NCBI GenBank assembly: GCA_947382625.1
Contig: CANDAG010000013.1
Span: 23,292-87,291 of the forward strand
Direction: 5' to 3'
Source: an uncultured Lachnospiraceae bacterium
GTDB lineage: Bacteria; Bacillota; Clostridia; Lachnospirales; Lachnospiraceae
DNA: 64,000 nt
Positions 1-64,000 of this stretch are shown piece after piece (within the stretch, counting starts at the first letter, position 1; each line of letters starts with the position of its first letter). A program made the position numbers and the translations under genes. Below the pieces are notes generated by a model, which had not been told where the DNA came from, made no database searches, and saw nothing but the letters and a program-made list of their open reading frames with translations.

Positions 1-573
1 CTGCTCAAGAGCATCCACATATGCGGAAGCATCCATCTTGCCCATCAGCTTCTCAACAGTTACTACCACGTTGGTAGTCTGGTCATCAGCCACGCTCATC
101 ATTTCATATACAGAAGTAAGCTCTGCATATTTTAACTGAAGCTCGCTGAAATCTTCGGAGAGAACCTCCTGTCCAAGACCCATCAGCTCGTTAAGCTCTT
201 CCTCGGTAGACATTCCCATTCCTTCAGGAGCGGTGTAACGAAGTCCGAAGAACTCGCTTTCCCAGCCTGTCTCGGTTACGGTACCCTTTGCATATTTTCC
301 GGCTGCTGCTTCGCTGTCTTCTGCTTCAACATCCTCGCCTGCTGCGTCTGCATCCTCTGCCCCGGCATCCTCGCCCGCAGCGTCTATGTCCTCTCCTGCT
401 GCATCTGCTGCATCTTCCACCTCAGCATCCTCTGCTGCATCCGTATCTTCTGTACCTGCTTCCTCGGAAACATTAGCATCTGTATTGCTGCTTGCTTCCT
501 TGTCGGAATTTCCGCCGCATGCGCTGAGCACAACTGTCATTGCCAGTGCCATTAATAATACTTTTCTTTTCAT
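1..573 (-). CDS. lipoprotein of unknown function, 3' end beyond window
   Basis: Reads leftward and leaves the window without a stop, so only the first 191 residues are seen. The start at 573 is set by AGGAGG five bases upstream. The N-terminus has a short basic region (KRK), a hydrophobic stretch and a lipobox LSAC with the acylated Cys at residue 19. A low-complexity linker rich in Asp, Glu and Ala follows (about residues 25-88), then a more ordered region starting near GWESEFFGLRYTAPEGM. The secreted, membrane-anchored location is well supported. The family is not recognised; similar lipoproteins of unknown role are common in Lachnospiraceae. Confidence 0.8.
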   Translation of the reverse strand, partial: MKRKVLLMALAMTVVLSACGGNSDKEASSNTDANVSEEAGTEDTDAAEDAEVEDAADAAGEDIDAAGEDAGAEDADAAGEDVEAEDSEAAAGKYAKGTVTETGWESEFFGLRYTAPEGMGMSTEEELNELMGLGQEVLSEDFSELQLKYAELTSVYEMMSVADDQTTNVVVTVEKLMGKMDASAYVDALEQ

Positions 574-588
574 GTTATCCTCCTCATT

Positions 589-607
589 TTGCAGGCCTGG
601 CCTGCAA
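589..607. promoter_or_regulatory. odd-centred perfect palindrome upstream of the lipoprotein gene
   Basis: A 19-bp sequence, TTGCAGGCC-T-GGCCTGCAA, is perfectly symmetrical about a single central base. It lies just upstream of the Shine-Dalgarno of the leftward lipoprotein gene, inside its presumed 5' leader. It could be an operator or a small leader hairpin; there is no T-run to make it a terminator. Confidence 0.4.
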
Positions 608-624
608 TATTTTAAACAAGTATA

Positions 625-653
625 TTTATAACACTACCAATCAATTTATGCAA
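625..653 (-). promoter_or_regulatory. candidate sigma-A promoter of the lipoprotein gene
   Basis: Read on the minus strand: -35 TTGCAT, a 17-bp spacer, then -10 TATAAA, about 50 bases upstream of the lipoprotein start codon. Spacing is ideal and both hexamers are close to consensus. Assigned by inspection only. Confidence 0.4.
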
Positions 654-710
654 CCGTTTTTGATGTACTTAATGAAATACAATCTATTTCTTTATAAAAT
701 CTTAACTATT

Positions 711-1505
711 TTATCCCAAAGCCACATCCAGTATCATCATGATCAGAAAGCCTGCCATGACGCCTGCCGTCCCCAGATTGGAATGCTCTCCCTGGTTCGC
801 CTCAGGGATCAGCTCCTCCACCACCACATAGATCATAGCCCCCGCTGCAAAGGCCAGAAACCATGGCATATAAGGAGCGATCTGCAGGGCGATCAGTGTG
901 ATCCCCACGCCAAAAAGTAACTCTACCAGACCGGAAAGGCTGCCAAATACAAAGGCCCTCATCCTGCTCATCCCCTCCTGCCTCAGGGGCAGAGAAATAG
1001 CCACGCCCTCCGGAAAATTCTGGATCCCGATCCCTAAGGCAAGCGCAAAGGCGGCCGCATAGAGAGCCGGATCCTCCGGATGCTGTGCCGCCATGGCAAA
1101 GGCAAGCCCAACTGCCATTCCCTCCGGAATATTATGGAGGGTAACCGCCAGTACCAGCAGGGTGGTTCTGTGAAAAGAGGTGCGCATTCCTTCTGGCTGC
1201 TTTTCTCCCAGATGCAGATGGGGCATAAGGAAATCCAGCAAATATAAGAAAAGTCCTCCGATCACAAATCCGCCTGCCGCCGGAACCCAGGGGATCCCTC
1301 CCGCCTCCGCCGCTTCATCAATGGCGGGAATAAGCAGTGACCATACCGAAGCGGCCATCATCACTCCCGCCGCAAAACCAAGAAAAGCTCTTTGAATATT
1401 TTTTCCCATATCCTTTTTAAAAATGAATACCACACTGGCGCCAAGGGCTGTCATAAAAAATGTAAATCCCGTCCCTGCAGCTGCCCAACTGATTGCCTGG
1501 CTCAT
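711..1505 (-). CDS. zupT: ZIP-family divalent metal transporter
   Basis: A 264-residue integral membrane protein with about eight hydrophobic segments, the usual length for bacterial ZIP/ZupT proteins. The two signature metal-binding helices are visible as HNIPEGMAVG and QNFPEGVAIS, and a conserved late VVEELIPE also fits. The family imports zinc and other divalent metals across the cytoplasmic membrane. The start at 1505 follows a GAGGG Shine-Dalgarno. It stands alone between the KDG operon terminator and the lipoprotein gene; nothing nearby points to a particular metal. Confidence 0.85.
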   Translation of the reverse strand: MSQAISWAAAGTGFTFFMTALGASVVFIFKKDMGKNIQRAFLGFAAGVMMAASVWSLLIPAIDEAAEAGGIPWVPAAGGFVIGGLFLYLLDFLMPHLHLGEKQPEGMRTSFHRTTLLVLAVTLHNIPEGMAVGLAFAMAAQHPEDPALYAAAFALALGIGIQNFPEGVAISLPLRQEGMSRMRAFVFGSLSGLVELLFGVGITLIALQIAPYMPWFLAFAAGAMIYVVVEELIPEANQGEHSNLGTAGVMAGFLIMMILDVALG

Positions 1506-1590
1506 ATTTCCCTCTTTTCTGCATCCCTGAATGACGGATGCTTCCTTCTATGTTATAAATATACATTTTTTTCCTTTTTGTGCCTGTATA

Positions 1591-1634
1591 GCAAACGCCG
1601 ACACGCTTCGCGAATCGGCTTATTGCTCAAAGCA
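1591..1634 (+). repeat. REP-like short interspersed repeat, copy 1
   Basis: The sequence AAACGCCGACACGCTTCGCG followed by AATCGGCTTATTG can fold as GCCGA/TCGGC closing an inner CGC-TTC-GCG hairpin. Related copies are near 21267, 23136 (shortened), 23594, 23626, 28981 (inverted), 49636 (inside a gene) and 50681. This copy lies between the KDG operon terminator and zupT. Confidence 0.75.
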
Positions 1635-1637
1635 AAC

Positions 1638-1668
1638 AACGGATGGCACACCGCTTATGCCATCCGTT
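1638..1668 (-). terminator. terminator of the kdu/kdg operon
   Basis: A perfect 11-bp inverted repeat (AACGGATGGCA / TGCCATCCGTT, 9-base loop) lies about 55 bases past the kdgK stop. On the minus strand it is followed by a T-rich tract, consistent with an intrinsic terminator. Confidence 0.65.
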
Positions 1669-1722
1669 ATTATAAGCAATATTTTTTTATTTACTCCGGA
1701 TATGGATCCGGTTCTTCTGTCC

Positions 1723-2754
1723 TTATCTCTGTACCCGTCCGGAAGCATCTCCGCCTGCAAGGGTTTCCACTTCCTTGCGGGAAACCAGATTAAAGTCTCC
1801 AGGGATGGTGTGCTTCAAAGCAGAAGCCGCCACGCCAAATTCTAAGGCCGCCTTAAAGTCCTTTCCGTCCACAAGGCCGCAGATCACGCCGCCTGCAAAG
1901 GAATCCCCGCCGCCCACACGGTCAATGATGGGATGAATGCTGTATTCCTTGGAATGATAAAATTCTTTGGTATCTCTGGAATAGATACAGGCTGACCATC
2001 CGTTGTCTGAAGCGGAATGGCTCACACGCAGAGAGGATACGCAGTACTCAAAGTTGAATTTCTCTACCATCTGCTCAAAAATGGATTTGTAGCCTGCCAG
2101 CTCCAGCTCACCGCTGGTAACGTCTGTCTCACCGGGCTTAAAACCAAGCACCAGCTCGGCATCCTCTTCGTTGCCGATACATACGTCCACATACTTCATC
2201 AGATTGGTCATAACCTTCTGTGCCTTTTCGGAGGTCCAGAGCTTCTTGCGGAAGTTTAAGTCCACAGATACCTTGACGCCATGCTTCTTAGCGGCGATCA
2301 GGGCCTTTTCTGTAAGCTCTGCAGCGCTGTCGGAAACTGCGGGAGTGATCCCGGTAAAATGGAACCAGTCCGCATCCTTAAAGATGTCATCAAAATCAAA
2401 ATCCGCCTCTGTAGCAGTGGAAATGGAAGAATGAGCCCTGTCATAAACCACCTTGGAGGGTCTCATGGAAGAGCCTGTCTCCAGATAGTAAATGCCAAGT
2501 CTTTCACCGCATCTTGCAATATGTCCGGTGGACACATTGTACTTACGAAGAGCAGCAACCGCACACTCCCCGATCTCATTGTCCGGAACAGCCGTTACAA
2601 ATTCCGCATCATGGCCATAGTTTGCCAGGGATACGGCTACATTTGCCTCGCCGCCGCCATAGTTCACATCAAACTCATCTGCCTGAATAAATTTTTCGTT
2701 ATTGGGCGTAGATAACCTCAGCATGATCTCGCCCATGGTAATAACCTTTGCCAT
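1723..2754 (-). CDS. kdgK: 2-keto-3-deoxygluconate kinase (PfkB family)
   Basis: A 343-residue ribokinase-type sugar kinase. The N-terminal sugar-binding region (GEIMLRLS, then YGGGEANVAVSLA) and the C-terminal PfkB signature GGGDSFAGG, with catalytic Asp near residue 284, are both intact. It would phosphorylate 2-keto-3-deoxygluconate to KDPG in the cytoplasm. It is the last gene of a five-gene leftward operon after kduI, kduD, an RpiB-like isomerase and the KDPG aldolase, which makes the substrate assignment strong. The start at 2754 follows AAAGGG with 7-base spacing. Confidence 0.9.
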   Translation of the reverse strand: MAKVITMGEIMLRLSTPNNEKFIQADEFDVNYGGGEANVAVSLANYGHDAEFVTAVPDNEIGECAVAALRKYNVSTGHIARCGERLGIYYLETGSSMRPSKVVYDRAHSSISTATEADFDFDDIFKDADWFHFTGITPAVSDSAAELTEKALIAAKKHGVKVSVDLNFRKKLWTSEKAQKVMTNLMKYVDVCIGNEEDAELVLGFKPGETDVTSGELELAGYKSIFEQMVEKFNFEYCVSSLRVSHSASDNGWSACIYSRDTKEFYHSKEYSIHPIIDRVGGGDSFAGGVICGLVDGKDFKAALEFGVAASALKHTIPGDFNLVSRKEVETLAGGDASGRVQR

Positions 2755-2803
2755 TTTATATCCCTTTCTACCGGTTCAGGCAGGCCAAAGCCGCCCGAAA
2801 TCT

Positions 2804-3769
2804 TTATTTCTGTACAAGATGTACTGCAAAGCCGCCAATTTCCTCTTTCAGATAAATTGCTTTGTATTTACCTTTCTCGTCCTTCTTTGCAGACTCTTCG
2901 TTGAACTCTACACCAAGAACAGTGCTCATATAATTCACTGCACGCTCAATATAGTTGGTCCTGATAGCAATATGCCCGTTCTTTCCAAGATAAGGAGTCT
3001 TCATCACCTCTACAGCCGTTCCTGCAAAAACAGATCCGCCGCCGATCTTTGCGGGCATGCCAAAAAGGAATGCAAAACGGTTGGCTGCCTTTATGGCTTC
3101 CTCCTCGTTCTCCATATTGATACCGATGTGTGCAAGCTCAAAGCCAAGCATGGTCTGAACGGCCTCTCTTGTAAGCTGTTCGATCTTATCCCACTCTCCT
3201 GCATTGATCAGATCCCCGGGTACCATCCAGGAGCCGCCGCATGCAATGATCTTGTTAAAATCAAGATAAGAAGTAAGATTCTTTGCATTGATGCCGCCGG
3301 TAGGCATAAACTTCATGTTCACGTAGGGAGCCGCCATTGCCTTGATCTTGGCAAGACCGCCTGACTGCTCTGCCGGGAAAAATTTCACTACATCAAGGCC
3401 AAGCTCGATGGCCAGCTCAATATCGCTGGGGCTTGATGTACCGGGTGTGATGGGTACGTTCTTCTCCTGACAGTATCTTACCGTATTGGCATTAAGACCG
3501 GGGCTTACGATAAATTTCGCGCCGGCTGCCACCGCTGCGTCTACCTGGGCAGCATTCAACACCGTACCTGCTCCAACGCACATATCCGGGAAATTCTCTG
3601 TCATGATCCTGATGGCCTCTGCGGCCGCATCAGTACGGAAGGTTACCTCCGCACAGGGAAGCCCGCCTGCACAAAGCGCTTTTGCCAGAGGAAGCGCATC
3701 CTCTGCCCTGTCGATCTTTACTACGGGGACAATCCCAATTTTGCTGATTTGTTCTAAAACCGGAACCAT
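2804..3769 (-). CDS. eda: KHG/KDPG aldolase with C-terminal VOC-like domain
   Basis: Residues 1 to about 210 are a class I KDPG/KHG aldolase: the catalytic Glu in AEVTFR (E41) and the Schiff-base Lys in VVKFFPAE (K129) are both present. Typical Eda proteins end near residue 210; this one continues for about 110 residues with a glyoxalase/VOC-like module (HIGINMENEEEA, HIAIRTNYIERAVNYM, GGFAVHLVQK). The aldolase splits KDPG into pyruvate and glyceraldehyde 3-phosphate. The start is set by GGAGG five bases upstream. Aldolase function is well supported; the role of the extra domain is unknown and it may only stabilise the oligomer. Confidence 0.88.
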   Translation of the reverse strand: MVPVLEQISKIGIVPVVKIDRAEDALPLAKALCAGGLPCAEVTFRTDAAAEAIRIMTENFPDMCVGAGTVLNAAQVDAAVAAGAKFIVSPGLNANTVRYCQEKNVPITPGTSSPSDIELAIELGLDVVKFFPAEQSGGLAKIKAMAAPYVNMKFMPTGGINAKNLTSYLDFNKIIACGGSWMVPGDLINAGEWDKIEQLTREAVQTMLGFELAHIGINMENEEEAIKAANRFAFLFGMPAKIGGGSVFAGTAVEVMKTPYLGKNGHIAIRTNYIERAVNYMSTVLGVEFNEESAKKDEKGKYKAIYLKEEIGGFAVHLVQK

Positions 3770-3901
3770 TTTTCCTCCATTTCCAACCTCTCTTACAGGT
3801 TATTTTTATTTGCGCAGCGGTCCGGCTTACCTGAACCGCTGCATCTTGCCAGTTTCTTCAAGCATACCATATGAAAGCAAACTGGTCTATAGATTCTTAA
3901 A

Positions 3902-4540
3902 TTATTCCAGGATCTCCTTCACGCACTCTGCCAGCTTATCACACTTGCAGTTTGCAAAGAAATACTCTTTAAATTTCTCACCGGAAAGAGCGCCCTTTAC
4001 AAGCTCCCTGTCAAGGTTTTTGAGGATCGTCTCCATATCGGTATGGGTAACCTCTTTTACGCTGTCAAGGATTTTTTTGTTCCTCTGCTCAGGAACCACT
4101 CTCTCCTTGGGGTAACCGCCGCCACCTGGCGCGCAGAACAGCTTCTCAAAAATATATTCCAGATTCAGTTCTCCGCCCCAGCCAAAGTTCTCTGCGAAGG
4201 GAAGGGCGATACAGTTTCCGTCATTTACCTGTGAAAAGAGGTAGGCATCCAGGGGAGAGGTAATGTGTCCGCAAAGCACCTTCGGGAAGGAGTTGCATGC
4301 AAGCATGGCGCCCTCTCCGGTTCCGCAACCGGTGATCACATAGTCCGCCGCCCCGGAATTTAAAAGCACTGCCGCTAAAATACCATTCTGGACATAGGTG
4401 AGCTGATGCTCATCCTCTGCCGAATACATCCCATAATTAAAAACCTCGTGTCCCATAGGTTCTACAACCTTTTTTAAAGTGGCGCAGATCAGCTCGTTTT
4501 TGGCTGCCTGGCTGTTCTCATTGATCAGAGCTATTTTCAT
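3902..4540 (-). CDS. RpiB/LacAB-type sugar-phosphate isomerase in the KDG operon
   Basis: A 212-residue protein whose first 150 residues match the RpiB/LacA/LacB fold, including the phosphate-binding and catalytic loop TGCGTGEGAMLACN. It is about 60 residues longer than standard RpiB because of a C-terminal helical tail. Family members interconvert ketose and aldose sugar phosphates. Position between kduD and the KDPG aldolase suggests it isomerises an intermediate of ketodeoxyuronate breakdown rather than ribose 5-phosphate; that is inferred from context only. The nearest GGAG is 13 bases before the ATG, a rather long spacing. Confidence 0.75.
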   Translation of the reverse strand: MKIALINENSQAAKNELICATLKKVVEPMGHEVFNYGMYSAEDEHQLTYVQNGILAAVLLNSGAADYVITGCGTGEGAMLACNSFPKVLCGHITSPLDAYLFSQVNDGNCIALPFAENFGWGGELNLEYIFEKLFCAPGGGGYPKERVVPEQRNKKILDSVKEVTHTDMETILKNLDRELVKGALSGEKFKEYFFANCKCDKLAECVKEILE

Positions 4541-4622
4541 AATTTAAACGAATCTCCTTTCACTGTCCGGGAGTTTTGCCTGCACACAGGATCCCGGCAT
4601 AAAGCGTTTACTATTTATTGAG

Positions 4623-5429
4623 TTACTGAGGCTGCTTTCCGATATAAGCCAGGATACCGCCGTCCACATAAAGCACATGGCCGTTTACGAAATCAGAGGC
4701 ATCGGAAGCAAGGAATACAGCAGGACCCTGTAAGTCTTCTGTCTCTCCCCAGCGTGCGGCAGGCGTCTTTGCAATGATAAACTGATCAAAAGGATGCTTG
4801 CTGCCGTCAGGCTGAACCTCTCTTAAGGGTGCAGTCTGAGGAGTTGCAATGTAACCGGGTCCGATACCGTTGCACTGGATATTGAACTCACCATACTCAG
4901 AAGCAATGTTCCTGGTGAGCATCTTAAGACCGCCCTTGGCAGCCGCATAAGCGGAAACTGTCTCACGGCCAAGCTCGCTCATCATGGAGCAGATATTGAT
5001 GATCTTTCCATGGCCTTTTTTGATCATGCCGGGGATAACAGCCTTGGATACAATAAAGGGTGCGTTCAGATCCACATCGATCACCTGACGGAACTGATCC
5101 GCGCTCATCTCAAGCATGGGGATCCTCTTGATGATACCTGCATTGTTTACAAGAATATCGATCACGCCCACTTCCTTCTCAACCTGGGCTACCATAGCCT
5201 GTACCTGCTCTTCATTGGTTACATCGCACACATAGCCGTGAGCCTTAATGCCTTTTTCTTCATAAGCGGCAAGTCCCTTGTCCACCAGCTCCTGCTTGAT
5301 ATCATTGAAAACGATGGTAGCGCCTGCTTCTGCATATGCGCTTGCAATGGCAAAGCCAATGCCGTAGGATGCTCCGGTTACTAATGCAATCTTGCCTTCC
5401 AGTGAAAATTTCTTCATAAAATCGCTCAT
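4623..5429 (-). CDS. kduD: 2-keto-3-deoxygluconate 5-dehydrogenase (SDR family)
   Basis: A 268-residue short-chain dehydrogenase with the nucleotide-binding motif TGASYGIG near the N-terminus, the NNAG motif, and the catalytic Ser and YAAAK. It reduces 2,5-diketo-3-deoxygluconate to 2-keto-3-deoxygluconate with NAD(P)H in the cytoplasm, after KduI and before KdgK. The kduI-kduD adjacency (35-bp gap) separates it from generic gluconate 5-dehydrogenases. GGAG lies eight bases upstream of the start. Confidence 0.9.
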   Translation of the reverse strand: MSDFMKKFSLEGKIALVTGASYGIGFAIASAYAEAGATIVFNDIKQELVDKGLAAYEEKGIKAHGYVCDVTNEEQVQAMVAQVEKEVGVIDILVNNAGIIKRIPMLEMSADQFRQVIDVDLNAPFIVSKAVIPGMIKKGHGKIINICSMMSELGRETVSAYAAAKGGLKMLTRNIASEYGEFNIQCNGIGPGYIATPQTAPLREVQPDGSKHPFDQFIIAKTPAARWGETEDLQGPAVFLASDASDFVNGHVLYVDGGILAYIGKQPQ

Positions 5430-5464
5430 TTTTCTTTCTCCTTTTTATTGTTTATTTACAGCTT

Positions 5465-6325
5465 TTACATCAGATCCTTCATTGCTACGCCGTCCATATC
5501 ATCGAAATCCTGGTTCTCTCCCACCATTCCCCAGATAAAGGTGTAGGCCCTTGAGCCGCATCCGGAATGGATGGACCAGCTGGGGGAGATCACTGCTTCC
5601 TCATTGCGCATTACGATGTGCCTTGTCTCTGTGGGCTCTCCCATATAATGCATCACGAAAGCATCCTCGGGCATTTCGAAGTAAAGGTAAACCTCCATAC
5701 GTCTGTCATGGGTATGGCAGGGCATAGTGTTCCACACACTGCCCGGTGCAAGCTTGGTCATCCCCATTACCAGCTGACAGCTTTCTACCTGCCCCGGCAG
5801 AATGTACTTACAGATCACTCTGTGGTTGGCGTCCTCCAAAGACCCTAACTCCACCTTATTCTCGTCCTTAACAATGACAACGCCGTCCTCCGGCGTTCCT
5901 TCCGGCTTGATCAGTACTGTGGGATAGGTTTTGTGGGCCGGTGCGCTGTTGATATAAAATTTGGCAGGCGTCCCGGCATCTACGCTCTCAAATACAATAT
6001 CCTTAGCGCCCATTCCGATGTACATGCCCTCTTTAAAGCCCACCTCATATCTTCTGCCGTCAATGCTGATAACCCCAGCGCCGCCGATATTGATCACACC
6101 CATCTCTCTTCTCTGGAGAAAATACTCTGCCCTCAGCTCATCTCCTGCTGTAAGGGTCAAAGGCCCCGCCGGTACTGCAGCTCCTGTGATGATCCTGTCA
6201 ATGTGGCTGTACACCAGCTTGATCTCTCCCGGCACAAACAGGTTCTGGATCAGAAACTCTTCCCGCAGTCTCTCTGTGGTATAGTGCTTCACGTCTCTTG
6301 GTGAAGCGGCCGTTCTCAGTTCCAT
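5465..6325 (-). CDS. kduI: 5-keto-4-deoxyuronate isomerase
   Basis: A 286-residue cupin-type isomerase of standard KduI length. It starts MELRTAASPRDVKHY and carries the metal-binding cluster MPCHTHDRRMEVY with a downstream SIHSGCGS. It converts 5-keto-4-deoxyuronate, the spontaneous product of unsaturated uronic acids released by GH88/GH105 enzymes or lyases, to 2,5-diketo-3-deoxygluconate. First gene of the leftward operon, preceded by a perfect dyad at 6376-6399. AAGGAG precedes the ATG. It ties this operon to the GH88 at 50780. Confidence 0.93.
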   Translation of the reverse strand: MELRTAASPRDVKHYTTERLREEFLIQNLFVPGEIKLVYSHIDRIITGAAVPAGPLTLTAGDELRAEYFLQRREMGVINIGGAGVISIDGRRYEVGFKEGMYIGMGAKDIVFESVDAGTPAKFYINSAPAHKTYPTVLIKPEGTPEDGVVIVKDENKVELGSLEDANHRVICKYILPGQVESCQLVMGMTKLAPGSVWNTMPCHTHDRRMEVYLYFEMPEDAFVMHYMGEPTETRHIVMRNEEAVISPSWSIHSGCGSRAYTFIWGMVGENQDFDDMDGVAMKDLM

Positions 6326-6375
6326 TTCTTCTCACTCCTTTCTTTTAATAAGCAACCCCTCAAAGTGATTTCAGG

Positions 6376-6399
6376 TTTCCTCCAGTCATCTGGAGGAAA
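6376..6399. promoter_or_regulatory. perfect dyad between kduI and its AraC neighbour
   Basis: TTTCCTCCAG and CTGGAGGAAA form a perfect 10-bp inverted repeat around a 4-base centre (TCAT), about 50 bp upstream of kduI in the divergent kduI/araC intergenic region. It may be an operator for a ketodeoxyuronate-responsive regulator or a leader hairpin. AraC proteins usually bind direct repeats, so a second regulator is possible. Confidence 0.5.
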
Positions 6400-6544
6400 T
6401 TTCCTTTGATATTATCCAGTATACATCAAAAAATTGTCTATGTCTTTTCAAATATTTCTTTAAATATTGCAAATTTTGAACTTACAATTTATAATCAAGA
6501 TAAGTTGTCATTTGGTTTAGCACAATTCAGGAAAGGAGCCGCCA

Positions 6545-7405
6545 ATGGAAGAATTATATTCCTGCCAACAGGCCATGGAGAACTGCTCTGCCACAGGGAC
6601 CTTCGCCATCGCTCATCTCTACAAAGAAGAAAAAACCATGGATATGCATATCCATGATTGCTACGAAATCTATTATTCCATCTCCGGCGGCAGGCAATTC
6701 CTGATCGACAATAAATTCTATTCCATGGATCCCGGAGATGTTTTTATCATCAATCAGTATGAAAGCCACAAGATCACCCAGGTAGATAAGATGGTCCATG
6801 AAAGGATCGTACTCTCCATCCACCCCGAATACACCAAGCGCCTTTCTTCCCCTGAGACAAACTTAGACGCCTGCTTTTCTGACCGTCCTTTGGACTTCTG
6901 CCACAGAATATCCCTGAACAAGGATCAGCAGAGCCGTTTCCTATACTATATCAACAAGATTACCGGAGCAGACGGGTACGGGCATGATATTGTGGAGCAG
7001 ACAGCCTTTATGGAGCTGATGCTTCTGATCAACAATGCCGTGCGTACCGGCCACCAGATGGAAAGTGCCGTGGGCGGCTATGGCTACAATCATCAGGTAG
7101 ATGATATCTTAGCTTACATTAATTTAAACATTGCCTCCCCCATCTCTATCGAACAGCTTGCCGGAGAGTTCTTTTTGAGCGAATCCTACATTTGCCGGAT
7201 CTTTAAGGCGGCCACCGGCACCACCATCAATAAATACATAAACGCCCGGCGCATCAGTATTGCCAAAGCGCTGCTAAGTGATGGTGCCAGCGTCATGGAA
7301 GCCTTCGAAAAAAGCGGTTTTTCGGATTACAGTAACTTTTTCAAGGCCTTTACCAGGGCTGTGGGGATTTCTCCGAAGAAGTATGCGCAATGCAGTGTGA
7401 GCTGA
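6545..7405 (+). CDS. AraC-family regulator, divergent from the kdu operon
   Basis: A 286-residue regulator with an N-terminal cupin-like sensing domain (MHIHDCYEIYYSISGG, DPGDVFIINQYESH) and two C-terminal helix-turn-helix motifs (ISIEQLAGEFFLSESYICRIF and FEKSGFSDYSNFFKAF). The start at 6545 is set by GGAAAGGAG. Divergent placement from kduI suggests it responds to an uronate-pathway metabolite and controls the kduI-kdgK operon, and perhaps the hydrolase at 7415; this is inference from context. Confidence 0.87.
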   Translation: MEELYSCQQAMENCSATGTFAIAHLYKEEKTMDMHIHDCYEIYYSISGGRQFLIDNKFYSMDPGDVFIINQYESHKITQVDKMVHERIVLSIHPEYTKRLSSPETNLDACFSDRPLDFCHRISLNKDQQSRFLYYINKITGADGYGHDIVEQTAFMELMLLINNAVRTGHQMESAVGGYGYNHQVDDILAYINLNIASPISIEQLAGEFFLSESYICRIFKAATGTTINKYINARRISIAKALLSDGASVMEAFEKSGFSDYSNFFKAFTRAVGISPKKYAQCSVS

Positions 7406-7414
7406 CGCTTCAGG

Positions 7415-9448
7415 TCAATACCCAATCATAGGAATCTCCCGGGGCCGCCTGTCATAAGGCGCTCTCTCCCCGTTTTTCACCTGATAGAGTACCTCTGAAG
7501 AAGCGTAAACCGCCTCCATCAGCTCCGGATAGGGCTGCATACACACATCCACCATACCGATCTGATAATTTTCACCGTCAAATCTTCCCAGGCAGAACTG
7601 GTCGTTATACTGGAACCAGTGGGCGGCCACTCCGTAAGGGTGGGCAGCTACCTTTTCCAGGAAGTACCGCCACATCACGCCCCGCTCCTTCTGGTCTGTC
7701 ACCCCTTTTAATCCCGTAGCAGTCAGTCCCCGGTCCAGCGCGCCACAGTGGTATTCTCCGATCAGGATGGGCAGATCAACCCCTGCATTTTTGACGAAAT
7801 CCATATCCTTCGTAGGGTCAAAATCATAGCAGTTGATGGAAAAGACATCAAAATATTCCCAGCCCTTCATCATGTCCCCATTATAGGCCTTAGACCAGCG
7901 CAGTCCCAGATTGAGATGGTTGGGATCCACCCTCCGGCAGGCCTCAGAGGGAATCCGGATATACTCTGTGATCAGCTTTCCTGAAAATTCACGGATATCC
8001 TGCTCTGCCTGCGGATAACGGGCAAGACAGTCCTCCATGGGCTCCTTAAATGCTTCAAAGCTCTCAAAATCTGACATCCATCTCTGGTTAAGTGCCTGAA
8101 TATTCTCATATCTTTCCTGCAAAAAGGTGATCAGTCCCTTCCGGCAGAAGGTCTCTGACGGATTGCGAAGCACCTCATTGGCGATGGCCAGATTTTGCAC
8201 AAAATTAAATTCCGGCTCATTTCTCAGGAAATATCCAATGAGCCAGGGATCGTCCTTCCATTCTTCCAGCTTCCTTGCATAGGCTTCTGATCTCTCCCGG
8301 TATTGAGGCGAGAGCACATCAGGGAAATCACGGAAGATCAACGTATCTGTCATCGGAAAATCAGGAAGCTCACGGACATAAGCGATCCGTCCTTTTTGAT
8401 CATCTGCGCTCTCTTTGGGATTCACCCGGATCCCCGGAAAATTTCCCTGGGAATTGATCCCATTGCCCATAAGAATATGACAGGAAATTTCCTCCCATTT
8501 TTCCTGCCAGCAGTCCCCATAGACTCTTTTCAGGTTCATGCCTGCAAAGTTCACCATCTTAGACGACTCCTCCGGCATATAAGCGGCTCTTCTTCCTCTC
8601 CTTTGGACAAAGAATTCCTCATAGACAGGGTCATTCTCCGGAAGCCACTCACAGCAGTCCTCAAAGCTGTCGATCCGCCCCCATTCTCCCATCCTGGTAC
8701 AACAGGGACCTACGGAAAAGTAATCGCAGCCGTCCGGATCGGTCAAATGCCATCTGCCGTCTGCAGACTTATAAGTGGAAAAGAAGCCGGTCCCCTCTTT
8801 CAGCTTCCGGTTTTTATCCCCACCCCAACGGTTCCATTCCGGAAAAGGATACTCTGCCTCTCCTTCCAACGCCTGATACTTCTCCTTAAGCTCCTCCAGA
8901 GAATGAGTCTTTCCGGGCCATTCAGCCTCCTTCCACTGGCCAAGCTCATCCACCAGCTTTTGATACGGTATGGGGAACTCCTCCGGCATCGCATCGGACA
9001 GATAAAAATCCTCCAGCCGTACCTTCACGTCATGGAACACTTCATCCGTTCCCAGTTCAAATCGATCCACCTCTTCCCGCTTTATGCGCTGCCCATGCAC
9101 CACCAACTTCAGGGTTCCCGGCGTGCGGTTGGTATAGATGGTCCGGTTGTCCAAAAGCTCCAGATCCAGACAGATCCTTGTCTTAAAACGGGGCAGGATA
9201 CCGAATCTCATATACAGCCGCTCCTTCTTTGCTTCCGGCAGAAAGCATCGGAACATCATGGCACAGGAATGATCCTCCAGCACCTCCATATCTCCGATCA
9301 GATAACGCTCCTTCGCCTCCCTGATCTGAGGAAGGGAAATTCCGCCCCCTTCCGCCTGGAATATTACTGTGCACCCTTTTTCATCTCTGTCTGTGATCCG
9401 GGCGTTTCTTTCCTCTGATACCTGCCAGTTGATTTTTATTTTTTGCAT
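7415..9448 (-). CDS. clan GH-A glycoside hydrolase, agarase/GH42-like
   Basis: A 677-residue protein with an N-terminal beta-rich domain of about 190 residues, a linker, then a TIM barrel. Barrel landmarks are the entry sequence GRWHLTDPDGCDYFSVGP, the acid/base region WLIGYFLRNEPEFNF (Asn-Glu typical of clan A) and the nucleophile region DLPILIGEYHCGALD. There is no signal peptide, so it probably acts on imported oligosaccharides. It resembles proteins annotated as beta-agarase or GH42/GH50-like, but the true substrate is unclear. Its stop lies ten bases from the convergent AraC gene stop. Clan assignment is fairly safe; family assignment is tentative. Confidence 0.7.
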   Translation of the reverse strand: MQKIKINWQVSEERNARITDRDEKGCTVIFQAEGGGISLPQIREAKERYLIGDMEVLEDHSCAMMFRCFLPEAKKERLYMRFGILPRFKTRICLDLELLDNRTIYTNRTPGTLKLVVHGQRIKREEVDRFELGTDEVFHDVKVRLEDFYLSDAMPEEFPIPYQKLVDELGQWKEAEWPGKTHSLEELKEKYQALEGEAEYPFPEWNRWGGDKNRKLKEGTGFFSTYKSADGRWHLTDPDGCDYFSVGPCCTRMGEWGRIDSFEDCCEWLPENDPVYEEFFVQRRGRRAAYMPEESSKMVNFAGMNLKRVYGDCWQEKWEEISCHILMGNGINSQGNFPGIRVNPKESADDQKGRIAYVRELPDFPMTDTLIFRDFPDVLSPQYRERSEAYARKLEEWKDDPWLIGYFLRNEPEFNFVQNLAIANEVLRNPSETFCRKGLITFLQERYENIQALNQRWMSDFESFEAFKEPMEDCLARYPQAEQDIREFSGKLITEYIRIPSEACRRVDPNHLNLGLRWSKAYNGDMMKGWEYFDVFSINCYDFDPTKDMDFVKNAGVDLPILIGEYHCGALDRGLTATGLKGVTDQKERGVMWRYFLEKVAAHPYGVAAHWFQYNDQFCLGRFDGENYQIGMVDVCMQPYPELMEAVYASSEVLYQVKNGERAPYDRRPREIPMIGY

Positions 9449-9622
9449 GACTGTTTCCTGCTCCTTCCCTCAAATACGATAACAATCTGTGTCCTGTTGC
9501 CGATCATCCTTTAATATCATTTTACCACAGGCGCAGGTACAACTCCATGATATTTTATCCACTTATAGCATGTTCCTGCTGTATAGGGTATAATGAGTCC
9601 CAAAAAGTCTTGGAGGTATAAT

Positions 9623-11368
9623 ATGACATCCGAACCACAGAATACGGACATTTTTTCACTTGCCGCTCTGCAGAAAGTGATCGATCATATAGAAGAAAAT
9701 CTATTCATAGAAGATAATCTTATTGAGAAACTGACACCTGCCGGCATCGCCAGTCACTTTTTTGTCAGTGCGTCAACCCTCTCTTCCCTTTTCCGGATTG
9801 TCTGCGGGATGACAGTGATGGAGTATATCCGCAACAGACGGCTTACACTTGCGGCACAGGAATTATCCTTCTCCAATATTCCTGTCATAGAGCTGGCCTA
9901 TAAATATGGCTACGAAACCCCCGAAGCTTTCACAAAGGCTTTTTCCAGATTTCACGGCTTTCCTCCCAGCTTTATCAGGCGGGGCTTCCCTATTTCAAAG
10001 GTGTTCCTGCCGTTACAGATAACTGTCTCTATCCAGGGCGGATGGGCGCCTGTCAATCTGACAAAACCTGATTGTCCAGGACAGGACATAAGGCTTCCAC
10101 TTTATTATAATCCTGTTATCACAGATAAAGGAGAAAACAAAATGAACAGCCAGACAATCAGCTTTAAGATCAACACAGATACCATGCAGTTTAAGGAGGC
10201 GTGGGATATCCTATATTCCCTGGCAAACGAATTGCAAAAAGAACAGATTTCCTTTAAAATCGACGGAAAAACCATGATCTTTGCACACGGCCTGGAATTT
10301 CCACTGGAAAAGATCTGTCTGACCTTTAAATGGAAGGAGGAAGAAAGGGTCAGAGATTTCTTTCAGTACGGCAAAGACGCTGAACAAACCAAAAACAATT
10401 TCAAATATTTTGATTCCATATACGCAGGGATGAAAATCCGTTGCATGTTCTATGGTCAATGCCCTGAGGCGGATACGGATGAATTTCTTTACCAGAATAC
10501 AGACCTTGTCCAAATTAACGCCCTTATCATTCCTGTACAGTCTCTGCTCTTTTATTATGAAAACGCGGAGAAAAATTCCAGTTTTTATCAAATGGTTTCG
10601 GACTGGCTGGAAAAGCATGAAAACTACAGTGTTCAAAATAAGAAAGCATGGGAGTATTCTGCTTACGAATTCTGGGTTCAAAATGCCGGGGTCCCGTCTG
10701 AACTGGCAAAAAAGATGCTCCAAAATCCATCAGGAATGTTGAAAAGATATGCGGATTACTTTGACAGCTTTTCCAATGTACGGATTGCAAATATATGTGG
10801 CTCCTGCGGAAAGAAAGCTGTTCCGTTAGCTCTCTTGGGGGCAGAGGTAACTGTTTTTGATATTTCTGAGGATAATCAAAGATATGCAATGGAGGTTGCA
10901 GAGGCTGCAGATGTAACGGTCAATTATGAGGTATGCGATGTCTTAGCAGCCAATCTTGAAAAATATGGAAATTATTTTGATGTTCTTTTTATGGAAGGAG
11001 GCGTATTGCACTATTTTCACGATATCAATGAGTTTATGCAGGTTATGTATGCCTTGCTGAGGCAGGGCGGAAAGATGATATGCAGCGACTTTCATCCATT
11101 TACCAAAATATCTGATATTTTGCGTTTGGAACAACCCACCATGAGTTATTTCTCCACCGACGTCTTTGCAGGCGAAATGGCGCATGCCCGTTTCTATGGA
11201 GATGCAGTCAGAAATCAAATGCCTAAATGTCTTTACAGGAAGTATACCGTCAGTGAGATTATCAATTCCGTCATAAGCTGTGGGTTCACATTGGAAAAAT
11301 TTGACGAGCATCCGGCGTGGACGGATGAGCGGTTGCCGGGAGAGTTTACATTGGTGGCCGGGAAATGA
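9623..11368 (+). CDS. AraC-type DNA-binding domain fused to a SAM methyltransferase
   Basis: A 581-residue protein. The start at 9623 is chosen because GGAGG sits six bases upstream; an earlier in-frame ATG at 9593 has no such site. Residues 10-110 form an AraC helix-turn-helix pair (IASHFFVSASTLSSLFRI, then YKYGYETPEAFTKAFSRFHG). A middle region of about 200 residues follows. The C-terminal third has a class I methyltransferase fold: IANICGSCGKKAVPLALLG (SAM loop), VTVFDIS and a later MEGGVLHYFHDI. An internal Shine-Dalgarno and ATG at 10142 would start the middle-plus-methyltransferase part alone. The target of methylation is unknown. Confidence 0.75.
   Translation: MTSEPQNTDIFSLAALQKVIDHIEENLFIEDNLIEKLTPAGIASHFFVSASTLSSLFRIVCGMTVMEYIRNRRLTLAAQELSFSNIPVIELAYKYGYETPEAFTKAFSRFHGFPPSFIRRGFPISKVFLPLQITVSIQGGWAPVNLTKPDCPGQDIRLPLYYNPVITDKGENKMNSQTISFKINTDTMQFKEAWDILYSLANELQKEQISFKIDGKTMIFAHGLEFPLEKICLTFKWKEEERVRDFFQYGKDAEQTKNNFKYFDSIYAGMKIRCMFYGQCPEADTDEFLYQNTDLVQINALIIPVQSLLFYYENAEKNSSFYQMVSDWLEKHENYSVQNKKAWEYSAYEFWVQNAGVPSELAKKMLQNPSGMLKRYADYFDSFSNVRIANICGSCGKKAVPLALLGAEVTVFDISEDNQRYAMEVAEAADVTVNYEVCDVLAANLEKYGNYFDVLFMEGGVLHYFHDINEFMQVMYALLRQGGKMICSDFHPFTKISDILRLEQPTMSYFSTDVFAGEMAHARFYGDAVRNQMPKCLYRKYTVSEIINSVISCGFTLEKFDEHPAWTDERLPGEFTLVAGK
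10127..10144 (+). promoter_or_regulatory. internal ribosome binding site and start inside the AraC-methyltransferase gene
   Basis: AAAGGAG is followed eight bases later by an in-frame ATG at 10142, at the junction between the DNA-binding and methyltransferase portions. The spacing is ideal for translation initiation, so a shorter, DNA-binding-free methyltransferase may also be made. Confidence 0.55.
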
Positions 11369-11792
11369 TTTTCGTATTGAACTTCTCTTAAATGTTTGTA
11401 ATTGCCTGGTCTTTTCAGTACAATAAATCAAAAAGGCAACAAAACGGTTTGAATGCAATCAAAATAATCTAGAACAAATGATACCCAAAACTCCTTAACA
11501 TGTATCAATACCAGTGTATTAAAAGCATTCAGAAATATGATAGACCATACCTACGAAAATGCAGAGTAAAATATTTGTTTTAACACACCAAACTGCGCCG
11601 TCTATATCTAACAGCTATTATCATTCCAAATATATGAAAGGATTAAGGCTAATAACAAACTGATTATTTGTGCCATTCTCTCACATGGGACGGTGTATGG
11701 TTTATGGTTTATGGCTTAATTTTTATAATTTTGATGAATAGGTGTTTTAAAATGTTGCCATGTTATCATCAACTGGATTTTACATAATACCC
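11369..11792. other. AT-rich intergenic stretch without a convincing gene
   Basis: No protein longer than about 60 codons with a credible start is seen on either strand. The only possible small gene is a 22-codon leftward reading frame at 11608-11676 (MAQIISLLLALILSYIWNDN start, hydrophobic) with GAGAGA before the ATG; it could be a membrane peptide or chance. This stretch marks the start of the AT-rich chromate-transporter islet. Confidence 0.5.
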
Positions 11793-12353
11793 TTACCGAT
11801 AAATTACCAATCCAGCGATTCCGCTTGCAAACATAATTAAAATTGGATTGATTTTCCATTTCCGCAATACAAACAGCAATGCCAAAAATATCAATAATGC
11901 TGTCCAATTAAGCGAAAAAAAATCTAATCCGGGCTTATTGTTTCCGTACAATGCCAGCAATATAATTGTGACTGCGGCTGAAATTATCAAACCTAATGAA
12001 GCGGATTTCAGTCCATTTAATACTTCCAATACATAATCAGATTTTTGGTGCGTTTGAAAAAATCTATATAAGGCCAGTGATATAATAACGCCAGACAATA
12101 TACAGCCAATCGTTGCTGCCAACGCTCCTATAATTCCGCCAATTTGAAGCCCGACAAATGTTGATGTATTTACAGCTAACGGACCGGGGGTCATTTGCGA
12201 AATCGTAATAATGTCTGTAAACATTTTTCCGCTTATCCAGCTATTTTTTTCTACAACCTGCTCCTGAATTAAAGGAATGATTGCGTATCCCCCGCCAATG
12301 CTCAATAAGCCGATTTTTAGAAATGTAATAAATAATTTCCACACTATACTCAT
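11793..12353 (-). CDS. chrA: chromate transporter family protein, second half-subunit
   Basis: A 186-residue membrane protein of the CHR family (half-size type). The conserved N-terminal motif FLKIGLLSIGGGYAIIPLIQ and the later SQMTPGPLAVNTSTFVG are clear, followed by several hydrophobic helices. In Firmicutes two half-size proteins assemble into one anion transporter. It overlaps the upstream partner by four bases (ATGA), implying co-translation. Chromate is the named substrate of the family, but the physiological role in anaerobes is uncertain. Confidence 0.85.
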   Translation of the reverse strand: MSIVWKLFITFLKIGLLSIGGGYAIIPLIQEQVVEKNSWISGKMFTDIITISQMTPGPLAVNTSTFVGLQIGGIIGALAATIGCILSGVIISLALYRFFQTHQKSDYVLEVLNGLKSASLGLIISAAVTIILLALYGNNKPGLDFFSLNWTALLIFLALLFVLRKWKINPILIMFASGIAGLVIYR

Positions 12354-12913
12354 TTTCTTTTCCTCTTTTTATAAAAAACTTGCAAGATACATAAAAAACA
12401 ACAAAAAAACAATATCAAAGCCACATTGATACCCATTATGTAATTTGCAATAAATGCCAAAGGTATCATAGCGGACAGAAAAAGCGATTTTCTCTTTAAG
12501 ATCAAAGAACACATATCCATGATCAAGTCAACCATCAAAGCGGCAACACCTGCCTCCATTCCTTTCAAAATTGCCGCGATCACCGTATTGGTAACAAATA
12601 TCTTATAAAATGCTGAAACCACCGTTAAAATAATTAACGGGGGAATGATAGCAGCAAAACAGCTTATGAACGCCCCTGTCATACCAGCTACTTTATATCC
12701 AGCCAAAGCAGAAAGGTTGATCGCAATCGCTCCGGGTGTTGATTGTGCTATAGCAGCCATATTTATTAAATCTTCTTCTGTAAAGTATTGTTTTTTTGCA
12801 ACAAAAAAGCGGCGAACCATCGGAACCACTATATAACCGCCGCCAAAAGTAAAAGCACTTATGAACAGGTTGGTTGCCAAAAGCCATAAATATATTTTTA
12901 TGCCCTTTTTCAA
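12350..12913 (-). CDS. chrA: chromate transporter family protein, first half-subunit
   Basis: A 187-residue partner of the downstream half-subunit, with the matching motif FTFGGGYIVVPMVRRFF and IAQSTPGAIAINLSALAG. The start codon is TTG at 12911-12913 with GGAGG seven bases upstream; no ATG fits that ribosome site. Together the pair has the two-repeat layout of a full CHR transporter. Divergent from a LysR regulator that probably controls it. Both genes are visibly more AT-rich than the flanking enzymes, consistent with acquisition. Confidence 0.85.
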   Translation of the reverse strand: MKKGIKIYLWLLATNLFISAFTFGGGYIVVPMVRRFFVAKKQYFTEEDLINMAAIAQSTPGAIAINLSALAGYKVAGMTGAFISCFAAIIPPLIILTVVSAFYKIFVTNTVIAAILKGMEAGVAALMVDLIMDMCSLILKRKSLFLSAMIPLAFIANYIMGINVALILFFCCFLCILQVFYKKRKRK

Positions 12914-12945
12914 AGTAATCCCTCCTATCCAGACTATTGTATCCC

Positions 12946-12974
12946 TTGTCTTGAAATCTGTAAAATGCTATAAT
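12946..12974 (+). promoter_or_regulatory. promoter of the LysR regulator
   Basis: TTGTCT, a 17-bp spacer and a consensus TATAAT lie about 45 bp upstream of the LysR start, in the divergent chr/lysR intergenic region. LysR autoregulation from this shared region would be typical. Confidence 0.55.
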
Positions 12975-13019
12975 TTTATATATTCCATCTATTTTATTCA
13001 TACCAAAAAAGGAGAAAGC

Positions 13020-13907
13020 ATGGTTATACGACATTTAGAAATTTTAGAAGCGGTAGCAGAAACCGGAACTTTTACAAGTGCTGCAAAAAAACTATATATT
13101 ACGCAATCTGCTGTTTCCCATGCGGTTGCAGAACTTGAAAAACAGGCTGGAACAGCTCTTTTTAAGCGTTTGCCAAAAGGTGTTGTCTTAACCCGTTGCG
13201 GCAGTTCCCTTTTAGAGGAATCACAAAGTATTTTAACAGCTTGCAGAAATTTAGACAGAAGAATAAGCCATCTGGAAGAAAATACTCCTGTCAATATTGT
13301 ATCAAGCATTACGATCGCCTCTTTTTTGCTCCCTAAAATACTTAGTGAATTAAAAACTTCTTTTCCGCAGGTTCAACTTTCGGTTCGGATTGCACGTGCA
13401 AATACGGCTATTGATATTTTGCAGCGTGGAAATGCCGATATTGCTTTTTGGGAAGGTGTTACCCCAAAAGGGAATTTCCATGCAATCCGCTTAGGTTCAT
13501 ATAAGTTATGTGCTGCCTGTTCGCCAGAATTTGAATCATCTGTGAAAACAATATCTCCAGATCAATTATGTTGCTATCCATTATTGCTTCGTGAACAGGG
13601 AAGCGCAATCCGTGATACATTAGACAATACCCTTTCACTTGCCAATCTAAAAGCAGAACCTGTTTGGGAAAGTGTTAATTCACTTGCCCTTATCAAAGCC
13701 GCAGAAGCTGGGCTGGGTATTACAATATTGCCGGAAACATTGTTATCGGACTCTTTGCTTTTAAAGAAACTACGTGTGATAAATTTGGAAAACATAAAAA
13801 TGGAAAATCAAATGTTGGCATTATTTCACAAGGATAAATACATTACAAAACCTTTTCAAATTTTGTTAGACCAGCTTAAAAATAATCATGATTTATGCTC
13901 TTTATAA
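13020..13907 (+). CDS. LysR-family regulator divergent from the chr genes
   Basis: A 295-residue LysR protein. The reading frame is open further upstream, but AAAAAAGGAG precedes the ATG at 13020 and the family N-terminus MVIRHLEILEAVAETGTFTS begins there. The helix-turn-helix is AAKKLYITQSAVSHAVAELE, followed by a linker helix and a periplasmic-binding-protein-like effector domain (IASFLLPKILSELK through LGITILPETLL). It probably regulates the divergent chromate-transporter pair; the effector is unknown. Confidence 0.88.
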   Translation: MVIRHLEILEAVAETGTFTSAAKKLYITQSAVSHAVAELEKQAGTALFKRLPKGVVLTRCGSSLLEESQSILTACRNLDRRISHLEENTPVNIVSSITIASFLLPKILSELKTSFPQVQLSVRIARANTAIDILQRGNADIAFWEGVTPKGNFHAIRLGSYKLCAACSPEFESSVKTISPDQLCCYPLLLREQGSAIRDTLDNTLSLANLKAEPVWESVNSLALIKAAEAGLGITILPETLLSDSLLLKKLRVINLENIKMENQMLALFHKDKYITKPFQILLDQLKNNHDLCSL

Positions 13908-13985
13908 ATAGTAATAGTTAGTATCAAAACAGGAAATTTTCGTTTGTTTAATTGTCTGCCTGGACGGCCAGCCCCCTCATATCAG

Positions 13986-14025
13986 AAAAAGCTGCCAAAG
14001 GCATTTCACACCCCTGGCAGCTTTT
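13986..14025 (-). terminator. terminator downstream of the ferritin remnant
   Basis: AAAAAGCTGCCA and TGGCAGCTTTT form an 11-bp stem flanked by A- and T-runs on either side, so it can act in both directions. It sits ten bases past the ferritin remnant on the minus strand and about 80 bases after lysR on the plus strand. Confidence 0.7.
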
Positions 14026-14033
14026 CGTCTTCA

Positions 14034-14390
14034 TTATTTGTTAATTGAGTAGATAAAATCTGTTTGTCGGCAACCGCCTGTGCCCGGATCGTTTCCCGCG
14101 AGAATTAAAGCGTCAGCGACGGTGCGGAAATCCTTTGCTTCCTGGGCTGCTTCATAAATGTTGTTGATCAGTGAGGTCACATATCTTTCATGCTCAAGGC
14201 CAGCCTTGAGCGGATCCATTAAAGTCTCAAAGGTCTTGTCCGGCTTTGCGATTGCCTCAAGAGTAACGTTCTCCCCGTTATTATGAAGATACTGATACAT
14301 CAGCATTGCGTGATCCTGCTCTTCCCTGGCCTGGATCTCATACCAGTTGGCGAATCCGTCCAGTCCCTTTCTGCTGTAAAAATTGGCCAT
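14034..14390 (-). pseudogene. ferritin remnant, truncated at both ends
   Basis: The 118-codon frame contains the middle of a bacterial non-heme ferritin: SRKGLDGFANWYEIQAREEQ with the ferroxidase Glu and His (EEQDHAM), then MDPLKAGLEHERYVTSLINN. Intact ferritins are about 165-175 residues. About 25 N-terminal residues before LDMAN are missing, and after AKDFRT the normal helix E and iron ligands are replaced by an unrelated tail (VADALILAGNDPGTGG). A repeat-like palindrome abuts the 5' break at 14409-14449. An iron-storage cage is unlikely to form, so I call it a decayed gene; expression as a short protein cannot be ruled out. Confidence 0.7.
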
Positions 14391-14408
14391 ATCCAGATGA
14401 GTTTTTGT

Positions 14409-14449
14409 AACTGCTCAGTACGAACTGTTCAGTACCTGCACAGCTACAA
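14409..14449. repeat. small palindromic repeat at the ferritin break
   Basis: GTAACTG at one end and CAGCTAC at the other enclose two near-copies of TCAGTAC around CGAACTGT. It resembles the GTAAC-bounded palindromes at 15549 and 30368 and sits exactly where the ferritin homology stops. Confidence 0.4.
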
Positions 14450-14455
14450 ATTTTT

Positions 14456-15484
14456 CTAAAACATCCCCTCCAGGTACGCCGCCAGCTCCTCTGCCATCTC
14501 TTCCGCCTCCGGAATCCTCAAATGTCCCGGCGTTCCCTTTGCATTCCTGCGAAATACATAGTGGTGTACTCTCTCATCTGCCATATTTCCGCACACCTGA
14601 TCAATAGTCTCATCCCAGGACTCGTCGTGGTTTAAAAGCGTGGTACAGCATACGATATGGGCTTCTGGATACTTCTGACGGATATTTTTAAGGAAAGAGG
14701 CATATCTTTCCTTCCAGATGCGGGCCTTATCCCCCTCCGGATCTTCTTTCATGTAATCCTCCGGATGGGCGTCATTCTGGCCAAGGGCCACGATCACCAC
14801 ATGAGGGATATATTTTGAGAAATCCCATCCGGTCTGTCTGCCAAAGGTCGGATTGTAGTGCACCTTGTCCCAGATGCTTTCCATGCCCACATAATCCGGC
14901 TCACAAAACCAGCCGGTGCCGTCAAGCAGCGCGGCTCCTCCCTGGGCAATATCATGAATTTCCGCATCCAGCTTTCTGGCCGTCATCCAGGCATAGGAGT
15001 ACCAGCTGTTGGAAAACTCCCCGTTATGTGCCGGGTCTTCCTTTCCAATGCAATGAACGGCCTCTGACACCTCACCGGCGGATACAGAGTCTCCATATAC
15101 CTCTATCCTCCGTTTCGGCCTTTCGGGCGGCGGAAGCAGACGGCTTCCTTCGGAAAGCTTAAGCTCCTCCAGCACCAGCTCATGGCAGCTGTCCATCCGC
15201 TTAAAGATCATAATATCATGCTCACTCTCTTCCGTTTCCTCAAGCAGGGTGATCACTGTCTCTCCCTGATCCTCTAAGTCAAATCGCTTCTGCACGCCGT
15301 CTACTATGGCTCCCAGCACATTTTTCCAATAGTTGCAACGGTTTGTGACCTTAAGCGATGCGCTCTTCCCATAAAAGCGAAACCGCAGGGAGGAAGCCGG
15401 AAAGATCAATTCCGGTCTTAATGGATTCTCCCTGTCAATCCTTCCGCTGTAGCTTAACTCTTCTCTGTCAAACGGTATCCTCAT
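14456..15484 (-). CDS. SGNH/GDSL esterase with N-terminal jelly-roll, CE2-like
   Basis: A 342-residue protein. The start is placed at 15484 (MRIPFDREELSYSGRID) because GGAGAGG precedes it. Residues 1 to about 120 are beta-rich (SSLRFRFYGKSASLKVTN), followed by an SGNH hydrolase domain with the nucleophile in YGDSVSAGE, an oxyanion Asn in VALGQNDAHPED and a C-terminal His. This two-domain layout matches carbohydrate esterase family 2, which removes acetyl groups from glycans. There is no signal peptide, so substrates are probably imported. It lies alone next to the ABC operon. CE2 membership is likely but not certain. Confidence 0.72.
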   Translation of the reverse strand: MRIPFDREELSYSGRIDRENPLRPELIFPASSLRFRFYGKSASLKVTNRCNYWKNVLGAIVDGVQKRFDLEDQGETVITLLEETEESEHDIMIFKRMDSCHELVLEELKLSEGSRLLPPPERPKRRIEVYGDSVSAGEVSEAVHCIGKEDPAHNGEFSNSWYSYAWMTARKLDAEIHDIAQGGAALLDGTGWFCEPDYVGMESIWDKVHYNPTFGRQTGWDFSKYIPHVVIVALGQNDAHPEDYMKEDPEGDKARIWKERYASFLKNIRQKYPEAHIVCCTTLLNHDESWDETIDQVCGNMADERVHHYVFRRNAKGTPGHLRIPEAEEMAEELAAYLEGMF

Positions 15485-15548
15485 CTTCTCTTTTCCTCTC
15501 CGCAACAGCCAGACCAAAGCCGGCTGATGCCTTTCCCTCTTTGTAAAT

Positions 15549-15573
15549 ATTCAGCCTTCGGCTTCATAGTTAC
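15549..15573 (-). repeat. GTAAC palindromic repeat, exact partial copy of the 30368 element
   Basis: Read on the minus strand, 25 bases starting GTAACTATGAAGCC and ending GGCTGAAT are identical to 30368-30392. The core AGCC-GAA-GGCT is a tight hairpin. It lies between the ABC operon end and the esterase gene. Confidence 0.7.
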
Positions 15574-15633
15574 CCCTTTTTTCCTTGATATTTACATATT
15601 AATTGACAGATCCTTAAGAGTCAACCACCCGGT

Positions 15634-16944
15634 TTATTCATTTTCACCCTCCCATCTGACAGTATCTCCCTTCGCGATTTCTTTTGTGGAGGATGTGACG
15701 ATCCGGCTCTCTGTATCCAATGCGCCTTCCTCAATGGCAACCCAATGATCGTTATGGTCGAGTACCTTTACATTCACTGTATCTACATAGTATTCCTGCC
15801 CCAGGATCCCTTCCCTCTCCTTCAGCACATAGACAAAATTCTGTTTATCCGATTCGTGGAGGGCTGAGGGAGGCAGGCAAAGCCGGTATTTTTCTCCTTG
15901 CTCCGAACGGAAAATACTGCCGGATACCCCCGGTACTCCCATGCCTTCCGGAAGCTCGATCAATACCTCATACTTTTCCGCCCCTTCCCTGCTCTCTGCC
16001 AGATAAGCCACCTTTTCCTCCAGCTCCTTATGTTCTCCCTCCAGCTTAACCGTGATCTCATCTCCCAGACCGATATACTTTTTCTGCTCCTTGTCCAGAG
16101 TAACCTTCAGCTGGCAGGGAATGCTTTCGTCAGAGATCAGCATCACCGCCGTATCTGCTGTCCTTCCTCCTGTTCCCACCATGATCTCCGTGATCACACC
16201 ACCGAAGGGAGCCGTCACGATCCCCTGGCTGTCCTTTATCCTTTGGAGTTGGTTTAGTTCCTCGGAAAAACCGGACAACTCCAGCCGTGCCGTATCCAGA
16301 TCAGAGGAAACATTCTCCGGAAGGAGGATATCCTCCACCCTTCTTCCGGCCTGCTTCACCGCCTCGTCACGGGCCGCCTTTGCATCCGCCTCCCCGTAAG
16401 CCGCACTCTGCAGAGCGCCCTTCAGCTCCTTGTCTCCCCCGCTTCCGCCTTCTTCCTCCAGATCATTCTCCGCCTGGACATAGCTTTCCGCAGCACGCCC
16501 CACCTGGGTGTCCTGGAGTCTTGCAGTAATATCGTAATCCTCTCTTGCCCTGGCAAGCTCCAGTTCCTTTTTTTGCTCCTCAATGGCCTGATTTTCCAAA
16601 ATGGCATTGATCTGAAGAGAGATTTTGGAGATTTCATCCTTCTTTTTCTCCATCATCTCCTCAAGATCCTCAAGATCGATCAAAAACAGCACATCCCCTT
16701 CCTCTACCCTGTCGCCCACCCGGACAGGCATGGAAAGGATCCGAAACCCCGGCTGATAGGTGACGGGCTTTTCGCCTCCGGCCACCACAAGCCCCTCCGC
16801 CTCCACCTTATGCTCCACATATTTTGACGCGGGCATGGTCGTATCTGCCATGGGAAGCCGGTAAGCGTAGACACTTTTTGCAACCAACGTACATATCCCC
16901 ATAAATGCAAGAAAAATACCAAACCCTGCTATGACCTTTTTCAT
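15634..16944 (-). CDS. HlyD-like membrane fusion/adaptor protein
   Basis: A 436-residue protein with one N-terminal transmembrane segment (FGIFLAFMGICTLVAKSVY), a split lipoyl/biotinyl hairpin (RILSMPVRVGDRVEEGDVLF ... IVTAPFGGVITEIMVG), a central coiled coil (residues about 105-230) and a beta-barrel end (LGDEITVKLEG). This is the layout of periplasmic adaptors of efflux pumps; Gram-positive versions partner with ABC exporters. Here it closes an operon of sugar-type ABC importer genes with no exporter ATPase in view, which is unusual. AGGAG precedes the start and the gap to the upstream permease is seven bases. Confidence 0.8.
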   Translation of the reverse strand: MKKVIAGFGIFLAFMGICTLVAKSVYAYRLPMADTTMPASKYVEHKVEAEGLVVAGGEKPVTYQPGFRILSMPVRVGDRVEEGDVLFLIDLEDLEEMMEKKKDEISKISLQINAILENQAIEEQKKELELARAREDYDITARLQDTQVGRAAESYVQAENDLEEEGGSGGDKELKGALQSAAYGEADAKAARDEAVKQAGRRVEDILLPENVSSDLDTARLELSGFSEELNQLQRIKDSQGIVTAPFGGVITEIMVGTGGRTADTAVMLISDESIPCQLKVTLDKEQKKYIGLGDEITVKLEGEHKELEEKVAYLAESREGAEKYEVLIELPEGMGVPGVSGSIFRSEQGEKYRLCLPPSALHESDKQNFVYVLKEREGILGQEYYVDTVNVKVLDHNDHWVAIEEGALDTESRIVTSSTKEIAKGDTVRWEGENE

Positions 16945-16951
16945 TTCTTAC

Positions 16952-17839
16952 CTACTCCTTTAGTCCTGAATATATAATGCCCTGCTCCAGATAGTCCTGT
17001 CCGATGATAAACACAAACACTGCCGGCACCAGGGTGACCACACTGGCGCAAAAGGCAAATCCCGCCTGTCCCCAGGTGATCTGAGGCAGATACAGGGACA
17101 GAGGCCATAAAGACTTATCCTCCAGAAACGCCATAGGCTGCTCCATGAGATTCCAATATTCCAGAAAGCCCAGCACCATAGCGGAGAGAAGACCGCTTTT
17201 TCCAAGAGGAAGCCCCAGCCTTACAAATATGGTAAGCTCCCCGGCTCCGTCCACCCTTGCCGCCTCCAGCATCTGGTAAGGGATGCTCTTAAATCCCCCG
17301 TAGGACAAAAATACCGGGAATGTGGAAAATACCGCGGGCCAGATGATGGCCTGATGGGTATTTAAAAGAGAAAGCTCATTCAACACCAGATAGCTTGACA
17401 GCATAGTCACCTGAAAAGGCATAAGCATAAGCACCACATACAGGGCAAACAGTCCCCGGCTTCCCCTTCCCTGATACACTGCAAAGCCCCATGCCGCCGG
17501 TACCGCAAAAAGGAGCTGTCCCGTCAGGATACACAATACCAGCTTCATGGAATTCCAGAACAGAACAAAAAACTGAGGCGTCTCAAACAACAGCTTTCCA
17601 TAATTGGCAAAGGATGGATAATCCGGCACAAGCTTCCACCCGATAAATTCACTTCCATCCGTAAAGACTGTGCTGATGTACCCGCCCAGCTCCCAGGTAT
17701 CCATAAGGGAGCCGGATAAAAGCAATAGTACGGGTAAAAACACCAGCAGAGCCGGCAGGAGCAGAGCCAGAAGCAGAAGCCCTTTTCCTGCCAAATTTCT
17801 CACTTTTATCAATATTTTCCTTTTTTTATCTGTGCCCAT
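16952..17839 (-). CDS. carbohydrate ABC transporter permease, MalG type
   Basis: An approximately 295-residue inner-membrane permease with six predicted helices and the ATPase-docking EAA loop MLEAARVDGAGELTIFVRLG. The start at 17839 (MGTDKKRK; a GTG directly before it is equally possible) follows AAGGAG and lies just after the MalF-type permease stop. The open frame extends upstream but overlaps that gene. It should pair with the MalF-type permease at 17857 and need a shared MsmX-like ATPase encoded elsewhere. Confidence 0.85.
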   Translation of the reverse strand: MGTDKKRKILIKVRNLAGKGLLLLALLLPALLVFLPVLLLLSGSLMDTWELGGYISTVFTDGSEFIGWKLVPDYPSFANYGKLLFETPQFFVLFWNSMKLVLCILTGQLLFAVPAAWGFAVYQGRGSRGLFALYVVLMLMPFQVTMLSSYLVLNELSLLNTHQAIIWPAVFSTFPVFLSYGGFKSIPYQMLEAARVDGAGELTIFVRLGLPLGKSGLLSAMVLGFLEYWNLMEQPMAFLEDKSLWPLSLYLPQITWGQAGFAFCASVVTLVPAVFVFIIGQDYLEQGIIYSGLKE

Positions 17840-17856
17840 CACTATTCTGCATCTCC

Positions 17857-18714
17857 TTACCTGTCCTCCCACAGCCTTTGCAGCAATAAAATTGCGATCA
17901 TCAGAACACCGCCGGTACACACTGCCGCGGCCGCCATTTTGTCAAGCTCCAGATTTACGAACCAGTTGTTGAACAGATGCTGCAGGAGATACATGCTTTG
18001 ATCCGGATAGGCTCCCGCCGTCAGATAGGCCTCCCGGTAGATCTTAAAGGAATTCAGAAAGGATAAGATCACTATAGTAAAAAGACTTCCCTTCAGATTC
18101 GGAAGCACGATCCTCCAAAACCGCTGCCAGCCTCCTGCGCCGTCCACCCTGGCGGCCTCCAGCATTTCCCCGGAGATCCCCCCAAGACCTGCCAGCCACA
18201 GGATCACCGTATAGCCCAGATTTTTCCATACATAGCTTCCCACCAGCACCCAGAAGGCCGTGGCTGTACCGAGATAATCCTTATGTACCTCTCCCCAGAG
18301 GCCCCAGTCAAGTCCGGCCCGGGTGAGAAATAAATTCAAAAATCCCTGCTTATAAAACACCAGCTTCCACACCAGCACCACAGTGGCAGTGGGCATGGCA
18401 AGAGGAAACAGATAAATGGATTTGATCCATCCCTTCTTTTTAAATCTGCTTAGCATCAGTGCCACCATCAGCCCCGCCGAGACCAGAACAGGGATGCATA
18501 CCACCGTAAATTTTATGGTATTTTTCACTGCCAGCAAAAACGCCTGATTCCGGAAAATAGCCTGATAATTTTTTCCTCCGATAAACGCCCCCGTCACCGC
18601 CGTGGTGAAGGAACGCTTCACCACATCCAGAAAGGGCAGAAGGACAAAAACCATGATCCCCAAAAAGCCCGGAAACACAAACAGGCCAAAAAACTTTCTT
18701 CTCTTTTTCTGCAT
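17857..18714 (-). CDS. sugar ABC transporter permease, MalF type
   Basis: A 285-residue six-helix permease (FFGLFVFPGFLGIMVFVLLP at the N-terminus) with the EAA loop EMLEAARVDGAGGWQRFW. It matches MalF/UgpA-type subunits in length. It follows the propeller/solute-binding lipoprotein gene by 20 bases and precedes the MalG-type subunit, so all are likely one transcript under the BlaI-like operator at 21342-21381. Confidence 0.85.
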   Translation of the reverse strand: MQKKRRKFFGLFVFPGFLGIMVFVLLPFLDVVKRSFTTAVTGAFIGGKNYQAIFRNQAFLLAVKNTIKFTVVCIPVLVSAGLMVALMLSRFKKKGWIKSIYLFPLAMPTATVVLVWKLVFYKQGFLNLFLTRAGLDWGLWGEVHKDYLGTATAFWVLVGSYVWKNLGYTVILWLAGLGGISGEMLEAARVDGAGGWQRFWRIVLPNLKGSLFTIVILSFLNSFKIYREAYLTAGAYPDQSMYLLQHLFNNWFVNLELDKMAAAAVCTGGVLMIAILLLQRLWEDR

Positions 18715-18734
18715 ATATTTTTCTCTCTGCTCTT

Positions 18735-21212
18735 TTATTCTGCCATATAGATAGCCAGCTTCTGCTCTATGGCATCCAGCGCCTCCTCCAGTTCCTGCTC
18801 TCCCCGGAAATATTTCTGCCCTTCCTCCATCACTGCCTTTTCCAGAACCCTGTCTTCTATATAAGGGGTATCCGCCGACTCCATCCAGCCATAAAACACC
18901 GCAAGCTCTTCTTCTGTGGGCACATAAACATCCAGCTCTGTCTCTATTCCCTCTTCAGAAACCATAACCATAGAACCATACAGCCCGTCTTCCCCTACAT
19001 ACTCCTCATCGGGCCGAAACAGCTCCTCAAGAGCACTGCGGTTGATAGAATAGCCTCCCAGAGCGCATTGGTTCTCCTTTCCAAGAAACAGCGTCAGAAA
19101 ATCCTCCGCCAGCTCCTTCCGGCCGGACGCCGCATTGATGCCAAGCAGGGTCTCGGGGATAAATACTCCTTTGCTCTGCCCTTCCATAAGCGTCAGCGCT
19201 GCGTCTTCACAGCCCTTTGCCTTGTGTACCGAGGTCAGATCATAATAGCCGTAAGGGTAGGTGTTAAGCCCTGTGAGAAGCTTCACATAATCTCCCACAT
19301 AGTCCAGAGACATTCCTCCGTAAAAGGACAGCTCATACTCCCAGTCCTCGCCGTAATCCCGGGCGGAAATTTCTGCAGAGGACTGGAAACGCTCCAGACT
19401 TTTGGCATTGATCCCGTCCATCTGAGCCTCATAGATCCTCTTTGTCTGGGTCAAAAACTCCGAAAGAGCCTCACGGTCAATTTCTCCTCCATCCCCCTTC
19501 CATGCAGGAGCGCTGACTGCGGCAAACATCTTCATGACTCCGATCTCAGAGCTGATCCCGATCAGATCTGCGCCCGGATTGTCCCTGCGCAGCTGTTCCA
19601 TTCCCTCTGCAATGGCGGAAAGACCTTTCATGCCAGATACCAGCTCTTCCTTTCCCAGAAGGATGGGAAAGGCCACCTGTGCAGGGATCATATAGATCTC
19701 CTCCTCTGTTCCAAGGGCGCGGATCAGGTTTGTAAACAGCTCCTCCTCATACTTCCCAACAAACTCATTCAAATTAAGGAGCAGTCCCTTCTGAAGATAG
19801 GAATCTATAGGAAGTCCATCCAGCACCAGCACATCCGGCCCCTGTCCTGCCATGATCTCTGTGTTCAGCTTCTTAAGGGCGTCCTCCCTGGTAACTCCGC
19901 CTCCTTCTTCCATCCCCACCTCATACTCCACATGGACCTCCGGATTCTCCACCTGATAGGCGGAAGCTGCTACCCGGATATCATAGCTTTCTTTCAGGCT
20001 GTACACCTTCAGCTTCTCTGTAGGGACAGAAGCCACATTGGAATCATAAGTAAATTTCACAACCTTTCCGCCGGAAAAAAGAGCAATAAACTCTCCGGTT
20101 TCCAGCCTCAGCATATCCTTGATCCCATACCTGGGACTTCCCAATCTTGAGAGAGAACCGTCAATGAGCTGTTCTACCTCTCCCTGTCCCATCACATAGC
20201 GATGCAGCCCCTTTTTGCCTGCCAGATAAAGGGTTCCTTCCTCTCCCGGAAAAAGAAACAGATCATACCAGCTCCCGCCGTTAAACTGCCTGTCCGGATA
20301 ATTCTCCTTCACAAATTCCGCAAGGACCTGGTCCTCCACGTACTCCTTCTTTTCCATATCATAAAGGATCGGTGCCTCAATGTCATAGCCGTCAATGATC
20401 ATCAGATCTCCCAGGAACTGGATAAGCTGGGGATTTGTCTCCGTATTCAGATATATCTCCGTGCTGCCGTCCTCCTTTACCTCATAAACGCATTCCCTGT
20501 AGGTAGTCATAAAAACCCTTCCGGAATCGGCAAGCCAGAAGTTCGTGGGATAGAGATCATCCTCACCCACAGAGTAAGTCACCGGCAGCTCCGTGCCATC
20601 AGGAAAAAGCAGCGCGCAGTCGGGATTCAGTTCAAACCAGGAGCCTGTGCTTTCCTCTCCGGACTCATCGGAAGCTTCCTCATCCGCCTCGTCCTCACCA
20701 TCTGTATCTGCACCATATCCGTTCGCTTCGTCCTCATCAACATAGATGGCAGCCAAGGTACCGTCCGCCCCGACCTGGACATTCAGCATATATGCTGATG
20801 CACCCTTCTCTTCCAGCCACTGGATGCTCTCCGCCTTCCAGGTCCCTCCCTGATCCTCCGATACCTGAAAGCTCCGATAGCCGTCTGCGATCACCAGCTT
20901 CCCCTCCGGCAGCATCCGCAGATCATAAACCACCTCCAGGGCATCTGACAGATCTGTCTCTTCCTCCACGTACCGCCCCATGGACACTTCCTGCTGATCC
21001 TCTCTGCCGCCTTCTCCTGAGACATTCCCGGAAGGATTGCTTCCCTGAGCCCCATTCTCCCCGAAACCACTTCCTCCCGAGTTTGCCTGCCCTCCGCAGC
21101 CTGAAGAAAGCACCACTGTCACTGCCGTCAAAAGACACATAAGCCTTTTGGCAGACTTAAGTTTCTTCAAAATCTTTTTGTTCAGAAATTTTTTCATAAA
21201 AATACCTTTCAT
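18735..21212 (-). CDS. lipoprotein: Asp-box beta-propeller region fused to ABC solute-binding domain
   Basis: About 825 residues, roughly twice a normal solute-binding protein. A lipoprotein signal ends in LSSGC. Residues about 70-400 look like a beta-propeller/BNR sensor, with an Asp-box VSEDQGGTWKAE (SxDxGxTW) and repeated blade-like phrases, interrupted by an acidic insert. The C-terminal half is a MalE-type binding domain (VAASAYQVENPEVHVEYEVG, ALKKLNTEIMAGQGPDVLVL). It is anchored outside the cell and would feed the two permeases downstream. Start 21212 uses GGAG ten bases upstream; ATG 21197 with AAAGG is an alternative. Ligand unknown. Confidence 0.8.
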   Translation of the reverse strand: MKGIFMKKFLNKKILKKLKSAKRLMCLLTAVTVVLSSGCGGQANSGGSGFGENGAQGSNPSGNVSGEGGREDQQEVSMGRYVEEETDLSDALEVVYDLRMLPEGKLVIADGYRSFQVSEDQGGTWKAESIQWLEEKGASAYMLNVQVGADGTLAAIYVDEDEANGYGADTDGEDEADEEASDESGEESTGSWFELNPDCALLFPDGTELPVTYSVGEDDLYPTNFWLADSGRVFMTTYRECVYEVKEDGSTEIYLNTETNPQLIQFLGDLMIIDGYDIEAPILYDMEKKEYVEDQVLAEFVKENYPDRQFNGGSWYDLFLFPGEEGTLYLAGKKGLHRYVMGQGEVEQLIDGSLSRLGSPRYGIKDMLRLETGEFIALFSGGKVVKFTYDSNVASVPTEKLKVYSLKESYDIRVAASAYQVENPEVHVEYEVGMEEGGGVTREDALKKLNTEIMAGQGPDVLVLDGLPIDSYLQKGLLLNLNEFVGKYEEELFTNLIRALGTEEEIYMIPAQVAFPILLGKEELVSGMKGLSAIAEGMEQLRRDNPGADLIGISSEIGVMKMFAAVSAPAWKGDGGEIDREALSEFLTQTKRIYEAQMDGINAKSLERFQSSAEISARDYGEDWEYELSFYGGMSLDYVGDYVKLLTGLNTYPYGYYDLTSVHKAKGCEDAALTLMEGQSKGVFIPETLLGINAASGRKELAEDFLTLFLGKENQCALGGYSINRSALEELFRPDEEYVGEDGLYGSMVMVSEEGIETELDVYVPTEEELAVFYGWMESADTPYIEDRVLEKAVMEEGQKYFRGEQELEEALDAIEQKLAIYMAE

Positions 21213-21266
21213 TGTTAACTGACTCCTTTCCCATGCTACCCCAGTCCCCTGCGAATCGTTTTTCCA

Positions 21267-21307
21267 GGCAAACGCTGCCACGCTTTGCGGATCAGCTTAT
21301 TGATGAA
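21267..21307 (+). repeat. REP-like short interspersed repeat, copy 2
   Basis: AAACGCTGCCACGCTTTGCG followed by GATCAGCTTATTGAT. Compared with copy 1 the closing stem GCCG/CGGC has become GCTG/CAGC, a compensatory C-G to T-A change that preserves the hairpin. Confidence 0.75.
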
Positions 21308-21341
21308 GATTTCCAGACCACAAAGCCTGAAACGCAAAATG

Positions 21342-21381
21342 ACTACCGCGATAGTCTGTAAATATAGACTATCACAGTAGT
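21342..21381. promoter_or_regulatory. paired BlaI-type operator upstream of the ABC/adaptor operon
   Basis: Two dyads, ACTACCGCGATAGT (21342-21355) and ACTATCACAGTAGT (21368-21381), lie about 130 bp upstream of the propeller/solute-binding gene. They share the ACTA-N6-TAGT core with the pair in front of the blaI-like gene (23667-23703), with similar spacing (26 versus 23 bp). This strongly suggests that the BlaI-like repressor also controls this operon. Confidence 0.7.
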
Positions 21382-21419
21382 CGCTCTATGTCAAATACTT
21401 TTATACACCCTGGGATTCC

Positions 21420-21450
21420 GTAACAGTGAAGCCGAGGGCTAAACTACTAC
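21420..21450 (+). repeat. degenerate GTAAC palindromic repeat
   Basis: GTAACAGTGAAGCCGAGGGC followed by TAAACTACTAC matches the GTAACTATGAAGCC...GGCT element of 15549 and 30368 with several substitutions. It lies just past the stop of the BlaR-like gene. Confidence 0.5.
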
Positions 21451-21464
21451 AAGACATCCCGCAT

Positions 21465-23111
21465 CTACCTCCACCTTCTGGTATACTCCTTTGACTCCTT
21501 TTCCGAAAGATGCCTTAATCCCACAATATTTCCGCTCTGATCATGCTCTGCAACCACACCGGTGGTTCCGGTCTTCTCGCCGGAGGGATTCAAAAACAGC
21601 CGGCCTGAAAAGCCTTCCTCCTCAGGTATGGTATTATCCGCCAGAAAATAAATGGGCTCACCCTCATAAAAAAGCTGATAATCCGTATCCTCAAACCAGA
21701 TACTGACCCCAAACCTCCCATAATCTTCAATCACAATATCTTCAATGGTCTTTTCGTCCATAAGCTGGTCCGCGGAGCCCGGCGATATTTGTTCAGAGGC
21801 CTGCTCCTGCAGGGAATCCGTATATTCTGCCGCACTTACCGCATACTCTGTATCCCCTGTCACAGTTTCCTCCCCGGCCCCGGCTGCTGCTGCATCCTCC
21901 ACCACCACAAAGCTCATCTCTATCCCCGGCATATTCTCCCACGCCACATTTGTATATCCGCCAACAGACAGTCCGCTGTCCTCCTGTATCGTATCCGTTG
22001 CTATCACCGCATATTCCGACGTCTCCCCATCATACTCATACACCGCCGCATTACTCCCTGCAGCATAAGATACATCATAATGGGATCCGAAAGCGGTAAG
22101 TGCCATTCCCACGGCGGCCATCGCCCCCAAAATCCCTCTCGCTGTCACCTTCCTGAATTTCATAACTGCCGTGATCCTTTCGGTCACCGCATTTTTTCCA
22201 AAACCAAGCCCTGTCTGGAATCCCATGCTTTTCTGCTGGGCCATGGAAAGAAGGGCAAGGGCATAATCCTTCCGGCTCTCCTGCTTATTCCGCACCACGG
22301 TCTCATCGCACAAAATCTCCATATCTCTGTTAAACAAAAGAACCATCAGCCACACCAGCGGGTTAAACCAGTGCAGGCACAAAACGCCATGGGCTACAAG
22401 CTTTTTCAGATTGTCGTGATGCCTGATATGCACCAGCTCATGTCTGAGCCAGAAGGCGATCTCTTTTTCCGAATTTTGATACAACCCCTTGGGAAAGACA
22501 ATGGCAGGCCGGAACACTCCATAAGTCACCGGTGATGCCGTGCGGTCGGAAATACAGAATTTCACCCTTTTCATCCGCTCCCTGTCCCTTTCCTCTAACA
22601 GCAAAAGCAGGAGTTGTTTTTCTTTTTCGGACATAGGAAGCCCTTCCCTGAAAAACTGACTGTCACGGTAATAAAGATACAAAGAACCAAGAATCATGAC
22701 AAGAGCCGCCACCCCATAAATCATCCAGGGAAGATTGCTTTTTTGCATGCTTAACGCCAGACCGGACGCTGCCGCCGTATCTCCATTCTCCGTTACTGAT
22801 ATCACAGCCGTCTCTTCTCCGTCCCAGACAGAAGCGCTATGGGCCACCTTCCAGCACACCTTTTCCGATGGTACATCAACAAAAACGCTGCTTACAGCTT
22901 CCACTTTATAGCAATCTAAAGAAATCGCTCCCAGATCACCGAGCCCCGGAAAGGGCATGGGAAGGGCAATCGGAAGCACCAGACGCAAAATCGCGATCTC
23001 CCAGAGCAGGATCATTGCCTTTTTGGGAACATAATTCATAAAAAGGATGCGGAATATGATAATTCCAATGATCAAAATCCCTGCCGTTAAACTCATCTGC
23101 ACCAGGTTCAT
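21465..23111 (-). CDS. BlaR1/MecR1-like M56 membrane metalloprotease without a penicillin-binding domain
   Basis: About 548 residues. Start 23111 (MNLVQMSLTAGILIIG) is chosen with AAAGGAGC upstream; the open frame runs 25 codons further to 23186, but that extension is encoded by tandem REP units. There are four membrane segments and a cytoplasmic zinc-protease motif HELVHIRHHDN with a third-ligand region RDMEILCDE. The C-terminal extracellular part (about 210 residues) has no SxxK or KTG penicillin-binding motifs, so it senses something other than beta-lactams or works through a partner. Family logic: it cleaves or inactivates the adjacent BlaI-like repressor. Confidence 0.85.
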   Translation of the reverse strand: MNLVQMSLTAGILIIGIIIFRILFMNYVPKKAMILLWEIAILRLVLPIALPMPFPGLGDLGAISLDCYKVEAVSSVFVDVPSEKVCWKVAHSASVWDGEETAVISVTENGDTAAASGLALSMQKSNLPWMIYGVAALVMILGSLYLYYRDSQFFREGLPMSEKEKQLLLLLLEERDRERMKRVKFCISDRTASPVTYGVFRPAIVFPKGLYQNSEKEIAFWLRHELVHIRHHDNLKKLVAHGVLCLHWFNPLVWLMVLLFNRDMEILCDETVVRNKQESRKDYALALLSMAQQKSMGFQTGLGFGKNAVTERITAVMKFRKVTARGILGAMAAVGMALTAFGSHYDVSYAAGSNAAVYEYDGETSEYAVIATDTIQEDSGLSVGGYTNVAWENMPGIEMSFVVVEDAAAAGAGEETVTGDTEYAVSAAEYTDSLQEQASEQISPGSADQLMDEKTIEDIVIEDYGRFGVSIWFEDTDYQLFYEGEPIYFLADNTIPEEEGFSGRLFLNPSGEKTGTTGVVAEHDQSGNIVGLRHLSEKESKEYTRRWR

Positions 23112-23135
23112 CTTTTCACTCAGCTCCTTTCCTAA

Positions 23136-23196
23136 CAAACGCCGTTCCGGCTTATTGTTCAAACGCCGTCCCGGCTTATTGTTCAAACGCCGTCCT
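23136..23196 (+). repeat. tandem shortened REP units (24 bp x 2.5)
   Basis: Two 24-bp units CAAACGCCGTTCCGGCTTAT-TGTT and CAAACGCCGTCCCGGCTTAT-TGTT are followed by a 13-base partial unit. Each is the REP family with its central CACGCTTCGCGA removed, leaving a minimal GCCG-TYC-CGGC hairpin. They sit between the blaI-like stop and the blaR-like start. Confidence 0.8.
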
Positions 23197-23198
23197 CT

Positions 23199-23558
23199 TT
23201 ACTCTTCCAGATCATCGATCATCCTCTTAAGCTGCTCGACTTCCTGCTTTGAAAGCTTTTTTCCGTCCAGAAAGGCGGCAAAAAACTTTTCTTTGGAGCC
23301 GTCGAACATCTTATCGATCAGTTCTTCCGTCTCATAGTCCTGAACCTCCTGCCGGGAGATCAGAGCGCTGCACAAAAAGCCGGGCTCTTCTCTTTTGATG
23401 GCGCCTTTATCCACACATTTCTTGATCACCGTGTAGGTAGTATTCCTGTTCCAGCCAATCTCCCCCTTTAATATTTTCACGATCTGCCCCGCCGGAAGAT
23501 CTCCTTCCCGCCATAATACCTCCATCACTTTTCGTTCCGAATCAAACAATTTTATCAT
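23199..23558 (-). CDS. BlaI/MecI-family transcriptional repressor
   Basis: A 119-residue winged-helix repressor beginning MIKLFDSERKVMEVLWREGD, the canonical BlaI/MecI length and start; GGAG lies 11 bases upstream of the ATG at 23558. The DNA-binding region (PAGQIVKILKGEIGWNRNTT) and the C-terminal dimerisation helices (ETEELIDKMFDGSKEKFF ... LSKQEVEQLKRMIDDLEE) are intact. It is followed by the M56 protease. Paired dyads at 23667-23703 upstream indicate autorepression, and a similar pair at 21342-21381 indicates control of the ABC operon. Confidence 0.9.
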   Translation of the reverse strand: MIKLFDSERKVMEVLWREGDLPAGQIVKILKGEIGWNRNTTYTVIKKCVDKGAIKREEPGFLCSALISRQEVQDYETEELIDKMFDGSKEKFFAAFLDGKKLSKQEVEQLKRMIDDLEE

Positions 23559-23593
23559 GTTGTAATGTCTCCTCTCTTTTCCAAACAAATCTG

Positions 23594-23659
23594 ACAACGA
23601 TACGCTTCGTGAGACGGCTTATTGGCCAAACGTCGACTCGCTTCGCAAGACGGCCAATC
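23594..23659 (+). repeat. two adjacent REP-like units upstream of blaI
   Basis: Unit A (23594-23625) contains ATACGCTTCGTGAGACGGCT-TATTGG and unit B (23626-23659) CAAACGTCGACTCGCTTCGC-AAGACGGCC. They lie between the blaI operator and its ribosome site and so would be part of the transcribed leader. Confidence 0.7.
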
Positions 23660-23666
23660 AAAAAAG

Positions 23667-23703
23667 ACTATCGCAATAGTTGTTTAAATACTATCACGAT
23701 AGT
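23667..23703. promoter_or_regulatory. paired BlaI-type operator in front of blaI
   Basis: ACTATCGCAATAGT (23667-23680) and ACTATCACGATAGT (23690-23703) are two 14-bp dyads 23 bp apart, upstream of the BlaI-like repressor. This is the double-operator arrangement expected for an autoregulated BlaI/MecI protein. Confidence 0.75.
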
Positions 23704-23734
23704 CATGGTGTGTCAATAAATCTTCTTTTCCTGA

Positions 23735-24349
23735 TCATACAATTTGAATCTTTAATAATCCGGCCAGCTCAGCGGCCTGGTACATATTGACCTTAACCCC
23801 TGCCAGCTCTGTATAAGTATCAGAGACCATCAGGTTGGTGATCACACAGTCTGAAAGATCGATTCCCTTTAATTTTGTTTTGAAGAAATCTGCACCGTTG
23901 AAATTCACATTGTGAAATACGGGCTTTTTTAATTTCACCTCTGAAAAAAAGCTCTGTTCCATATTACAGTCAGATGTCGATGTATTTTCCCAAAGAGTGG
24001 ATACAAAATTGCAATACAGGCAGCTGCAATCCTTCATTTCCGTGCTTTTAAACGAAGCTGCGCCAAAGGAACAACCATCCATTTTGCAGCTCAGGAATCT
24101 ACAATTCTTAAAATACGCATTTTTCAGACAACAGTTGCTCAGATCACAGCTATCAAATATAACATCGATAAACTCTCCGCTGTCAAAATCATTATCCGGA
24201 ATCTGGCACTTTATGAACTGAACCCTCTCAAACATTACTTTTCGTGCATTGATACCGCTGAGCCTTTCATTTTCAAATATCTTTTGTTCTATGGCATTTT
24301 CAGCTTCTATCGCCTGATCGATCTCATCATATAGCAAATCAAAAACCAT
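23735..24349 (-). CDS. pentapeptide-repeat protein
   Basis: About 204 residues. The start at 24349 (MVFDLLYDEIDQA) overlaps the upstream gene stop by 11 bases, suggesting translational coupling. From residue about 35 onward the sequence has the A/C-(D/N/S)-F/L-x-x periodicity of pentapeptide repeats (VMFERVQFIKCQIPD, CCLKNAYFKNCRFLSCKMDG, FHNVNFNGADFFKTKLKGID), which fold as a right-handed quadrilateral beta-helix. Functions range from gyrase protection to scaffolds; none can be assigned here. Cytoplasmic, with no signal peptide. Confidence 0.78.
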   Translation of the reverse strand: MVFDLLYDEIDQAIEAENAIEQKIFENERLSGINARKVMFERVQFIKCQIPDNDFDSGEFIDVIFDSCDLSNCCLKNAYFKNCRFLSCKMDGCSFGAASFKSTEMKDCSCLYCNFVSTLWENTSTSDCNMEQSFFSEVKLKKPVFHNVNFNGADFFKTKLKGIDLSDCVITNLMVSDTYTELAGVKVNMYQAAELAGLLKIQIV

Positions 24350-25115
24350 AATCAAACATATTTCCCGCGGTGTAAGCCTTATTATAGCTTCCATTCCAGT
24401 CATAGGTGGCAGACTTGGATGCTTCCGATTCAGCGGCCCGGTTCATCATGGTTGCCTGAGCGGAAACCCTGTCTGCGTAAGAGGAATTCCCGTTGAACAA
24501 AGATTTTGCCTGTGTCATGTCCGCTGCCTTGAAGGCCTTCTCATCTATGGATAATGTCTTATCCTCATTGATGGTGATTCCCACCTTCTCAAGCAGATTC
24601 TTATTGGCATTTGTGATCCCTGCCAGGGCTTTCCCCCTGTTCTGAACGGTGGATGACTCAGCGGCAGAAGCCTGCTTCATTACCTTATTATAATCATCCA
24701 CAAATGCGGAAACCGAGCTGTAAATGGCATCAGTGTCATAATCCTTCCTGGTGCCGGTCACTCCCTTTTCATCCTTAGTCTCCACATCAACCTTATGAAA
24801 GACCGACTTGCTCCCTGTCCTCGTCAGGGCATCCGCCGAACCCTTAAGATCATCCGCCGCGCTCTTGATGGATGATAAGGTCTTCACGGAATCTCTGGCG
24901 GCAGAAGTACTGCTCGTATTGTTTTTCTCCGCAATAGAAGAGATTTCTTTGGCCCCATTGCCGCCATAGTAAGCCTTCATCAGCTTGCCATAGCTGCCAT
25001 TCCTGATCGAGGCATAATCTGAAAGGAAATTCAGATTACCGGTGCTGCCTCCTGACATGTTCTGAAACAGATAGGAATAATCCTGCTTCATTCCAACATT
25101 AATATTCATTCCCAT
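24339..25115 (-). CDS. FliD C-terminal-like protein of unknown function
   Basis: A 258-residue, Ser/Ala/Asn-rich helical protein; AAAGGAG precedes the ATG at 25115. The region VSAFVDDYNKVMKQASAA ... ISIDEKAFKAADMTQAKSLF-like phrases (LSIDEKAFKAADMTQAKSLF here) recalls the C-terminal helical domain of the flagellar cap protein FliD, including the NEDKTLSID motif. No FliD N-terminal domain and no flagellar genes are nearby. There is no signal peptide. It is co-translated with the pentapeptide protein, so the pair may act together; role unknown. Confidence 0.6.
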   Translation of the reverse strand: MGMNINVGMKQDYSYLFQNMSGGSTGNLNFLSDYASIRNGSYGKLMKAYYGGNGAKEISSIAEKNNTSSTSAARDSVKTLSSIKSAADDLKGSADALTRTGSKSVFHKVDVETKDEKGVTGTRKDYDTDAIYSSVSAFVDDYNKVMKQASAAESSTVQNRGKALAGITNANKNLLEKVGITINEDKTLSIDEKAFKAADMTQAKSLFNGNSSYADRVSAQATMMNRAAESEASKSATYDWNGSYNKAYTAGNMFDYGF

Positions 25116-25185
25116 GTTATCACTCCTTTGATCTTACGCTCTGCCTGTGCCGGCATAAGCAACCTCCATGTTTTCTGTTAATTAT

Positions 25186-25394
25186 ATCGGCATGAATACC
25201 TGCCTGATTAAGAGGCAGAATATTTTTGCAGGGTCTTGTGCTGATTTTTTATATCCATATCGCTTTAGCTTCTTTTTGTTTGATTATATAAGCAGCGTTT
25301 CTGGATACCCCTTCTTTTTTCAGCCAGATTTTTTGAACCATTCCTGCTCATCATTCATAGCACATAAATCTAATACAATCTGTTTTATATTCAT
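25186..25394 (-). pseudogene. remnant of an AlbA_2/Schlafen-type ATP-binding regulator
   Basis: A good Shine-Dalgarno (GGAG, seven bases) precedes an ATG at 25394 encoding MNIKQIVLDLCAMNDEQEWF, which resembles the start of AlbA_2-domain proteins, but a stop follows after 24 codons. Similarity-like text continues in another frame (SRNAAYIIKQKEAKAIWI) before a second stop. This looks like a frameshifted N-terminal fragment of a roughly 400-500 residue protein. Assignment is from remembered family consensus and is weak. Confidence 0.35.
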
Positions 25395-25418
25395 TGGCAT
25401 TCTCCTTAACATGGATTT

Positions 25419-25476
25419 ATTCCCAACTTTTATTCCCAATATTGAAATTATAGCATATTGGGAATAAAGTTGGAAT
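25419..25476. repeat. long AT-rich inverted repeat upstream of the tRNA promoter
   Basis: Arms 25419-25442 and 25455-25476 (ATTCCCAACTT...CCCAATAT and its complement) match over 22 bp with one extra T in the left arm and a 12-base centre. It lies between the AlbA_2-like remnant and the tRNA-Leu promoter. Each arm itself contains TTCCCAA twice. It may be an operator or the end of a lost element. Confidence 0.6.
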
Positions 25477-25495
25477 TAAATTTATAAGAAAAGTG

Positions 25496-25524
25496 TTGAC
25501 AGAAGTCAAAAAGAAAGATATAAT
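25496..25524 (+). promoter_or_regulatory. consensus promoter of tRNA-Leu
   Basis: Perfect TTGACA, a 17-bp spacer and perfect TATAAT, with the -10 box ending 11 bases before the mature tRNA 5' end. It is the strongest sigma-A promoter seen in the window. Confidence 0.9.
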
Positions 25525-25535
25525 ATCAATTGTTC

Positions 25536-25619
25536 GCAGGAATGGCGGAATTGGCAGACGCGCACGGTTCAGGTCCGTGTGGTAGCAATACCATGAGAGT
25601 TCAAGTCTCTTTTCCTGCA
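25536..25619 (+). tRNA. tRNA-Leu (anticodon CAG)
   Basis: An 84-nt class II tRNA. The acceptor stem GCAGGAA/TTCCTGC, D-loop GGCGGAATTGGCAGACGCG, anticodon stem CACGG/CCGTG with loop TTCAGGT (anticodon CAG), long variable arm TGGTAGCAATACCA and T-arm GAGAG-TTCAAGT-CTCTT are all intact. The discriminator base is A. The CCA end is not encoded (ACGA follows). Confidence 0.95.
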
Positions 25620-25625
25620 CGAATA

Positions 25626-25682
25626 AAAAACAGCCGTAAATCAAAGATTTTTCAATAAGATCAATGGTTTGCGGCTGTTTTT
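25626..25682 (+). terminator. terminator of tRNA-Leu
   Basis: AAAACAGCCGTAAA and TTTGCGGCTGTTTTT pair across an AT-rich loop and end in a T-run a few bases after the tRNA, typical of an intrinsic terminator. Confidence 0.75.
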
Positions 25683-25725
25683 CTATCATGTGTTATCCAA
25701 ATTTCAGTTGAGAGAGGGCGAGTTT

Positions 25726-26940
25726 TTGAGAAAAAAGAGAATTCTGGCTTTGACTTTAACACTGTCTCTGCTCCTGACCTCCTGCGGCGGCGGAGCGGAG
25801 GCAACAACCATGTGTCTGAGAAAAACGGAGGGCATGGTAGGTATCTTCGATGACGGCAGCAAGGAGATCACGCCTCGTGACGGCCTGGGGCTGTATTCCG
25901 GCTATGGGGTAGATACCAGCTCCGAAAGCTACGCCTGGATTGACCTGGATGGCGTAAAGCTCACCAAGCTCGATGAGGATAGCGATATTGCCATCACAAA
26001 AGAGGGCAGGAAGCTGGAAATTGAAGTAAAGTCGGGAAACCTGTTCTTCAACGTTACCGAGCCCCTGGCCGATGACGAGAGCATGAACATCCGCACCTCC
26101 ACCATGTTGGTGGGCATCCGGGGTACCTGCGGATGGGTGACACAGGATGCCGTGGCCCTGCTGGAGGGCACTGTAGAGGTCACCGCCGGGGAACAGAGCG
26201 TCACCATCACCGCCGGGGAGATGGCCGTTTTAACAAAAGAAGGCGTGCTGGAGGCAGAGCCCATCACCGCTGCTTCGATCCCCGCCTTCGTTTGGGAAGA
26301 AATTGCAGATGATGAAAAGCTGAGGGAGCCTGTTTTAGATTCTTCCGTTACCGAACCGACCGAGGCTGACCCAATGGCTGCATATGCAAATACTCTGGAC
26401 AAGATAACGGAAAACGGAAAAATTCTGCACACAGAAATGATCGACTTTGAGCAGGACGGCAACCCGGAGCTGCTGGTGATTTATACAGCTGGCGAAAACG
26501 AGGCTACTGGCACAGATTTTGTTGAGGTATCCTTTTACCGAAATGAGACAGAAGGAGTTTCCTATCTGGGCGGCGGCCGTCGTCCATGGAACATAGAAGA
26601 AACGGCCAAATACTCTCTGGTGGAATACGGCGGCCGGTTGTACCTGGAAGAACACAGGCAGACAGATCACGGTGAAAGTTGGAATTATCACTTTTCTATC
26701 GCCGAAAAAGACGGCACCAAAGACAGCTGGCACCGGATGTACGTCAGCACTAATTATGACACAGGGACATATTACAGCTACGGCAGTCCCGAGGGAGATG
26801 AGATTGGCAGCGATGTCAACGACATCAGCGGCGAAGAATATGAGGCGATTCATGGACAATTCAACACGGTGAGGGTCCTTGCTGATACTTATACTCCGGA
26901 CGGCAAGGATGTGACAGTAACATCTCAGGTTTTACACTAA
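25726..26940 (+). CDS. FecR-domain lipoprotein
   Basis: About 404 residues. A TTG start at 25726 (MRKKRILALTLTLSLLL) is preferred because the only upstream ATG (25669) lies in the tRNA terminator. A lipobox LLTSC is followed by a FecR/sigma-regulator-like beta domain (residues about 35-170: GSKEITPRDGLGLYSGYGVD, MNIRTSTMLVGIRGTCGWV, VTAGEQSVTITAGEMAVL). The C-terminal half (ENGKILHTEMIDFEQDGNPE) resembles a calcium-binding-like or VCBS-type solvent-exposed domain. It is presumably an extracellular sensor or structural protein; the ECF sigma/anti-sigma pair is close but convergent. Confidence 0.7.
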   Translation: MRKKRILALTLTLSLLLTSCGGGAEATTMCLRKTEGMVGIFDDGSKEITPRDGLGLYSGYGVDTSSESYAWIDLDGVKLTKLDEDSDIAITKEGRKLEIEVKSGNLFFNVTEPLADDESMNIRTSTMLVGIRGTCGWVTQDAVALLEGTVEVTAGEQSVTITAGEMAVLTKEGVLEAEPITAASIPAFVWEEIADDEKLREPVLDSSVTEPTEADPMAAYANTLDKITENGKILHTEMIDFEQDGNPELLVIYTAGENEATGTDFVEVSFYRNETEGVSYLGGGRRPWNIEETAKYSLVEYGGRLYLEEHRQTDHGESWNYHFSIAEKDGTKDSWHRMYVSTNYDTGTYYSYGSPEGDEIGSDVNDISGEEYEAIHGQFNTVRVLADTYTPDGKDVTVTSQVLH

Positions 26941-26946
26941 AATCAA

Positions 26947-26975
26947 TGGGAAGCCAGTAAAATCAAGGCTTCCCA
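26947..26975. terminator. bidirectional terminator between the FecR lipoprotein and anti-sigma genes
   Basis: TGGGAAGCC and GGCTTCCCA form a perfect 9-bp stem with an 11-base loop between two convergent genes (stops at 26940 and 26993). The flanking T-runs are weak, so efficiency is uncertain. Confidence 0.5.
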
Positions 26976-26992
26976 TATTGTGTCTGCTAAAA

Positions 26993-28189
26993 CTATCTTG
27001 AAAGCTCCACCTCTGTCTGAAACAGTGCTTTTGATAAAAGAGAATCAAAATCTCCTTTGTAATTCATGTAAGTTTCTTCATCACAGACAGCGATGGTTAC
27101 TTTGCTCACATCCCTCTGCCACACGCTGTAGGTTCCCACGATCGGTCCTCTGCTCTCCAGCTTCTGCCCCCGGGCATCCGCCATGACGACCACATAATCT
27201 CCGGCAGACTCACCTTCCGGACAGATCAGATCCGCCGTAATCTCATAAGGAGATCTGCGGACGGTTCCAATCCCAATCCCGTTCTCATTGGCAAGATTCA
27301 TTTCCTTCGTGATCACCTCGGAATCGTTGGCGGTGACATCGATACTAAAGTCCCAGTTACCGGAAATTTTTTCAAGCTGAACAGGATCGTTTGTATAGGC
27401 GGCTGACTCCGGTTTGATCACATAAATATCCGATATCTTAAGTCCATAGGTAAAATGCCCGGGCAAAAGGTCAGGCCTTTGCAGGTTTCCTGCCTGGTCA
27501 ATCCCGGCCAGATTCGCCAGATCAACCCGGATGATCCCGGCAAAGGTGGCGCTGTCCAGAAAATTTCCTTCAATGATAAAAGGCGACTCCACACCAAGGG
27601 CCGGATCAAAGGTGAGCCTTCCGGGAGCAGCCTCCCCAAAATCAGCCGTTGCCACTGTGTCCATTTCCAGTACCTGATATGAGAGATCCCAGCCCTCATT
27701 GACATCCAAAAACGTCTGTGGAAATCCGTCCTCTGCCTCCAGACTCACCGCAAGGTACAGGGACATACTGTCAGCATAGCTTTCTGAGATGGAGAAGGTC
27801 ACTCCCCCGGATGTCTGGCAATAAAGGCTCTCTTCCGGCACCTGATTTTCTGCTGCGGCAGCTTCTGTCCCAGGTGAAGCGAGAGGCTTGGATTTAGTAC
27901 TGTAGTCTCCGGGATAGCTCACCTTTTGCTCCTCCAGCTGGAAGATTCGTCCAATGATGGGGATCTGGGCCGCCAGTGCCGGATTGGCAGTGCAGAAGAT
28001 AAAGCACAGCACAAGGGCTGCCGCAACAGCGGTTATGGTGATTCTCATATGATGAAGATTTTTTCTTTTGGGGGTGGTCTCTCTTATCATGGTGTATGCC
28101 TCCTGTATTTTCTGGTCGATCAGGTCGGACTCCGGCAGATTCTGACCAAGTATGTTCTTAAGTTCCTGTTCTGAATACATTTTTTTCAT
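26993..28189 (-). CDS. DUF4179-type membrane anti-sigma factor
   Basis: About 398 residues. The start at 28189 (MKKMYSEQELKNILGQNLPE) has GGAG six bases upstream; the frame is open to 28219 but would overlap the sigma gene stop. A cytoplasmic N-terminus of about 50 residues precedes one membrane segment (ITAVAAALVLCFIFCTANPA) and then an extracellular DUF4179-like region (IPIIGRIFQLEEQKVSYPGD). It follows the ECF sigma gene directly, the usual sigma/anti-sigma arrangement, so it should hold the sigma factor inactive until an envelope signal arrives. Confidence 0.82.
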   Translation of the reverse strand: MKKMYSEQELKNILGQNLPESDLIDQKIQEAYTMIRETTPKRKNLHHMRITITAVAAALVLCFIFCTANPALAAQIPIIGRIFQLEEQKVSYPGDYSTKSKPLASPGTEAAAAENQVPEESLYCQTSGGVTFSISESYADSMSLYLAVSLEAEDGFPQTFLDVNEGWDLSYQVLEMDTVATADFGEAAPGRLTFDPALGVESPFIIEGNFLDSATFAGIIRVDLANLAGIDQAGNLQRPDLLPGHFTYGLKISDIYVIKPESAAYTNDPVQLEKISGNWDFSIDVTANDSEVITKEMNLANENGIGIGTVRRSPYEITADLICPEGESAGDYVVVMADARGQKLESRGPIVGTYSVWQRDVSKVTIAVCDEETYMNYKGDFDSLLSKALFQTEVELSR

Positions 28190-28215
28190 GGGATGCTCCT
28201 TTCCTGGGTCAAAGC

Positions 28216-28713
28216 TCATGCGTCCTGCAGCTGTGTTCTGAGCAGCTCTTTTCCCCTGTGCAGCCTGCTCTTTACGGTGCTCTCCTTCATGTGCAGTATG
28301 TCCGAAATTTCCCTGGTAGTATACTGCTCTCCATAGTAGAGCTGAAAGATAAGCCGGCTCTCAGCCGGAAGCGCAAGAAGCAGCTCCCGAAACTCCACAT
28401 AGCTGTTTCCCGCTTCCTCTTTTTCAATTTCCGGCAGTTCCGAAGCAGAACAGCTTTTTTTATTGTGGTTAAATATTTTGTTGCAGTTATTGATCAGGAT
28501 CCTGATCAGCCACGTTTTAAAATAATCAGGCTTTTTCAGTCCGCCGATGCCCTCCCAGGCATCCAGTATCGTATCCTGTATGGCATCAGCCACATCCTCC
28601 TCATTTCGGAAAAAACCAAAGGCTACCCGTTGCATAGCCTGCCTGTTTTCCTCCATCAATCGGATAAAGGCCTCCGGATTACGGTGTTGTGCCTGTTTTA
28701 CCAGTGTCCTCAT
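28216..28713 (-). CDS. ECF-type RNA polymerase sigma factor
   Basis: A 165-residue sigma-70 family protein. Start 28713 (MRTLVKQAQHRNPEAF) has GGAGG five bases upstream. Region 2 is visible as NEEDVADAIQDTILDAWEGI and region 4 as TTREISDILHMKESTVKSRLHRGKELL. Size and layout match extracytoplasmic-function sigma factors. It is co-transcribed with the DUF4179 anti-sigma. Its target promoters are not identifiable by eye. Confidence 0.9.
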   Translation of the reverse strand: MRTLVKQAQHRNPEAFIRLMEENRQAMQRVAFGFFRNEEDVADAIQDTILDAWEGIGGLKKPDYFKTWLIRILINNCNKIFNHNKKSCSASELPEIEKEEAGNSYVEFRELLLALPAESRLIFQLYYGEQYTTREISDILHMKESTVKSRLHRGKELLRTQLQDA

Positions 28714-28860
28714 GTTAACCTCCATAAAATCTGCCCATGGGTTTTCCGGTCAGCTTTCATTCTCGCGCGATGACAAATCTCCCTCATAAGCGGTTTGTCA
28801 TCTATTAGATAAAAAAACAGAGGATTTCGATGCATCAAATTTTAAAAATCGAGCAGGGAA

Positions 28861-29018
28861 GGTTACTTCCCCTGCCCGCCGCGCGACCCGTGCGCCGCGT
28901 TAGCGGCATATTACATCTGCACGGGTCTGCGCACCTAAAAAAGACTCTGCATCTTGCCGCAGAGTCCGTAAATATTTTTTATCAATAAGCTGGCTCGCGA
29001 AGCGTGGCAGCGTTTGAC
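28861..29018. repeat. compound structured intergenic repeat
   Basis: Fills most of the 324-bp gap between the sigma factor and lipase genes. Three modules can be read: GACCCGTGC...GCACGGGTC (28885-28927) enclosing GCCGC-GTTA-GCGGC; GACTCTGC...GCAGAGTC (28943-28966); and an inverted REP-like unit (28981-29018, AATAAGCTGGCTCGCGAAGC then GTGGCAGCGTTTG). The second module resembles GGACTTTGCA...TGCAAAGTCC in the 30256 element. No protein gene is visible here. Confidence 0.7.
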
Positions 29019-29037
29019 AGACAGGTTTCTCTCATCT

Positions 29038-30141
29038 TCATCTGATTCCTTCCCCGCCCTGCTTTATATTTTCCAGCAGAATTTCAAACAGGGAACGCAT
29101 CATTTTCTGTATGGTCTTTCGTGTGACATCGTCCACTTCCTTAGCCGCCTTCACCACATGCTGCAGGCAGCGTTTCCAGTCTGCCCCGAACTCAAACACA
29201 TTAGAAGCCTCCGATGCACAGATCACCTCGTAAAGAGTATCCACAAAAGCATGGATCTCCTCCTCCGGCAGAGATAAGATCCACTCATTTAAGGACGCAT
29301 CCCGCAGGATCTTGGCCCCGGTCATATTTTTTGCCCGGACAAAGGAGCCCTCCTGGATCTTCCAGGTATAGGTATTATGCTGGAGCATACCGATGGCCTT
29401 GCTTTCCACAATCTCATATTCCCCGTGATCTTCCAGTATCATCCCTACGAGGGAGGAACGGGGAATAAATTTTGACACTCTGTCTGCAATCTCCCGAAAA
29501 TTTCCCTGCTCCCGGATTTCCGGACGGAATCCCGGCCCGTCATTGCTGAATACCCTGAGGATTTTTGCTCTGGTCCTCTCAGAGCAGTTCATGGCGGCAT
29601 AAACCGCCAGATTACCGCCCTTGGAATGACCGCCTGCATAAAAATCCCCCGCAACATAGGAGGACGCCCTTTCCATATATTCCACCGCCAGCTGCTGACT
29701 GCGCAAAGGCTTTGAAAAGGCCATATTCAGGTCTTCCTTCCATCCCACGATGGTAGCGTCCGTCCCCCGGTACGCCATATAGACGCTTTTATCCCCCAGA
29801 ATATAGGTCATGGCAGAAAACTGTGTTTCCTCATCCTCATTGATGATGTTCACATAAAAATCCATCTTCATGGAACCGAACCGCTCGGACAGCGCCGCCA
29901 GCTCAAACAGCTCCTTATTGTTCTCACGATACCAGTAATCCTTCAGTATCCTGTCCCTGTCCGGATCCTCATAAATACTGCGGATGCTTACCGGCACACT
30001 TCTTTTGTGGAGCTCCGGCACAAAACCTTCATAATGTAAATAGGACAGCTGGCACAGCACCAGATTATCCGCCTCATTCAAGGGTCTCTCCAGAAAGCTG
30101 TACTTGCCCCACTCCTTTACATAATCAATGATATTCGCCAT
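29038..30141 (-). CDS. Mbeg1-like (DUF2974) alpha/beta-hydrolase, putative lipase
   Basis: About 367 residues. The family signature YAGGHSKGGNLAVYAAM supplies the nucleophile Ser in GHSKGG; an N-terminal CQLSYLHYEGFVP segment and a mid-region AMTYILGDKSVYMAYRGTDA are also typical of DUF2974 proteins. Start 30141 (MANIIDYV) is preferred over the ATG at 30150, which sits directly on the AAAGGAT. Such proteins are predicted cytoplasmic or cell-associated lipases; the natural substrate is unknown. Upstream lie a 28-bp scar shared with the DUF3810 gene and a large palindromic repeat. Confidence 0.8.
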   Translation of the reverse strand: MANIIDYVKEWGKYSFLERPLNEADNLVLCQLSYLHYEGFVPELHKRSVPVSIRSIYEDPDRDRILKDYWYRENNKELFELAALSERFGSMKMDFYVNIINEDEETQFSAMTYILGDKSVYMAYRGTDATIVGWKEDLNMAFSKPLRSQQLAVEYMERASSYVAGDFYAGGHSKGGNLAVYAAMNCSERTRAKILRVFSNDGPGFRPEIREQGNFREIADRVSKFIPRSSLVGMILEDHGEYEIVESKAIGMLQHNTYTWKIQEGSFVRAKNMTGAKILRDASLNEWILSLPEEEIHAFVDTLYEVICASEASNVFEFGADWKRCLQHVVKAAKEVDDVTRKTIQKMMRSLFEILLENIKQGGEGIR

Positions 30142-30156
30142 AACAACCATATCCTT

Positions 30157-30184
30157 TCAGTACAATATTCCGTCATAATACTGC
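30157..30184. repeat. 28-bp exact duplicate of the DUF3810 gene 3' end
   Basis: Twenty-eight bases (TCAGTACAATATTCC... to ...ATACTGC) are identical to 46600-46627. At 46600 they encode the last residues QYYDGILY and stop of the DUF3810 protein; here they lie just upstream of the lipase ribosome site. Confidence 0.85.
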
Positions 30185-30255
30185 TTTTCTATTAGTATTG
30201 TATCTAAAATGCCGGAAAATGTAAATTCTTAACCGGAAGGAAATGGCGCAAAAGT

Positions 30256-30398
30256 GTAACTATTCAGCCAGGACTTTGCACTTGCTGCAAAGTCCGTGAG
30301 AACGCGTGGAGCCAGCCAAGCGTGAATCTGCCCCTCCGCCGAAGGCGGCTTTAAATGGGCAGATTCAGTAACTATGAAGCCGAAGGCTGAATGGTTAC
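30256..30398. repeat. 143-bp multi-hairpin palindromic element
   Basis: Outer arms GTAACTATTCAGCC (30256-30269) and GGCTGAATGGTTAC (30385-30398) enclose a perfect 10-bp hairpin GGACTTTGCA/TGCAAAGTCC (30271-30295), an 11-bp stem TGAATCTGCCC/GGGCAGATTCA (30323-30367) with an inner CCGCC-GAA-GGCGG, and a second copy of the left arm (GTAACTATGAAGCC, 30368) that can compete for the same right arm. No coding sequence. It lies between the sulfatase stop and the lipase leader. Confidence 0.8.
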
Positions 30399-30414
30399 GC
30401 AAAAGTTTGTCTGA

Positions 30415-31779
30415 TTATATTGCCTCTATTATAACCGCATTTCTCCCTTCCGCCTCCGCAATCTTTGCGATCAGCCGTTTCCGAAGCTGTTCTCTGACTT
30501 CCACATAGGTACTCTCTGAAACCAGATTGTTTCTTTGATAAGGATCTTTTTCCAGATCATACAAATAGGCTTCCCTGTACACTTCCGCCGCCGGCAGTGT
30601 CAGATCCGTTCCTTTTTCAGCTTCCACTGCATAAGTATATTTCTTTGTACGCAAAGCTCTGCCAATACAGCTTTCACTGATCTGAATAAACACTTCCTCC
30701 CGGATCGGGCATGCCTTATCCCCCATCAGCTTTTGAATAGGTGTTCCATCCATATCCGTTACCCGGATCCCTGCTGCCGCAAGCAGTGTGGGCGCATAAT
30801 CCACCAGACTGACCAACTCCCTCACCACATGTCCGCCATCAAAGCAGCCGCCCTTTGCGATCAGCGGAATATGAATACTGGCATCATGACAGGAACGCTT
30901 ATATTCGGAATTTCTGGTCCTGAAATGAGAGCCATGGTCAGAAGTATAAAAAATAATTGTATCCTCATACAGTCCTGCCTCTTTTAAATAAGAAACAAGA
31001 CGCCCCACATTTTCATCCAGGCTGTGGCAACACCCCAGATAATCCGGCATCTCATCCCGCCAGTCTCCCTCGGTTCCTTCCAGATCCCCCGGCACCGGAA
31101 AATCCCGATATTTTTCCTTGGAACCATCCGGTCCTTCATGGTGCATGTGATCATTCTGATAATGGGGTTCGATATAAGAGACAAAAAGGAAGAACGGCTT
31201 TTCCTTCGGTTTTTGCAAATATTCCAATGCGAAATCTGTCGTTGCATCCACTCTGTATCCTGTGAATTCTCTCTTTGTGCCGTCCTTATCATACATATAC
31301 CCGCCATATCCATGGGAAGTGAATTCCAGCACATCAGCTGCAATCCAAAAATCCCGATACCCGCCGCGGTATTGCTCCGGAATCGGCTCTGTCTTATTGT
31401 CAATTTTCCGCGGATCATCCTCAAAAGAATACTGGGAAGCCAGATGCCATTTTCCCACATAAGCAGTCTCATAGCCTGCCTCATTGAAATAATCCGCAAT
31501 GGTCTGCCTGTCTTCTGGCAGCATTCTGTCGTTTATCTGACAGCCCAGAGCATCCGGATAGACACCGGTCTGGATACAGGCTCTGGCAGGCCCGCACACG
31601 GGCTGGCAGGTAAAGGCTGACGTAAATAAGGTTCCTTCCTCAGCCAGCTGATCCAGATTCGGCGTCAGATCAAAAGAGGCCCCCAGTGCTTCCTTATAAC
31701 AGCTTATTGTGTCATACCGCTGCTGATCAGAAAATAAAAATATAATGTTTGGTCGTTTACCAGTCTTAGTTTCATTCAT
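30415..31779 (-). CDS. sulfatase (formylglycine type, S1 family)
   Basis: A 454-residue arylsulfatase-fold protein. The modification motif is C62-G-P-A-R66 (VCGPARACIQTG), so it needs an anaerobic sulfatase-maturating enzyme, which is not in this window. Metal ligands are visible in FLFSDQQRYD and YTSDHGSHFRTR. There is no signal peptide, implying it removes sulfate from imported oligosaccharides. It is the last gene of the leftward transporter/GH89/GH116 operon. Which sulfate position it attacks cannot be read from sequence. Confidence 0.87.
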   Translation of the reverse strand: MNETKTGKRPNIIFLFSDQQRYDTISCYKEALGASFDLTPNLDQLAEEGTLFTSAFTCQPVCGPARACIQTGVYPDALGCQINDRMLPEDRQTIADYFNEAGYETAYVGKWHLASQYSFEDDPRKIDNKTEPIPEQYRGGYRDFWIAADVLEFTSHGYGGYMYDKDGTKREFTGYRVDATTDFALEYLQKPKEKPFFLFVSYIEPHYQNDHMHHEGPDGSKEKYRDFPVPGDLEGTEGDWRDEMPDYLGCCHSLDENVGRLVSYLKEAGLYEDTIIFYTSDHGSHFRTRNSEYKRSCHDASIHIPLIAKGGCFDGGHVVRELVSLVDYAPTLLAAAGIRVTDMDGTPIQKLMGDKACPIREEVFIQISESCIGRALRTKKYTYAVEAEKGTDLTLPAAEVYREAYLYDLEKDPYQRNNLVSESTYVEVREQLRKRLIAKIAEAEGRNAVIIEAI

Positions 31780-31799
31780 AGCTGTCTTCTCCTTTTGCC

Positions 31800-34376
31800 T
31801 TAATTTAGTTTCAGGAAACTTCCCTTATCAATCCGAATACTTTCTTCCAATAACAGCAGGCCGTTCTTTTGCCGGAAAGAAATCCTCCGTCCGTCAGCAG
31901 AAATCCGGCAGATATTCCAGCTGTTTTTCTGTATGGAAGCAATCGTCAAATAACCATATCTTATTTCTAATTCCCAGCCGCTTTTCTCTGCTCTTACCAT
32001 TCCCCAGCCTGTCGCCGTACAGAAAAAATAGCTGCCATTTTTCTGCATAGGGGCAAAGGAGACACATTTTTCCACCCCATCATAGAAAAACCCGCTACAG
32101 GTCAGCAAAATACTGTAAGAAGCCATACTTCTGGCATAATTGCTCCCACACTCCATTTCATTCCAGGGATTTCTCTTTTGTCCATCATACCGGCTGCGAA
32201 TAGCCCGGATGATTCTGCTTCCTTCTTCGATCAGCCCTTCCTGCAGCATGTGTACTGCCGCCTGATATTCAAATCCTGTCATAGCTTCCGTACTGTAGGT
32301 CAGCGGAATTGACGGCTTCTTTCCTTCCGGCCAGGTACAGATCAGAAGTCCCTCTTCCTCATTCAATGCAAAAATTCTCCATGCATTCTGTACTTCGCGC
32401 ATAGTTTTAAAATTATTTTCATATAAAGACTTTAACGCTGTCTTTATTTTCTGCGGATCATAAATTTCTCCCAGGCCAATCAGATTGGCATGCCATTGTG
32501 GCAACACCTGATCGATCATACATCCCTCTGCAATCTGATATTTGATCTCTCCGGTTTCCTCATTCCAGTATTTTTGATAGAACTCCTCATAACCTTCTTC
32601 CCCGGCAAACCGCTCAATAACAGACTTGTCATGCAGATCAATTTTCTGTACAAAATAGGAACCGTTGAAAAGCTCCCTGTCCGTAAAATCCTTTCCTTTT
32701 TCAAAAAGACATTGATACTTTTTGGCCAATTCCGGTTCCTCCATGGAATCCGCCATCTTCGCACCAGCCTTTAATGCTGCCAGGTAAAAACCATTCAGCC
32801 AGGAGCTTGCTCCAAATAATTCCATATCCAGTGTATGATGCTGTCTTCCCTCAATTACGCCGCTCCCGGTCAGATCCCAGCAATCCTCATTGGTATCCGC
32901 CCATGCATAGGACAATGATTTCCTGATTGCCTCCCAGTTTCTCGTAAGCCATACATGATCTCCACTGATTCTCCAATCTCGATACGCCTTGATAACGCCT
33001 CCCATCTGTCCGTCCACACAGGCACGGAAATTGACCCGTGGACTACCAGGCGGCAACATAAGGCGAAAACTCATTCTACCGTCCTCTCTCTGGTTAAAGT
33101 CAAAATCCGCATTTCTCATACTTCGTTCCAGTGGCGGGAACAAATAGGGCAATGCATAAGCATAGTTCCAAACATGCGTACAAGAGCCTTCGCAGCTTCC
33201 TACAGTTTCCCTGCAGCCCTCAAATCCGTAAAAAGTACCATCCTCCAGCCGCAGGCAGGTTGGCGATTTCAATACTGACAAATTGGCTGACACAGCATCC
33301 AGAAACGCTTCTTCCATACTGGAAGCAAACAGGCTATCGTGAAACATCTCTGTTTCCTGATATAATCTGCTCCAATTTTCCATTGCATACACGGCTGTAG
33401 CAACAGAATCTTTAAATAAAACCGCATAATAATTCTTCCAGACGGTTTTAGGCGCCATTTCATTCCAGGTATTCTGTACATTAGGAAAATTCCATGCAAT
33501 CAAAAACCGCAGACTCTTCTTTTCCCCGGCTCCAATACGGATATGCACAGCGAGGGTACCCGTATCCTTCTCCCATCCTTCCGATTTGCCATAAGCTCTG
33601 TCGTGAAAACGGACATCCTTCGCAAAATCATGCAAGAACATTTCGATATTATCACGCCATCCGCCCCGGTACCAATATCTTTGGAAGCTGGTATGCTTTG
33701 CATCCGTTGCCAGCGTAATATCCCCATACGCCGGATCATCCGGTGAAATCGTATCGGTTCCCATTCTGACAAAAGTCATTTTTTCCCCATTGCCCATCTC
33801 CATACTTCCTGCCGTATTCCATGAATCCTGGCAAGTAAAACGACTGCCTGCCGCCAATGCAACCGTATACTCTAATTCTTCTGTTGATGTATTTTCTATC
33901 TCGATCTCAAAAAAGGCTGCCGGTATACTGGAATCCTTGTCATTCAGCGGAATAAAAGGGTTGAACGCCCTGTTTGTAACAACTCCCGGGAAGTCCTCAT
34001 CCGCAAGCCGCAACTCTGCCAGAGGAAATTCTCCCTTAAATGTTCCTTCCCGAAAGTGAGAGAAGCCGGCAAAGCTTCTTTCATTTGGCCCGAACCCAAA
34101 TCCTGCCCCATAATCCCCTTCGCGATATGTTTTTCCCTGGTAAGGAGATGATAAATCGCTATTCATTACCTTCATTCCCAGCAATTTCCCGTCTTTTTCC
34201 ACTTTAATAAAAAAACCGCTGTAATTGTTATAACTGTTTTTATTAGGGGCATTAAAAATCTCCCAGTCAATCAGTTGTCCATTCCCTGCAAAGCCGATAC
34301 AGCCACTGCCAATCCCGCCCAATGGGAATGAAATCTGCGATGTATTTTCTCCTGTGTATTCAAATCCTTTTTTCAT
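31800..34376 (-). CDS. GH116/DUF608-like glycoside hydrolase
   Basis: An 858-residue protein with the GBA2-type N-terminal beta domain (ISFPLGGIGSGCIGFAGNGQ, then the WEIFN phrase) and a C-terminal (alpha/alpha)6 domain (SCTHVWNYAYALPYLFPPLE; HTLDMELFGASSWLNGFYLA; TYSTEAMTGFEYQ). GH116 enzymes hydrolyse beta-linked glucose, xylose or GlcNAc. The region where characterised members have the nucleophile Glu reads EGSCTHVWN here, so catalysis may differ. GGAG precedes the start. It lies between GH89 and the sulfatase in one operon. No signal peptide. Confidence 0.78.
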   Translation of the reverse strand: MKKGFEYTGENTSQISFPLGGIGSGCIGFAGNGQLIDWEIFNAPNKNSYNNYSGFFIKVEKDGKLLGMKVMNSDLSSPYQGKTYREGDYGAGFGFGPNERSFAGFSHFREGTFKGEFPLAELRLADEDFPGVVTNRAFNPFIPLNDKDSSIPAAFFEIEIENTSTEELEYTVALAAGSRFTCQDSWNTAGSMEMGNGEKMTFVRMGTDTISPDDPAYGDITLATDAKHTSFQRYWYRGGWRDNIEMFLHDFAKDVRFHDRAYGKSEGWEKDTGTLAVHIRIGAGEKKSLRFLIAWNFPNVQNTWNEMAPKTVWKNYYAVLFKDSVATAVYAMENWSRLYQETEMFHDSLFASSMEEAFLDAVSANLSVLKSPTCLRLEDGTFYGFEGCRETVGSCEGSCTHVWNYAYALPYLFPPLERSMRNADFDFNQREDGRMSFRLMLPPGSPRVNFRACVDGQMGGVIKAYRDWRISGDHVWLTRNWEAIRKSLSYAWADTNEDCWDLTGSGVIEGRQHHTLDMELFGASSWLNGFYLAALKAGAKMADSMEEPELAKKYQCLFEKGKDFTDRELFNGSYFVQKIDLHDKSVIERFAGEEGYEEFYQKYWNEETGEIKYQIAEGCMIDQVLPQWHANLIGLGEIYDPQKIKTALKSLYENNFKTMREVQNAWRIFALNEEEGLLICTWPEGKKPSIPLTYSTEAMTGFEYQAAVHMLQEGLIEEGSRIIRAIRSRYDGQKRNPWNEMECGSNYARSMASYSILLTCSGFFYDGVEKCVSFAPMQKNGSYFFCTATGWGMVRAEKSGWELEIRYGYLTIASIQKNSWNICRISADGRRISFRQKNGLLLLEESIRIDKGSFLKLN

Positions 34377-34386
34377 AGCTCTTCTC

Positions 34387-36552
34387 CTACAATATTAATA
34401 TTCTATACACTTCTTCAAATGCCTCCCCATTCTCATTCTCTTCTTCCCTGTCGACAAAAGAATACTGATCGTCAATCCATTCTTTCTCCCATTGATACCA
34501 CCAGGCGCTATCCCCCATCATAGGTTTGGTTTTCTTCTCATCATCCTCCCAGTCCTTTGTCAAATTAAGCCCATCCTCTGCCGCAGTCTGACCGAACTGT
34601 CTGATCTGCTCCGCCAAAAACAGCTCCCAGCGCCTTGCATAAAAGCTTCCGGTCAGACCACTCCATTCCCGGGCGGAATAATCATGCAGGACATCACAGC
34701 GCTCATCTCCCCATGTGGTAAGCAGTGTTTTGGCCTCCTTAAGAAACTCTGTTTCCATTCCGTAATGCGCTCCCCAGGATGCCGCCATTTTCAGATACCT
34801 TTCCAGGGAAAATGCCGGATGCCTCTGCAGCACCTGTTCCTGTATCCGAAGCAGCTTTTGAAACCTCTTCACCGCTTCCCGGAATTTCTCTTTCCTGCCC
34901 TGCCCCAACCAGTACATCATTCTGTTATATAAAATTCTGGATTCATTTGCCAGGGCCTGTCTGGTCACATCCACTAAATCATATACAAAACCATCCGAAT
35001 CCTCAAATCTGTCCTTTTGCCCATAAAGCAGCTTCCCTGCTCTTCTGACAAATTCCGTATCATAGTTTACCTGTTTTGGCCCCCATGTGCTGACACTGGT
35101 AATTCCCCATCCCGGTCTTGCACACAGATAAGACTCTGCCCCACCCGGCTGTGGTACAAAGCTGTTGTAGACACTATCCTCCAAAAGCCGCCATGCTTCT
35201 ACCACGCTTTCGTTCTTTCCCCCGTACCTCCTTTCCACATATTCTTCCAGCCACTCCTTTATTTGTACAGGCTCCCTGCGATAAGTCATATCCCAAAACA
35301 GATCATAAAAAACCGGGTTGGTCTCTAAAGCCTCCGGTGCCAGACCAATTCCTGCCAGATTGTTATCTCTTTTTTTCAATTCCAGCGGTTCTCTCGCCAT
35401 TGTCCGCAAAAATCCATACATGGAATTTCGTCCACCATAGTTATGTACCGGACAATAGATCCAGGGAATGCCGTCAAAGCTCTCCGTAATCCTGCTGCTG
35501 TCCTGAATTCTGGCCGAAAGAAGATTTAAGATCAAAAGGGACTGCTTATCGATCCGTTCAAACAGAGAAAGAACGGGATTCTCTCCCCATCCCTGGATCA
35601 CCCATACCGCATCCTCTCGGTACTTTTTCATTTCGCCGTAAATTGCCGCACCGTACTCCGGAATCTGGAAATCCTCTCTCCTTCCGCCTTCATGAAAAGG
35701 CTCCGCCGCAAAAAAGGGAGTAATATCTCCTATCAATTCCTTCTGCTTTCGATAGTAGATTTCTGCCATCCGGGAAAACAGGGGATCTTTATCAGAGAGA
35801 TAGGAAGGTCTGGAAAACCCACACCATTTTCCCTGTTTCGCCAGCTTCACATCCGGATAGATCTCCCCGATCGACTCCGGCACGATCCCGTAAAATCCGG
35901 GAAGCACCGGAGTAATGCCAAGCTCCAGCATACGCCTGTGAATCTTCCCTGCCAGTTCCAGCCGTTCCTGATACCACTGCTCAGGCATCCGCAATCCAAA
36001 GGAATCCATATTTCCCATAAAAAACCATGCATAGTAGACACAGCCGGGCAAATAACGCTCCACTGCTTCCCTGGTCATTCCCATTGCCAGCAGGGTTTCC
36101 CGGATCACAGTTTCCTGACCGGTCAGACTTAATGCCAGATTCACACCGCCAAGGGCCATTAAATCCAGTTCTTTTTCCCATCGATCCCAATCCCAGAACG
36201 CCATTGTGTAGGAATAGGTGCAATAGTTCAAATAATATCGATACCGATAGGGGGATTGCATTACAATTTCTTCCGGAAGAGAGGGAAGTCTGTCGGGCAA
36301 CTGTAACGGGAAACGGGTTTCCCATGTGATCTGCTTTTTGCAGACATGCTTCAAATACCAATTCAGCCCGCACAGAAAGCTTACGCCATCGCAGGCTTTT
36401 ATGAGAATGCTGTTCCCTTCCCCTGCTATCCGGAACTGCCCTTCCTGTCCCTTTGTATCTTCCTCAAAAATAAATTTCGCCGCGCCATCCGGCCCCAAGA
36501 TCCGGCCCGCTGCTTCCTCAGCTGCCTGTGCTGCTTTCCTCTGTGACTTCAT
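34387..36552 (-). CDS. alpha-N-acetylglucosaminidase (GH89)
   Basis: About 721 residues; the start at 36552 (MKSQRKAAQAAEE) uses AGAGG eight bases upstream, since the longer frame begins with TTG and lacks a site. NAGLU-family landmarks: YRYYLNYCTYSYTMAFWDWD, WEKELDLMALGGVNLALSLT, PGFYGIVPESIGEIYPD, FFAAEPFHEGG and GIGLAPEALETNPVFYD. GH89 removes terminal alpha-GlcNAc, as in heparan sulfate or alpha1,4-GlcNAc-capped mucin. No secretion signal, so it acts on imported oligosaccharides. With the sulfatases and GH88 it points to a heparan-sulfate-like substrate. Confidence 0.88.
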   Translation of the reverse strand: MKSQRKAAQAAEEAAGRILGPDGAAKFIFEEDTKGQEGQFRIAGEGNSILIKACDGVSFLCGLNWYLKHVCKKQITWETRFPLQLPDRLPSLPEEIVMQSPYRYRYYLNYCTYSYTMAFWDWDRWEKELDLMALGGVNLALSLTGQETVIRETLLAMGMTREAVERYLPGCVYYAWFFMGNMDSFGLRMPEQWYQERLELAGKIHRRMLELGITPVLPGFYGIVPESIGEIYPDVKLAKQGKWCGFSRPSYLSDKDPLFSRMAEIYYRKQKELIGDITPFFAAEPFHEGGRREDFQIPEYGAAIYGEMKKYREDAVWVIQGWGENPVLSLFERIDKQSLLILNLLSARIQDSSRITESFDGIPWIYCPVHNYGGRNSMYGFLRTMAREPLELKKRDNNLAGIGLAPEALETNPVFYDLFWDMTYRREPVQIKEWLEEYVERRYGGKNESVVEAWRLLEDSVYNSFVPQPGGAESYLCARPGWGITSVSTWGPKQVNYDTEFVRRAGKLLYGQKDRFEDSDGFVYDLVDVTRQALANESRILYNRMMYWLGQGRKEKFREAVKRFQKLLRIQEQVLQRHPAFSLERYLKMAASWGAHYGMETEFLKEAKTLLTTWGDERCDVLHDYSAREWSGLTGSFYARRWELFLAEQIRQFGQTAAEDGLNLTKDWEDDEKKTKPMMGDSAWWYQWEKEWIDDQYSFVDREEENENGEAFEEVYRILIL

Positions 36553-36600
36553 TCTATCATCCTCTTTCCCATAATCGCCACTCAAAACCCTGTTTCTATG

Positions 36601-36628
36601 GTAAACGACAAAATAATTTGTCGTTTAC
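36601..36628. other. perfect 12-bp hairpin at the end of the toroid-enzyme gene
   Basis: GTAAACGACAAA and TTTGTCGTTTAC pair perfectly around ATAA, overlapping the stop of the 36625 gene side and lying just upstream of it relative to GH89. The T-run follows on the plus strand, not in the direction of transcription, so it is not a normal terminator for this operon; it may be an mRNA processing or stability hairpin. Confidence 0.55.
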
Positions 36629-38898
36629 TTTTTCTCCTGCCAGCCAAACCTGCAATCATATTCCTGCTCCCAGTTCTTCACCCTGACCTTCGTTTTATTC
36701 TGTAAATTAAAATGTATCCTGTGTACCAGCGGGTCTGTGGGTTCAACCACCAGTTTGTCTTCACTGCGGACCGCTTTGCAGTTAAATGTTAATAGGGTGC
36801 CATTTTCTTCTTCATAAATACAGGCATTGTGCAGGCCCACCTCTTCCAGACATTTAAAGACCTCATGGACCAGATTATCAATGGCCCATTTTTTTCTTGG
36901 GAACACTTCTGTGCGATGCCATGGGCTGACCAGATCCACATACTGTTCCCCAATAATATCATTGACCAGCTTTCCACGCAGCTTCCCCTCTTCCGCCTGC
37001 ACATAGCGCAGGGTCTCCACATAAGGGTCACAGATAAATCCCCAGCGCAGCTTTCCGGTTTCTCCATCCACCAGCTGCAGACAGGCTCCCATTGCATTCA
37101 TGGTGTCCAGCAGATATTTTTTCTTTCCTGTCAACTGATATAAATACCAGGTCGCATAAATTTTCCAGCAGGTCCATCCACACGGTGAATTCATCATATT
37201 GTGAAAAATATGCAGATTATACTGTGCTTCCCAAAACCGCAGCGTTCCCCCGTTCATCCGGCAGTCCGGTATTAATTTCTGCGTCAGGCACTCATGGCTC
37301 CGATACATCTCTTCTGCTGCCTGAATATATTCCTGTTTTCTTTTTCCCTCTTCCATTTTCAATGCCTGATCAGCAATCTGAAGCGTGCTGCAGCTGATCA
37401 TTCCATCTTCAAAGGTCAGTTCTCCTTCCGTATCAATATTATCTCTGTTTCGTACAAGCTCCTCCACTGCCCGTTCTGCAGATGCCCTGTGCCGCACTGC
37501 CGCCGCCATAAACTCTGCCGCCTCCGGAAGCTCCTTTGCCGCTTCCTCCTCCACCCGTGCCAGATCCATCACATATTTTGCAATATAAGTCACTGCGGTA
37601 TAATGAGTCCTGTCTTCTTCCGAACGAATACTGTAATAAGCACCGTCTTCTCCCTGACAGCGCATAAGGAAATCCGCCAAATGTCCTGCTTTCCTCAAAT
37701 CCTCAGGATCCTTTGTGATCGTATATCGCAACCCGAACAGACTGCACATTGCTGCACTGTCCTGGATCCTCCAGGGATTTTCAGCCGCCATCTGTCTTTC
37801 GGAATCATATAGCAGATCCGTTATCCGCCGGAAATCCTTCTCCAATTCCCCATCCATATCTGCCTCCGGCAAATATTTTCTGGCAAGCTCTATGGTATAA
37901 AGGGAATTAAACGCTTCCACATGGTGGGTATGTAGCGGACGGTTAGAAAGTACTGCCTCACGTCCCTTAGCCAGATACCATGAGGATTTCCTCCGTACAT
38001 ATAAAAGTGCCTCCGCTTCCTTTCCATTTTCTGCCACCGCACGGACCCGGTAATATCCAGTTTTTTCCGTATCTTTTACAATAAAACTGCCATTCTCCGA
38101 AGCTTCCAATTCCTTTTCCCGCTCATCCGGGGTCTGCAGCCACAGCTTTTCGGCATTCCACACCTGCCCTTCAAATTCCTGCCCCTGTTCCAGGGTATAA
38201 ACAGGAAACTGAAGCATGGGCGCTTTACTCATGGATACGATCTGCTCCGGTACTTTTTCAAGACAGTCCACCAATCTGAAATGAAATGTCCATTCCTTCT
38301 TTTCCCAGGGTTTTAGCCCATCCACGAGAGGATGACGTTCCGGCTTTGGCTCACAGTTCAAAAGATGCACATTCCATGTGTAAATACGATGCCCGCCGTT
38401 TAAATACTGGCAGTCATCCTCGCCTCCTTCCAGCTCATTGTAGCAGTTGCTCCAGGAAGCCACCGGTTCCTCGCTGGCGAATGCCAGAATTGTCTGATCC
38501 GGCATTTCATTATACCCCCAGAAATGGCTCTTCTCACAGCGGAGAAGCGTTGGAAAAAAGGTATGATTCCAGTCCGGATATTTTTCCATATAGCAGTCAA
38601 TCCCACTGCATAATCCCAGGGTTTTCGGCTTAAACGCGACAATATTCCTGTTTTCCGCCACAAAGTGCAGGGTCAATTCGTCCTTGCACTCATATTCCAT
38701 CCAAAACGCCACATTGCCATAAGAACCGGCAAATCTGTTCTCACTTTCCCTCTCCATGGGAATATCCACTCTTTTTCCATTTAGGATCAGGTACGGTAAA
38801 AAGCCAGCATATTCATCCGTCCTGAACGGAATATTCATCCTGTCAAATGTGCATCTGGTGATCCGTCCGTTCTTCTCCGTATGTAACATTACCTTCAT
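36625..38898 (-). CDS. uncharacterised polysaccharide-active enzyme candidate with alpha/alpha-toroid domain
   Basis: About 757 residues; the ATG at 38898 with GGAG nine bases upstream is preferred to the in-frame GTG at 38913. Residues 1 to about 310 are beta-rich (KNGRITRCTFDRMNIPF, WSNCYNELEGGEDDCQYLNG). Residues about 330-650 are helical and resemble an (alpha/alpha) toroid of hydrolases and lyases (LSNRPLHTHHVEAFNSLYTI, DFLMRCQGEDGAYYSIRSEE, NSPCGWTCWKIYATWYLYQL). No family is recognised with confidence. No signal peptide. It is the first gene after the transporter attenuator, so it probably acts early on imported sulfated oligosaccharide; hydrolase versus lyase is open. Confidence 0.65.
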   Translation of the reverse strand: MKVMLHTEKNGRITRCTFDRMNIPFRTDEYAGFLPYLILNGKRVDIPMERESENRFAGSYGNVAFWMEYECKDELTLHFVAENRNIVAFKPKTLGLCSGIDCYMEKYPDWNHTFFPTLLRCEKSHFWGYNEMPDQTILAFASEEPVASWSNCYNELEGGEDDCQYLNGGHRIYTWNVHLLNCEPKPERHPLVDGLKPWEKKEWTFHFRLVDCLEKVPEQIVSMSKAPMLQFPVYTLEQGQEFEGQVWNAEKLWLQTPDEREKELEASENGSFIVKDTEKTGYYRVRAVAENGKEAEALLYVRRKSSWYLAKGREAVLSNRPLHTHHVEAFNSLYTIELARKYLPEADMDGELEKDFRRITDLLYDSERQMAAENPWRIQDSAAMCSLFGLRYTITKDPEDLRKAGHLADFLMRCQGEDGAYYSIRSEEDRTHYTAVTYIAKYVMDLARVEEEAAKELPEAAEFMAAAVRHRASAERAVEELVRNRDNIDTEGELTFEDGMISCSTLQIADQALKMEEGKRKQEYIQAAEEMYRSHECLTQKLIPDCRMNGGTLRFWEAQYNLHIFHNMMNSPCGWTCWKIYATWYLYQLTGKKKYLLDTMNAMGACLQLVDGETGKLRWGFICDPYVETLRYVQAEEGKLRGKLVNDIIGEQYVDLVSPWHRTEVFPRKKWAIDNLVHEVFKCLEEVGLHNACIYEEENGTLLTFNCKAVRSEDKLVVEPTDPLVHRIHFNLQNKTKVRVKNWEQEYDCRFGWQEKK

Positions 38899-38927
38899 AA
38901 GTCTGTTCTCCACTGTTTTTCTTTTTG

Positions 38928-38960
38928 AAAAAGGCAGGAACTGTTGCTTCCTGCCTTTTT
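38928..38960 (-). terminator. terminator/attenuator between binding protein and enzyme genes
   Basis: AAAAAGGCAGGAA and TTCCTGCCTTTTT form a strong stem with a 7-base loop and a T-run in the direction of transcription, 14 bases after the solute-binding protein stop. As the enzyme genes follow without an obvious promoter, partial read-through would give high binding-protein and lower enzyme expression. Confidence 0.8.
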
Positions 38961-38973
38961 GGCTTAATATAGA

Positions 38974-40686
38974 TTAGTTTTTATTGAATGCATCGTAAGA
39001 TTTCTGACACAGTGCAAGATACTCTTCGAGCCCGATGGAATTTAATGTATCCAGATAAGTATTCCAGCTACTGTCCGTTACCCCTTCGGAAATAAAACGG
39101 ATGGTATTCTCGTCCACAAACTTATCGATATCCGTCTTCATTCTGGATCTGGTATCTCTGTCCTCCTGGGAGAGACGTCCTCTGTCAATCAAATCAGGAG
39201 ACTGTGCGCAAAGATACTTATCATACTGCTCACAATAGGGATATTTTTCAAGATGCAGATCAGATAAACTGTATTTTTCTTTGATCACATCGGAAGTAAG
39301 GAAAAACAAACCGCCTGGTCCCGGACAATCTGCATTAATTTCCTCATTCGTATAAGCAGTTCCATCCTCCTTCATTTTCATAACAAATTTCCCGTTTTCA
39401 TCGATTTCCTGATAAATACCGACATTACCCTGGCGGGCCTGGAAGGCAATATCCGGATCCATCAGATAATCCAGCCATGCAATGGTCTCCGCCACATGTT
39501 CATTGGCAACCGTAATGGCAGCGCCGCCTACCATGGCAGACGCTTCGGTTTTGTACCATACCGGTTCTGCTCCCTCTGCTGCCGGCGGATCCATACAGAT
39601 AAACTGCTCCTCTATCCCCTCAAAGGAATGAGCCATACCTCCCAGCCGCCATCCAATAAAGCAGCCTATATTACCGCCTTTGATCTTCGCATAATAGGTG
39701 GACATATCCTGTGAAAAGCTTTCTGTATCGATCAGCCCTTCATTATACGCTTCGCTGATCCACTCAAGGCCCTTCCTGTAGCCCTCCTGCACGGCGCTGA
39801 ATACAACCTTATCATTCTCCAGTATCCTGTGTCCCGGCACATCAAGCTGGCCAAAGGAACCAAACAGATTCGTGACTGCACAGGAAGCATCATCCTTTAA
39901 TACCAGCTCCAGCGGGATTTCATCTGCCTGTCCGTTTCCATTGGGATCCTGCTCTTTAAATGCTTTTAAGACAGCTTTGAATTCATCCATGGTAGTTGGC
40001 ACCGAAAGTCCCAGATTATCCAGCCACTGCTTATTGATAAAATAATGCCCGCCTGAGGTATACCCAATCTCCCAGGCTCTGGATATGCTGTAAATATGCC
40101 CGTCTGTGGCTACCATCTGCTTCATGAAATTCGGCCTGGTTTCCAGCAATCCATAATAGTTGGGCATACTCTCCGCATTCATATATTCATCTACGGGAAC
40201 CAGAATCTGCTGCTCCACACCATAGCTCTCCTCTTCATCGGCACTGATACCGCCGCCGAAGATCACATCCGGATATTCCCCGCTGGCAAACATCAGGTTC
40301 TTCTTCTGCACAAACTCATCTGCCTTCGCAACTGTCCAATTCACCTTAACGCCTGTTTCTTCCTCCACCATTTTCCAGAACGCCATATTTTCATAATCAA
40401 CGGATACCGACGGATCCGCCATCGCCATGACATTGATGGTAACAGGTTCTTCCAGGGGAAGTGTGGGCACATTTGTCTGCTGTGAAGCTTCCGCCTTCGC
40501 TTCCTCCTCAGCCGCCCCTTCGTCCGTGTCTTCTGCTGTCTCCGGGGTCGTCTCCTCCGTCTGCGATACTTCTGTTTTTGCTTCCTCTGCCCCGGACGTA
40601 TCCTTTCCGCCGCATCCTGCAAGTAATGACACTGACATTGCCATTGTCAATACAAGTCCCATTGCTCTTGCTGCTTTTCTCTTCAT
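38974..40686 (-). CDS. oligosaccharide ABC transporter solute-binding lipoprotein
   Basis: About 570 residues, the size of LplA/YtcQ-type binding proteins. Start 40686 (MKRKAARAMGLVLTMAMSVS) follows AGAGG; the lipobox is LLAGC. An acidic Glu/Ala linker precedes the binding fold (VTINVMAMADPSVSVDYENM, FAVNKNLMFASGEYPDVIF-like text, MDEFKAVLKAFKEQDPNGNG with a calcium-loop-like DPNGNGQADE). Transcribed after its two permeases. Ligand not determinable from sequence, but the operon context suggests a sulfated or uronate-containing oligosaccharide. Confidence 0.88.
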   Translation of the reverse strand: MKRKAARAMGLVLTMAMSVSLLAGCGGKDTSGAEEAKTEVSQTEETTPETAEDTDEGAAEEEAKAEASQQTNVPTLPLEEPVTINVMAMADPSVSVDYENMAFWKMVEEETGVKVNWTVAKADEFVQKKNLMFASGEYPDVIFGGGISADEEESYGVEQQILVPVDEYMNAESMPNYYGLLETRPNFMKQMVATDGHIYSISRAWEIGYTSGGHYFINKQWLDNLGLSVPTTMDEFKAVLKAFKEQDPNGNGQADEIPLELVLKDDASCAVTNLFGSFGQLDVPGHRILENDKVVFSAVQEGYRKGLEWISEAYNEGLIDTESFSQDMSTYYAKIKGGNIGCFIGWRLGGMAHSFEGIEEQFICMDPPAAEGAEPVWYKTEASAMVGGAAITVANEHVAETIAWLDYLMDPDIAFQARQGNVGIYQEIDENGKFVMKMKEDGTAYTNEEINADCPGPGGLFFLTSDVIKEKYSLSDLHLEKYPYCEQYDKYLCAQSPDLIDRGRLSQEDRDTRSRMKTDIDKFVDENTIRFISEGVTDSSWNTYLDTLNSIGLEEYLALCQKSYDAFNKN

Positions 40687-40757
40687 ACTCTTTCCTCTCT
40701 TTCTCAGATCTGTTATCTCCGATCTGCTGATCACTTGTTTATGTTTTATCTGTTCCG

Positions 40758-41651
40758 TCATCCTTTGACGGAACCGATCATAACACCTTTTACAAAAAAC
40801 TTCTGCATGCTTGTGTATAATGCCAGAATGGGAACCGTTGAAATCACGATGGCACAATATTTTACGCTCTCTGCCACACGCATCATCAGCTCATTGTCCT
40901 GTACATCATTCAGCATGGATGACATGGTATCCGTTACCTGCAGGGATGTAAGCAGCTCCTTCAAAACCACCTGCAAAGGCTGGTAATTCCGCTTACTGAT
41001 ATAGATCAAGCCTGTCATATAATCATTCCAATGGGCAACCGCATAGTAAACCACCAGTACTCCCATCAGCGCTTTGGACAGGGGCAATACAATCTTCATG
41101 AAATAGCGCACATGACTGCATCCGTCCATGACCGCCGCCTCATACAGCTCCTCCGGCAGAGAGCTCTTCATAAATGTTCTGGCAATGATCACATTCCATA
41201 CACTAATCGCACCCATTACAATAAAGACCAGAGGATTATTGTATAATCCATAGGATTTCACCTGGAGAAAGGTCGGGATAAGTCCACCGGAAAAGAACAT
41301 TGTAAACACAAACATCAGATTAAAAAATTTCTTTCCCATAAATTCTCTGGAAAGTGCATAGCCTGTCATCAGCGTCAGCACCAGATTCAGCAAGGTCCCC
41401 ACTACCGTATAAAGAATCGTATTTCCATAAGCGATCCATATGTCCTTATGCTTCAGGAGTCTTTCATAGCCAATAAAAGAAATATCCTTAGGCCATAGCA
41501 GCACCTCCCCCCGCATCACCGCGTAGGGATCACTGATGGATGCGATCACAATAATATAAAGAGGATAAATGACCATCATCAACGCCAGTATTAATAAAGT
41601 GTAATTGACTATGGTAAATATTCTGTCCCCTGTAGACATTTTTACTTTCAT
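40758..41651 (-). CDS. ABC transporter permease, LplC/YtcP type
   Basis: A 297-residue six-helix permease with the EAA loop EELYEAAVMDGCSHVRYFMK and the typical C-terminus QKFFVKGVMIGSVKG shared by LplC/YtcP proteins. GGAGG lies eight bases upstream. It is the second subunit of the oligosaccharide importer with the LplB-type permease (41665) and the lipoprotein at 38974. The ATPase is not encoded here. Confidence 0.9.
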   Translation of the reverse strand: MKVKMSTGDRIFTIVNYTLLILALMMVIYPLYIIVIASISDPYAVMRGEVLLWPKDISFIGYERLLKHKDIWIAYGNTILYTVVGTLLNLVLTLMTGYALSREFMGKKFFNLMFVFTMFFSGGLIPTFLQVKSYGLYNNPLVFIVMGAISVWNVIIARTFMKSSLPEELYEAAVMDGCSHVRYFMKIVLPLSKALMGVLVVYYAVAHWNDYMTGLIYISKRNYQPLQVVLKELLTSLQVTDTMSSMLNDVQDNELMMRVAESVKYCAIVISTVPILALYTSMQKFFVKGVMIGSVKG

Positions 41652-41664
41652 ATTCAGCCCCTCC

Positions 41665-42630
41665 TTACCAGATTCCCTGTGACTGATCTATGGACTTTGC
41701 TACCTTGTTCACGATAATAAGGATCACAAAATTGATCACATTCAGCATCAGGCCAATGGCTGTGGTATAGGAAAACTGCGCCCCCTCGAGACCGGCGGTA
41801 TAAACATAGACACCTATGGTATCGCTGGCGGCAATATTTCCCGGCGTCTGCAGCAACAGTGTTTTCTGAAATTCACTGGTAAGCAGATTTCCGGTGTTCA
41901 TGATCAGCATGGTAATGATGATCGGCAGGATACCCGGAATATCGATATACCAGATTTTGTGCCACTTATTGGCTCCGTCCATGGTCGCCGCCTCATAGAG
42001 CTGTGGGTCAATACCGCTTAATGCCGCCGTATAAAGGATCGCTCCCCACCCTGCTCCCTGCCATATCCCGGAAAGGATATAGACCGGCCTGAACCATCTC
42101 GCTTCATTTAAGAAGAAAACAGGTTTTCCACCGCAAAATTCAATCAGTTTGTTTATCATACCATTGGTCGGTGACAAAAACAGATACAGCATACCGGCCA
42201 GCACCACAACAGAAATGAAATTGGGTGCGCACAATGTTGTCTGCAGAAATCCCTTAAACTTTTTCTGCGTCACCTGATTCATCATCAGCGCCAGGATGAT
42301 CGGCAGCGGAAATGAAAACAGTAAACTAAATAAATTCAACAGCAGGGTATTGGCAAAGAGCCTTTTCCAATAAAAGGATTTAAAAAAATTTCTAAAATGC
42401 TCCAGTCCCACCCATTCGCTTCCTATGATCCCTTTTACCGGAAGGAAATTCTTAAATGCGATCTGTACTCCATAAATCGGCATATAATGGAACATGATCA
42501 GATAAACCACCGCCGGAAGCAGAAGCAGATAAATCTGCCAGTCATTCCTTAATCGCTTCCGTATATAGATAAGCCACTCTCTCCCGCTTCTTTTTGTCAT
42601 TTTGCTCTTTTCTTTTCGCTTACATTTCAT
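41665..42630 (-). CDS. ABC transporter permease, LplB/YteP type
   Basis: A 321-residue permease with the classic LplB opening (WQIYLLLLPAVVYLIMFHYM, PIYGVQIAFKNF) and EAA loop PQLYEAATMDGANKWHKIWY. AGGAGG nine bases upstream sets the start at 42630. First gene of the leftward seven-gene operon, divergent from the YesN-like regulator. Confidence 0.9.
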   Translation of the reverse strand: MKCKRKEKSKMTKRSGREWLIYIRKRLRNDWQIYLLLLPAVVYLIMFHYMPIYGVQIAFKNFLPVKGIIGSEWVGLEHFRNFFKSFYWKRLFANTLLLNLFSLLFSFPLPIILALMMNQVTQKKFKGFLQTTLCAPNFISVVVLAGMLYLFLSPTNGMINKLIEFCGGKPVFFLNEARWFRPVYILSGIWQGAGWGAILYTAALSGIDPQLYEAATMDGANKWHKIWYIDIPGILPIIITMLIMNTGNLLTSEFQKTLLLQTPGNIAASDTIGVYVYTAGLEGAQFSYTTAIGLMLNVINFVILIIVNKVAKSIDQSQGIW

Positions 42631-42743
42631 GTCTTCAGGCCTCCTTTACCCACAGGATATTGATTTTGGCGCAGAAAATCAATATGTGGAAATTTCGCAA
42701 CATGTGCAGAAATTTTTGCATATTTTCCCTTCCCTTGTCGAGA

Positions 42744-42772
42744 TTGACATGCCCTTTGCTTTATACGATAAT
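42744..42772 (+). promoter_or_regulatory. promoter of the YesN-like regulator
   Basis: Perfect TTGACA, a 17-bp spacer and GATAAT lie about 35 bp upstream of the regulator start, in the 175-bp divergent intergenic region shared with the transporter operon. Confidence 0.65.
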
Positions 42773-42805
42773 AAAATGGTCGAAATCGATCCAAGGAGAT
42801 TTACC

Positions 42806-45043
42806 ATGAAACATTTATCATTCAAAAACACCAATTACTTTTTACGCTTTCTCCTCACTTACCTGATCATTATCCTTGTGCCTGTGTTGATATTAGGGAT
42901 TTTTATTTATCGAAATCTTTTTGACTATATGAAAGAAAATCTTGAAAGCAGCAGATATACCTCTTTAGAACAGATTTCCTCTTTCCATGAAAATCTGATC
43001 GTCCAAATGGAAACTATTTCCAACCAGATTTATCTTTCCGATGCGTTTTCTCTCTTTTTTCTTGAAGAACATCCGGAAAAAGCCCTGGGTCTTATTTCGG
43101 AACTGTCCATTTTCAACCAGACAAATCCCTATATCGGTGAAATCGCATTCCACTTTTCCAGGGATCCTTACATCTATTCCAGTTCCGGATCAAATACCGT
43201 GGATATGTTCTTTCACCAGATATTATCCAATCCGGAGGTTTATACACAGGAGTCCATTGATAAACTCCTTTTTTCTGCATCGCCCTCGTTCCTCCCCATG
43301 CATCATCTTTCCGGACTGCGCGGCAACATGGATGTTGTTGTCTTTTCCTACCCTGTTCCTGCAAGAAGCTCCTCTCCTTATGCAACCACACTGTTTTATA
43401 TCCCTGCGGATGCTTATCTGAAATTAATCGGAACCCAGGATGATTCCATTCAAAATACCTATATTGTAAAAGATGACACTTTTTTATTCCATACGGGAGA
43501 ACTCTCCCTCTCTGATGATGTTCTAAACCAAATGCTGGCAATAGAAAATACCTTTTACTATCTGGACGAAGGAGAACTGCATTATCTTGTCATACATGTA
43601 AACCCCACTTATTCTTCCTTTGACTATTTCCAGGTCGTGAATCTGAATGAAGTCTACGCCCCTTTATATAAGACACAGAGGCTTTTTATTTTCTGCAATA
43701 TTCTGGTTCTTATGATCTGCGGAATGCTGATGTACTGGTTTTCCCGCCTTAATTATAATCCGCTCAAGCAGATCATGAACCGGCTTCGCCCTCTGCCCTC
43801 CCAGGTTACATCCCAATCCGGCAGTGAGCTGGAACGGCTCTTAGACGGCATCGATTTCGTTTACACACAAAATAAACAGTTGAACCTGGAGGCAGACCAG
43901 AGCATTGCCGCCAGGCGTTCCGCTATGCTGATCAATTTTATCAAAGGACGCTATCTGACTCCGGAGGATATGCAGCCCTTCTGCAAAAATCTGGACTTTC
44001 ATCTGGAACGGAATTTTTTTGATGTGTGGTTAGTACAATTCCATACCGGCTCCGCCCTCACTCCAATTGATGAAGAAACAACGGAGATTTTCAGCTACTC
44101 CGATGAACAGGCAAATATCTATGCAACGGAATTGCTCAGCAGCAATGCACTGGCGATCGTGACCTTTTTTGACGTGAAAGAATCCCAGAGAGAAAGGGCG
44201 GTTATGATACAGAGGCAGCTCCTTTTGGCCGGGTTTGACGGAATTATCGGTGTCAGTGACATCTATACCGATTTTTCCAGCGCATCCAAAGCTTTTCTGG
44301 AATCCTCCCTCTGCCTGACCCACCATACACTCAACAGAAAGCAGGAATTAATCTTTTTTCAGGATCTGCAGAGCGAAGCATTAGCGCCGGATACCTACCC
44401 CCATCAATTGCTGGAGGAGTATTCCAGGATCCTGAACCAGCATAATCCAAATAAGCTGGCCGCCCTGAAAAAACAATTGCTATCCTTTGTGCGAAGTACC
44501 CCTCTTCCGCACTTTATGACGGAAAGTATACTAAGAGAAATGGCTAACCGATTAGTTTTGTACTGCCAGAAGGAAAATCAATGTGACCTGGATTTATATG
44601 ATCTCTATAATAAAATCCAGGCAGTCAACTCTCTTTCTTCGTTTGAAGACTGCCTGGAAACTATTTTTGCTCTTTGTCAGGATTTTCTGCAGCACAGCCA
44701 TCCTATGGAATCAGCTGCGGACAGCGACCTGCTCCCGATCCTGCAATATATAAATGAAAGCTGTAAGTCTCCTGACTTCTCTCTCTATAATGCAGCGGAG
44801 CATTTCCGGATGTCCCCCTCACAGCTGACAAATGCTTTTAAGGCAGAGTTGCACATATCCCCCTCTGCCTATATCACCAATTATAAAATCCGGCTTGCAA
44901 AACATCTGCTGGAAACCACCAGTGAAAGTGTTTCCGACATCTGCGCTTCACTTGGCTATAGCGACACATCCAGCTTTATCCGCAAATTCCGGCAACAGAC
45001 CGGGAAAACGCCGGCGGCATATCGAAAAGAAAAGCAACCTTAA
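42806..45043 (+). CDS. membrane-bound AraC-family regulator, YesN/SpoIIE-like sensor layout
   Basis: About 745 residues; start 42806 (MKHLSFKNTNYFLRFLLTYL) follows AAGGAG, whereas the open frame to 42602 overlaps the divergent gene. The N-terminal membrane helix (LIIILVPVLILGIFIYR), an extracellular sensor of about 250 residues, a second helix (LFIFCNILVLMICGMLMYWF) and a C-terminal pair of AraC helix-turn-helix motifs (YNAAEHFRMSPSQLTNAFKA, ISDICASLGYSDTSSFIRKF-like) are visible. Such one-component regulators sense extracellular sugars or a binding protein and activate the adjacent transporter operon; here the leftward GH89/sulfatase operon is the likely target, perhaps with the downstream sulfatase. 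Confidence 0.87.
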   Translation: MKHLSFKNTNYFLRFLLTYLIIILVPVLILGIFIYRNLFDYMKENLESSRYTSLEQISSFHENLIVQMETISNQIYLSDAFSLFFLEEHPEKALGLISELSIFNQTNPYIGEIAFHFSRDPYIYSSSGSNTVDMFFHQILSNPEVYTQESIDKLLFSASPSFLPMHHLSGLRGNMDVVVFSYPVPARSSSPYATTLFYIPADAYLKLIGTQDDSIQNTYIVKDDTFLFHTGELSLSDDVLNQMLAIENTFYYLDEGELHYLVIHVNPTYSSFDYFQVVNLNEVYAPLYKTQRLFIFCNILVLMICGMLMYWFSRLNYNPLKQIMNRLRPLPSQVTSQSGSELERLLDGIDFVYTQNKQLNLEADQSIAARRSAMLINFIKGRYLTPEDMQPFCKNLDFHLERNFFDVWLVQFHTGSALTPIDEETTEIFSYSDEQANIYATELLSSNALAIVTFFDVKESQRERAVMIQRQLLLAGFDGIIGVSDIYTDFSSASKAFLESSLCLTHHTLNRKQELIFFQDLQSEALAPDTYPHQLLEEYSRILNQHNPNKLAALKKQLLSFVRSTPLPHFMTESILREMANRLVLYCQKENQCDLDLYDLYNKIQAVNSLSSFEDCLETIFALCQDFLQHSHPMESAADSDLLPILQYINESCKSPDFSLYNAAEHFRMSPSQLTNAFKAELHISPSAYITNYKIRLAKHLLETTSESVSDICASLGYSDTSSFIRKFRQQTGKTPAAYRKEKQP

Positions 45044-45094
45044 TCGGCTTGTCAGGCAAAAAAACAGCAGGGAGGACCTACGGAAGGAGAATCT

Positions 45095-46537
45095 ATGAAA
45101 AACGAAAACAGACCAAACATTTTGTTACTTATGACAGACCAGATGCGGGGGGACTGCATGGGAATTGCAGGACATCCTGATGTGAAAACCCCTTACCTGG
45201 ATCATCTGGCCGCCAATGGCCTGCGGTTTGATAATGCCTATACCGCCTGCCCCAGCTGCGTTCCGGCCCGATGCGCCCTGCATACAGGCCTGAAACCCGA
45301 ACATCACGGCAGAGTCGGGTATCAGGACAGAGTGGCCTGGAACTATCCTGTCACCATGGCCGGTGAGCTGGCAAAGGCAGGCTATTACACCCAATGTGTG
45401 GGGAAGATGCATGTACATCCTCTGCGCAATCTCATGGGCTTTCATCATATTGAGCTTCATGACGGTTATTTGCATGCTTATCGCAACGCCACAATCCCCT
45501 ATATGGAAAATCAAAAGATCGCTGACGATTATTTCTACTGGCTGAAAACACAACTGGGAATAAACAGGGATGTGACAGACAACGGGCTGGAATGCAATTC
45601 CTTCACTGCCCGTCCCTGGATGTATGAGGAGCGGCTTCATCCAACCAACTGGGTGACGGACCGTTCCATTGATTTTCTGAGACGCAGGGATCGTTCTATG
45701 CCCTTTTTCCTAATGGCCTCCTACCTGCGTCCTCATCCTCCCCTGGATGCGCCGGAATGCTTTTTTGAGCTTTACCGGAACAAAGAGCTCTCCCCCATTC
45801 CCATAGGAGACTGGGCCGACAGGGAAAGGCTGGAACGAGCAGGACGTCTTATAGACGCGGACACGGGTTCCTGCGATCCGGAGTTGATGCATCAGGCACG
45901 GATTGGATATTATGCCTGCATCAGCCATCTGGACAATCAGATCGGAAGGCTGCTGGATGCCCTGAAAGATGATGGTTCCTATTCCAATACTGTTATTTTA
46001 TTCGCCTCTGACCATGGAGAACTGCTGGGAGATCATCATACCTTCCGCAAGATCCGGCCTTACCAGGGCAGCATCCGTATCCCTCTGCTGATTTCCAATG
46101 CGCCCGGAATCAAACCGAATTCCGTATCACATGAGCTTGCGGAGCTGCGCGACATCCTTCCTACGCTGACTGAACTGGCAGGAGCCGAGCCTCCCAAGGG
46201 GATAGACGGATTATCCCTCTTGCACGATACCGGCCGGGAATATCTCCATGGTGAACACAGTGGCGAAGCTCTGGGAAATCAATATATTGTAACCAAAACG
46301 GACAAGTACTGTTGGTTCATGCAGTCGGGCAGGGAGCAGTATTTCCGGTTGGACAGGGATCCGCAGGAACTTCATGACGCTATTTTGGATCCGGACTGCC
46401 AGGAACGGATTGCCCATCTGCGCAAGCTTTTGATACAGGAGCTAAACGGAAGGGAGGAAGGATACACGGACGGTGTAAGGCTCATTTCCGGCAGGACTCA
46501 AAGAAGCTGCCTGTCTTTCCTTCCTGCCGCAGATTAA
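45095..46537 (+). CDS. sulfatase (formylglycine type), second copy
   Basis: A 480-residue sulfatase with modification motif C55-V-P-A-R59 and metal-site segments LLMTDQMRGDCMG and FASDHGELLGDHH. GGAAGGAG precedes the start. It follows the YesN-like regulator by 51 bp and is probably co-transcribed. Sequence around the active site differs clearly from the 30415 sulfatase, so the two probably remove sulfate from different positions. No signal peptide. Confidence 0.88.
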   Translation: MKNENRPNILLLMTDQMRGDCMGIAGHPDVKTPYLDHLAANGLRFDNAYTACPSCVPARCALHTGLKPEHHGRVGYQDRVAWNYPVTMAGELAKAGYYTQCVGKMHVHPLRNLMGFHHIELHDGYLHAYRNATIPYMENQKIADDYFYWLKTQLGINRDVTDNGLECNSFTARPWMYEERLHPTNWVTDRSIDFLRRRDRSMPFFLMASYLRPHPPLDAPECFFELYRNKELSPIPIGDWADRERLERAGRLIDADTGSCDPELMHQARIGYYACISHLDNQIGRLLDALKDDGSYSNTVILFASDHGELLGDHHTFRKIRPYQGSIRIPLLISNAPGIKPNSVSHELAELRDILPTLTELAGAEPPKGIDGLSLLHDTGREYLHGEHSGEALGNQYIVTKTDKYCWFMQSGREQYFRLDRDPQELHDAILDPDCQERIAHLRKLLIQELNGREEGYTDGVRLISGRTQRSCLSFLPAAD

Positions 46538-46599
46538 CCTACGCTGCGCCTTCTTCCGGCACCCGAAATAAAAATGCAGATAAGCCCATCCTCAGGTCA

Positions 46600-46627
46600 T
46601 CAGTACAATATTCCGTCATAATACTGC
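46600..46627. repeat. 28-bp segment duplicated at 30157-30184
   Basis: These bases are the final codons (QYYDGILY, stop) of the DUF3810 gene and match 30157-30184 exactly. Because the sequence has a coding reason here, this is likely the original context. Confidence 0.85.
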
Positions 46628-47745
46628 AAAAGCAGCTTCACCACACGGCTATAGCTTACCGTACCGTCCGCCACGCCGTTTAAGGTAAGATTGGTATCCA
46701 AAAAGGCGTCCGCCGCCTTTTTGACCGTCTCCGTACTGATCACCGCTTTCTCCTCCACCTGCTCCCAGGCTTCCTCGGTAAGAAACTGTTTATCCGCCCA
46801 CACCTGAGGATGAATCTGAGGATGGGAAAGATAGATCTCCTCGTCCCCGCCGATCGCTTTCCGAAAATCCCGGTCAAGATAGCCCGCCACGCTCAGGTAA
46901 GCGCTGTACCTGAAAAGCTCATCCGGCGCATCCACACAGGCCAGATAACCGATAAAGTTGGCCTCATCCTCCAGAAGGAACCCCTTTAAATGGGACAGCT
47001 CATGACACATGGTCACCGGCATATTGGTAACATACATCTGGCGGTTATAATTAGCCTCCATGGAAAAGGGAAAATAATAGCCCATGATATACTGCTGACT
47101 GTAAAATCCCGAAACCGCAAGCCCTTTGGGTCTGGGATAATACCCGGAAAGCTCCTCATACTGCTCTCCTAACCGGCTCATCTGGTTCCTTGCGATCTCC
47201 TTCATATTTCTGACGGTTTCCTCATCACAGAGAATATATCCCCTCTCATCTCGCTCAAATACCGGAGAAAGAGCATTTGCATTTTCTACCACATAATCCC
47301 GAAGAAGCCCGATCTCCTCCGCCCCGTAGACCTTATCCGGGCTGCCGCCCAAAGGAAACCTTTCCGGGAAGGGAGAAACCTGATACAAGAGAAAACAGTT
47401 CAGCATCATGATCACAGAAAAGATTCCTGTCACCCACCAGCAAAAAAGGGCATACCTCCGATACCACCATCCAAACCTTGTGCGTTCTCTTCCCACTATC
47501 TTTAAAACGCCGTAAACCGCTCCCCCTGTGAGCAGAAGCGCTACAAGACACACCGCCAGATACAGCATCCACTCTCCCACGGAAAAAGGAAAAAGGCCGG
47601 TAAGCCTTCCATAGGTCTCCACCCATAGAGGGAAAATATGCTTCACATAAAAATCACTGAATCCATCCCACACTCTGCCTGCAACATTCAATATAACCGC
47701 AAACAGAATCATTGCCCCCGGCACCCAAAGCTTCCATCGTTTCAA
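46600..47745 (-). CDS. DUF3810 membrane zinc-peptidase-like protein
   Basis: A 381-residue protein starting at a TTG (47745) with GAGGT upstream. Three membrane segments lie in the first 140 residues. A large outside domain then carries the metalloprotease-like motif CHELSHLKGFLLEDEANFIG (HExxH with a downstream Glu). Members of DUF3810 are predicted membrane metalloproteases of unknown target. The last 28 bases of the gene are duplicated upstream of the lipase at 30157. Confidence 0.8.
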   Translation of the reverse strand: MKRWKLWVPGAMILFAVILNVAGRVWDGFSDFYVKHIFPLWVETYGRLTGLFPFSVGEWMLYLAVCLVALLLTGGAVYGVLKIVGRERTRFGWWYRRYALFCWWVTGIFSVIMMLNCFLLYQVSPFPERFPLGGSPDKVYGAEEIGLLRDYVVENANALSPVFERDERGYILCDEETVRNMKEIARNQMSRLGEQYEELSGYYPRPKGLAVSGFYSQQYIMGYYFPFSMEANYNRQMYVTNMPVTMCHELSHLKGFLLEDEANFIGYLACVDAPDELFRYSAYLSVAGYLDRDFRKAIGGDEEIYLSHPQIHPQVWADKQFLTEEAWEQVEEKAVISTETVKKAADAFLDTNLTLNGVADGTVSYSRVVKLLLQYYDGILY

Positions 47746-47872
47746 TCGCTTACCTCAACTCTTTGTGCTTTTCTTCTGCTCTCCTGCATTTGCTTCTACA
47801 GTCCAGTCCTGCCCTGCTCCGCTGATTTTGCTCCGTTCTTTTTAAAAATACTCATAACCTTACCATCGTTCT

Positions 47873-47933
47873 ACTATATTTATAGTAAATATCCAGCAAT
47901 TCAGCCCATAAGAATACAGGAAATATCCTGTAT
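47873..47933. promoter_or_regulatory. two dyads upstream of the AGCS symporter
   Basis: ACTATATTTATAGT (47873-47886) has the same ACTAT-N4-ATAGT form as the BlaI-type operators at 23667 and 23690. ATACAGGA-AATA-TCCTGTAT (47914-47933) is a second dyad close to the start codon. The first could be chance in AT-rich DNA; the second may be a leader hairpin or operator. Confidence 0.35.
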
Positions 47934-47957
47934 CTTGTAAGGCAGGTCAGGAACACT

Positions 47958-49283
47958 ATGCAGTCTGTTTTTTCTTCTATACAATCCATCAACCAGTTTT
48001 TGTGGAGTGGTCCCCTTTTATTCCTGCTCATGGGGACACATCTTTATTTTACCATGAAACTTCACTTTCCACAGAAAAAAATTTTCAAGGCCATCCGGCT
48101 CTCCGTAATGCCCTCTGAAAAAAAGGACGGCAGCAACCTCTCGGTCTTTGCCACCCTCTCTACCACTTTAGCCGCCACCTTAGGAACCGGAAACATCATC
48201 GGTGTCTCCACTGCGGTGGCCTTAGGCGGTCCGGGGGCGGTCTTCTGGTGCTGGATCACCGGGATTCTGGGAATGGCAACGGCTTATGCAGAATGCTTCC
48301 TAAGCGTCCGTTTCCGGAGCCGGGATAAAGAGGGTGCCTATCAGGGGGGACCTATGTATGTATGGCAAAACGGACTTGGCAGGCCCTCCGTCGGAAAGTT
48401 TTATGGTCTCCTTACACTGATCGCCGCCTTCGGCGTAGGCTGCACCACCCAATCCAATTCCATTACCCAGACCACCTCCTTAAGCTTTGGCTTAAATCCT
48501 CATATCGCAGGCTTTGCCGCCGCCATTATCGCAGGCCTTGTGATCATAGGCGGAATCCGTTCCATCGGGAATGTATGTATGAAGATCGTGCCCTTTCTGG
48601 CAATCCTCTACACGGCAAGCTGTGTACTGCTCCTTTTTCTGAACCGGGAAGCCCTGCTGCCTGCCATCAGGCTGATCCTGACCCACGCCCTGGCTCCCCG
48701 GGCCGCCTTAGGCGGTGCGGCAGGCTCCTCCCTGATGCTTACCGCACGCTACGGCATTGCCCGGGGACTTTTTACTAACGAGGCCGGCATCGGCACTGCC
48801 GCCATTGCTGCTGCGGCATCGGAAACCAATGATCCCGCACACCAGGCTTACGTTTCCATGACGGCCGTTTTCTGGGATACGGTGGTCATGTGCCTGCTCA
48901 GCGGACTGGTGATCACAAGCAGCATGCTCCTTCACCCGGAGTCTGTTCAGGGCGTCAATGAGGCTGGGCTTACCGAAGCAGCCTTCTCCTATCTGCCCCT
49001 GGGAGGAAATGTGTTTTTATCCCTGTGTCTGGTAGCCTTTGCCATTACCACACTGATCGGATGGTCCTACCTGGGGGAACAGGCCTACCGCTATGTAACG
49101 GGAAACAGGGGAATCTTTTTTTACAAAGTGGCTTATATCGTCATGATCTACATAGGCGCTGTGCTGCCCTTGAATCTGGTATGGGAATGCACAGACCTGA
49201 TCAACGCTCTGATGGTGATCCCCAATGTGGCGGCGCTGTTTTTGCTGCAGAGATTTTTGAGAGATAAGCTATCAGATTCATGA
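47958..49283 (+). CDS. sodium:alanine/amino-acid symporter (AGCS family)
   Basis: A 441-residue protein with about ten membrane helices. The family signature is clear: ATLGTGNIIGVSTAVALGGP, GPGAVFWCWITGILGMATAY and RFRSRDKEGAYQGGPMYVWQ. AGCS proteins import alanine, glycine or related amino acids with sodium. AGGA lies five bases before the ATG. It is a single gene bounded by a terminator at 49299. Confidence 0.9.
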   Translation: MQSVFSSIQSINQFLWSGPLLFLLMGTHLYFTMKLHFPQKKIFKAIRLSVMPSEKKDGSNLSVFATLSTTLAATLGTGNIIGVSTAVALGGPGAVFWCWITGILGMATAYAECFLSVRFRSRDKEGAYQGGPMYVWQNGLGRPSVGKFYGLLTLIAAFGVGCTTQSNSITQTTSLSFGLNPHIAGFAAAIIAGLVIIGGIRSIGNVCMKIVPFLAILYTASCVLLLFLNREALLPAIRLILTHALAPRAALGGAAGSSLMLTARYGIARGLFTNEAGIGTAAIAAAASETNDPAHQAYVSMTAVFWDTVVMCLLSGLVITSSMLLHPESVQGVNEAGLTEAAFSYLPLGGNVFLSLCLVAFAITTLIGWSYLGEQAYRYVTGNRGIFFYKVAYIVMIYIGAVLPLNLVWECTDLINALMVIPNVAALFLLQRFLRDKLSDS

Positions 49284-49298
49284 ACCGGGGACTATAGT

Positions 49299-49330
49299 AG
49301 TAAGCGGCAAAAATCATTTTGCCGCTTACT
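49299..49330. terminator. bidirectional terminator between AGCS and Uma2 genes
   Basis: AGTAAGCGGCAAAA and TTTTGCCGCTTACT pair perfectly over 14 bp around a 4-base centre, between two convergent genes. The right arm overlaps the Uma2 stop. Confidence 0.75.
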
Positions 49331-49895
49331 ATACCTTTATTGAAAATCCTTCATAAATGCCAGCCGGCACTTCTTCACCAAAAGAATATTGTTCCATTGT
49401 TTCTTTTTCAAATCTATATACCGTAATCATCTCTCTTGCAGGATCAACAATCCAATATTCTCTGACACCTGCTGTCCGATATTTAAACAACTTTGTAAAA
49501 TAATCCATTGACTTACTTCCCGGAGATACTATTTCAATTACCCAATCCGGAGCACCGTTACAGCCTTTGCCTGTTATCTTCTCTTTCTCACAAATAACAC
49601 ATAAATCCGGTTCCACATAATCTGCAGCATTCTCATCAAACGGCTTTCCTCTTCGCGAGTCGGCTTGTTGGTTTAAAAATACTGCAAACGGAGCCGAAAA
49701 CACTTCACATACACCATTATTCCGTTTTATAAAGTCTTTTATCTGATAATGCAACTCAGACACCAGCCTTTGGTGTCTTGTATTAGGCGGCGCCATGTAA
49801 TAAATTTTTCCGTCAATCAATTCCGCTCTCTCCCCGTCAGGCAAAGCATAAATGTCATCTATTGTATACAAATCTTCTTTTCTTAATGCGTCCAC
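49329..49895 (-). CDS. Uma2-family (DUF820) nuclease-like protein with an in-frame repeat insertion
   Basis: A 188-residue protein starting at GTG 49895 with GGAGG nine bases upstream. The PD-(D/E)xK-like core is visible: the N-terminal ALPDGERAELIDGKIYYMAP, YVEPDLCVICEKEKI, PDWVIEIVSPGSKSMDY and YWIVDPAREMITVYRFE. Residues 75-87 (NQQADSRRGKPFD) are encoded by a degenerate copy of the REP family (49636-49673), an insertion that keeps the frame. Uma2 proteins are proposed restriction-like nucleases; activity here is unproven. Confidence 0.8.
   Translation of the reverse strand: MDALRKEDLYTIDDIYALPDGERAELIDGKIYYMAPPNTRHQRLVSELHYQIKDFIKRNNGVCEVFSAPFAVFLNQQADSRRGKPFDENAADYVEPDLCVICEKEKITGKGCNGAPDWVIEIVSPGSKSMDYFTKLFKYRTAGVREYWIVDPAREMITVYRFEKETMEQYSFGEEVPAGIYEGFSIKV
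49636..49673 (+). repeat. REP-like repeat inside the Uma2 gene
   Basis: AAACGGCTTTCCTCTTCGCG followed by AGTCGGCTTGTTG aligns with the REP consensus AAACGCCGACACGCTTCGCG / AATCGGCTTATTG. The only coding-region copy found; its length leaves the reading frame intact. Confidence 0.7.
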
Positions 49896-49959
49896 TCTAT
49901 TTCACCTCCACGCCACTATCAGATTTCATATGCCTCCTGATTTTCTCGCCAGACAGCTT

Positions 49960-50577
49960 CTACCTGATAAAATTCGTTCTCTGAAAAGACTCTCTTTCAG
50001 GCAGGCCGTACTTTTCTTTCCCGAGGGCAATGCTCTTCATAAGGAAGGTCATATTCGCCGCAAGAGTCCGCATAATCTGCAGCCCCTCTGCATCCTGGGC
50101 GGCTTCTCCCGGCGCTGCCCCATGGATACTGTTCCAGTATTGACCGGAAGCCACCGGCATTCCTGAAATGGTAAAGAATTTATTCAGCTCGTCAAAGGTG
50201 GAAGATAATCCGCCCCTGCGGGCCGCAACCACACTTGCCCCCACCTTCATGGTCTTGTCAAATGGAGTGCTGTAAAACAGCCGGGTCAAAAGCGCTACCA
50301 ATGTGGCGTTGGCTGATGCATAATAAACGGGACTACCTACCACCAGACCGTCACAGGCCTCAAATTTAGGTGCGATCTCATTGACCATGTCATCAAAAAC
50401 GCATTTTCCCTTTTTGGCACAGCCAAGGCAGGCGATACATCCCCGGATATCCTTGTTTCCCACATGAATGATCTCTGTTTCGATTCCCTCCCGGCTAAAG
50501 ATCTTCTCCATTTCCTTAAGCGCAATGGAGGTATTCCCGTTTGCCCGGGGGCTTCCGTTCAGCATTAAAACCTTCAT
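49960..50577 (-). CDS. flavodoxin-family NAD(P)H-dependent FMN reductase
   Basis: A 205-residue flavodoxin-fold protein. The FMN phosphate loop is MLNGSPRANGNTS, followed by GCIACLGCAKKGKC, a Cys-rich segment typical of iron-sulfur flavoproteins, and VVGSPVYYASANATL for the flavin ring. AAGGAGG precedes the start at 50577. It probably reduces FMN or quinone-like substrates in the cytoplasm. Stand-alone gene; no partner evident. Confidence 0.87.
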   Translation of the reverse strand: MKVLMLNGSPRANGNTSIALKEMEKIFSREGIETEIIHVGNKDIRGCIACLGCAKKGKCVFDDMVNEIAPKFEACDGLVVGSPVYYASANATLVALLTRLFYSTPFDKTMKVGASVVAARRGGLSSTFDELNKFFTISGMPVASGQYWNSIHGAAPGEAAQDAEGLQIMRTLAANMTFLMKSIALGKEKYGLPERESFQRTNFIR

Positions 50578-50680
50578 TTGTTGTTATCCTCCTTTTTTTC
50601 ATAGTATTGTATTCGAATATATGCAATTTTATTATAGTTTACCCCTGGAGCATAAGCAACTCATTTTTATAACAGCCTAT

Positions 50681-50717
50681 CAAACGCCGTCACACTTCGT
50701 GAGTCGGCCTATTGATC
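50681..50717 (+). repeat. REP-like short interspersed repeat, copy next to the GH88 terminator
   Basis: CAAACGCCGTCACACTTCGT followed by GAGTCGGCCTATTGAT. The inner pair has changed from CGC-TTC-GCG to CAC-TTC-GTG, again compensatory. Confidence 0.75.
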
Positions 50718-50724
50718 ATAAAGA

Positions 50725-50760
50725 CACCGGAGAGAACGCACTCTGACGTTCTCTCCGGTG
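50725..50760 (-). terminator. terminator of the GH88 gene
   Basis: CACCGGAGAGAACG and CGTTCTCTCCGGTG form a perfect 14-bp stem with an 8-base loop, 20 bases past the GH88 stop; on the minus strand TCTTTAT follows. Confidence 0.85.
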
Positions 50761-50779
50761 CCACGATTTTCAAAAATTA

Positions 50780-51931
50780 TTAATACCAATAAGGCTCCCA
50801 GTCCTTCAAAAGGCGGGTCAGCGCTTCCATATAGAAATAATCTCCCCATGATACGCATTCGTCCACGCCGTTGTCCCCACAGGTATTATAAGGAGAGCTC
50901 TTCGCGTAGGTTCCGTGCAAAAGCAGTCCGTTGGAAACAGCCGGGTCGGTCACTGCACACTCCAAGACCAACGCCTCCGCCAACTCTTCTGCCTTCCCGA
51001 TGTAGTATTCCGCTTTTTCCTTTGGCAGATATTTACTCATCTCCAGCATGCCGCAGACGGCGATCGCCGATGCGGAGGAATCCCTTGGCTCATCACTGCC
51101 GTCACTGAAATCAAAATCCCAATAAGGGATCTTATTCTCCGGCAGATGCTCCAGGAAATAATCGGTGAGCCTGCAAAAAATATCCACATATTCATCGTCC
51201 CGCAGGAATTTATAGGCCAGTGCGGAGCCGTAGATCCCCCATGCCTGTCCTCTTGCCCAGGCCGAGCCGTCACGATAGCCCTGATGGGTTACGCCTCGGA
51301 GGGGTTCTCCGGTGTTTTTGTCAAAGAAATAGGTATGATAGGTGGAATTATCCTCCCGGATAATGCATTTCATGGCTGTCTTGATATGAGCCTGAGCCTT
51401 CTCGGCATATTTAGGATCTCCGGTCACTTCCCCTGCCCAGAAAAGCAGCGGCATATTCAGCAGACAGTCGATGATCAGACGGTAATTGTCCTCTGCCCCA
51501 AGCTCCCCCCAGGCCTGGATAAACTGCCCCTTTTCCTGGAACCTGCCAAGAAGATTATCAGCAGCCATAAGCGCCGCCTTTTTTCCTGTTTCATTTCCGG
51601 TCAGCTTATAGGCAGCCACGCAGGAGGGACTGTAAAGAAAGCCCATATCGTGATGATCTACAACGCGTCTTTCCTTAATCCTGTCTAAAAAATCCACCAC
51701 CTCGATCTCCGCTGTTCTTTTCAGCTTTTCGTCTCCTGTTTTTTCATAGGCAAGCCAGACCTCTCCGGTCCAGAAGCCGGATGTCCAGTCCGCAAGCTTC
51801 ACAGGTTGATAAAAATTCCCCACGCTGGCCGAGGACGGGTATTCCTCCGTAAACTCATCCGTTGCCTTCAGGATCAGCCGGGCTGCCGTGTCATATGCCT
51901 TCTCGAAGCATTCTTTTTGTCTGTTATCCAT
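50780..51931 (-). CDS. unsaturated glucuronyl hydrolase (GH88)
   Basis: A 383-residue (alpha/alpha)6 enzyme. Start 51931 (MDNRQKECFEKAYDTAARLI) is set by GGAGG five bases upstream. Family motifs include VVDHHDMGFLYSPS with a catalytic Asp, EDNYRLIIDCLLNMPLLFWA, and HQGYRDGSAWARGQAWGIYG. GH88 releases 4,5-unsaturated uronic acid from lyase-generated glycosaminoglycan oligosaccharides; the product becomes the KduI substrate. No signal peptide. It stands apart from the sulfatase operon but supplies the link to the kdu genes at the other end of the window. Confidence 0.92.
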   Translation of the reverse strand: MDNRQKECFEKAYDTAARLILKATDEFTEEYPSSASVGNFYQPVKLADWTSGFWTGEVWLAYEKTGDEKLKRTAEIEVVDFLDRIKERRVVDHHDMGFLYSPSCVAAYKLTGNETGKKAALMAADNLLGRFQEKGQFIQAWGELGAEDNYRLIIDCLLNMPLLFWAGEVTGDPKYAEKAQAHIKTAMKCIIREDNSTYHTYFFDKNTGEPLRGVTHQGYRDGSAWARGQAWGIYGSALAYKFLRDDEYVDIFCRLTDYFLEHLPENKIPYWDFDFSDGSDEPRDSSASAIAVCGMLEMSKYLPKEKAEYYIGKAEELAEALVLECAVTDPAVSNGLLLHGTYAKSSPYNTCGDNGVDECVSWGDYFYMEALTRLLKDWEPYWY

Positions 51932-52107
51932 GATTTCCTCCATACTCCCTTTTTTGTTTATCGGGTATCTGTTATATGTTGTATCCATTTTACCGAATCG
52001 GGCGGAAAAAGTATATCGGCAAAAAGTCGGTTGAATATGCAAAAAGAAGAATTGCGGATAAATTTTTAAGTTTGGTATATGCTATTTTTAAAAAAAGGAT
52101 GACAATT

Positions 52108-53409
52108 ATGAATTCAGTCTGGTCGGAATCGGTTCATTTGCCACAATTCGAGGCATTACAGGAAAATATACAAACAGATGTGCTTATCATAGGCGGCGGC
52201 ATGGCAGGAATCCTGTGCTCCTATTTTCTAAAGGAAAAGGGTGTTGATCATATCCTGGTGGAAGGGCGCAGGATCTGCTCAGGAGTCACCCGAAATACTA
52301 CTGCCAAAATCACTGCCCAGCACGGTCTTATCTACAAGACACTGTTAAAAAAAGCAGGCCCTGAAAAGGCAGGTATGTATCTGGAGGCAAACCGGCAGGC
52401 GGTTGAGAAGTATTTTCAGCTTTGCTCTGATATGGACTGCGATTTTGAAGAAAAAACATCTTATATCTATTCTAAGGATGATCTGTCAAAGCTTGAAGAG
52501 GAAGCAGCAGCCCTGCACCGGATCGGATATGAAGCAGAGATTACCAGGGCTTCGGAGCTGCCCTTTCCAACGGCAGGCGCCATTGCCTTTCCTCATCAGG
52601 CTCAGTTCCATCCTCTGAAATTTCTTGCACAGATCGTAAAAGGACTTCCTGTTTATGAGAATACCTTTGTAACAGAATTTAAGGACCATATTGCTGTTAC
52701 AGAGAGAGGAAATATTGCCTTTCAAAGGGTCATTTTTGCGACACATTTTCCCATTGACAATAAGCATGGCATGTACTTTATGAAAATGTACCAGGAACGC
52801 TCTTATGTCCTTGCCCTTGCAGGCGCCTCAAAGCTCCAAGGCATGTATTTAGATGAAAAAAAGGGCGGACTGTCCTTTCGCGGCCATAAGAATCTGCTCC
52901 TGCTTGGCGACGGATCCCACAGACCGGGAAAAAACGGGTGCAAATGGGAAGATCTAAGGTGTCTTGCCGCTCAGTATTATCCGGATGCCTCGGAAAAGTA
53001 TGCCTGGGCCGCCCAGGACTGCATGACTCTGGATCATGTCCCGTATATCGGAACCTATTCCAGGGGACTGCCGGACTGCTTTGTGGCCACCGGCTTTTGT
53101 AAATGGGGCATGACCTCCTCCATGGCGGCAGCAATGATACTGTCCGGAATGATCACCGGAAAAGCCCCTTCTTATCAGGAGGTATTTTGCCCTTCCAGAA
53201 GCATGTTAAAGCCTCAGCTGGCTTTCAACTGCTGGGAATCTCTCACCAATCTGGTCACCTTTTCCCGAAAACGCTGTCCCCATCTGGGATGCGCGCTCAA
53301 GTGGAACAAAGAAGAGCATACCTGGGACTGTCCCTGCCATGGATCCCGTTTCAGCGAGGACGGTACCCTGCTGGATAATCCGGCGAACGGGGATCTGAAC
53401 TCTTTTTAG
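52108..53409 (+). CDS. FAD-dependent oxidoreductase fused to a Rieske [2Fe-2S] domain
   Basis: About 433 residues. Start 52108 (MNSVWSESVHLPQFEALQEN) uses AAAGG nine bases upstream. The N-terminal FAD-binding motif is VLIIGGGMAGILCSYFLKEK; the DAO-type body ends near YIGTYSRGLPDCFVATGFCK. The last about 60 residues are a Rieske cluster domain, RCPHLGCALKW ... WDCPCHGSRF (CxH and CxxH ligands). Similar YuxG/DadA-Rieske fusions are widespread in Firmicutes; the substrate is unknown. The gene is isolated between GH88 and a MATE pump. Confidence 0.85.
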   Translation: MNSVWSESVHLPQFEALQENIQTDVLIIGGGMAGILCSYFLKEKGVDHILVEGRRICSGVTRNTTAKITAQHGLIYKTLLKKAGPEKAGMYLEANRQAVEKYFQLCSDMDCDFEEKTSYIYSKDDLSKLEEEAAALHRIGYEAEITRASELPFPTAGAIAFPHQAQFHPLKFLAQIVKGLPVYENTFVTEFKDHIAVTERGNIAFQRVIFATHFPIDNKHGMYFMKMYQERSYVLALAGASKLQGMYLDEKKGGLSFRGHKNLLLLGDGSHRPGKNGCKWEDLRCLAAQYYPDASEKYAWAAQDCMTLDHVPYIGTYSRGLPDCFVATGFCKWGMTSSMAAAMILSGMITGKAPSYQEVFCPSRSMLKPQLAFNCWESLTNLVTFSRKRCPHLGCALKWNKEEHTWDCPCHGSRFSEDGTLLDNPANGDLNSF

Positions 53410-53488
53410 GAATATTTAATAGATTTATCCCCATACCTGTGGTAGAATAAATCCATTACGCAATTTAGAACAGGATTTAGGTATCACT

Positions 53489-54808
53489 ATGAAAAAGAAT
53501 TATATGAAGTACATCTTTCCATCCATGCTCTCTTTCCTGCTTACGGGAATTTATTCTATTGTGGATGGTATTTTTGTGGGAAGGGCCATGGGTGACCCCG
53601 GCCTTGCCGCTATCAATATTGCATGGCCGTTGGTTGCCCTGATCATTTCGCTTGGCACCGGCATCGGTATGGGCGCAGCCGTTATGGTTTCTTTAAACAA
53701 AGGCGCCGGAAATGAAAAGAAAGCCCTGCAGGCAGAGGGGAATGCTTTTTTCCTGCTTTTTTTCTGCTCCCTTTCTCTGATCCTGCTCCTTTTCCTCACA
53801 GGACGTCCTCTCCTTATGCTGCTTGGCGCAAAGGATGCTCTTCTCCCCCTGGCGGAAACTTACCTGAAGTATATCCTGCTGGGCGGTATGGTACAGGTGT
53901 TTGCCTCGGGTATGATCCCCCTGATGCGCAATCGGGGTGCTTCCTTTTATTCCATGTGGGCCATGGGCCTGGGCTGTATCTCCAATATCCTTCTGGATTA
54001 CTGTTTCGTGATCGTTTTAGGACTTGGCCTTATGGGTGCGGCCCTGGCTACGGTTTTGGGCCAGGTACTGACCCTCATCCTTTGCATTGCCTTCTATTTA
54101 AGAAAAAGAAACCGTATCCCCCTCTCCTGCATCCGTCCGGATGGGGGTACGGTATCTTCTATCCTGAGGGTAGCGGCCTCTCCCTTCGGACTTACCTACC
54201 TTCCCTCTGTCACCATTATTTTTATGAATCTGCAGGCCCTCTCCTACGGCGGTGAGGAAGCGGTCAGCGCCTATGCCGTGCTGGCCTATATCATTTCCTT
54301 CATGGAGCTTTTAGTCCAGGGCATCGGCGATGGCAGCCAGCCCCTTCTTTCCTTGAGTGAGGGAAAAGGGGATGCCAAAGCCTTAAATACCTACTCCCGC
54401 TGGACCTTTTGTCTCGGGATCGGCTTTGGTATTTTGGGTGCGGTTTTCTTTTATCTGGTCCGGAATGTACTGCCCGCCTTCTATGGCACCTCCGCTGAAG
54501 CCGCCGCCTACATTATCCATGCCACCCCTGCCTTTGCCCTGGTAATGGCTCTTTACGGCCTCACCAAGCCTGCGGTTTCTTATCTGTACGCTACCCACCG
54601 GGTGGGACGATCCAGTATCCTTGTGTATGGGGAAATTGTACTTACTTTAATCTTTATTTATCTTCTTCCCCTGTTTATGGGGCTTGACGGGGTGTGGTAC
54701 ACCATTCCGGCCGTGCAGGTGGTATTAAGTATATTGTGTATCGTATTCTTGAAACGGAGTACATCAAAAAGTAACCCGTCTTCTGAAAAAAGGCAGTCCG
54801 GAGCATGA
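53489..54808 (+). CDS. MATE-family efflux transporter
   Basis: A 439-residue protein with twelve predicted helices. MATE hallmarks: the first-half GIYSIVDGIFVGRAMGDPGL and the second-half repeat beginning LTYLPSVTIIFMNLQALSYG. It would export cationic drugs or metabolites using a sodium or proton gradient. AGG precedes the ATG at 53489. Its final codons form the left arm of its own terminator. Confidence 0.87.
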   Translation: MKKNYMKYIFPSMLSFLLTGIYSIVDGIFVGRAMGDPGLAAINIAWPLVALIISLGTGIGMGAAVMVSLNKGAGNEKKALQAEGNAFFLLFFCSLSLILLLFLTGRPLLMLLGAKDALLPLAETYLKYILLGGMVQVFASGMIPLMRNRGASFYSMWAMGLGCISNILLDYCFVIVLGLGLMGAALATVLGQVLTLILCIAFYLRKRNRIPLSCIRPDGGTVSSILRVAASPFGLTYLPSVTIIFMNLQALSYGGEEAVSAYAVLAYIISFMELLVQGIGDGSQPLLSLSEGKGDAKALNTYSRWTFCLGIGFGILGAVFFYLVRNVLPAFYGTSAEAAAYIIHATPAFALVMALYGLTKPAVSYLYATHRVGRSSILVYGEIVLTLIFIYLLPLFMGLDGVWYTIPAVQVVLSILCIVFLKRSTSKSNPSSEKRQSGA

Positions 54809-54829
54809 TTTCCGGACTGCCTTTTCCCG
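54789..54829 (+). terminator. terminator overlapping the MATE gene stop
   Basis: GGCAGTCCGGA (54792-54802) and TCCGGACTGCC (54811-54821) form an 11-bp stem followed by TTTT; the left arm and part of the loop are coding. On the minus strand it also carries a T-run, so it may serve both sides. Confidence 0.85.
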
Positions 54830-54839
54830 TCTAACCTCT

Positions 54840-56678
54840 CTACCTTCTCACGCACCAGCGGTACTGGTAAGCTCCCAGACGCACCTGCTGCAGATCCACA
54901 GGCTCTCCTGTAAAGAGATCCTCATACTCTCCGCAGAGAGTAGGCAGGCAGCTCCACTGCTCCTGCTCCGAAAAGTTAGACAGGCATACCAGCTCCTGGT
55001 CTTCCAGGGTCCGGCGGATCGCCAACACCGGCATACAGCCTGTATCCCAGGTAGTCACATAAGCCCTGCTTCCAAAGCAGGGATGCTCCCTGCGCTGCTT
55101 CTCTAACCTCTTAAGGCCTTCCCATACCCCATACTGCACGGTTCCTTCTTCGGTTCTTTTCTCTGCATTTTCCCAATTAAAGGGACTCCTGTGAAGATAA
55201 CGGCTGTCCGCTGCTATCGCCGGATTCTCTTTGTAGCTGTAATCATTGACCTGACCGATCTCATCCCCGGAGGAAAGCATCAAAAAGCCCTCCAGACTCA
55301 TGCAGGCGGCATGCATAAGGATAATCCGCTGGATTCCTGTGGCTACCTGAGCACGGTCCCCCTCAAAGCCGCCCTTCTCCACGCCGCAAAGACTGGCAGT
55401 GGTCCCACAGCTTCTGGCATCCTTTGATACCGGATCATAATTGTAAAGCTCCCCTCTGGCAAAGCTGCCCGGGAAAACACCTTCATAAAAATGATACAGA
55501 TATTCCTTGTGGGAAAGAGGGTCGATCATCAAGGCCTTTTCAAAGTCCTCATCGAGCCCCCAGCCAATATCGTCATGACAGCGCAGATAATTCACAAAAT
55601 AGCAGTTATCCGGCAGACTGTGGATCTCGTCCAGCAGATGCTTCAAAAGCCTGGTATCCCTGGCAGCCAGCGCTCCCCAGAGGTTTACCATGGTAGAAGC
55701 CCCGTAAAGCATATGGCATTCCGGCTTTTCGGGGGTACCGAAATAAGGAGGAAGCTCCCTTGGCGCCATAACTACCTCTCCCTTGAGGATCACAGCAGGA
55801 CAGACCACCTCCAGGATCATACGCACCATACGCACGATCGTATGTACCTGAGGCAAATTACGGCAGGTGGTTCCCAGCTCCTTCCAGATATAAGGAACCG
55901 CATCGATCCGCAAAACCTCCACTCCCATATTGGCAAGGAAGAGCATATTCGCCGCCATTTCATTAAATACCACAGGGTTCCTGTAATTCAAGTCCCACTG
56001 ATAGGGGTAAAAGGTGCTCAGTACATGCTTTTTCATCTGCTCGCACCAGATAAAATTCCCGGGTGCCGTGGTGGGGAATACCTGGGGCATGGTTCTCTCA
56101 AATTCTGCCGGGATATCATAGGTATCGTAGCACTGATATCTGTCTATGTACTCCTGCTCCCCGGCCTTGGCCCGCATAGCCCACTCATGGGTATCTGCCG
56201 TATGGTTCATGACCATATCCAGACAGAGACTGATCCCTCTTTCCCTGAGAGCTTTAGTCAGATCCTGCAGATCCTTGTTGGTGCCAATCTCCGGATCCAC
56301 CATCCGGAAATCCTCTACCGCATACCCTCCGTCATTAAAAGGATGAGGCATTTTTAAAAGGGGCATCAGATGCAGATAGGTGATCCCCTGCTCTGAAAGA
56401 TAATCCAGATGAGAGATCAGGCCTTTGAGCCCTCCGGCAAAAAGATTTGTATACATAGTCATTCCCAGCATATGACTGCCTTTAAACCAGTCGGGATCCT
56501 CCTCCCGTTTCTCATCCAAAGCCTTTAATTCCTTAGAACGCCTGTTGTAAAAGTCTTTCATGGAGGAAAGGAGCTGCTCATAGCTCTTTTCATCATGATA
56601 CAATTCCATATACTTTTCTTTTAATTCCTGTTCATGGCCTGAAAGCCGTTGTGCAAATTTGTTGGTCTGCGATGCCAT
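54840..56678 (-). CDS. GH13 amylosucrase/alpha-glucosidase-like enzyme
   Basis: A 612-residue GH13 protein with the amylosucrase-type N-terminal helical region (residues 1-90) and barrel motifs LCLDMVMNHTADTHEWA, VEVLRIDAVPYIWKEL (nucleophile Asp), ILKGEVV (acid/base Glu) and NYLRCHDDIGWG. These match the GH13_4 amylosucrase/sucrose-hydrolase group. Cytoplasmic. AGGAGG precedes the start. It follows the GH36 gene by 20 bp, so the two act together, for example on raffinose-family sugars: GH36 releasing galactose and this enzyme cleaving sucrose. Confidence 0.85.
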   Translation of the reverse strand: MASQTNKFAQRLSGHEQELKEKYMELYHDEKSYEQLLSSMKDFYNRRSKELKALDEKREEDPDWFKGSHMLGMTMYTNLFAGGLKGLISHLDYLSEQGITYLHLMPLLKMPHPFNDGGYAVEDFRMVDPEIGTNKDLQDLTKALRERGISLCLDMVMNHTADTHEWAMRAKAGEQEYIDRYQCYDTYDIPAEFERTMPQVFPTTAPGNFIWCEQMKKHVLSTFYPYQWDLNYRNPVVFNEMAANMLFLANMGVEVLRIDAVPYIWKELGTTCRNLPQVHTIVRMVRMILEVVCPAVILKGEVVMAPRELPPYFGTPEKPECHMLYGASTMVNLWGALAARDTRLLKHLLDEIHSLPDNCYFVNYLRCHDDIGWGLDEDFEKALMIDPLSHKEYLYHFYEGVFPGSFARGELYNYDPVSKDARSCGTTASLCGVEKGGFEGDRAQVATGIQRIILMHAACMSLEGFLMLSSGDEIGQVNDYSYKENPAIAADSRYLHRSPFNWENAEKRTEEGTVQYGVWEGLKRLEKQRREHPCFGSRAYVTTWDTGCMPVLAIRRTLEDQELVCLSNFSEQEQWSCLPTLCGEYEDLFTGEPVDLQQVRLGAYQYRWCVRR

Positions 56679-56698
56679 CTTTTATTTTCCTCCTGTTT

Positions 56699-58888
56699 TT
56701 ATATTGCTTCCCATTCGATCAAAACGCTTTCATACTCTCCCGGCACTTTGGAAAGCGTCAGACCGCCGTTCATCCATGTGCGGCCGCTGTGGACATGACC
56801 GTTTTCCGAGCAGCGGTAAGCTTTATCCGGTGCAAGTCCCTTTACCCTGGTATGCACCGGAAGGGGATTGCCCTCTGCGGAGGTCATTACCAGAGTCAGC
56901 AGTGCATGATCCTGCTTCTCATCCACAAATTCCCATGCACAGAACCGCTCCTTAAGTCCTGTCAGACGGTAATAGGTTCCCTCATGGGTAAGGGTATAAT
57001 ATTTGTGGAAATCAGCGATCTGCTCCCTTACCAGATGCTTTTCTTCCTCCGTCATCTTATTTATATCCAGCTCATACCCGAAGCTGCCTGAGAGCGCCAC
57101 ATGGCCTCGTGTCTCAAAGGGGGTTGCCCTGCCGGTCTGATGGTTGGGCACTGCCGACACATGAGCTCCCATGCTGCTTACCGGATAGAAGAAGGATGTA
57201 CCATACTGAATACTCAAACGGTTCACCGCATCTGTGTTGTCACTGCACCAGATCTGAGGGGAATAATACAGCATGGCCGCATCAAAACGCCCTCCGCCGC
57301 CGCTGCAGCCCTCCAGCAGGATATCCGGGAATCTTTCAAGAAACCTCTCCAGCAGATCATAAACGCCCAGGATAAAGCGGTGAGCTACCTCTCCGTTCCT
57401 GTTTCCGGTATAAACATGACTGTAAATGTCTGAAAGGCTCCTGTTCATATCCCACTTTACATAGTCTATGGGGGCATTCTTAAGAATATCCGTAAGCCGC
57501 TCCAGCAGATACTCCCGGACATCCTCCCGGCTCATATCCAGTACCAGCTGATTTCTTCCCCTGTTCGGCTCCCGCCCCGGTATGGTAAGGGCCCAGTCCG
57601 GATGTTCCCGGTAAAGATCGCTGTCCTCGGAGATCATTTCCGGCTCAAACCACAGTCCGAACTTCATGCCAAGGCTATGGATCTCTTCCCCCAGCTCCCT
57701 TAAGGTGCCGCCCAGCTTTTTCTCATTGACAAACCAGTCTCCAAGGCCGCTGTTATCATCATCCCGCTTACCGAACCAGCCATCGTCAAGCACCAGCATT
57801 TCAATCCCCAGCTCTGCAGCCTGCTTTGCCAGTGCGGTCAGCTTCTCCTTATCAAAATTAAAATAGGTAGCTTCCCAGTTATTCAAAAGCACCGGCCGTT
57901 TGGCAAACTGATATTTTCCCCGGCACATATGCTCTCTCAAAATCCGGTGATACTGATGGGACAGTCCGGAAAATCCATGATCCGAATAGCTTAAGATCAC
58001 CTGAGGCGCTTCAAAGGCTTCTCCCTTCCTCAGACAGAAGGAAAAATGCTCAGGCAATATCCCCATAACCGCCCTGGTCTGTCCTCTCTGATCCTTCTGA
58101 GCGCTGACGCAGAAATTGCTGCTGTAGACCAGACACATTCCATAGCAATCTCCAAAATCCTCAGTGGCCTCCGGTGCGCATAAGATAGCCGCAGGATTAT
58201 ACTGATGGCTGGAGGTTCCCCGTCTGCTGGACACCTCCAGCTTCGTCCGGCGGATCCTTGTCCGCTCCGGGCTGCGCTCCATGGCATGTCTGCCTGCAAA
58301 GGTGATCATATCATATTCTCCAAACTGAAAATCCAGACAGCAGGAAAGACATTTGGTCAGCCACAGATCACCTTCACCCTGATTTTCTACCGTAAGGGCT
58401 CTGGTGATCACATTCTCTTCCTCAAATACGCCATACAGCAGGCGGACTACTGCCCCGGACGCCTTCTCTCTCATGGTGATCACCAAAGTACTGCCTGTCT
58501 CCTTCTCCGTATCATAAAGGGCTGGCATTCCTTTTACCTTATAGGAGGAGGGCAGGATCCGGTAACCCTCAAAACGGAAATCCGCCGCCATGCTTCCATC
58601 CTCATGCACCAGGCCGATACAGCTCTCCCGATAATCTCCTACTCCGTCAGAGGGCAGCTCCTGAGGAAGGCAGTCCAGGGAATATCCCCGGTTTCCCCCC
58701 GCCTCCGGCGGGTTGCCGGAAAATCCCACATCCGCCTGAAAGATCAGATCCGCCAGATTTTCGCCGTCAATCCTTTTTCCATAATAAGTGTGGAGCAAGA
58801 CACCATGCTCATCCGCATACATCTGATACGTACTGTCCTTGGTGTGCAGATGAAACAGTCTTCCATTCATTCCTACTTCAATCGCCAT
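56699..58888 (-). CDS. alpha-galactosidase (GH36)
   Basis: A 729-residue enzyme with the N-terminal beta-supersandwich, a barrel containing LVLDDGWFGKRDDDNSGLGD, the nucleophile Asp in YVKWDMNRSLSD and the acid/base Asp in IWCSDNTDAVNR, plus a C-terminal beta-sandwich. Length matches AgaA/RafA-type GH36. It hydrolyses alpha-1,6-galactosides such as melibiose and raffinose. GGAG nine bases upstream. First gene of a two-gene operon with GH13. Confidence 0.93.
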   Translation of the reverse strand: MAIEVGMNGRLFHLHTKDSTYQMYADEHGVLLHTYYGKRIDGENLADLIFQADVGFSGNPPEAGGNRGYSLDCLPQELPSDGVGDYRESCIGLVHEDGSMAADFRFEGYRILPSSYKVKGMPALYDTEKETGSTLVITMREKASGAVVRLLYGVFEEENVITRALTVENQGEGDLWLTKCLSCCLDFQFGEYDMITFAGRHAMERSPERTRIRRTKLEVSSRRGTSSHQYNPAAILCAPEATEDFGDCYGMCLVYSSNFCVSAQKDQRGQTRAVMGILPEHFSFCLRKGEAFEAPQVILSYSDHGFSGLSHQYHRILREHMCRGKYQFAKRPVLLNNWEATYFNFDKEKLTALAKQAAELGIEMLVLDDGWFGKRDDDNSGLGDWFVNEKKLGGTLRELGEEIHSLGMKFGLWFEPEMISEDSDLYREHPDWALTIPGREPNRGRNQLVLDMSREDVREYLLERLTDILKNAPIDYVKWDMNRSLSDIYSHVYTGNRNGEVAHRFILGVYDLLERFLERFPDILLEGCSGGGGRFDAAMLYYSPQIWCSDNTDAVNRLSIQYGTSFFYPVSSMGAHVSAVPNHQTGRATPFETRGHVALSGSFGYELDINKMTEEEKHLVREQIADFHKYYTLTHEGTYYRLTGLKERFCAWEFVDEKQDHALLTLVMTSAEGNPLPVHTRVKGLAPDKAYRCSENGHVHSGRTWMNGGLTLSKVPGEYESVLIEWEAI

Positions 58889-58957
58889 ACTATATTTCTC
58901 CTTTATCCTTTCTGAAAGCTTTTTTGTTCCCCGTATAACGTTTCAACTTGTAGCTTC

Positions 58958-58963
58958 ATTATA
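58958..58963 (-). promoter_or_regulatory. -10 element upstream of GH36
   Basis: A consensus TATAAT lies on the minus strand about 70 bases upstream of the GH36 start. The -35 position (TTCATC at 17 bp) is weak, so an activator may be needed. Confidence 0.4.
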
Positions 58964-59106
58964 CCATATGTCGCAAGGAGGATGAATCATTTTTTCTCTT
59001 ATACCCATATCTGTTTTTCATCAATAAATAGCGTGACTTTACCTGAGGCCTGTGATAGAATGATAAGACTTATCCACCCAAAAGATGAACCATGAGGAGA
59101 TTTACA

Positions 59107-60468
59107 ATGATCAAAAAATGGAAAAACGATGCATTTTACTCTCAGATTTTTAAGCTGTTACTGCCTATCGTACTGCAGAACCTGTTGAGCGCGGCGGTAA
59201 GCTCTGCGGATGTGGTCATGCTCAATTACGTAGGACAGTCCTCCATCTCCGCTGTTTCCCTGGCTTCACAATATGCCAGTGTGCTGTTTATGGTATACTA
59301 CGGTCTCGGAACCGGAGCAACCATTCTGTGTGCCCAATATTTCGGCAAAGGGGATATACGGGCCATTGAGATCGTGGAAGGGATCGCTCTTCGTTTTTCC
59401 ATGCTGATCTCAATGGCTGCCGCTGCCTTTGCCCTGATCGCCCCGGAGCTGATGATGACGCTATTCACAGATGATCCGGAGCTGATCTCCATTGGCGCTT
59501 CTTATCTGCGCTTTGTGAGCATCAGCTATCTGTGCTGGGGTGTTACGGAGGTTTACCTGGCAGTTTTAAGGAGCGCGGGCCGGGTGGTGATCAGTACCGC
59601 TTTAAATACCATGGCTTTTTCCTTAAATATCATCCTGAACGCCGTATTCATCTTCGGTCTTTTCGGCGCGCCGAAAATGGGGGCTCCCGGTGTGGCTCTG
59701 GCCACCTCCATCTCCCGTGTGATCGAGCTTATCGCATGCTTTCTGGTTTCCGCCCGCAGCAAGGATGTGAAGCTGAAGCTGTCCATGCTTTTTCACAAAA
59801 ACAAGGCCCTCTTCACCGACTTTATCAAGCTATCCCTTCCGGCGCTGGGCAATGATGTTGCCTGGGGCGTGGCTTTTTCCATGTATTCCGTGATCATCGG
59901 ACATTTAGGCTCTGATGCCGTAGCTGCCAACTCCTTTGTGGTGGTGGCACGCAACTTCGGCACCGTCCTCTGCTTCGGTCTTGCCAGCGCCGGCGGAATC
60001 CTGCTTGGAAATGTCATGGGCGAGAACCGGCTGGAGGCAGCCAGAGAGGATGCCGGAAAGCTCCTTAAGCTCACTGTCATAAGCGGTGCCATCGGCGGCC
60101 TGATCATTCTTGGAGCCACACCCTTTATCCTGAAATACGCCGCCCTCACCGAAACTGCCATGCATTACCTGAAATATATGCTCCTGATCAACACCTATTA
60201 CGTCATGGGCGCTGCCGTAAATACCACTCTGATCGCCGGCGTCTTCCGCGCCGGAGGCGATACCCGCTTCGGCTTTATCTGCGATGTGATCGACATGTGG
60301 GTGTACGCCGTTCCTCTGGGATTTCTGGCTGCCTTTGTATTTAAGCTTCCTGTCATGTGGGTCTACTTCCTGCTCTGCACCGATGAATTTGTCAAATGGC
60401 CCTGGGTCATCAGCCGATACAGAAGCGGTAAGTGGCTTCATAATATCACGCGGGATGAAATAGAATAG
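59107..60468 (+). CDS. MATE-family efflux transporter, second copy
   Basis: A 453-residue protein with twelve helices; start 59107 (MIKKWKNDAFYSQIFKLLLP) follows AGGAG. The first-half motif VSSADVVMLNYVGQSSISAV and the pseudo-symmetric second half (LSLPALGNDVAWGVAFSMYS) identify MATE, of a different subfamily from the 53489 protein. Substrate not assignable. It ends in a strong terminator and has no obvious operon partner. Confidence 0.87.
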   Translation: MIKKWKNDAFYSQIFKLLLPIVLQNLLSAAVSSADVVMLNYVGQSSISAVSLASQYASVLFMVYYGLGTGATILCAQYFGKGDIRAIEIVEGIALRFSMLISMAAAAFALIAPELMMTLFTDDPELISIGASYLRFVSISYLCWGVTEVYLAVLRSAGRVVISTALNTMAFSLNIILNAVFIFGLFGAPKMGAPGVALATSISRVIELIACFLVSARSKDVKLKLSMLFHKNKALFTDFIKLSLPALGNDVAWGVAFSMYSVIIGHLGSDAVAANSFVVVARNFGTVLCFGLASAGGILLGNVMGENRLEAAREDAGKLLKLTVISGAIGGLIILGATPFILKYAALTETAMHYLKYMLLINTYYVMGAAVNTTLIAGVFRAGGDTRFGFICDVIDMWVYAVPLGFLAAFVFKLPVMWVYFLLCTDEFVKWPWVISRYRSGKWLHNITRDEIE

Positions 60469-60487
60469 ACAACGGCCGATACCTGAC

Positions 60488-60523
60488 AGCAGGCAGCCCG
60501 TTTCCATGAGCTGCCTGCTTTTT
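60488..60523 (+). terminator. terminator of the second MATE gene
   Basis: AGCAGGCAGC and GCTGCCTGCT pair over 10 bp around a 12-base loop, followed by a T-run, 20 bases past the MATE stop. Confidence 0.85.
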
Positions 60524-60559
60524 ATGGAATAACAGACAGGCAGCTCATCGTGCTGTCCA

Positions 60560-61546
60560 TTATTCCGGTCTGATACTGATCTCACCACTGGAAAGATATT
60601 CCACCCTGCCGTCATCATACTGCACCTTCAGATGGCAGGAATCATCGATCCCAAGAACCAAAGCGGTGCCCCGGGACTGTCCGTTAGGCGCAAGGATCTG
60701 CACCCTTCTACCAATCACAAAGGAACGCTTCCGGTATTCCTCCAGATAATCTCTGGCCGGGAATGTCCGGTAATACTCCATAAAATTCTTCAAAAATTCT
60801 GCTGCAAGACAATTGCGCAGATTTTCTCTGGGGGTATGGCTGGCAAAAACGGCTCCCGCCACCTCTCTCACCTCTTCGGGAAAGCCTCCTTCCGGCTCGT
60901 AAATGTTGATACCGATCCCTACCACCACATATTCAAGCTTTCCCTCTTCCAGAGAAGAGGAGCCCTCCGTCAAAATACCTGAAATCTTCCTGCCCCGCAT
61001 GCGCACATCATTGACCCACTTGATCTCTGTCTCTTCCCCCGACACCTTTTCGCAGGCCCTTGCGGCTGCGGCGGCAGTCAGGGTAGTCAGCATGGCAGCT
61101 TCCTCCGGTGCTGCTTCCGGATGCAGGAGCAGGCTCATATAAAGCCCCGTGCCCTCCGGTGAATAGAAGGAACGTCCCCTGCGTCCCCTTCCCGCACTCT
61201 GCTGCTCTGCAAGCAGCACCATATCCCGCTTTTCTCCGTCAGCGGCATACTGCTTGAGCACGTTGTTGGTGGAATCCACCTGCTTTTTTACCTGTACCTG
61301 CAAAAAAATACCGCTCTTATTAAGCTCCTGCTCTATAAAAGCGGCGGAAAGCACATCGGGAGATTTCTGCAGTATATAGCCCTTGTTATTTACTGCACGA
61401 ATGGCATATCCTTCCTTTTGAAGAAGCTTTATCGCTTTCCATACCCCTGCTCTTGATACGGAAAGCCCTCGTGCGATCTCCTCTCCGGAAAGAAACTCCT
61501 CCCGATGATTCTCCAATAATAATAAAATCTGTTCCTTAGTTGTCAT
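60560..61546 (-). CDS. birA: bifunctional biotin ligase/biotin operon repressor
   Basis: A 328-residue BirA. The N-terminal winged helix (LSGEEIARGLSVSRAGVWKA) binds DNA; the central ligase domain has the biotinyl-AMP loop QQSAGRGRRGRSFYSPEGTG and WVNDVRMRGRKISGILTEG; a C-terminal SH3-like domain ends the protein. It attaches biotin to carboxylase carriers and represses biotin genes. It overlaps the upstream gene by four bases. No biotin genes are in the window. Confidence 0.93.
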   Translation of the reverse strand: MTTKEQILLLLENHREEFLSGEEIARGLSVSRAGVWKAIKLLQKEGYAIRAVNNKGYILQKSPDVLSAAFIEQELNKSGIFLQVQVKKQVDSTNNVLKQYAADGEKRDMVLLAEQQSAGRGRRGRSFYSPEGTGLYMSLLLHPEAAPEEAAMLTTLTAAAAARACEKVSGEETEIKWVNDVRMRGRKISGILTEGSSSLEEGKLEYVVVGIGINIYEPEGGFPEEVREVAGAVFASHTPRENLRNCLAAEFLKNFMEYYRTFPARDYLEEYRKRSFVIGRRVQILAPNGQSRGTALVLGIDDSCHLKVQYDDGRVEYLSSGEISIRPE

Positions 61547-62013
61547 AATACTCTCTCTTCGAAGCTATGATCCAAAAGCATTTCCTCTATGATCCTTGCC
61601 GCATCGGCAACCAGCCTGCTGCAGGGCCTGGAAGCGTAGTACTCCTTTGTCCTTGCGGAAGGCTTAGCGCTCTCTTCTCTTCCTTCGATCCCGAGAAGCT
61701 CCCGGCAAATGATAGAGTTATTTTTGTCCTTGAACCTGTCCGCCATCTCTCTGGTGAGAAGGTAAATCCTCTCCTTCCCGTCCTCATTTTCAGGATCCGT
61801 ATTTCCTTCCTTTAAGCCCGCCAAAAGCGCCATAGCGGAAACTACCCCACAGATTTCCCGCATCCTGCCGACTCCGCCTCCCATGGGGCTCGCCAGCTTC
61901 AGGGCTGTGAGCCTGTCCATGCCGAACAGATCCGCATAGGTAGAAAACACCGACTGGGCGCAGGTATAGCCTGACTCAAAGGTTCTAACGGCCTGATCAA
62001 CCCGGCTTTCCAT
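61543..62013 (-). CDS. C_GCAxxG_C_C family redox-type protein
   Basis: A 156-residue protein, start 62013 ([20 protein letters not shown]), where the start codon overlaps the upstream stop (TGATG). Conserved cysteines appear in TCAQSV, REICGVVSAMALLAG and late ICRELLG ... RPCSRLV, the spacing of this small family, which is usually predicted to bind a metal or act as a redox partner. It is sandwiched between a SEC-C protein and birA. No biochemical role is known. Confidence 0.75.
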   Translation of the reverse strand: MESRVDQAVRTFESGYTCAQSVFSTYADLFGMDRLTALKLASPMGGGVGRMREICGVVSAMALLAGLKEGNTDPENEDGKERIYLLTREMADRFKDKNNSIICRELLGIEGREESAKPSARTKEYYASRPCSRLVADAARIIEEMLLDHSFEERVL

Positions 62014-62519
62014 CAGCCCTTCTTTCCACAGCACTTCTTGTACTTCTTGCCGCTTCCGCAGGGACAGGGATCGTTAGGATATATCTTGTCCGGCTTCACG
62101 ATCGTGGTGGAGGATTTCTGCTCTCTGTAAAGCGCTTTGCGCTTATCCTCGTCAAAAATAGGCTCCCATTCCGGCAGCTCATAGAGCCAGTCCGCCCCTG
62201 CCGCTACCATATTCTTATATAGAAGCTCTTTTTCGAAGGCAAGGCTTACCTCCGTGTCCTCCTCCATCTCCTCGATGGGATTCGCTTCCTTTAAGCTGTC
62301 ATTGATGCCGTCCAGAAAGCCGGTCATGGTCATGATATCCACACCGTATTTTTCTGCCAGCTCCTTCACTGTCCCCTTCACTTCCTCGTCAGGATTCTTT
62401 AAAAGCTCTGCATAAATATCCTTTTCCTTCAGGAAATACTCATCCCAAAGCCTCTGCAGATCACCCTTATTTGCTGTCTGTGAATAAGCCATGTCACGCC
62501 ATTGTTTCAGTAATGCCAT
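62013..62519 (-). CDS. SEC-C zinc-finger protein
   Basis: A 168-residue cytoplasmic protein with an all-helical body and a C-terminal SEC-C motif, [20 protein letters not shown], the zinc-binding module also found at the end of SecA. GGAGG precedes the start at 62519. It heads a three-gene operon with the C_GCAxxG protein and birA. The module suggests contact with protein partners or the secretion machinery; no specific role can be given. Confidence 0.82.
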
Positions 62520-62687
62520 TTTGTTTCATCCTCCCTGTTGCTGCAAATATTTTCTCTTTTATTTGTCGTTTGCTATAGTATACCTTATATTGAAAAAATT
62601 GTAAAATTTTTTTAGGGAAAATGTATATCAGCCAATTTATGGGTAATAATACTAATAGTCAATGGAACCCCCTCCTTTGATCACGCG

Positions 62688-62707
62688 CATCCCGCTGCGG
62701 CGGGATG
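62688..62707. other. GC-rich hairpin beyond the broken doc gene
   Basis: CATCCCGC-TGCG-GCGGGATG is a perfect 8-bp stem. A related half (GCGGGATGTG) recurs at about 62725-62741. There is no T-run, so it is more likely part of a repeat than a terminator. Confidence 0.45.
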
Positions 62708-62782
62708 TGCCGATACGGATCGCAGATGCGGGATGTGAATGCAGGAAGTGACTGCGAAACGTGAATACGTATGATAAATGAA

Positions 62783-62843
62783 ATACTTATCCTCCCCTAA
62801 GGAAGCCTCTGGAAATGCGGGTGACGCATTTTCAGGGGCTTCC
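62783..62843. repeat. structured repeat truncating doc, copy 1
   Basis: An 18-base sequence ATACTTATCCTCCCCTAA (62783-62800) is followed by a long hairpin (62801-62843): GGAAGCCTCTG / CAGGGGCTTCC enclosing AATGCG / CGCATT. The same 18 bases plus a sequence-diverged hairpin occur at 63711-63770. The Doc-like reading frame ends inside this copy. Confidence 0.75.
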
Positions 62844-63075
62844 GCTTGGACATCACCACCAAATTCGAAATCGTATGATTTTTTATCAGCCCATAACACA
62901 ATCTGGCTGCCTTTCCAATCATGGACGGATAAAGCTCCATCCCGCCAAAAGATTGAAAAGGTGCTGACAATGCAGAATCCAACAACCCTTCATCACGTAT
63001 CCCATTACTTCCTCCGGTTTCCCGTATCATCTTGCCATGGAGGAATTTAATCTGATCCTTGTTCAATAAAATCAT
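62797..63075 (-). pseudogene. doc: truncated Doc/Fic-type toxin
   Basis: Starts as a normal death-on-curing protein (MILLNKDQIKFLHGKMIRET, GIRDEGLLDSALSAPFQSFG, LCYGLIKNH) but the Fic catalytic motif HPFxxGNKR that should follow KNH is missing: the frame changes to TISNLVVMSKRKP and runs into the structured repeat at 62801-62843. Normal Doc proteins are about 125-140 residues; this has 92. It overlaps the antitoxin gene by four bases (ATGA). The toxin is very probably inactive. Confidence 0.8.
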
Positions 63076-63314
63076 TTCGCCAATTCCTCAAACGCTTTCT
63101 TATGCTTTTGCAATATGCGAGTTGCAACAGCCTCCAATGCTTCACCATCTGCGTCCGTATCTTCCTGTAACTTGCTGTAATCAATCAAAACATATCTGGG
63201 CGAATTATTCTTTAGTATCACAGCCGCCCCATTCTCATCCACCATCCTTGCGACCTTTGAAAAATTTTGGTTTGCTTCCGAAATAGACACCAGATTCTTT
63301 AAATCAATACGCAT
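63072..63314 (-). CDS. phd: Phd/YefM-family antitoxin
   Basis: An 80-residue antitoxin with the N-terminal DNA-binding and dimerisation fold LVSISEANQNFSKVARMVDE ... YVLIDYSKLQE and a C-terminal toxin-binding tail. GAAGAGAG precedes the ATG. It is followed, with a four-base overlap, by the broken doc gene. A 12-bp palindrome at 63349-63360 near its promoter is a candidate autoregulatory site. It may persist as an orphan regulator or anti-addiction factor. Confidence 0.88.
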   Translation of the reverse strand: MRIDLKNLVSISEANQNFSKVARMVDENGAAVILKNNSPRYVLIDYSKLQEDTDADGEALEAVATRILQKHKKAFEELAK

Positions 63315-63348
63315 ACTCTCTCTTCCTTTCCTTTTTTGTCTGTAATAA

Positions 63349-63360
63349 TAGTATATACTA
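63349..63360. promoter_or_regulatory. palindrome in the phd promoter region
   Basis: TAGTATATACTA is a perfect 12-bp palindrome about 35 bases upstream of the phd start and overlaps a TATACT-like -10 on the minus strand, as expected for an autoregulated antitoxin. Confidence 0.45.
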
Positions 63361-63710
63361 CATTTTAGGATAAATTCAACCTAACGATTCTATTTCACGC
63401 AAAATTTTCTTCATGCACATTTTTTCCCATCCATGTATAAAAAATATTTCATAAAGATACCCCATGCACCACTACCAGCACATGGGATATCCCATCACAT
63501 TTCACCAGAGAATTGCTGTTCCTACCTACTTCTTTCACTCCGGTACGCTATTCCATATTCAGTTTTTTTATCCTCAACAAATCAAGAACTCAACCGTACC
63601 CATACCTGCAAAAAAACTATTGCCAAGTGTTGGAGGCACCCTTTAGAGGACGTGCAAATGCCTCATGCAGGCTGCATGTTTTATCGGATTTCTAAAGCCT
63701 CCAGTCCATC
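63361..63710. other. non-coding stretch without recognisable gene
   Basis: Open frames here lack ribosome sites and family features. The stretch holds a short inverted pair near 63460-63500 (CCCATGCACC ... CATGGGATATCCCAT) but nothing that can be named. It may be decayed mobile DNA between the broken toxin and the TPR gene. Confidence 0.4.
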
Positions 63711-63770
63711 ATACTTATCCTCCCCTAAAAATCCCCTGGCTCTGCGGATAAGGCAGTTCGGGAGATTTTT
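63711..63770. repeat. structured repeat, copy 2, at the end of the TPR gene
   Basis: Same 18-base ATACTTATCCTCCCCTAA as at 62783, followed by a hairpin AAAAATC...GATTTTT enclosing CTGC/GCAG. The stem is conserved although its bases differ from copy 1. It ends about 13 bases after the TPR gene stop. Confidence 0.7.
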
Positions 63771-63783
63771 GCTGGAATGCTTT

Positions 63784-64000
63784 TTACTCCTTCATTGCCG
63801 TCAAAATAATGTCCAGATACTTGCTATATTGCTTATTTCCCGGCTCTAATTCTATTGCCTTTCTTATCTCTTCCTCTGCCTCCTCATATCTCTTCATTTC
63901 ATACAGGGTAATCCCCAAACTGTTACGATATCTTCCATTCTCGGACTCCAGCTCTATCGCCTTCCTTTTCTCTTCCTCTGCTTCCTCATATCTCTTCATT
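63784..64000 (-). CDS. tetratricopeptide-repeat protein, C-terminal part only
   Basis: The window ends inside this leftward gene; about 72 C-terminal codons are visible. They hold two near-identical TPR units (MKRYEEAEEEKRKAIELESE and MKRYEEAEEEIRKAIELEPG with N/GRYRNSLGITLYE), spaced 34 residues, then the C-terminus KYLDIILTAMKE. The repeats are also nearly identical at the DNA level, suggesting recent internal duplication. TPR proteins mediate protein-protein contacts; nothing more can be said from this part. Confidence 0.8.
   Translation of the reverse strand, partial: MKRYEEAEEEKRKAIELESENGRYRNSLGITLYEMKRYEEAEEEIRKAIELEPGNKQYSKYLDIILTAMKE

Follow-up and report, generated by a model that had tools for sequence, protein, structure and literature searches.

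The locus raises the question of what a switch of the penicillin-resistance type controls when the adjoining operon encodes a transporter with parts from two different systems. The window, which is the whole 64,000-nucleotide stretch analyzed here from an uncultured Lachnospiraceae bacterium, contains a BlaI/M56 gene pair and a leftward four-gene operon (Table 1). In this gut bacterium, the switch appears to control a hybrid of importer and efflux parts, a combination that recurs in many relatives. Judging from the sequences compared, our explanation as a whole (i.e., a composite ABC transporter under M56/BlaI operator-promoter control) is probably correct.

Table 1. Positions of the genes and control sites in the window
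Feature	Coordinates	Strand	Evidence
MacA/HlyD-type membrane-fusion adaptor, N-terminal helix	15634..16944	-	HlyD_3 7.6e-6; model
MalG-type permease, EAA loop EAARVDGAG	16952..17920	-	BPD_transp_1 8.8e-10; motif in translation
MalF-type permease, EAA loop EAARVDGAG	17857..18714	-	BPD_transp_1 3.5e-16; motif in translation
Lipoprotein: N-terminal beta-propeller with Asp-box-like stretch and C-terminal solute-binding domain	18735..21281	-	SBP_bac_1 1.6e-8; model and fold comparison
Dyad pair, putative operator of the transporter operon	21342..21381		ACTA-N6-TAGT dyads; conserved in relatives
Transporter-operon promoter	21366..21394	-	TTGACA 21394-21389, 17-bp spacer, TAGTCT 21371-21366
M56 (BlaR1-like) membrane metalloprotease sensor	21465..23186	-	M56 domain
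BlaI/MecI-type repressor gene	23199..23597	-	Penicillinase_R domain 7.2e-25, 88 bits versus cutoff of 22.6
Dyad pair, putative operator of the blaI-M56 genes	23667..23703		ACTA-N6-TAGT dyads

Gene content of the operon

The first-pass annotation described an Asp-box propeller fused to a solute-binding protein (SBP), MalF/MalG permeases, and an HlyD-like adaptor, and domain searches agreed with it (one SBP_bac_1, two BPD_transp_1, and one HlyD_3 match). The true start of the propeller-SBP gene is probably near 21212 or 21197. The top PDB sequence match of its product was CbpC (7x0o; 3e-10), and its structure model had a mean pLDDT of 62 overall, the SBP half being poor. The adaptor model (pTM of 0.35) resembles AcrA, TMexC, and MacA; with respect to membership in the MacAB or YknXYZ systems, a MacA-like adaptor is thus present in the window. 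The window operon contains neither a MacB_PCD (PCD) gene nor an ATPase gene. A CE2-type esterase gene (14456-15517) and a ferritin-like gene located downstream were rejected as module members, as they had no tblastn match at 1e-8 in 40 loci (L033 to L072).

Recurrence of the module in relatives

Sequence comparison indicates that the propeller-SBP, MalF, MalG, and the MacA/HlyD-type adaptor are a conserved module. A query with the adaptor alone (35 of 38 genomes fetched, with G000 and G028 set aside) gave 40 regions, of which 37 contained MalF, 38 MalG, 36 the SBP, and 33 a MacB_PCD protein. With the PCD protein as the only query (20 of 27 genomes fetched, with G000 set aside), HlyD was found in 19 and MalF/MalG in 17 of 20 regions. 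The linkage to both permeases in the adaptor-found regions led us to reject the adaptor as a chance neighbor, and the earlier remark that importer permeases with an exporter adaptor are not a standard module was borne out, the combination being recurrent and unusual. A literature search of open-licence papers returned no description of it. Two loci (L146 and L154) have an altered gene order and a complete module set. The adaptor gene, whose absence from the operon of close relatives had been named as evidence against the first reading, lies within the operon in all 38 class-1/2 loci. The strict EAA pattern was found in 74/106 MalF and 85/106 MalG proteins, missing 32 and 21, respectively; the ORF caller used for gene counts misses some genes, and the locus collections share duplicate DNA (L033/L073 and L074/L216).

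A MacB_PCD partner occurs in most relatives outside the window's branch. This protein contains the periplasmic core domain of MacB, and a crude estimate from hydropathy suggests that its helices follow an FtsX-like order. It was found in none of the 38 class-1/2 loci, three of which (L046, L057, and L068) are uninformative on this point because their contigs end just past the adaptor. In the tree (93 rows out of 105 loci supplied, with L034, L074, and L081 absent), the window is a member of one PCD-less branch. We infer, and put it no more strongly because the tree is a FastTree tree with a midpoint root, that the PCD protein was lost rather than gained in this branch.

Many module copies have a two-component system nearby in place of BlaI, and RR/HK genes were present in the region of 40 of the 93 tree rows. 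BlaI may supplement rather than replace the two-component system, because in two loci (L033 and L035) a two-component pair lies close by although the dyads are also present.

A MalK-type ATPase gene directly adjoins the module in five relatives (L146, L154, L260, L261, and L273), and the genome of the window encodes a single OB_MalK ATPase above the cutoff, outside the window operon. Sharing of an ATPase encoded elsewhere is known for MsmX-dependent CUT1-type importers, according to PMC7658222. A crude motif search for MacB-type ATPases (200 to 260 aa) within 3 kb of the 93 module rows had no hit; L265, L275, and L276 are ordinary HlyD-ATPase-MacB operons with ATPases of 224 to 243 aa.

Relationship to known transporters

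Like MalFGK2 and MsmX-dependent CUT1 importers, the window has a solute-binding lipoprotein and two EAA-loop permeases, and the five relatives mentioned above have a MalK-type ATPase in the operon. Unlike in those importers, the binding protein has a propeller domain, and the module includes a MacA-type adaptor and, in most relatives outside the window's branch, the MacB_PCD protein. The MacA-like adaptor and the MacB periplasmic core domain of the relatives' PCD protein are shared with MacAB-TolC and the Gram-positive YknXYZ and SpMacAB systems, but MalF and MalG accompany the adaptor of the module, there is no MacB-type ATPase by motif, and the PCD protein is also absent from the window. The adaptor fold is common to RND efflux pumps (AcrA/MexA adaptors), whereas no RND pump partner was found among the 10 ORFs scanned across 12861-24403, and the RND_mfp match of the adaptor (3e-20; 72 bits) is below the cutoff of 95. 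PMC5985334 assigns ABC importers and MacB-type mechanotransmission systems to different classes, and a module retaining parts of both in many Clostridia would show that this boundary can be crossed. The variation that it shows in nature (presence or absence of PCD and of the ATPase, and differences in gene order) would allow roles to be assigned to the parts.

Proposed composite transporter and its possible function

We propose that the products of the four-gene operon make up one branch of an ABC transporter of composite type. MalF and MalG would be its translocating core, and a MalK/MsmX-type ATPase whose gene lies elsewhere in the genome would power it. The lipoprotein, with its propeller and solute-binding domain, would capture the ligand, and the MacA-type adaptor would assemble above the MalF/MalG core. 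In most relatives outside the window's branch, the adaptor would work with the MacB_PCD membrane protein, which lacks an ATPase of its own. The adaptor part is most likely an extracytoplasmic chamber or conduit passing a large or envelope-bound ligand between the propeller-SBP and MalFG, and export is therefore somewhat less likely than the import or surveillance of a ligand derived from the envelope. Because the window operon lacks genes for a PCD protein and for an ATPase, the putative joint complex of adaptor and permeases, whatever its stoichiometry, is deduced from gene linkage. A further-reaching form of this proposal is tentative: MalF/MalG and a MalK-type ATPase may be physically coupled to the MacA-type adaptor, the ATPase-less MacB_PCD/FtsX-like protein, and the propeller-armed binding protein, with one ATPase driving both translocation and extracytoplasmic mechanotransmission, and in this genus the system may have shrunk to the adaptor and come under a BlaI/M56 switch of a non-beta-lactam kind.

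Alternatively, MalFG, the adaptor, and PCD could constitute an envelope-defense pump that removes an antimicrobial from the membrane or wall and is induced via BlaI/M56 or the nearby two-component system (compare MacAB, YknXYZ, and BceAB). The adaptor and PCD families are efflux or peptide-detoxification families (PMC5985334), and a BlaI-family repressor and neighboring RR/HK genes would suit a stress response. Nevertheless, EAA-loop permeases and solute-binding proteins belong to importers, and the ATPases adjoining the module are of the MalK type, unlike the 224- to 243-aa type of L265, L275, and L276, which makes such a pump unlikely. It is rather improbable that the products form a sensory complex and not a transporter, with the propeller-SBP and adaptor gauging the envelope state and MalFG/ATPase cycling resetting this sensor on behalf of the two-component system or the M56 protein: RR/HK genes are close to many module copies and propeller sensors exist (the PDB matches include the periplasmic part of BT4663), but the module is unchanged where BlaI/M56 sits elsewhere in the genome. 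An ordinary sugar importer, with the HlyD adaptor as an operon passenger serving another pump, would accord with the sugar-binding nature of CbpC, the nearest PDB sequence to the SBP domain, and with permease matches to sugar and glycerol-phosphate permease models, all below cutoffs. This is quite improbable, as the adaptor keeps company with the permeases in both sets of regions and survives gene-order changes.

The repressor-sensor pair

The composite transporter would be governed by the adjoining gene pair. The likely true start of the repressor gene, judged by alignment with relatives, is the internal ATG of MIKLFDSERK, and orthologs with 79 to 92% identity were found in 19 other genomes (37 searched). 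All scores against NCBIfam BlaI/MecI models of resistance operons were below the model cutoffs; the best NCBIfam score was to CopY (63 bits), again below the cutoff (122 bits). The sensor had been described as having the protease motif without a penicillin-binding domain, and both points stood: HEXXH is present in 30/30 aligned rows (a set in which several genes occur twice because they were fetched twice), and a Pfam search of the C-terminal 241 residues returned no family at an E value of 0.1, including no penicillin-binding domain. Its score against blaR1_generic was 79.5 bits (cutoff, 400). We read the transporter operon as being released from repression by a signal distinct from the binding of a beta-lactam.

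The pair resembles BlaI-BlaR1 and MecI-MecR1 in that a Penicillinase_R-family repressor adjoins an M56 protease with HEXXH and in that paired dyads lie upstream of its own gene and of its target. It differs in the sensor, which has no detectable penicillin-binding domain; in the target, a transporter operon rather than a beta-lactamase or PBP; and in the inner operator bases, YYRYRR compared with the TACA/TGTA core quoted in PMC7253601. CopY/CopR copper repressors, which have two operators at each promoter according to the same paper, share this arrangement and a superfamily with the window repressor, but the latter is below the CopY cutoff and is adjoined by an M56 protease gene.

Putative operators and their conservation

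Both ACTA-N6-TAGT dyad pairs of the first-pass annotation, before the blaI-like gene and before the propeller-SBP operon, were seen in the window, and they are the only two tandem dyad pairs in the whole genome. A fifth dyad, at 47873, was rejected as a third operator, being solitary and having 2 mismatches to the refined pattern. A consensus scan found a TTGACA-N17-TAGTAT promoter-like site (minus strand, 23716-23688) overlapping the blaI dyad pair; the operon promoter is missing from the scan list because its -10 score is under the threshold. At the operon promoter, dyad 1 is inside the spacer and contributes the -10 box, and dyad 2 covers the likely start region. Repressor occupying these sites would therefore be expected to block RNA polymerase directly. 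By analogy with BlaR1/BlaI, an extracytoplasmic signal would activate the M56 sensor, the repressor would be inactivated, and two operator-promoters, that of blaI itself and that of the four-gene operon, would be freed. The fixed promoter-operator would be a ready reporter for the non-beta-lactam signal of the M56/BlaI pair.

Conservation of the operon dyads in relatives, on which the earlier reading had been staked beforehand, was upheld: the pair is upstream of the operon in 21/22 loci of related genomes and within a TTGACA-N17-TAGTCT promoter in all 21 loci carrying it, although these loci cannot be counted as independent cases (L048 and L049 being near-identical). The strict 16-mer was present in 24 of 37 genus genomes, and its reversed control matched in 4. 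At least one such dyad is upstream of blaI in 15 of the 17 loci containing BlaI, and the operon dyads accompany a close BlaI ortholog in 18/20 genomes. Dyads occur without a BlaI ortholog of at least 79% in G025 (completeness, 96%) and G031 (78%); G014 has neither, and in G015 and G030 the ortholog is present and the class-1 operon is missing. The operon keeps its dyad pair in G008, G032, and G035, where BlaI/M56 maps to a different contig or to a site approximately 10 kb or 6 kb distant. All dyad-bearing rows form a single clade inside the PCD-less branch of the tree. Regulation by a BlaI-type repressor is thus well supported by sequence comparison. That the dyads are kept as an mRNA hairpin or for a different regulator is very improbable, since, although the pair can form a stem-loop (the scan labels it terminator-like) and G025 and G031 have no close ortholog, the same dyad type precedes blaI, its position is locked to the promoter, and G014 lacks both; the outer half-sites ACTA/TAGT of the window dyads also agree with the mec operator and count against another binder. 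One further locus (L074) retains the operator, MalF, MalG, and HlyD and has no SBP.

A conserved putative transporter module and its probable energy source

The window lies on contig G000:C13 of a 4.18-Mb draft genome, and its minus strand encodes, in order, BlaI, the M56 sensor protease, a propeller-fused solute-binding lipoprotein (SBP), MalF, MalG, and a HlyD-type adaptor, with two ACTA-N6-TAGT dyads in the stretch between the M56 and SBP genes. A search with the adaptor alone against 299 family genomes (298 genera) retrieved 40 genomes at an E value of 1e-15; in 40 regions fetched, the same-strand genes no more than 6 kb from the adaptor gene encode MalF (37 regions), MalG (38), a large SBP (36), and a protein of the MacB_PCD type (PCD; 33). 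Among 34 aligned proteins encoded after the adaptor, 17 passed the MacB_PCD profile of Pfam at an E value of 0.001, and for 13 of the 34 the gene shares 4 bases with that of the adaptor. In several cases, a crude hydropathy method suggested a helix before the PCD and, after it, two helices, a loop carrying P-x-x-W-S-D-F-x-F-W, and a final helix, an order that we take to resemble that of FtsX-type permeases. An independent PCD-profile search of 391 class genomes (28 at an E value of 1e-8; 20 regions fetched) recovered the adaptor in 19 regions and both MalF and MalG in 17. A phylum sample (7 of 398 genomes at an E value of 1e-10) added four loci, two with the module (L273 and L274) and two that are ordinary adaptor-ATPase-MacB operons. 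Judged by this gene linkage, the SBP-MalF-MalG-adaptor operon is a conserved module, from which we infer a composite transporter; no description of the module was found in the open-licence papers searched. The SBP complement varies, with two consecutive SBPs in L066 and three SBP-like genes in the module of L120, where one separates MalF from MalG.

The EAA loops are retained in 74 of 106 MalF and 85 of 106 MalG proteins. An ATPase of 360 to 372 aa with the OB_MalK domain directly adjoins the module in five loci and lies 1.4 kb from it in L150. The window operon has no ATPase gene of its own, and the one OB_MalK protein above the cutoff in this genome is encoded elsewhere. A motif search for ATPases of 200 to 260 aa found none within 3 kb of the 93 modules in the tree described below.

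Features of the window and related loci
Locus	Position	Feature
Window	23667-23703	Paired dyads before blaI
Window	21342-21381	Paired dyads before the transporter operon
Window	14456-15517	CE2-type SGNH esterase gene 117 bases past the adaptor gene; not found in 40 relatives' loci
Window	14034-14390	Short, 118-aa ferritin-like ORF; ferritin profile matched from position 21 onward only; perhaps an upstream start or truncated 5' end
Window	47873-47886	Fifth, lone ACTAN6TAGT dyad; probably chance
L072 (G000:C50)	5265-15247	Fuller module: SBP, MalF, MalG, 686-aa adaptor, MacB_PCD protein, second SBP
L074 (contig shared with G012:C8)	8076-8236	Operator pair directly before MalF; SBP gene absent (deletion or assembly fault)
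L211 (G029)	13490-13532	Same-type dyad pair before a 181-aa ORF
L212 (G021)	10077-10119	Same-type dyad pair before a 181-aa ORF

Dyads as putative operators within a promoter

ACTAN6TAGT occurs five times in the window (0.24 expected). We compared 22 propeller-SBP operon loci (class 1: the window, L033 to L051, L074, and L081), in 21 of which exactly two dyads precede the SBP gene, or MalF where the SBP is absent. The 42 operon dyads are preceded by G in all cases and followed by C in 41, and the spacing is 23 to 29 bases in operon pairs and 22 to 28 in five blaI pairs. In all 21 loci, TTGACA stands at a single fixed distance from the dyads, with TAGTCT, built from the right half of dyad 1, 17 bases further on; eight alternative offsets for this arrangement gave no match. 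An exact TTGACA at the corresponding distance is present before blaI in 6 of 15 cases, a count explained partly by the frequent degeneracy of one blaI dyad, which makes the other dyad the anchor. The strict 16-mer GACTAYYRYRRTAGTC is present in 24 of the 37 genus genomes, and its reversed control matches in 4. Comparison gives good support to the proposed regulation of the operon, with the dyads as operators within its promoter.

Co-occurrence of regulator and operator, and a proposed history of BlaI control

Among the 37 genomes of the genus, to which both G028 and the window genome belong, a BlaI ortholog (at least 79% identity) is present in 20, and 20 carry dyads before the class-1 operon; regulator and operator mostly co-occur, 18 of the latter 20 having the ortholog. 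Genomes G025 and G031 have the operon dyads without such an ortholog, and G014 has the operon with neither. In G015 and G030, the class-1 operon was not found, and dyads precede blaI itself; their BlaI/M56 orthologs stand in tandem with further BlaI/M56 pairs and large ORFs of 1,162 to 1,190 aa (L214 and L215). BlaI is encoded about 10 kb away in G008, about 6 kb away in G032, and on a separate contig in G035, yet the dyads before the SBP gene are kept in all three, which argues for action in trans.

A midpoint-rooted tree of MalF, MalG, and HlyD (93 rows from 105 loci) groups all 43 PCD-less rows into a single clade that has full local support and is nested among PCD-bearing rows. The 18 dyad-bearing rows form one clade inside it (support, 98), and their nearest kin, L051, L064, and L065, have no dyads. 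A single loss of PCD followed by a single gain of BlaI control is the most economical history. Genes for a response regulator and histidine kinase occur in the region of 40 of the 93 rows; since L033 and L035 combine them with dyads, BlaI control may have joined an older control before replacing it. The window genome also keeps a class-2 copy (G000:C14) and a PCD-containing module with two SBPs (G000:C50), whose PCD protein might act in trans for the copy in the window. Related BlaI proteins may have a second target in the 181-aa ORF of G029 and G021, whose start is signal-like and which matched no Pfam family above the cutoff.
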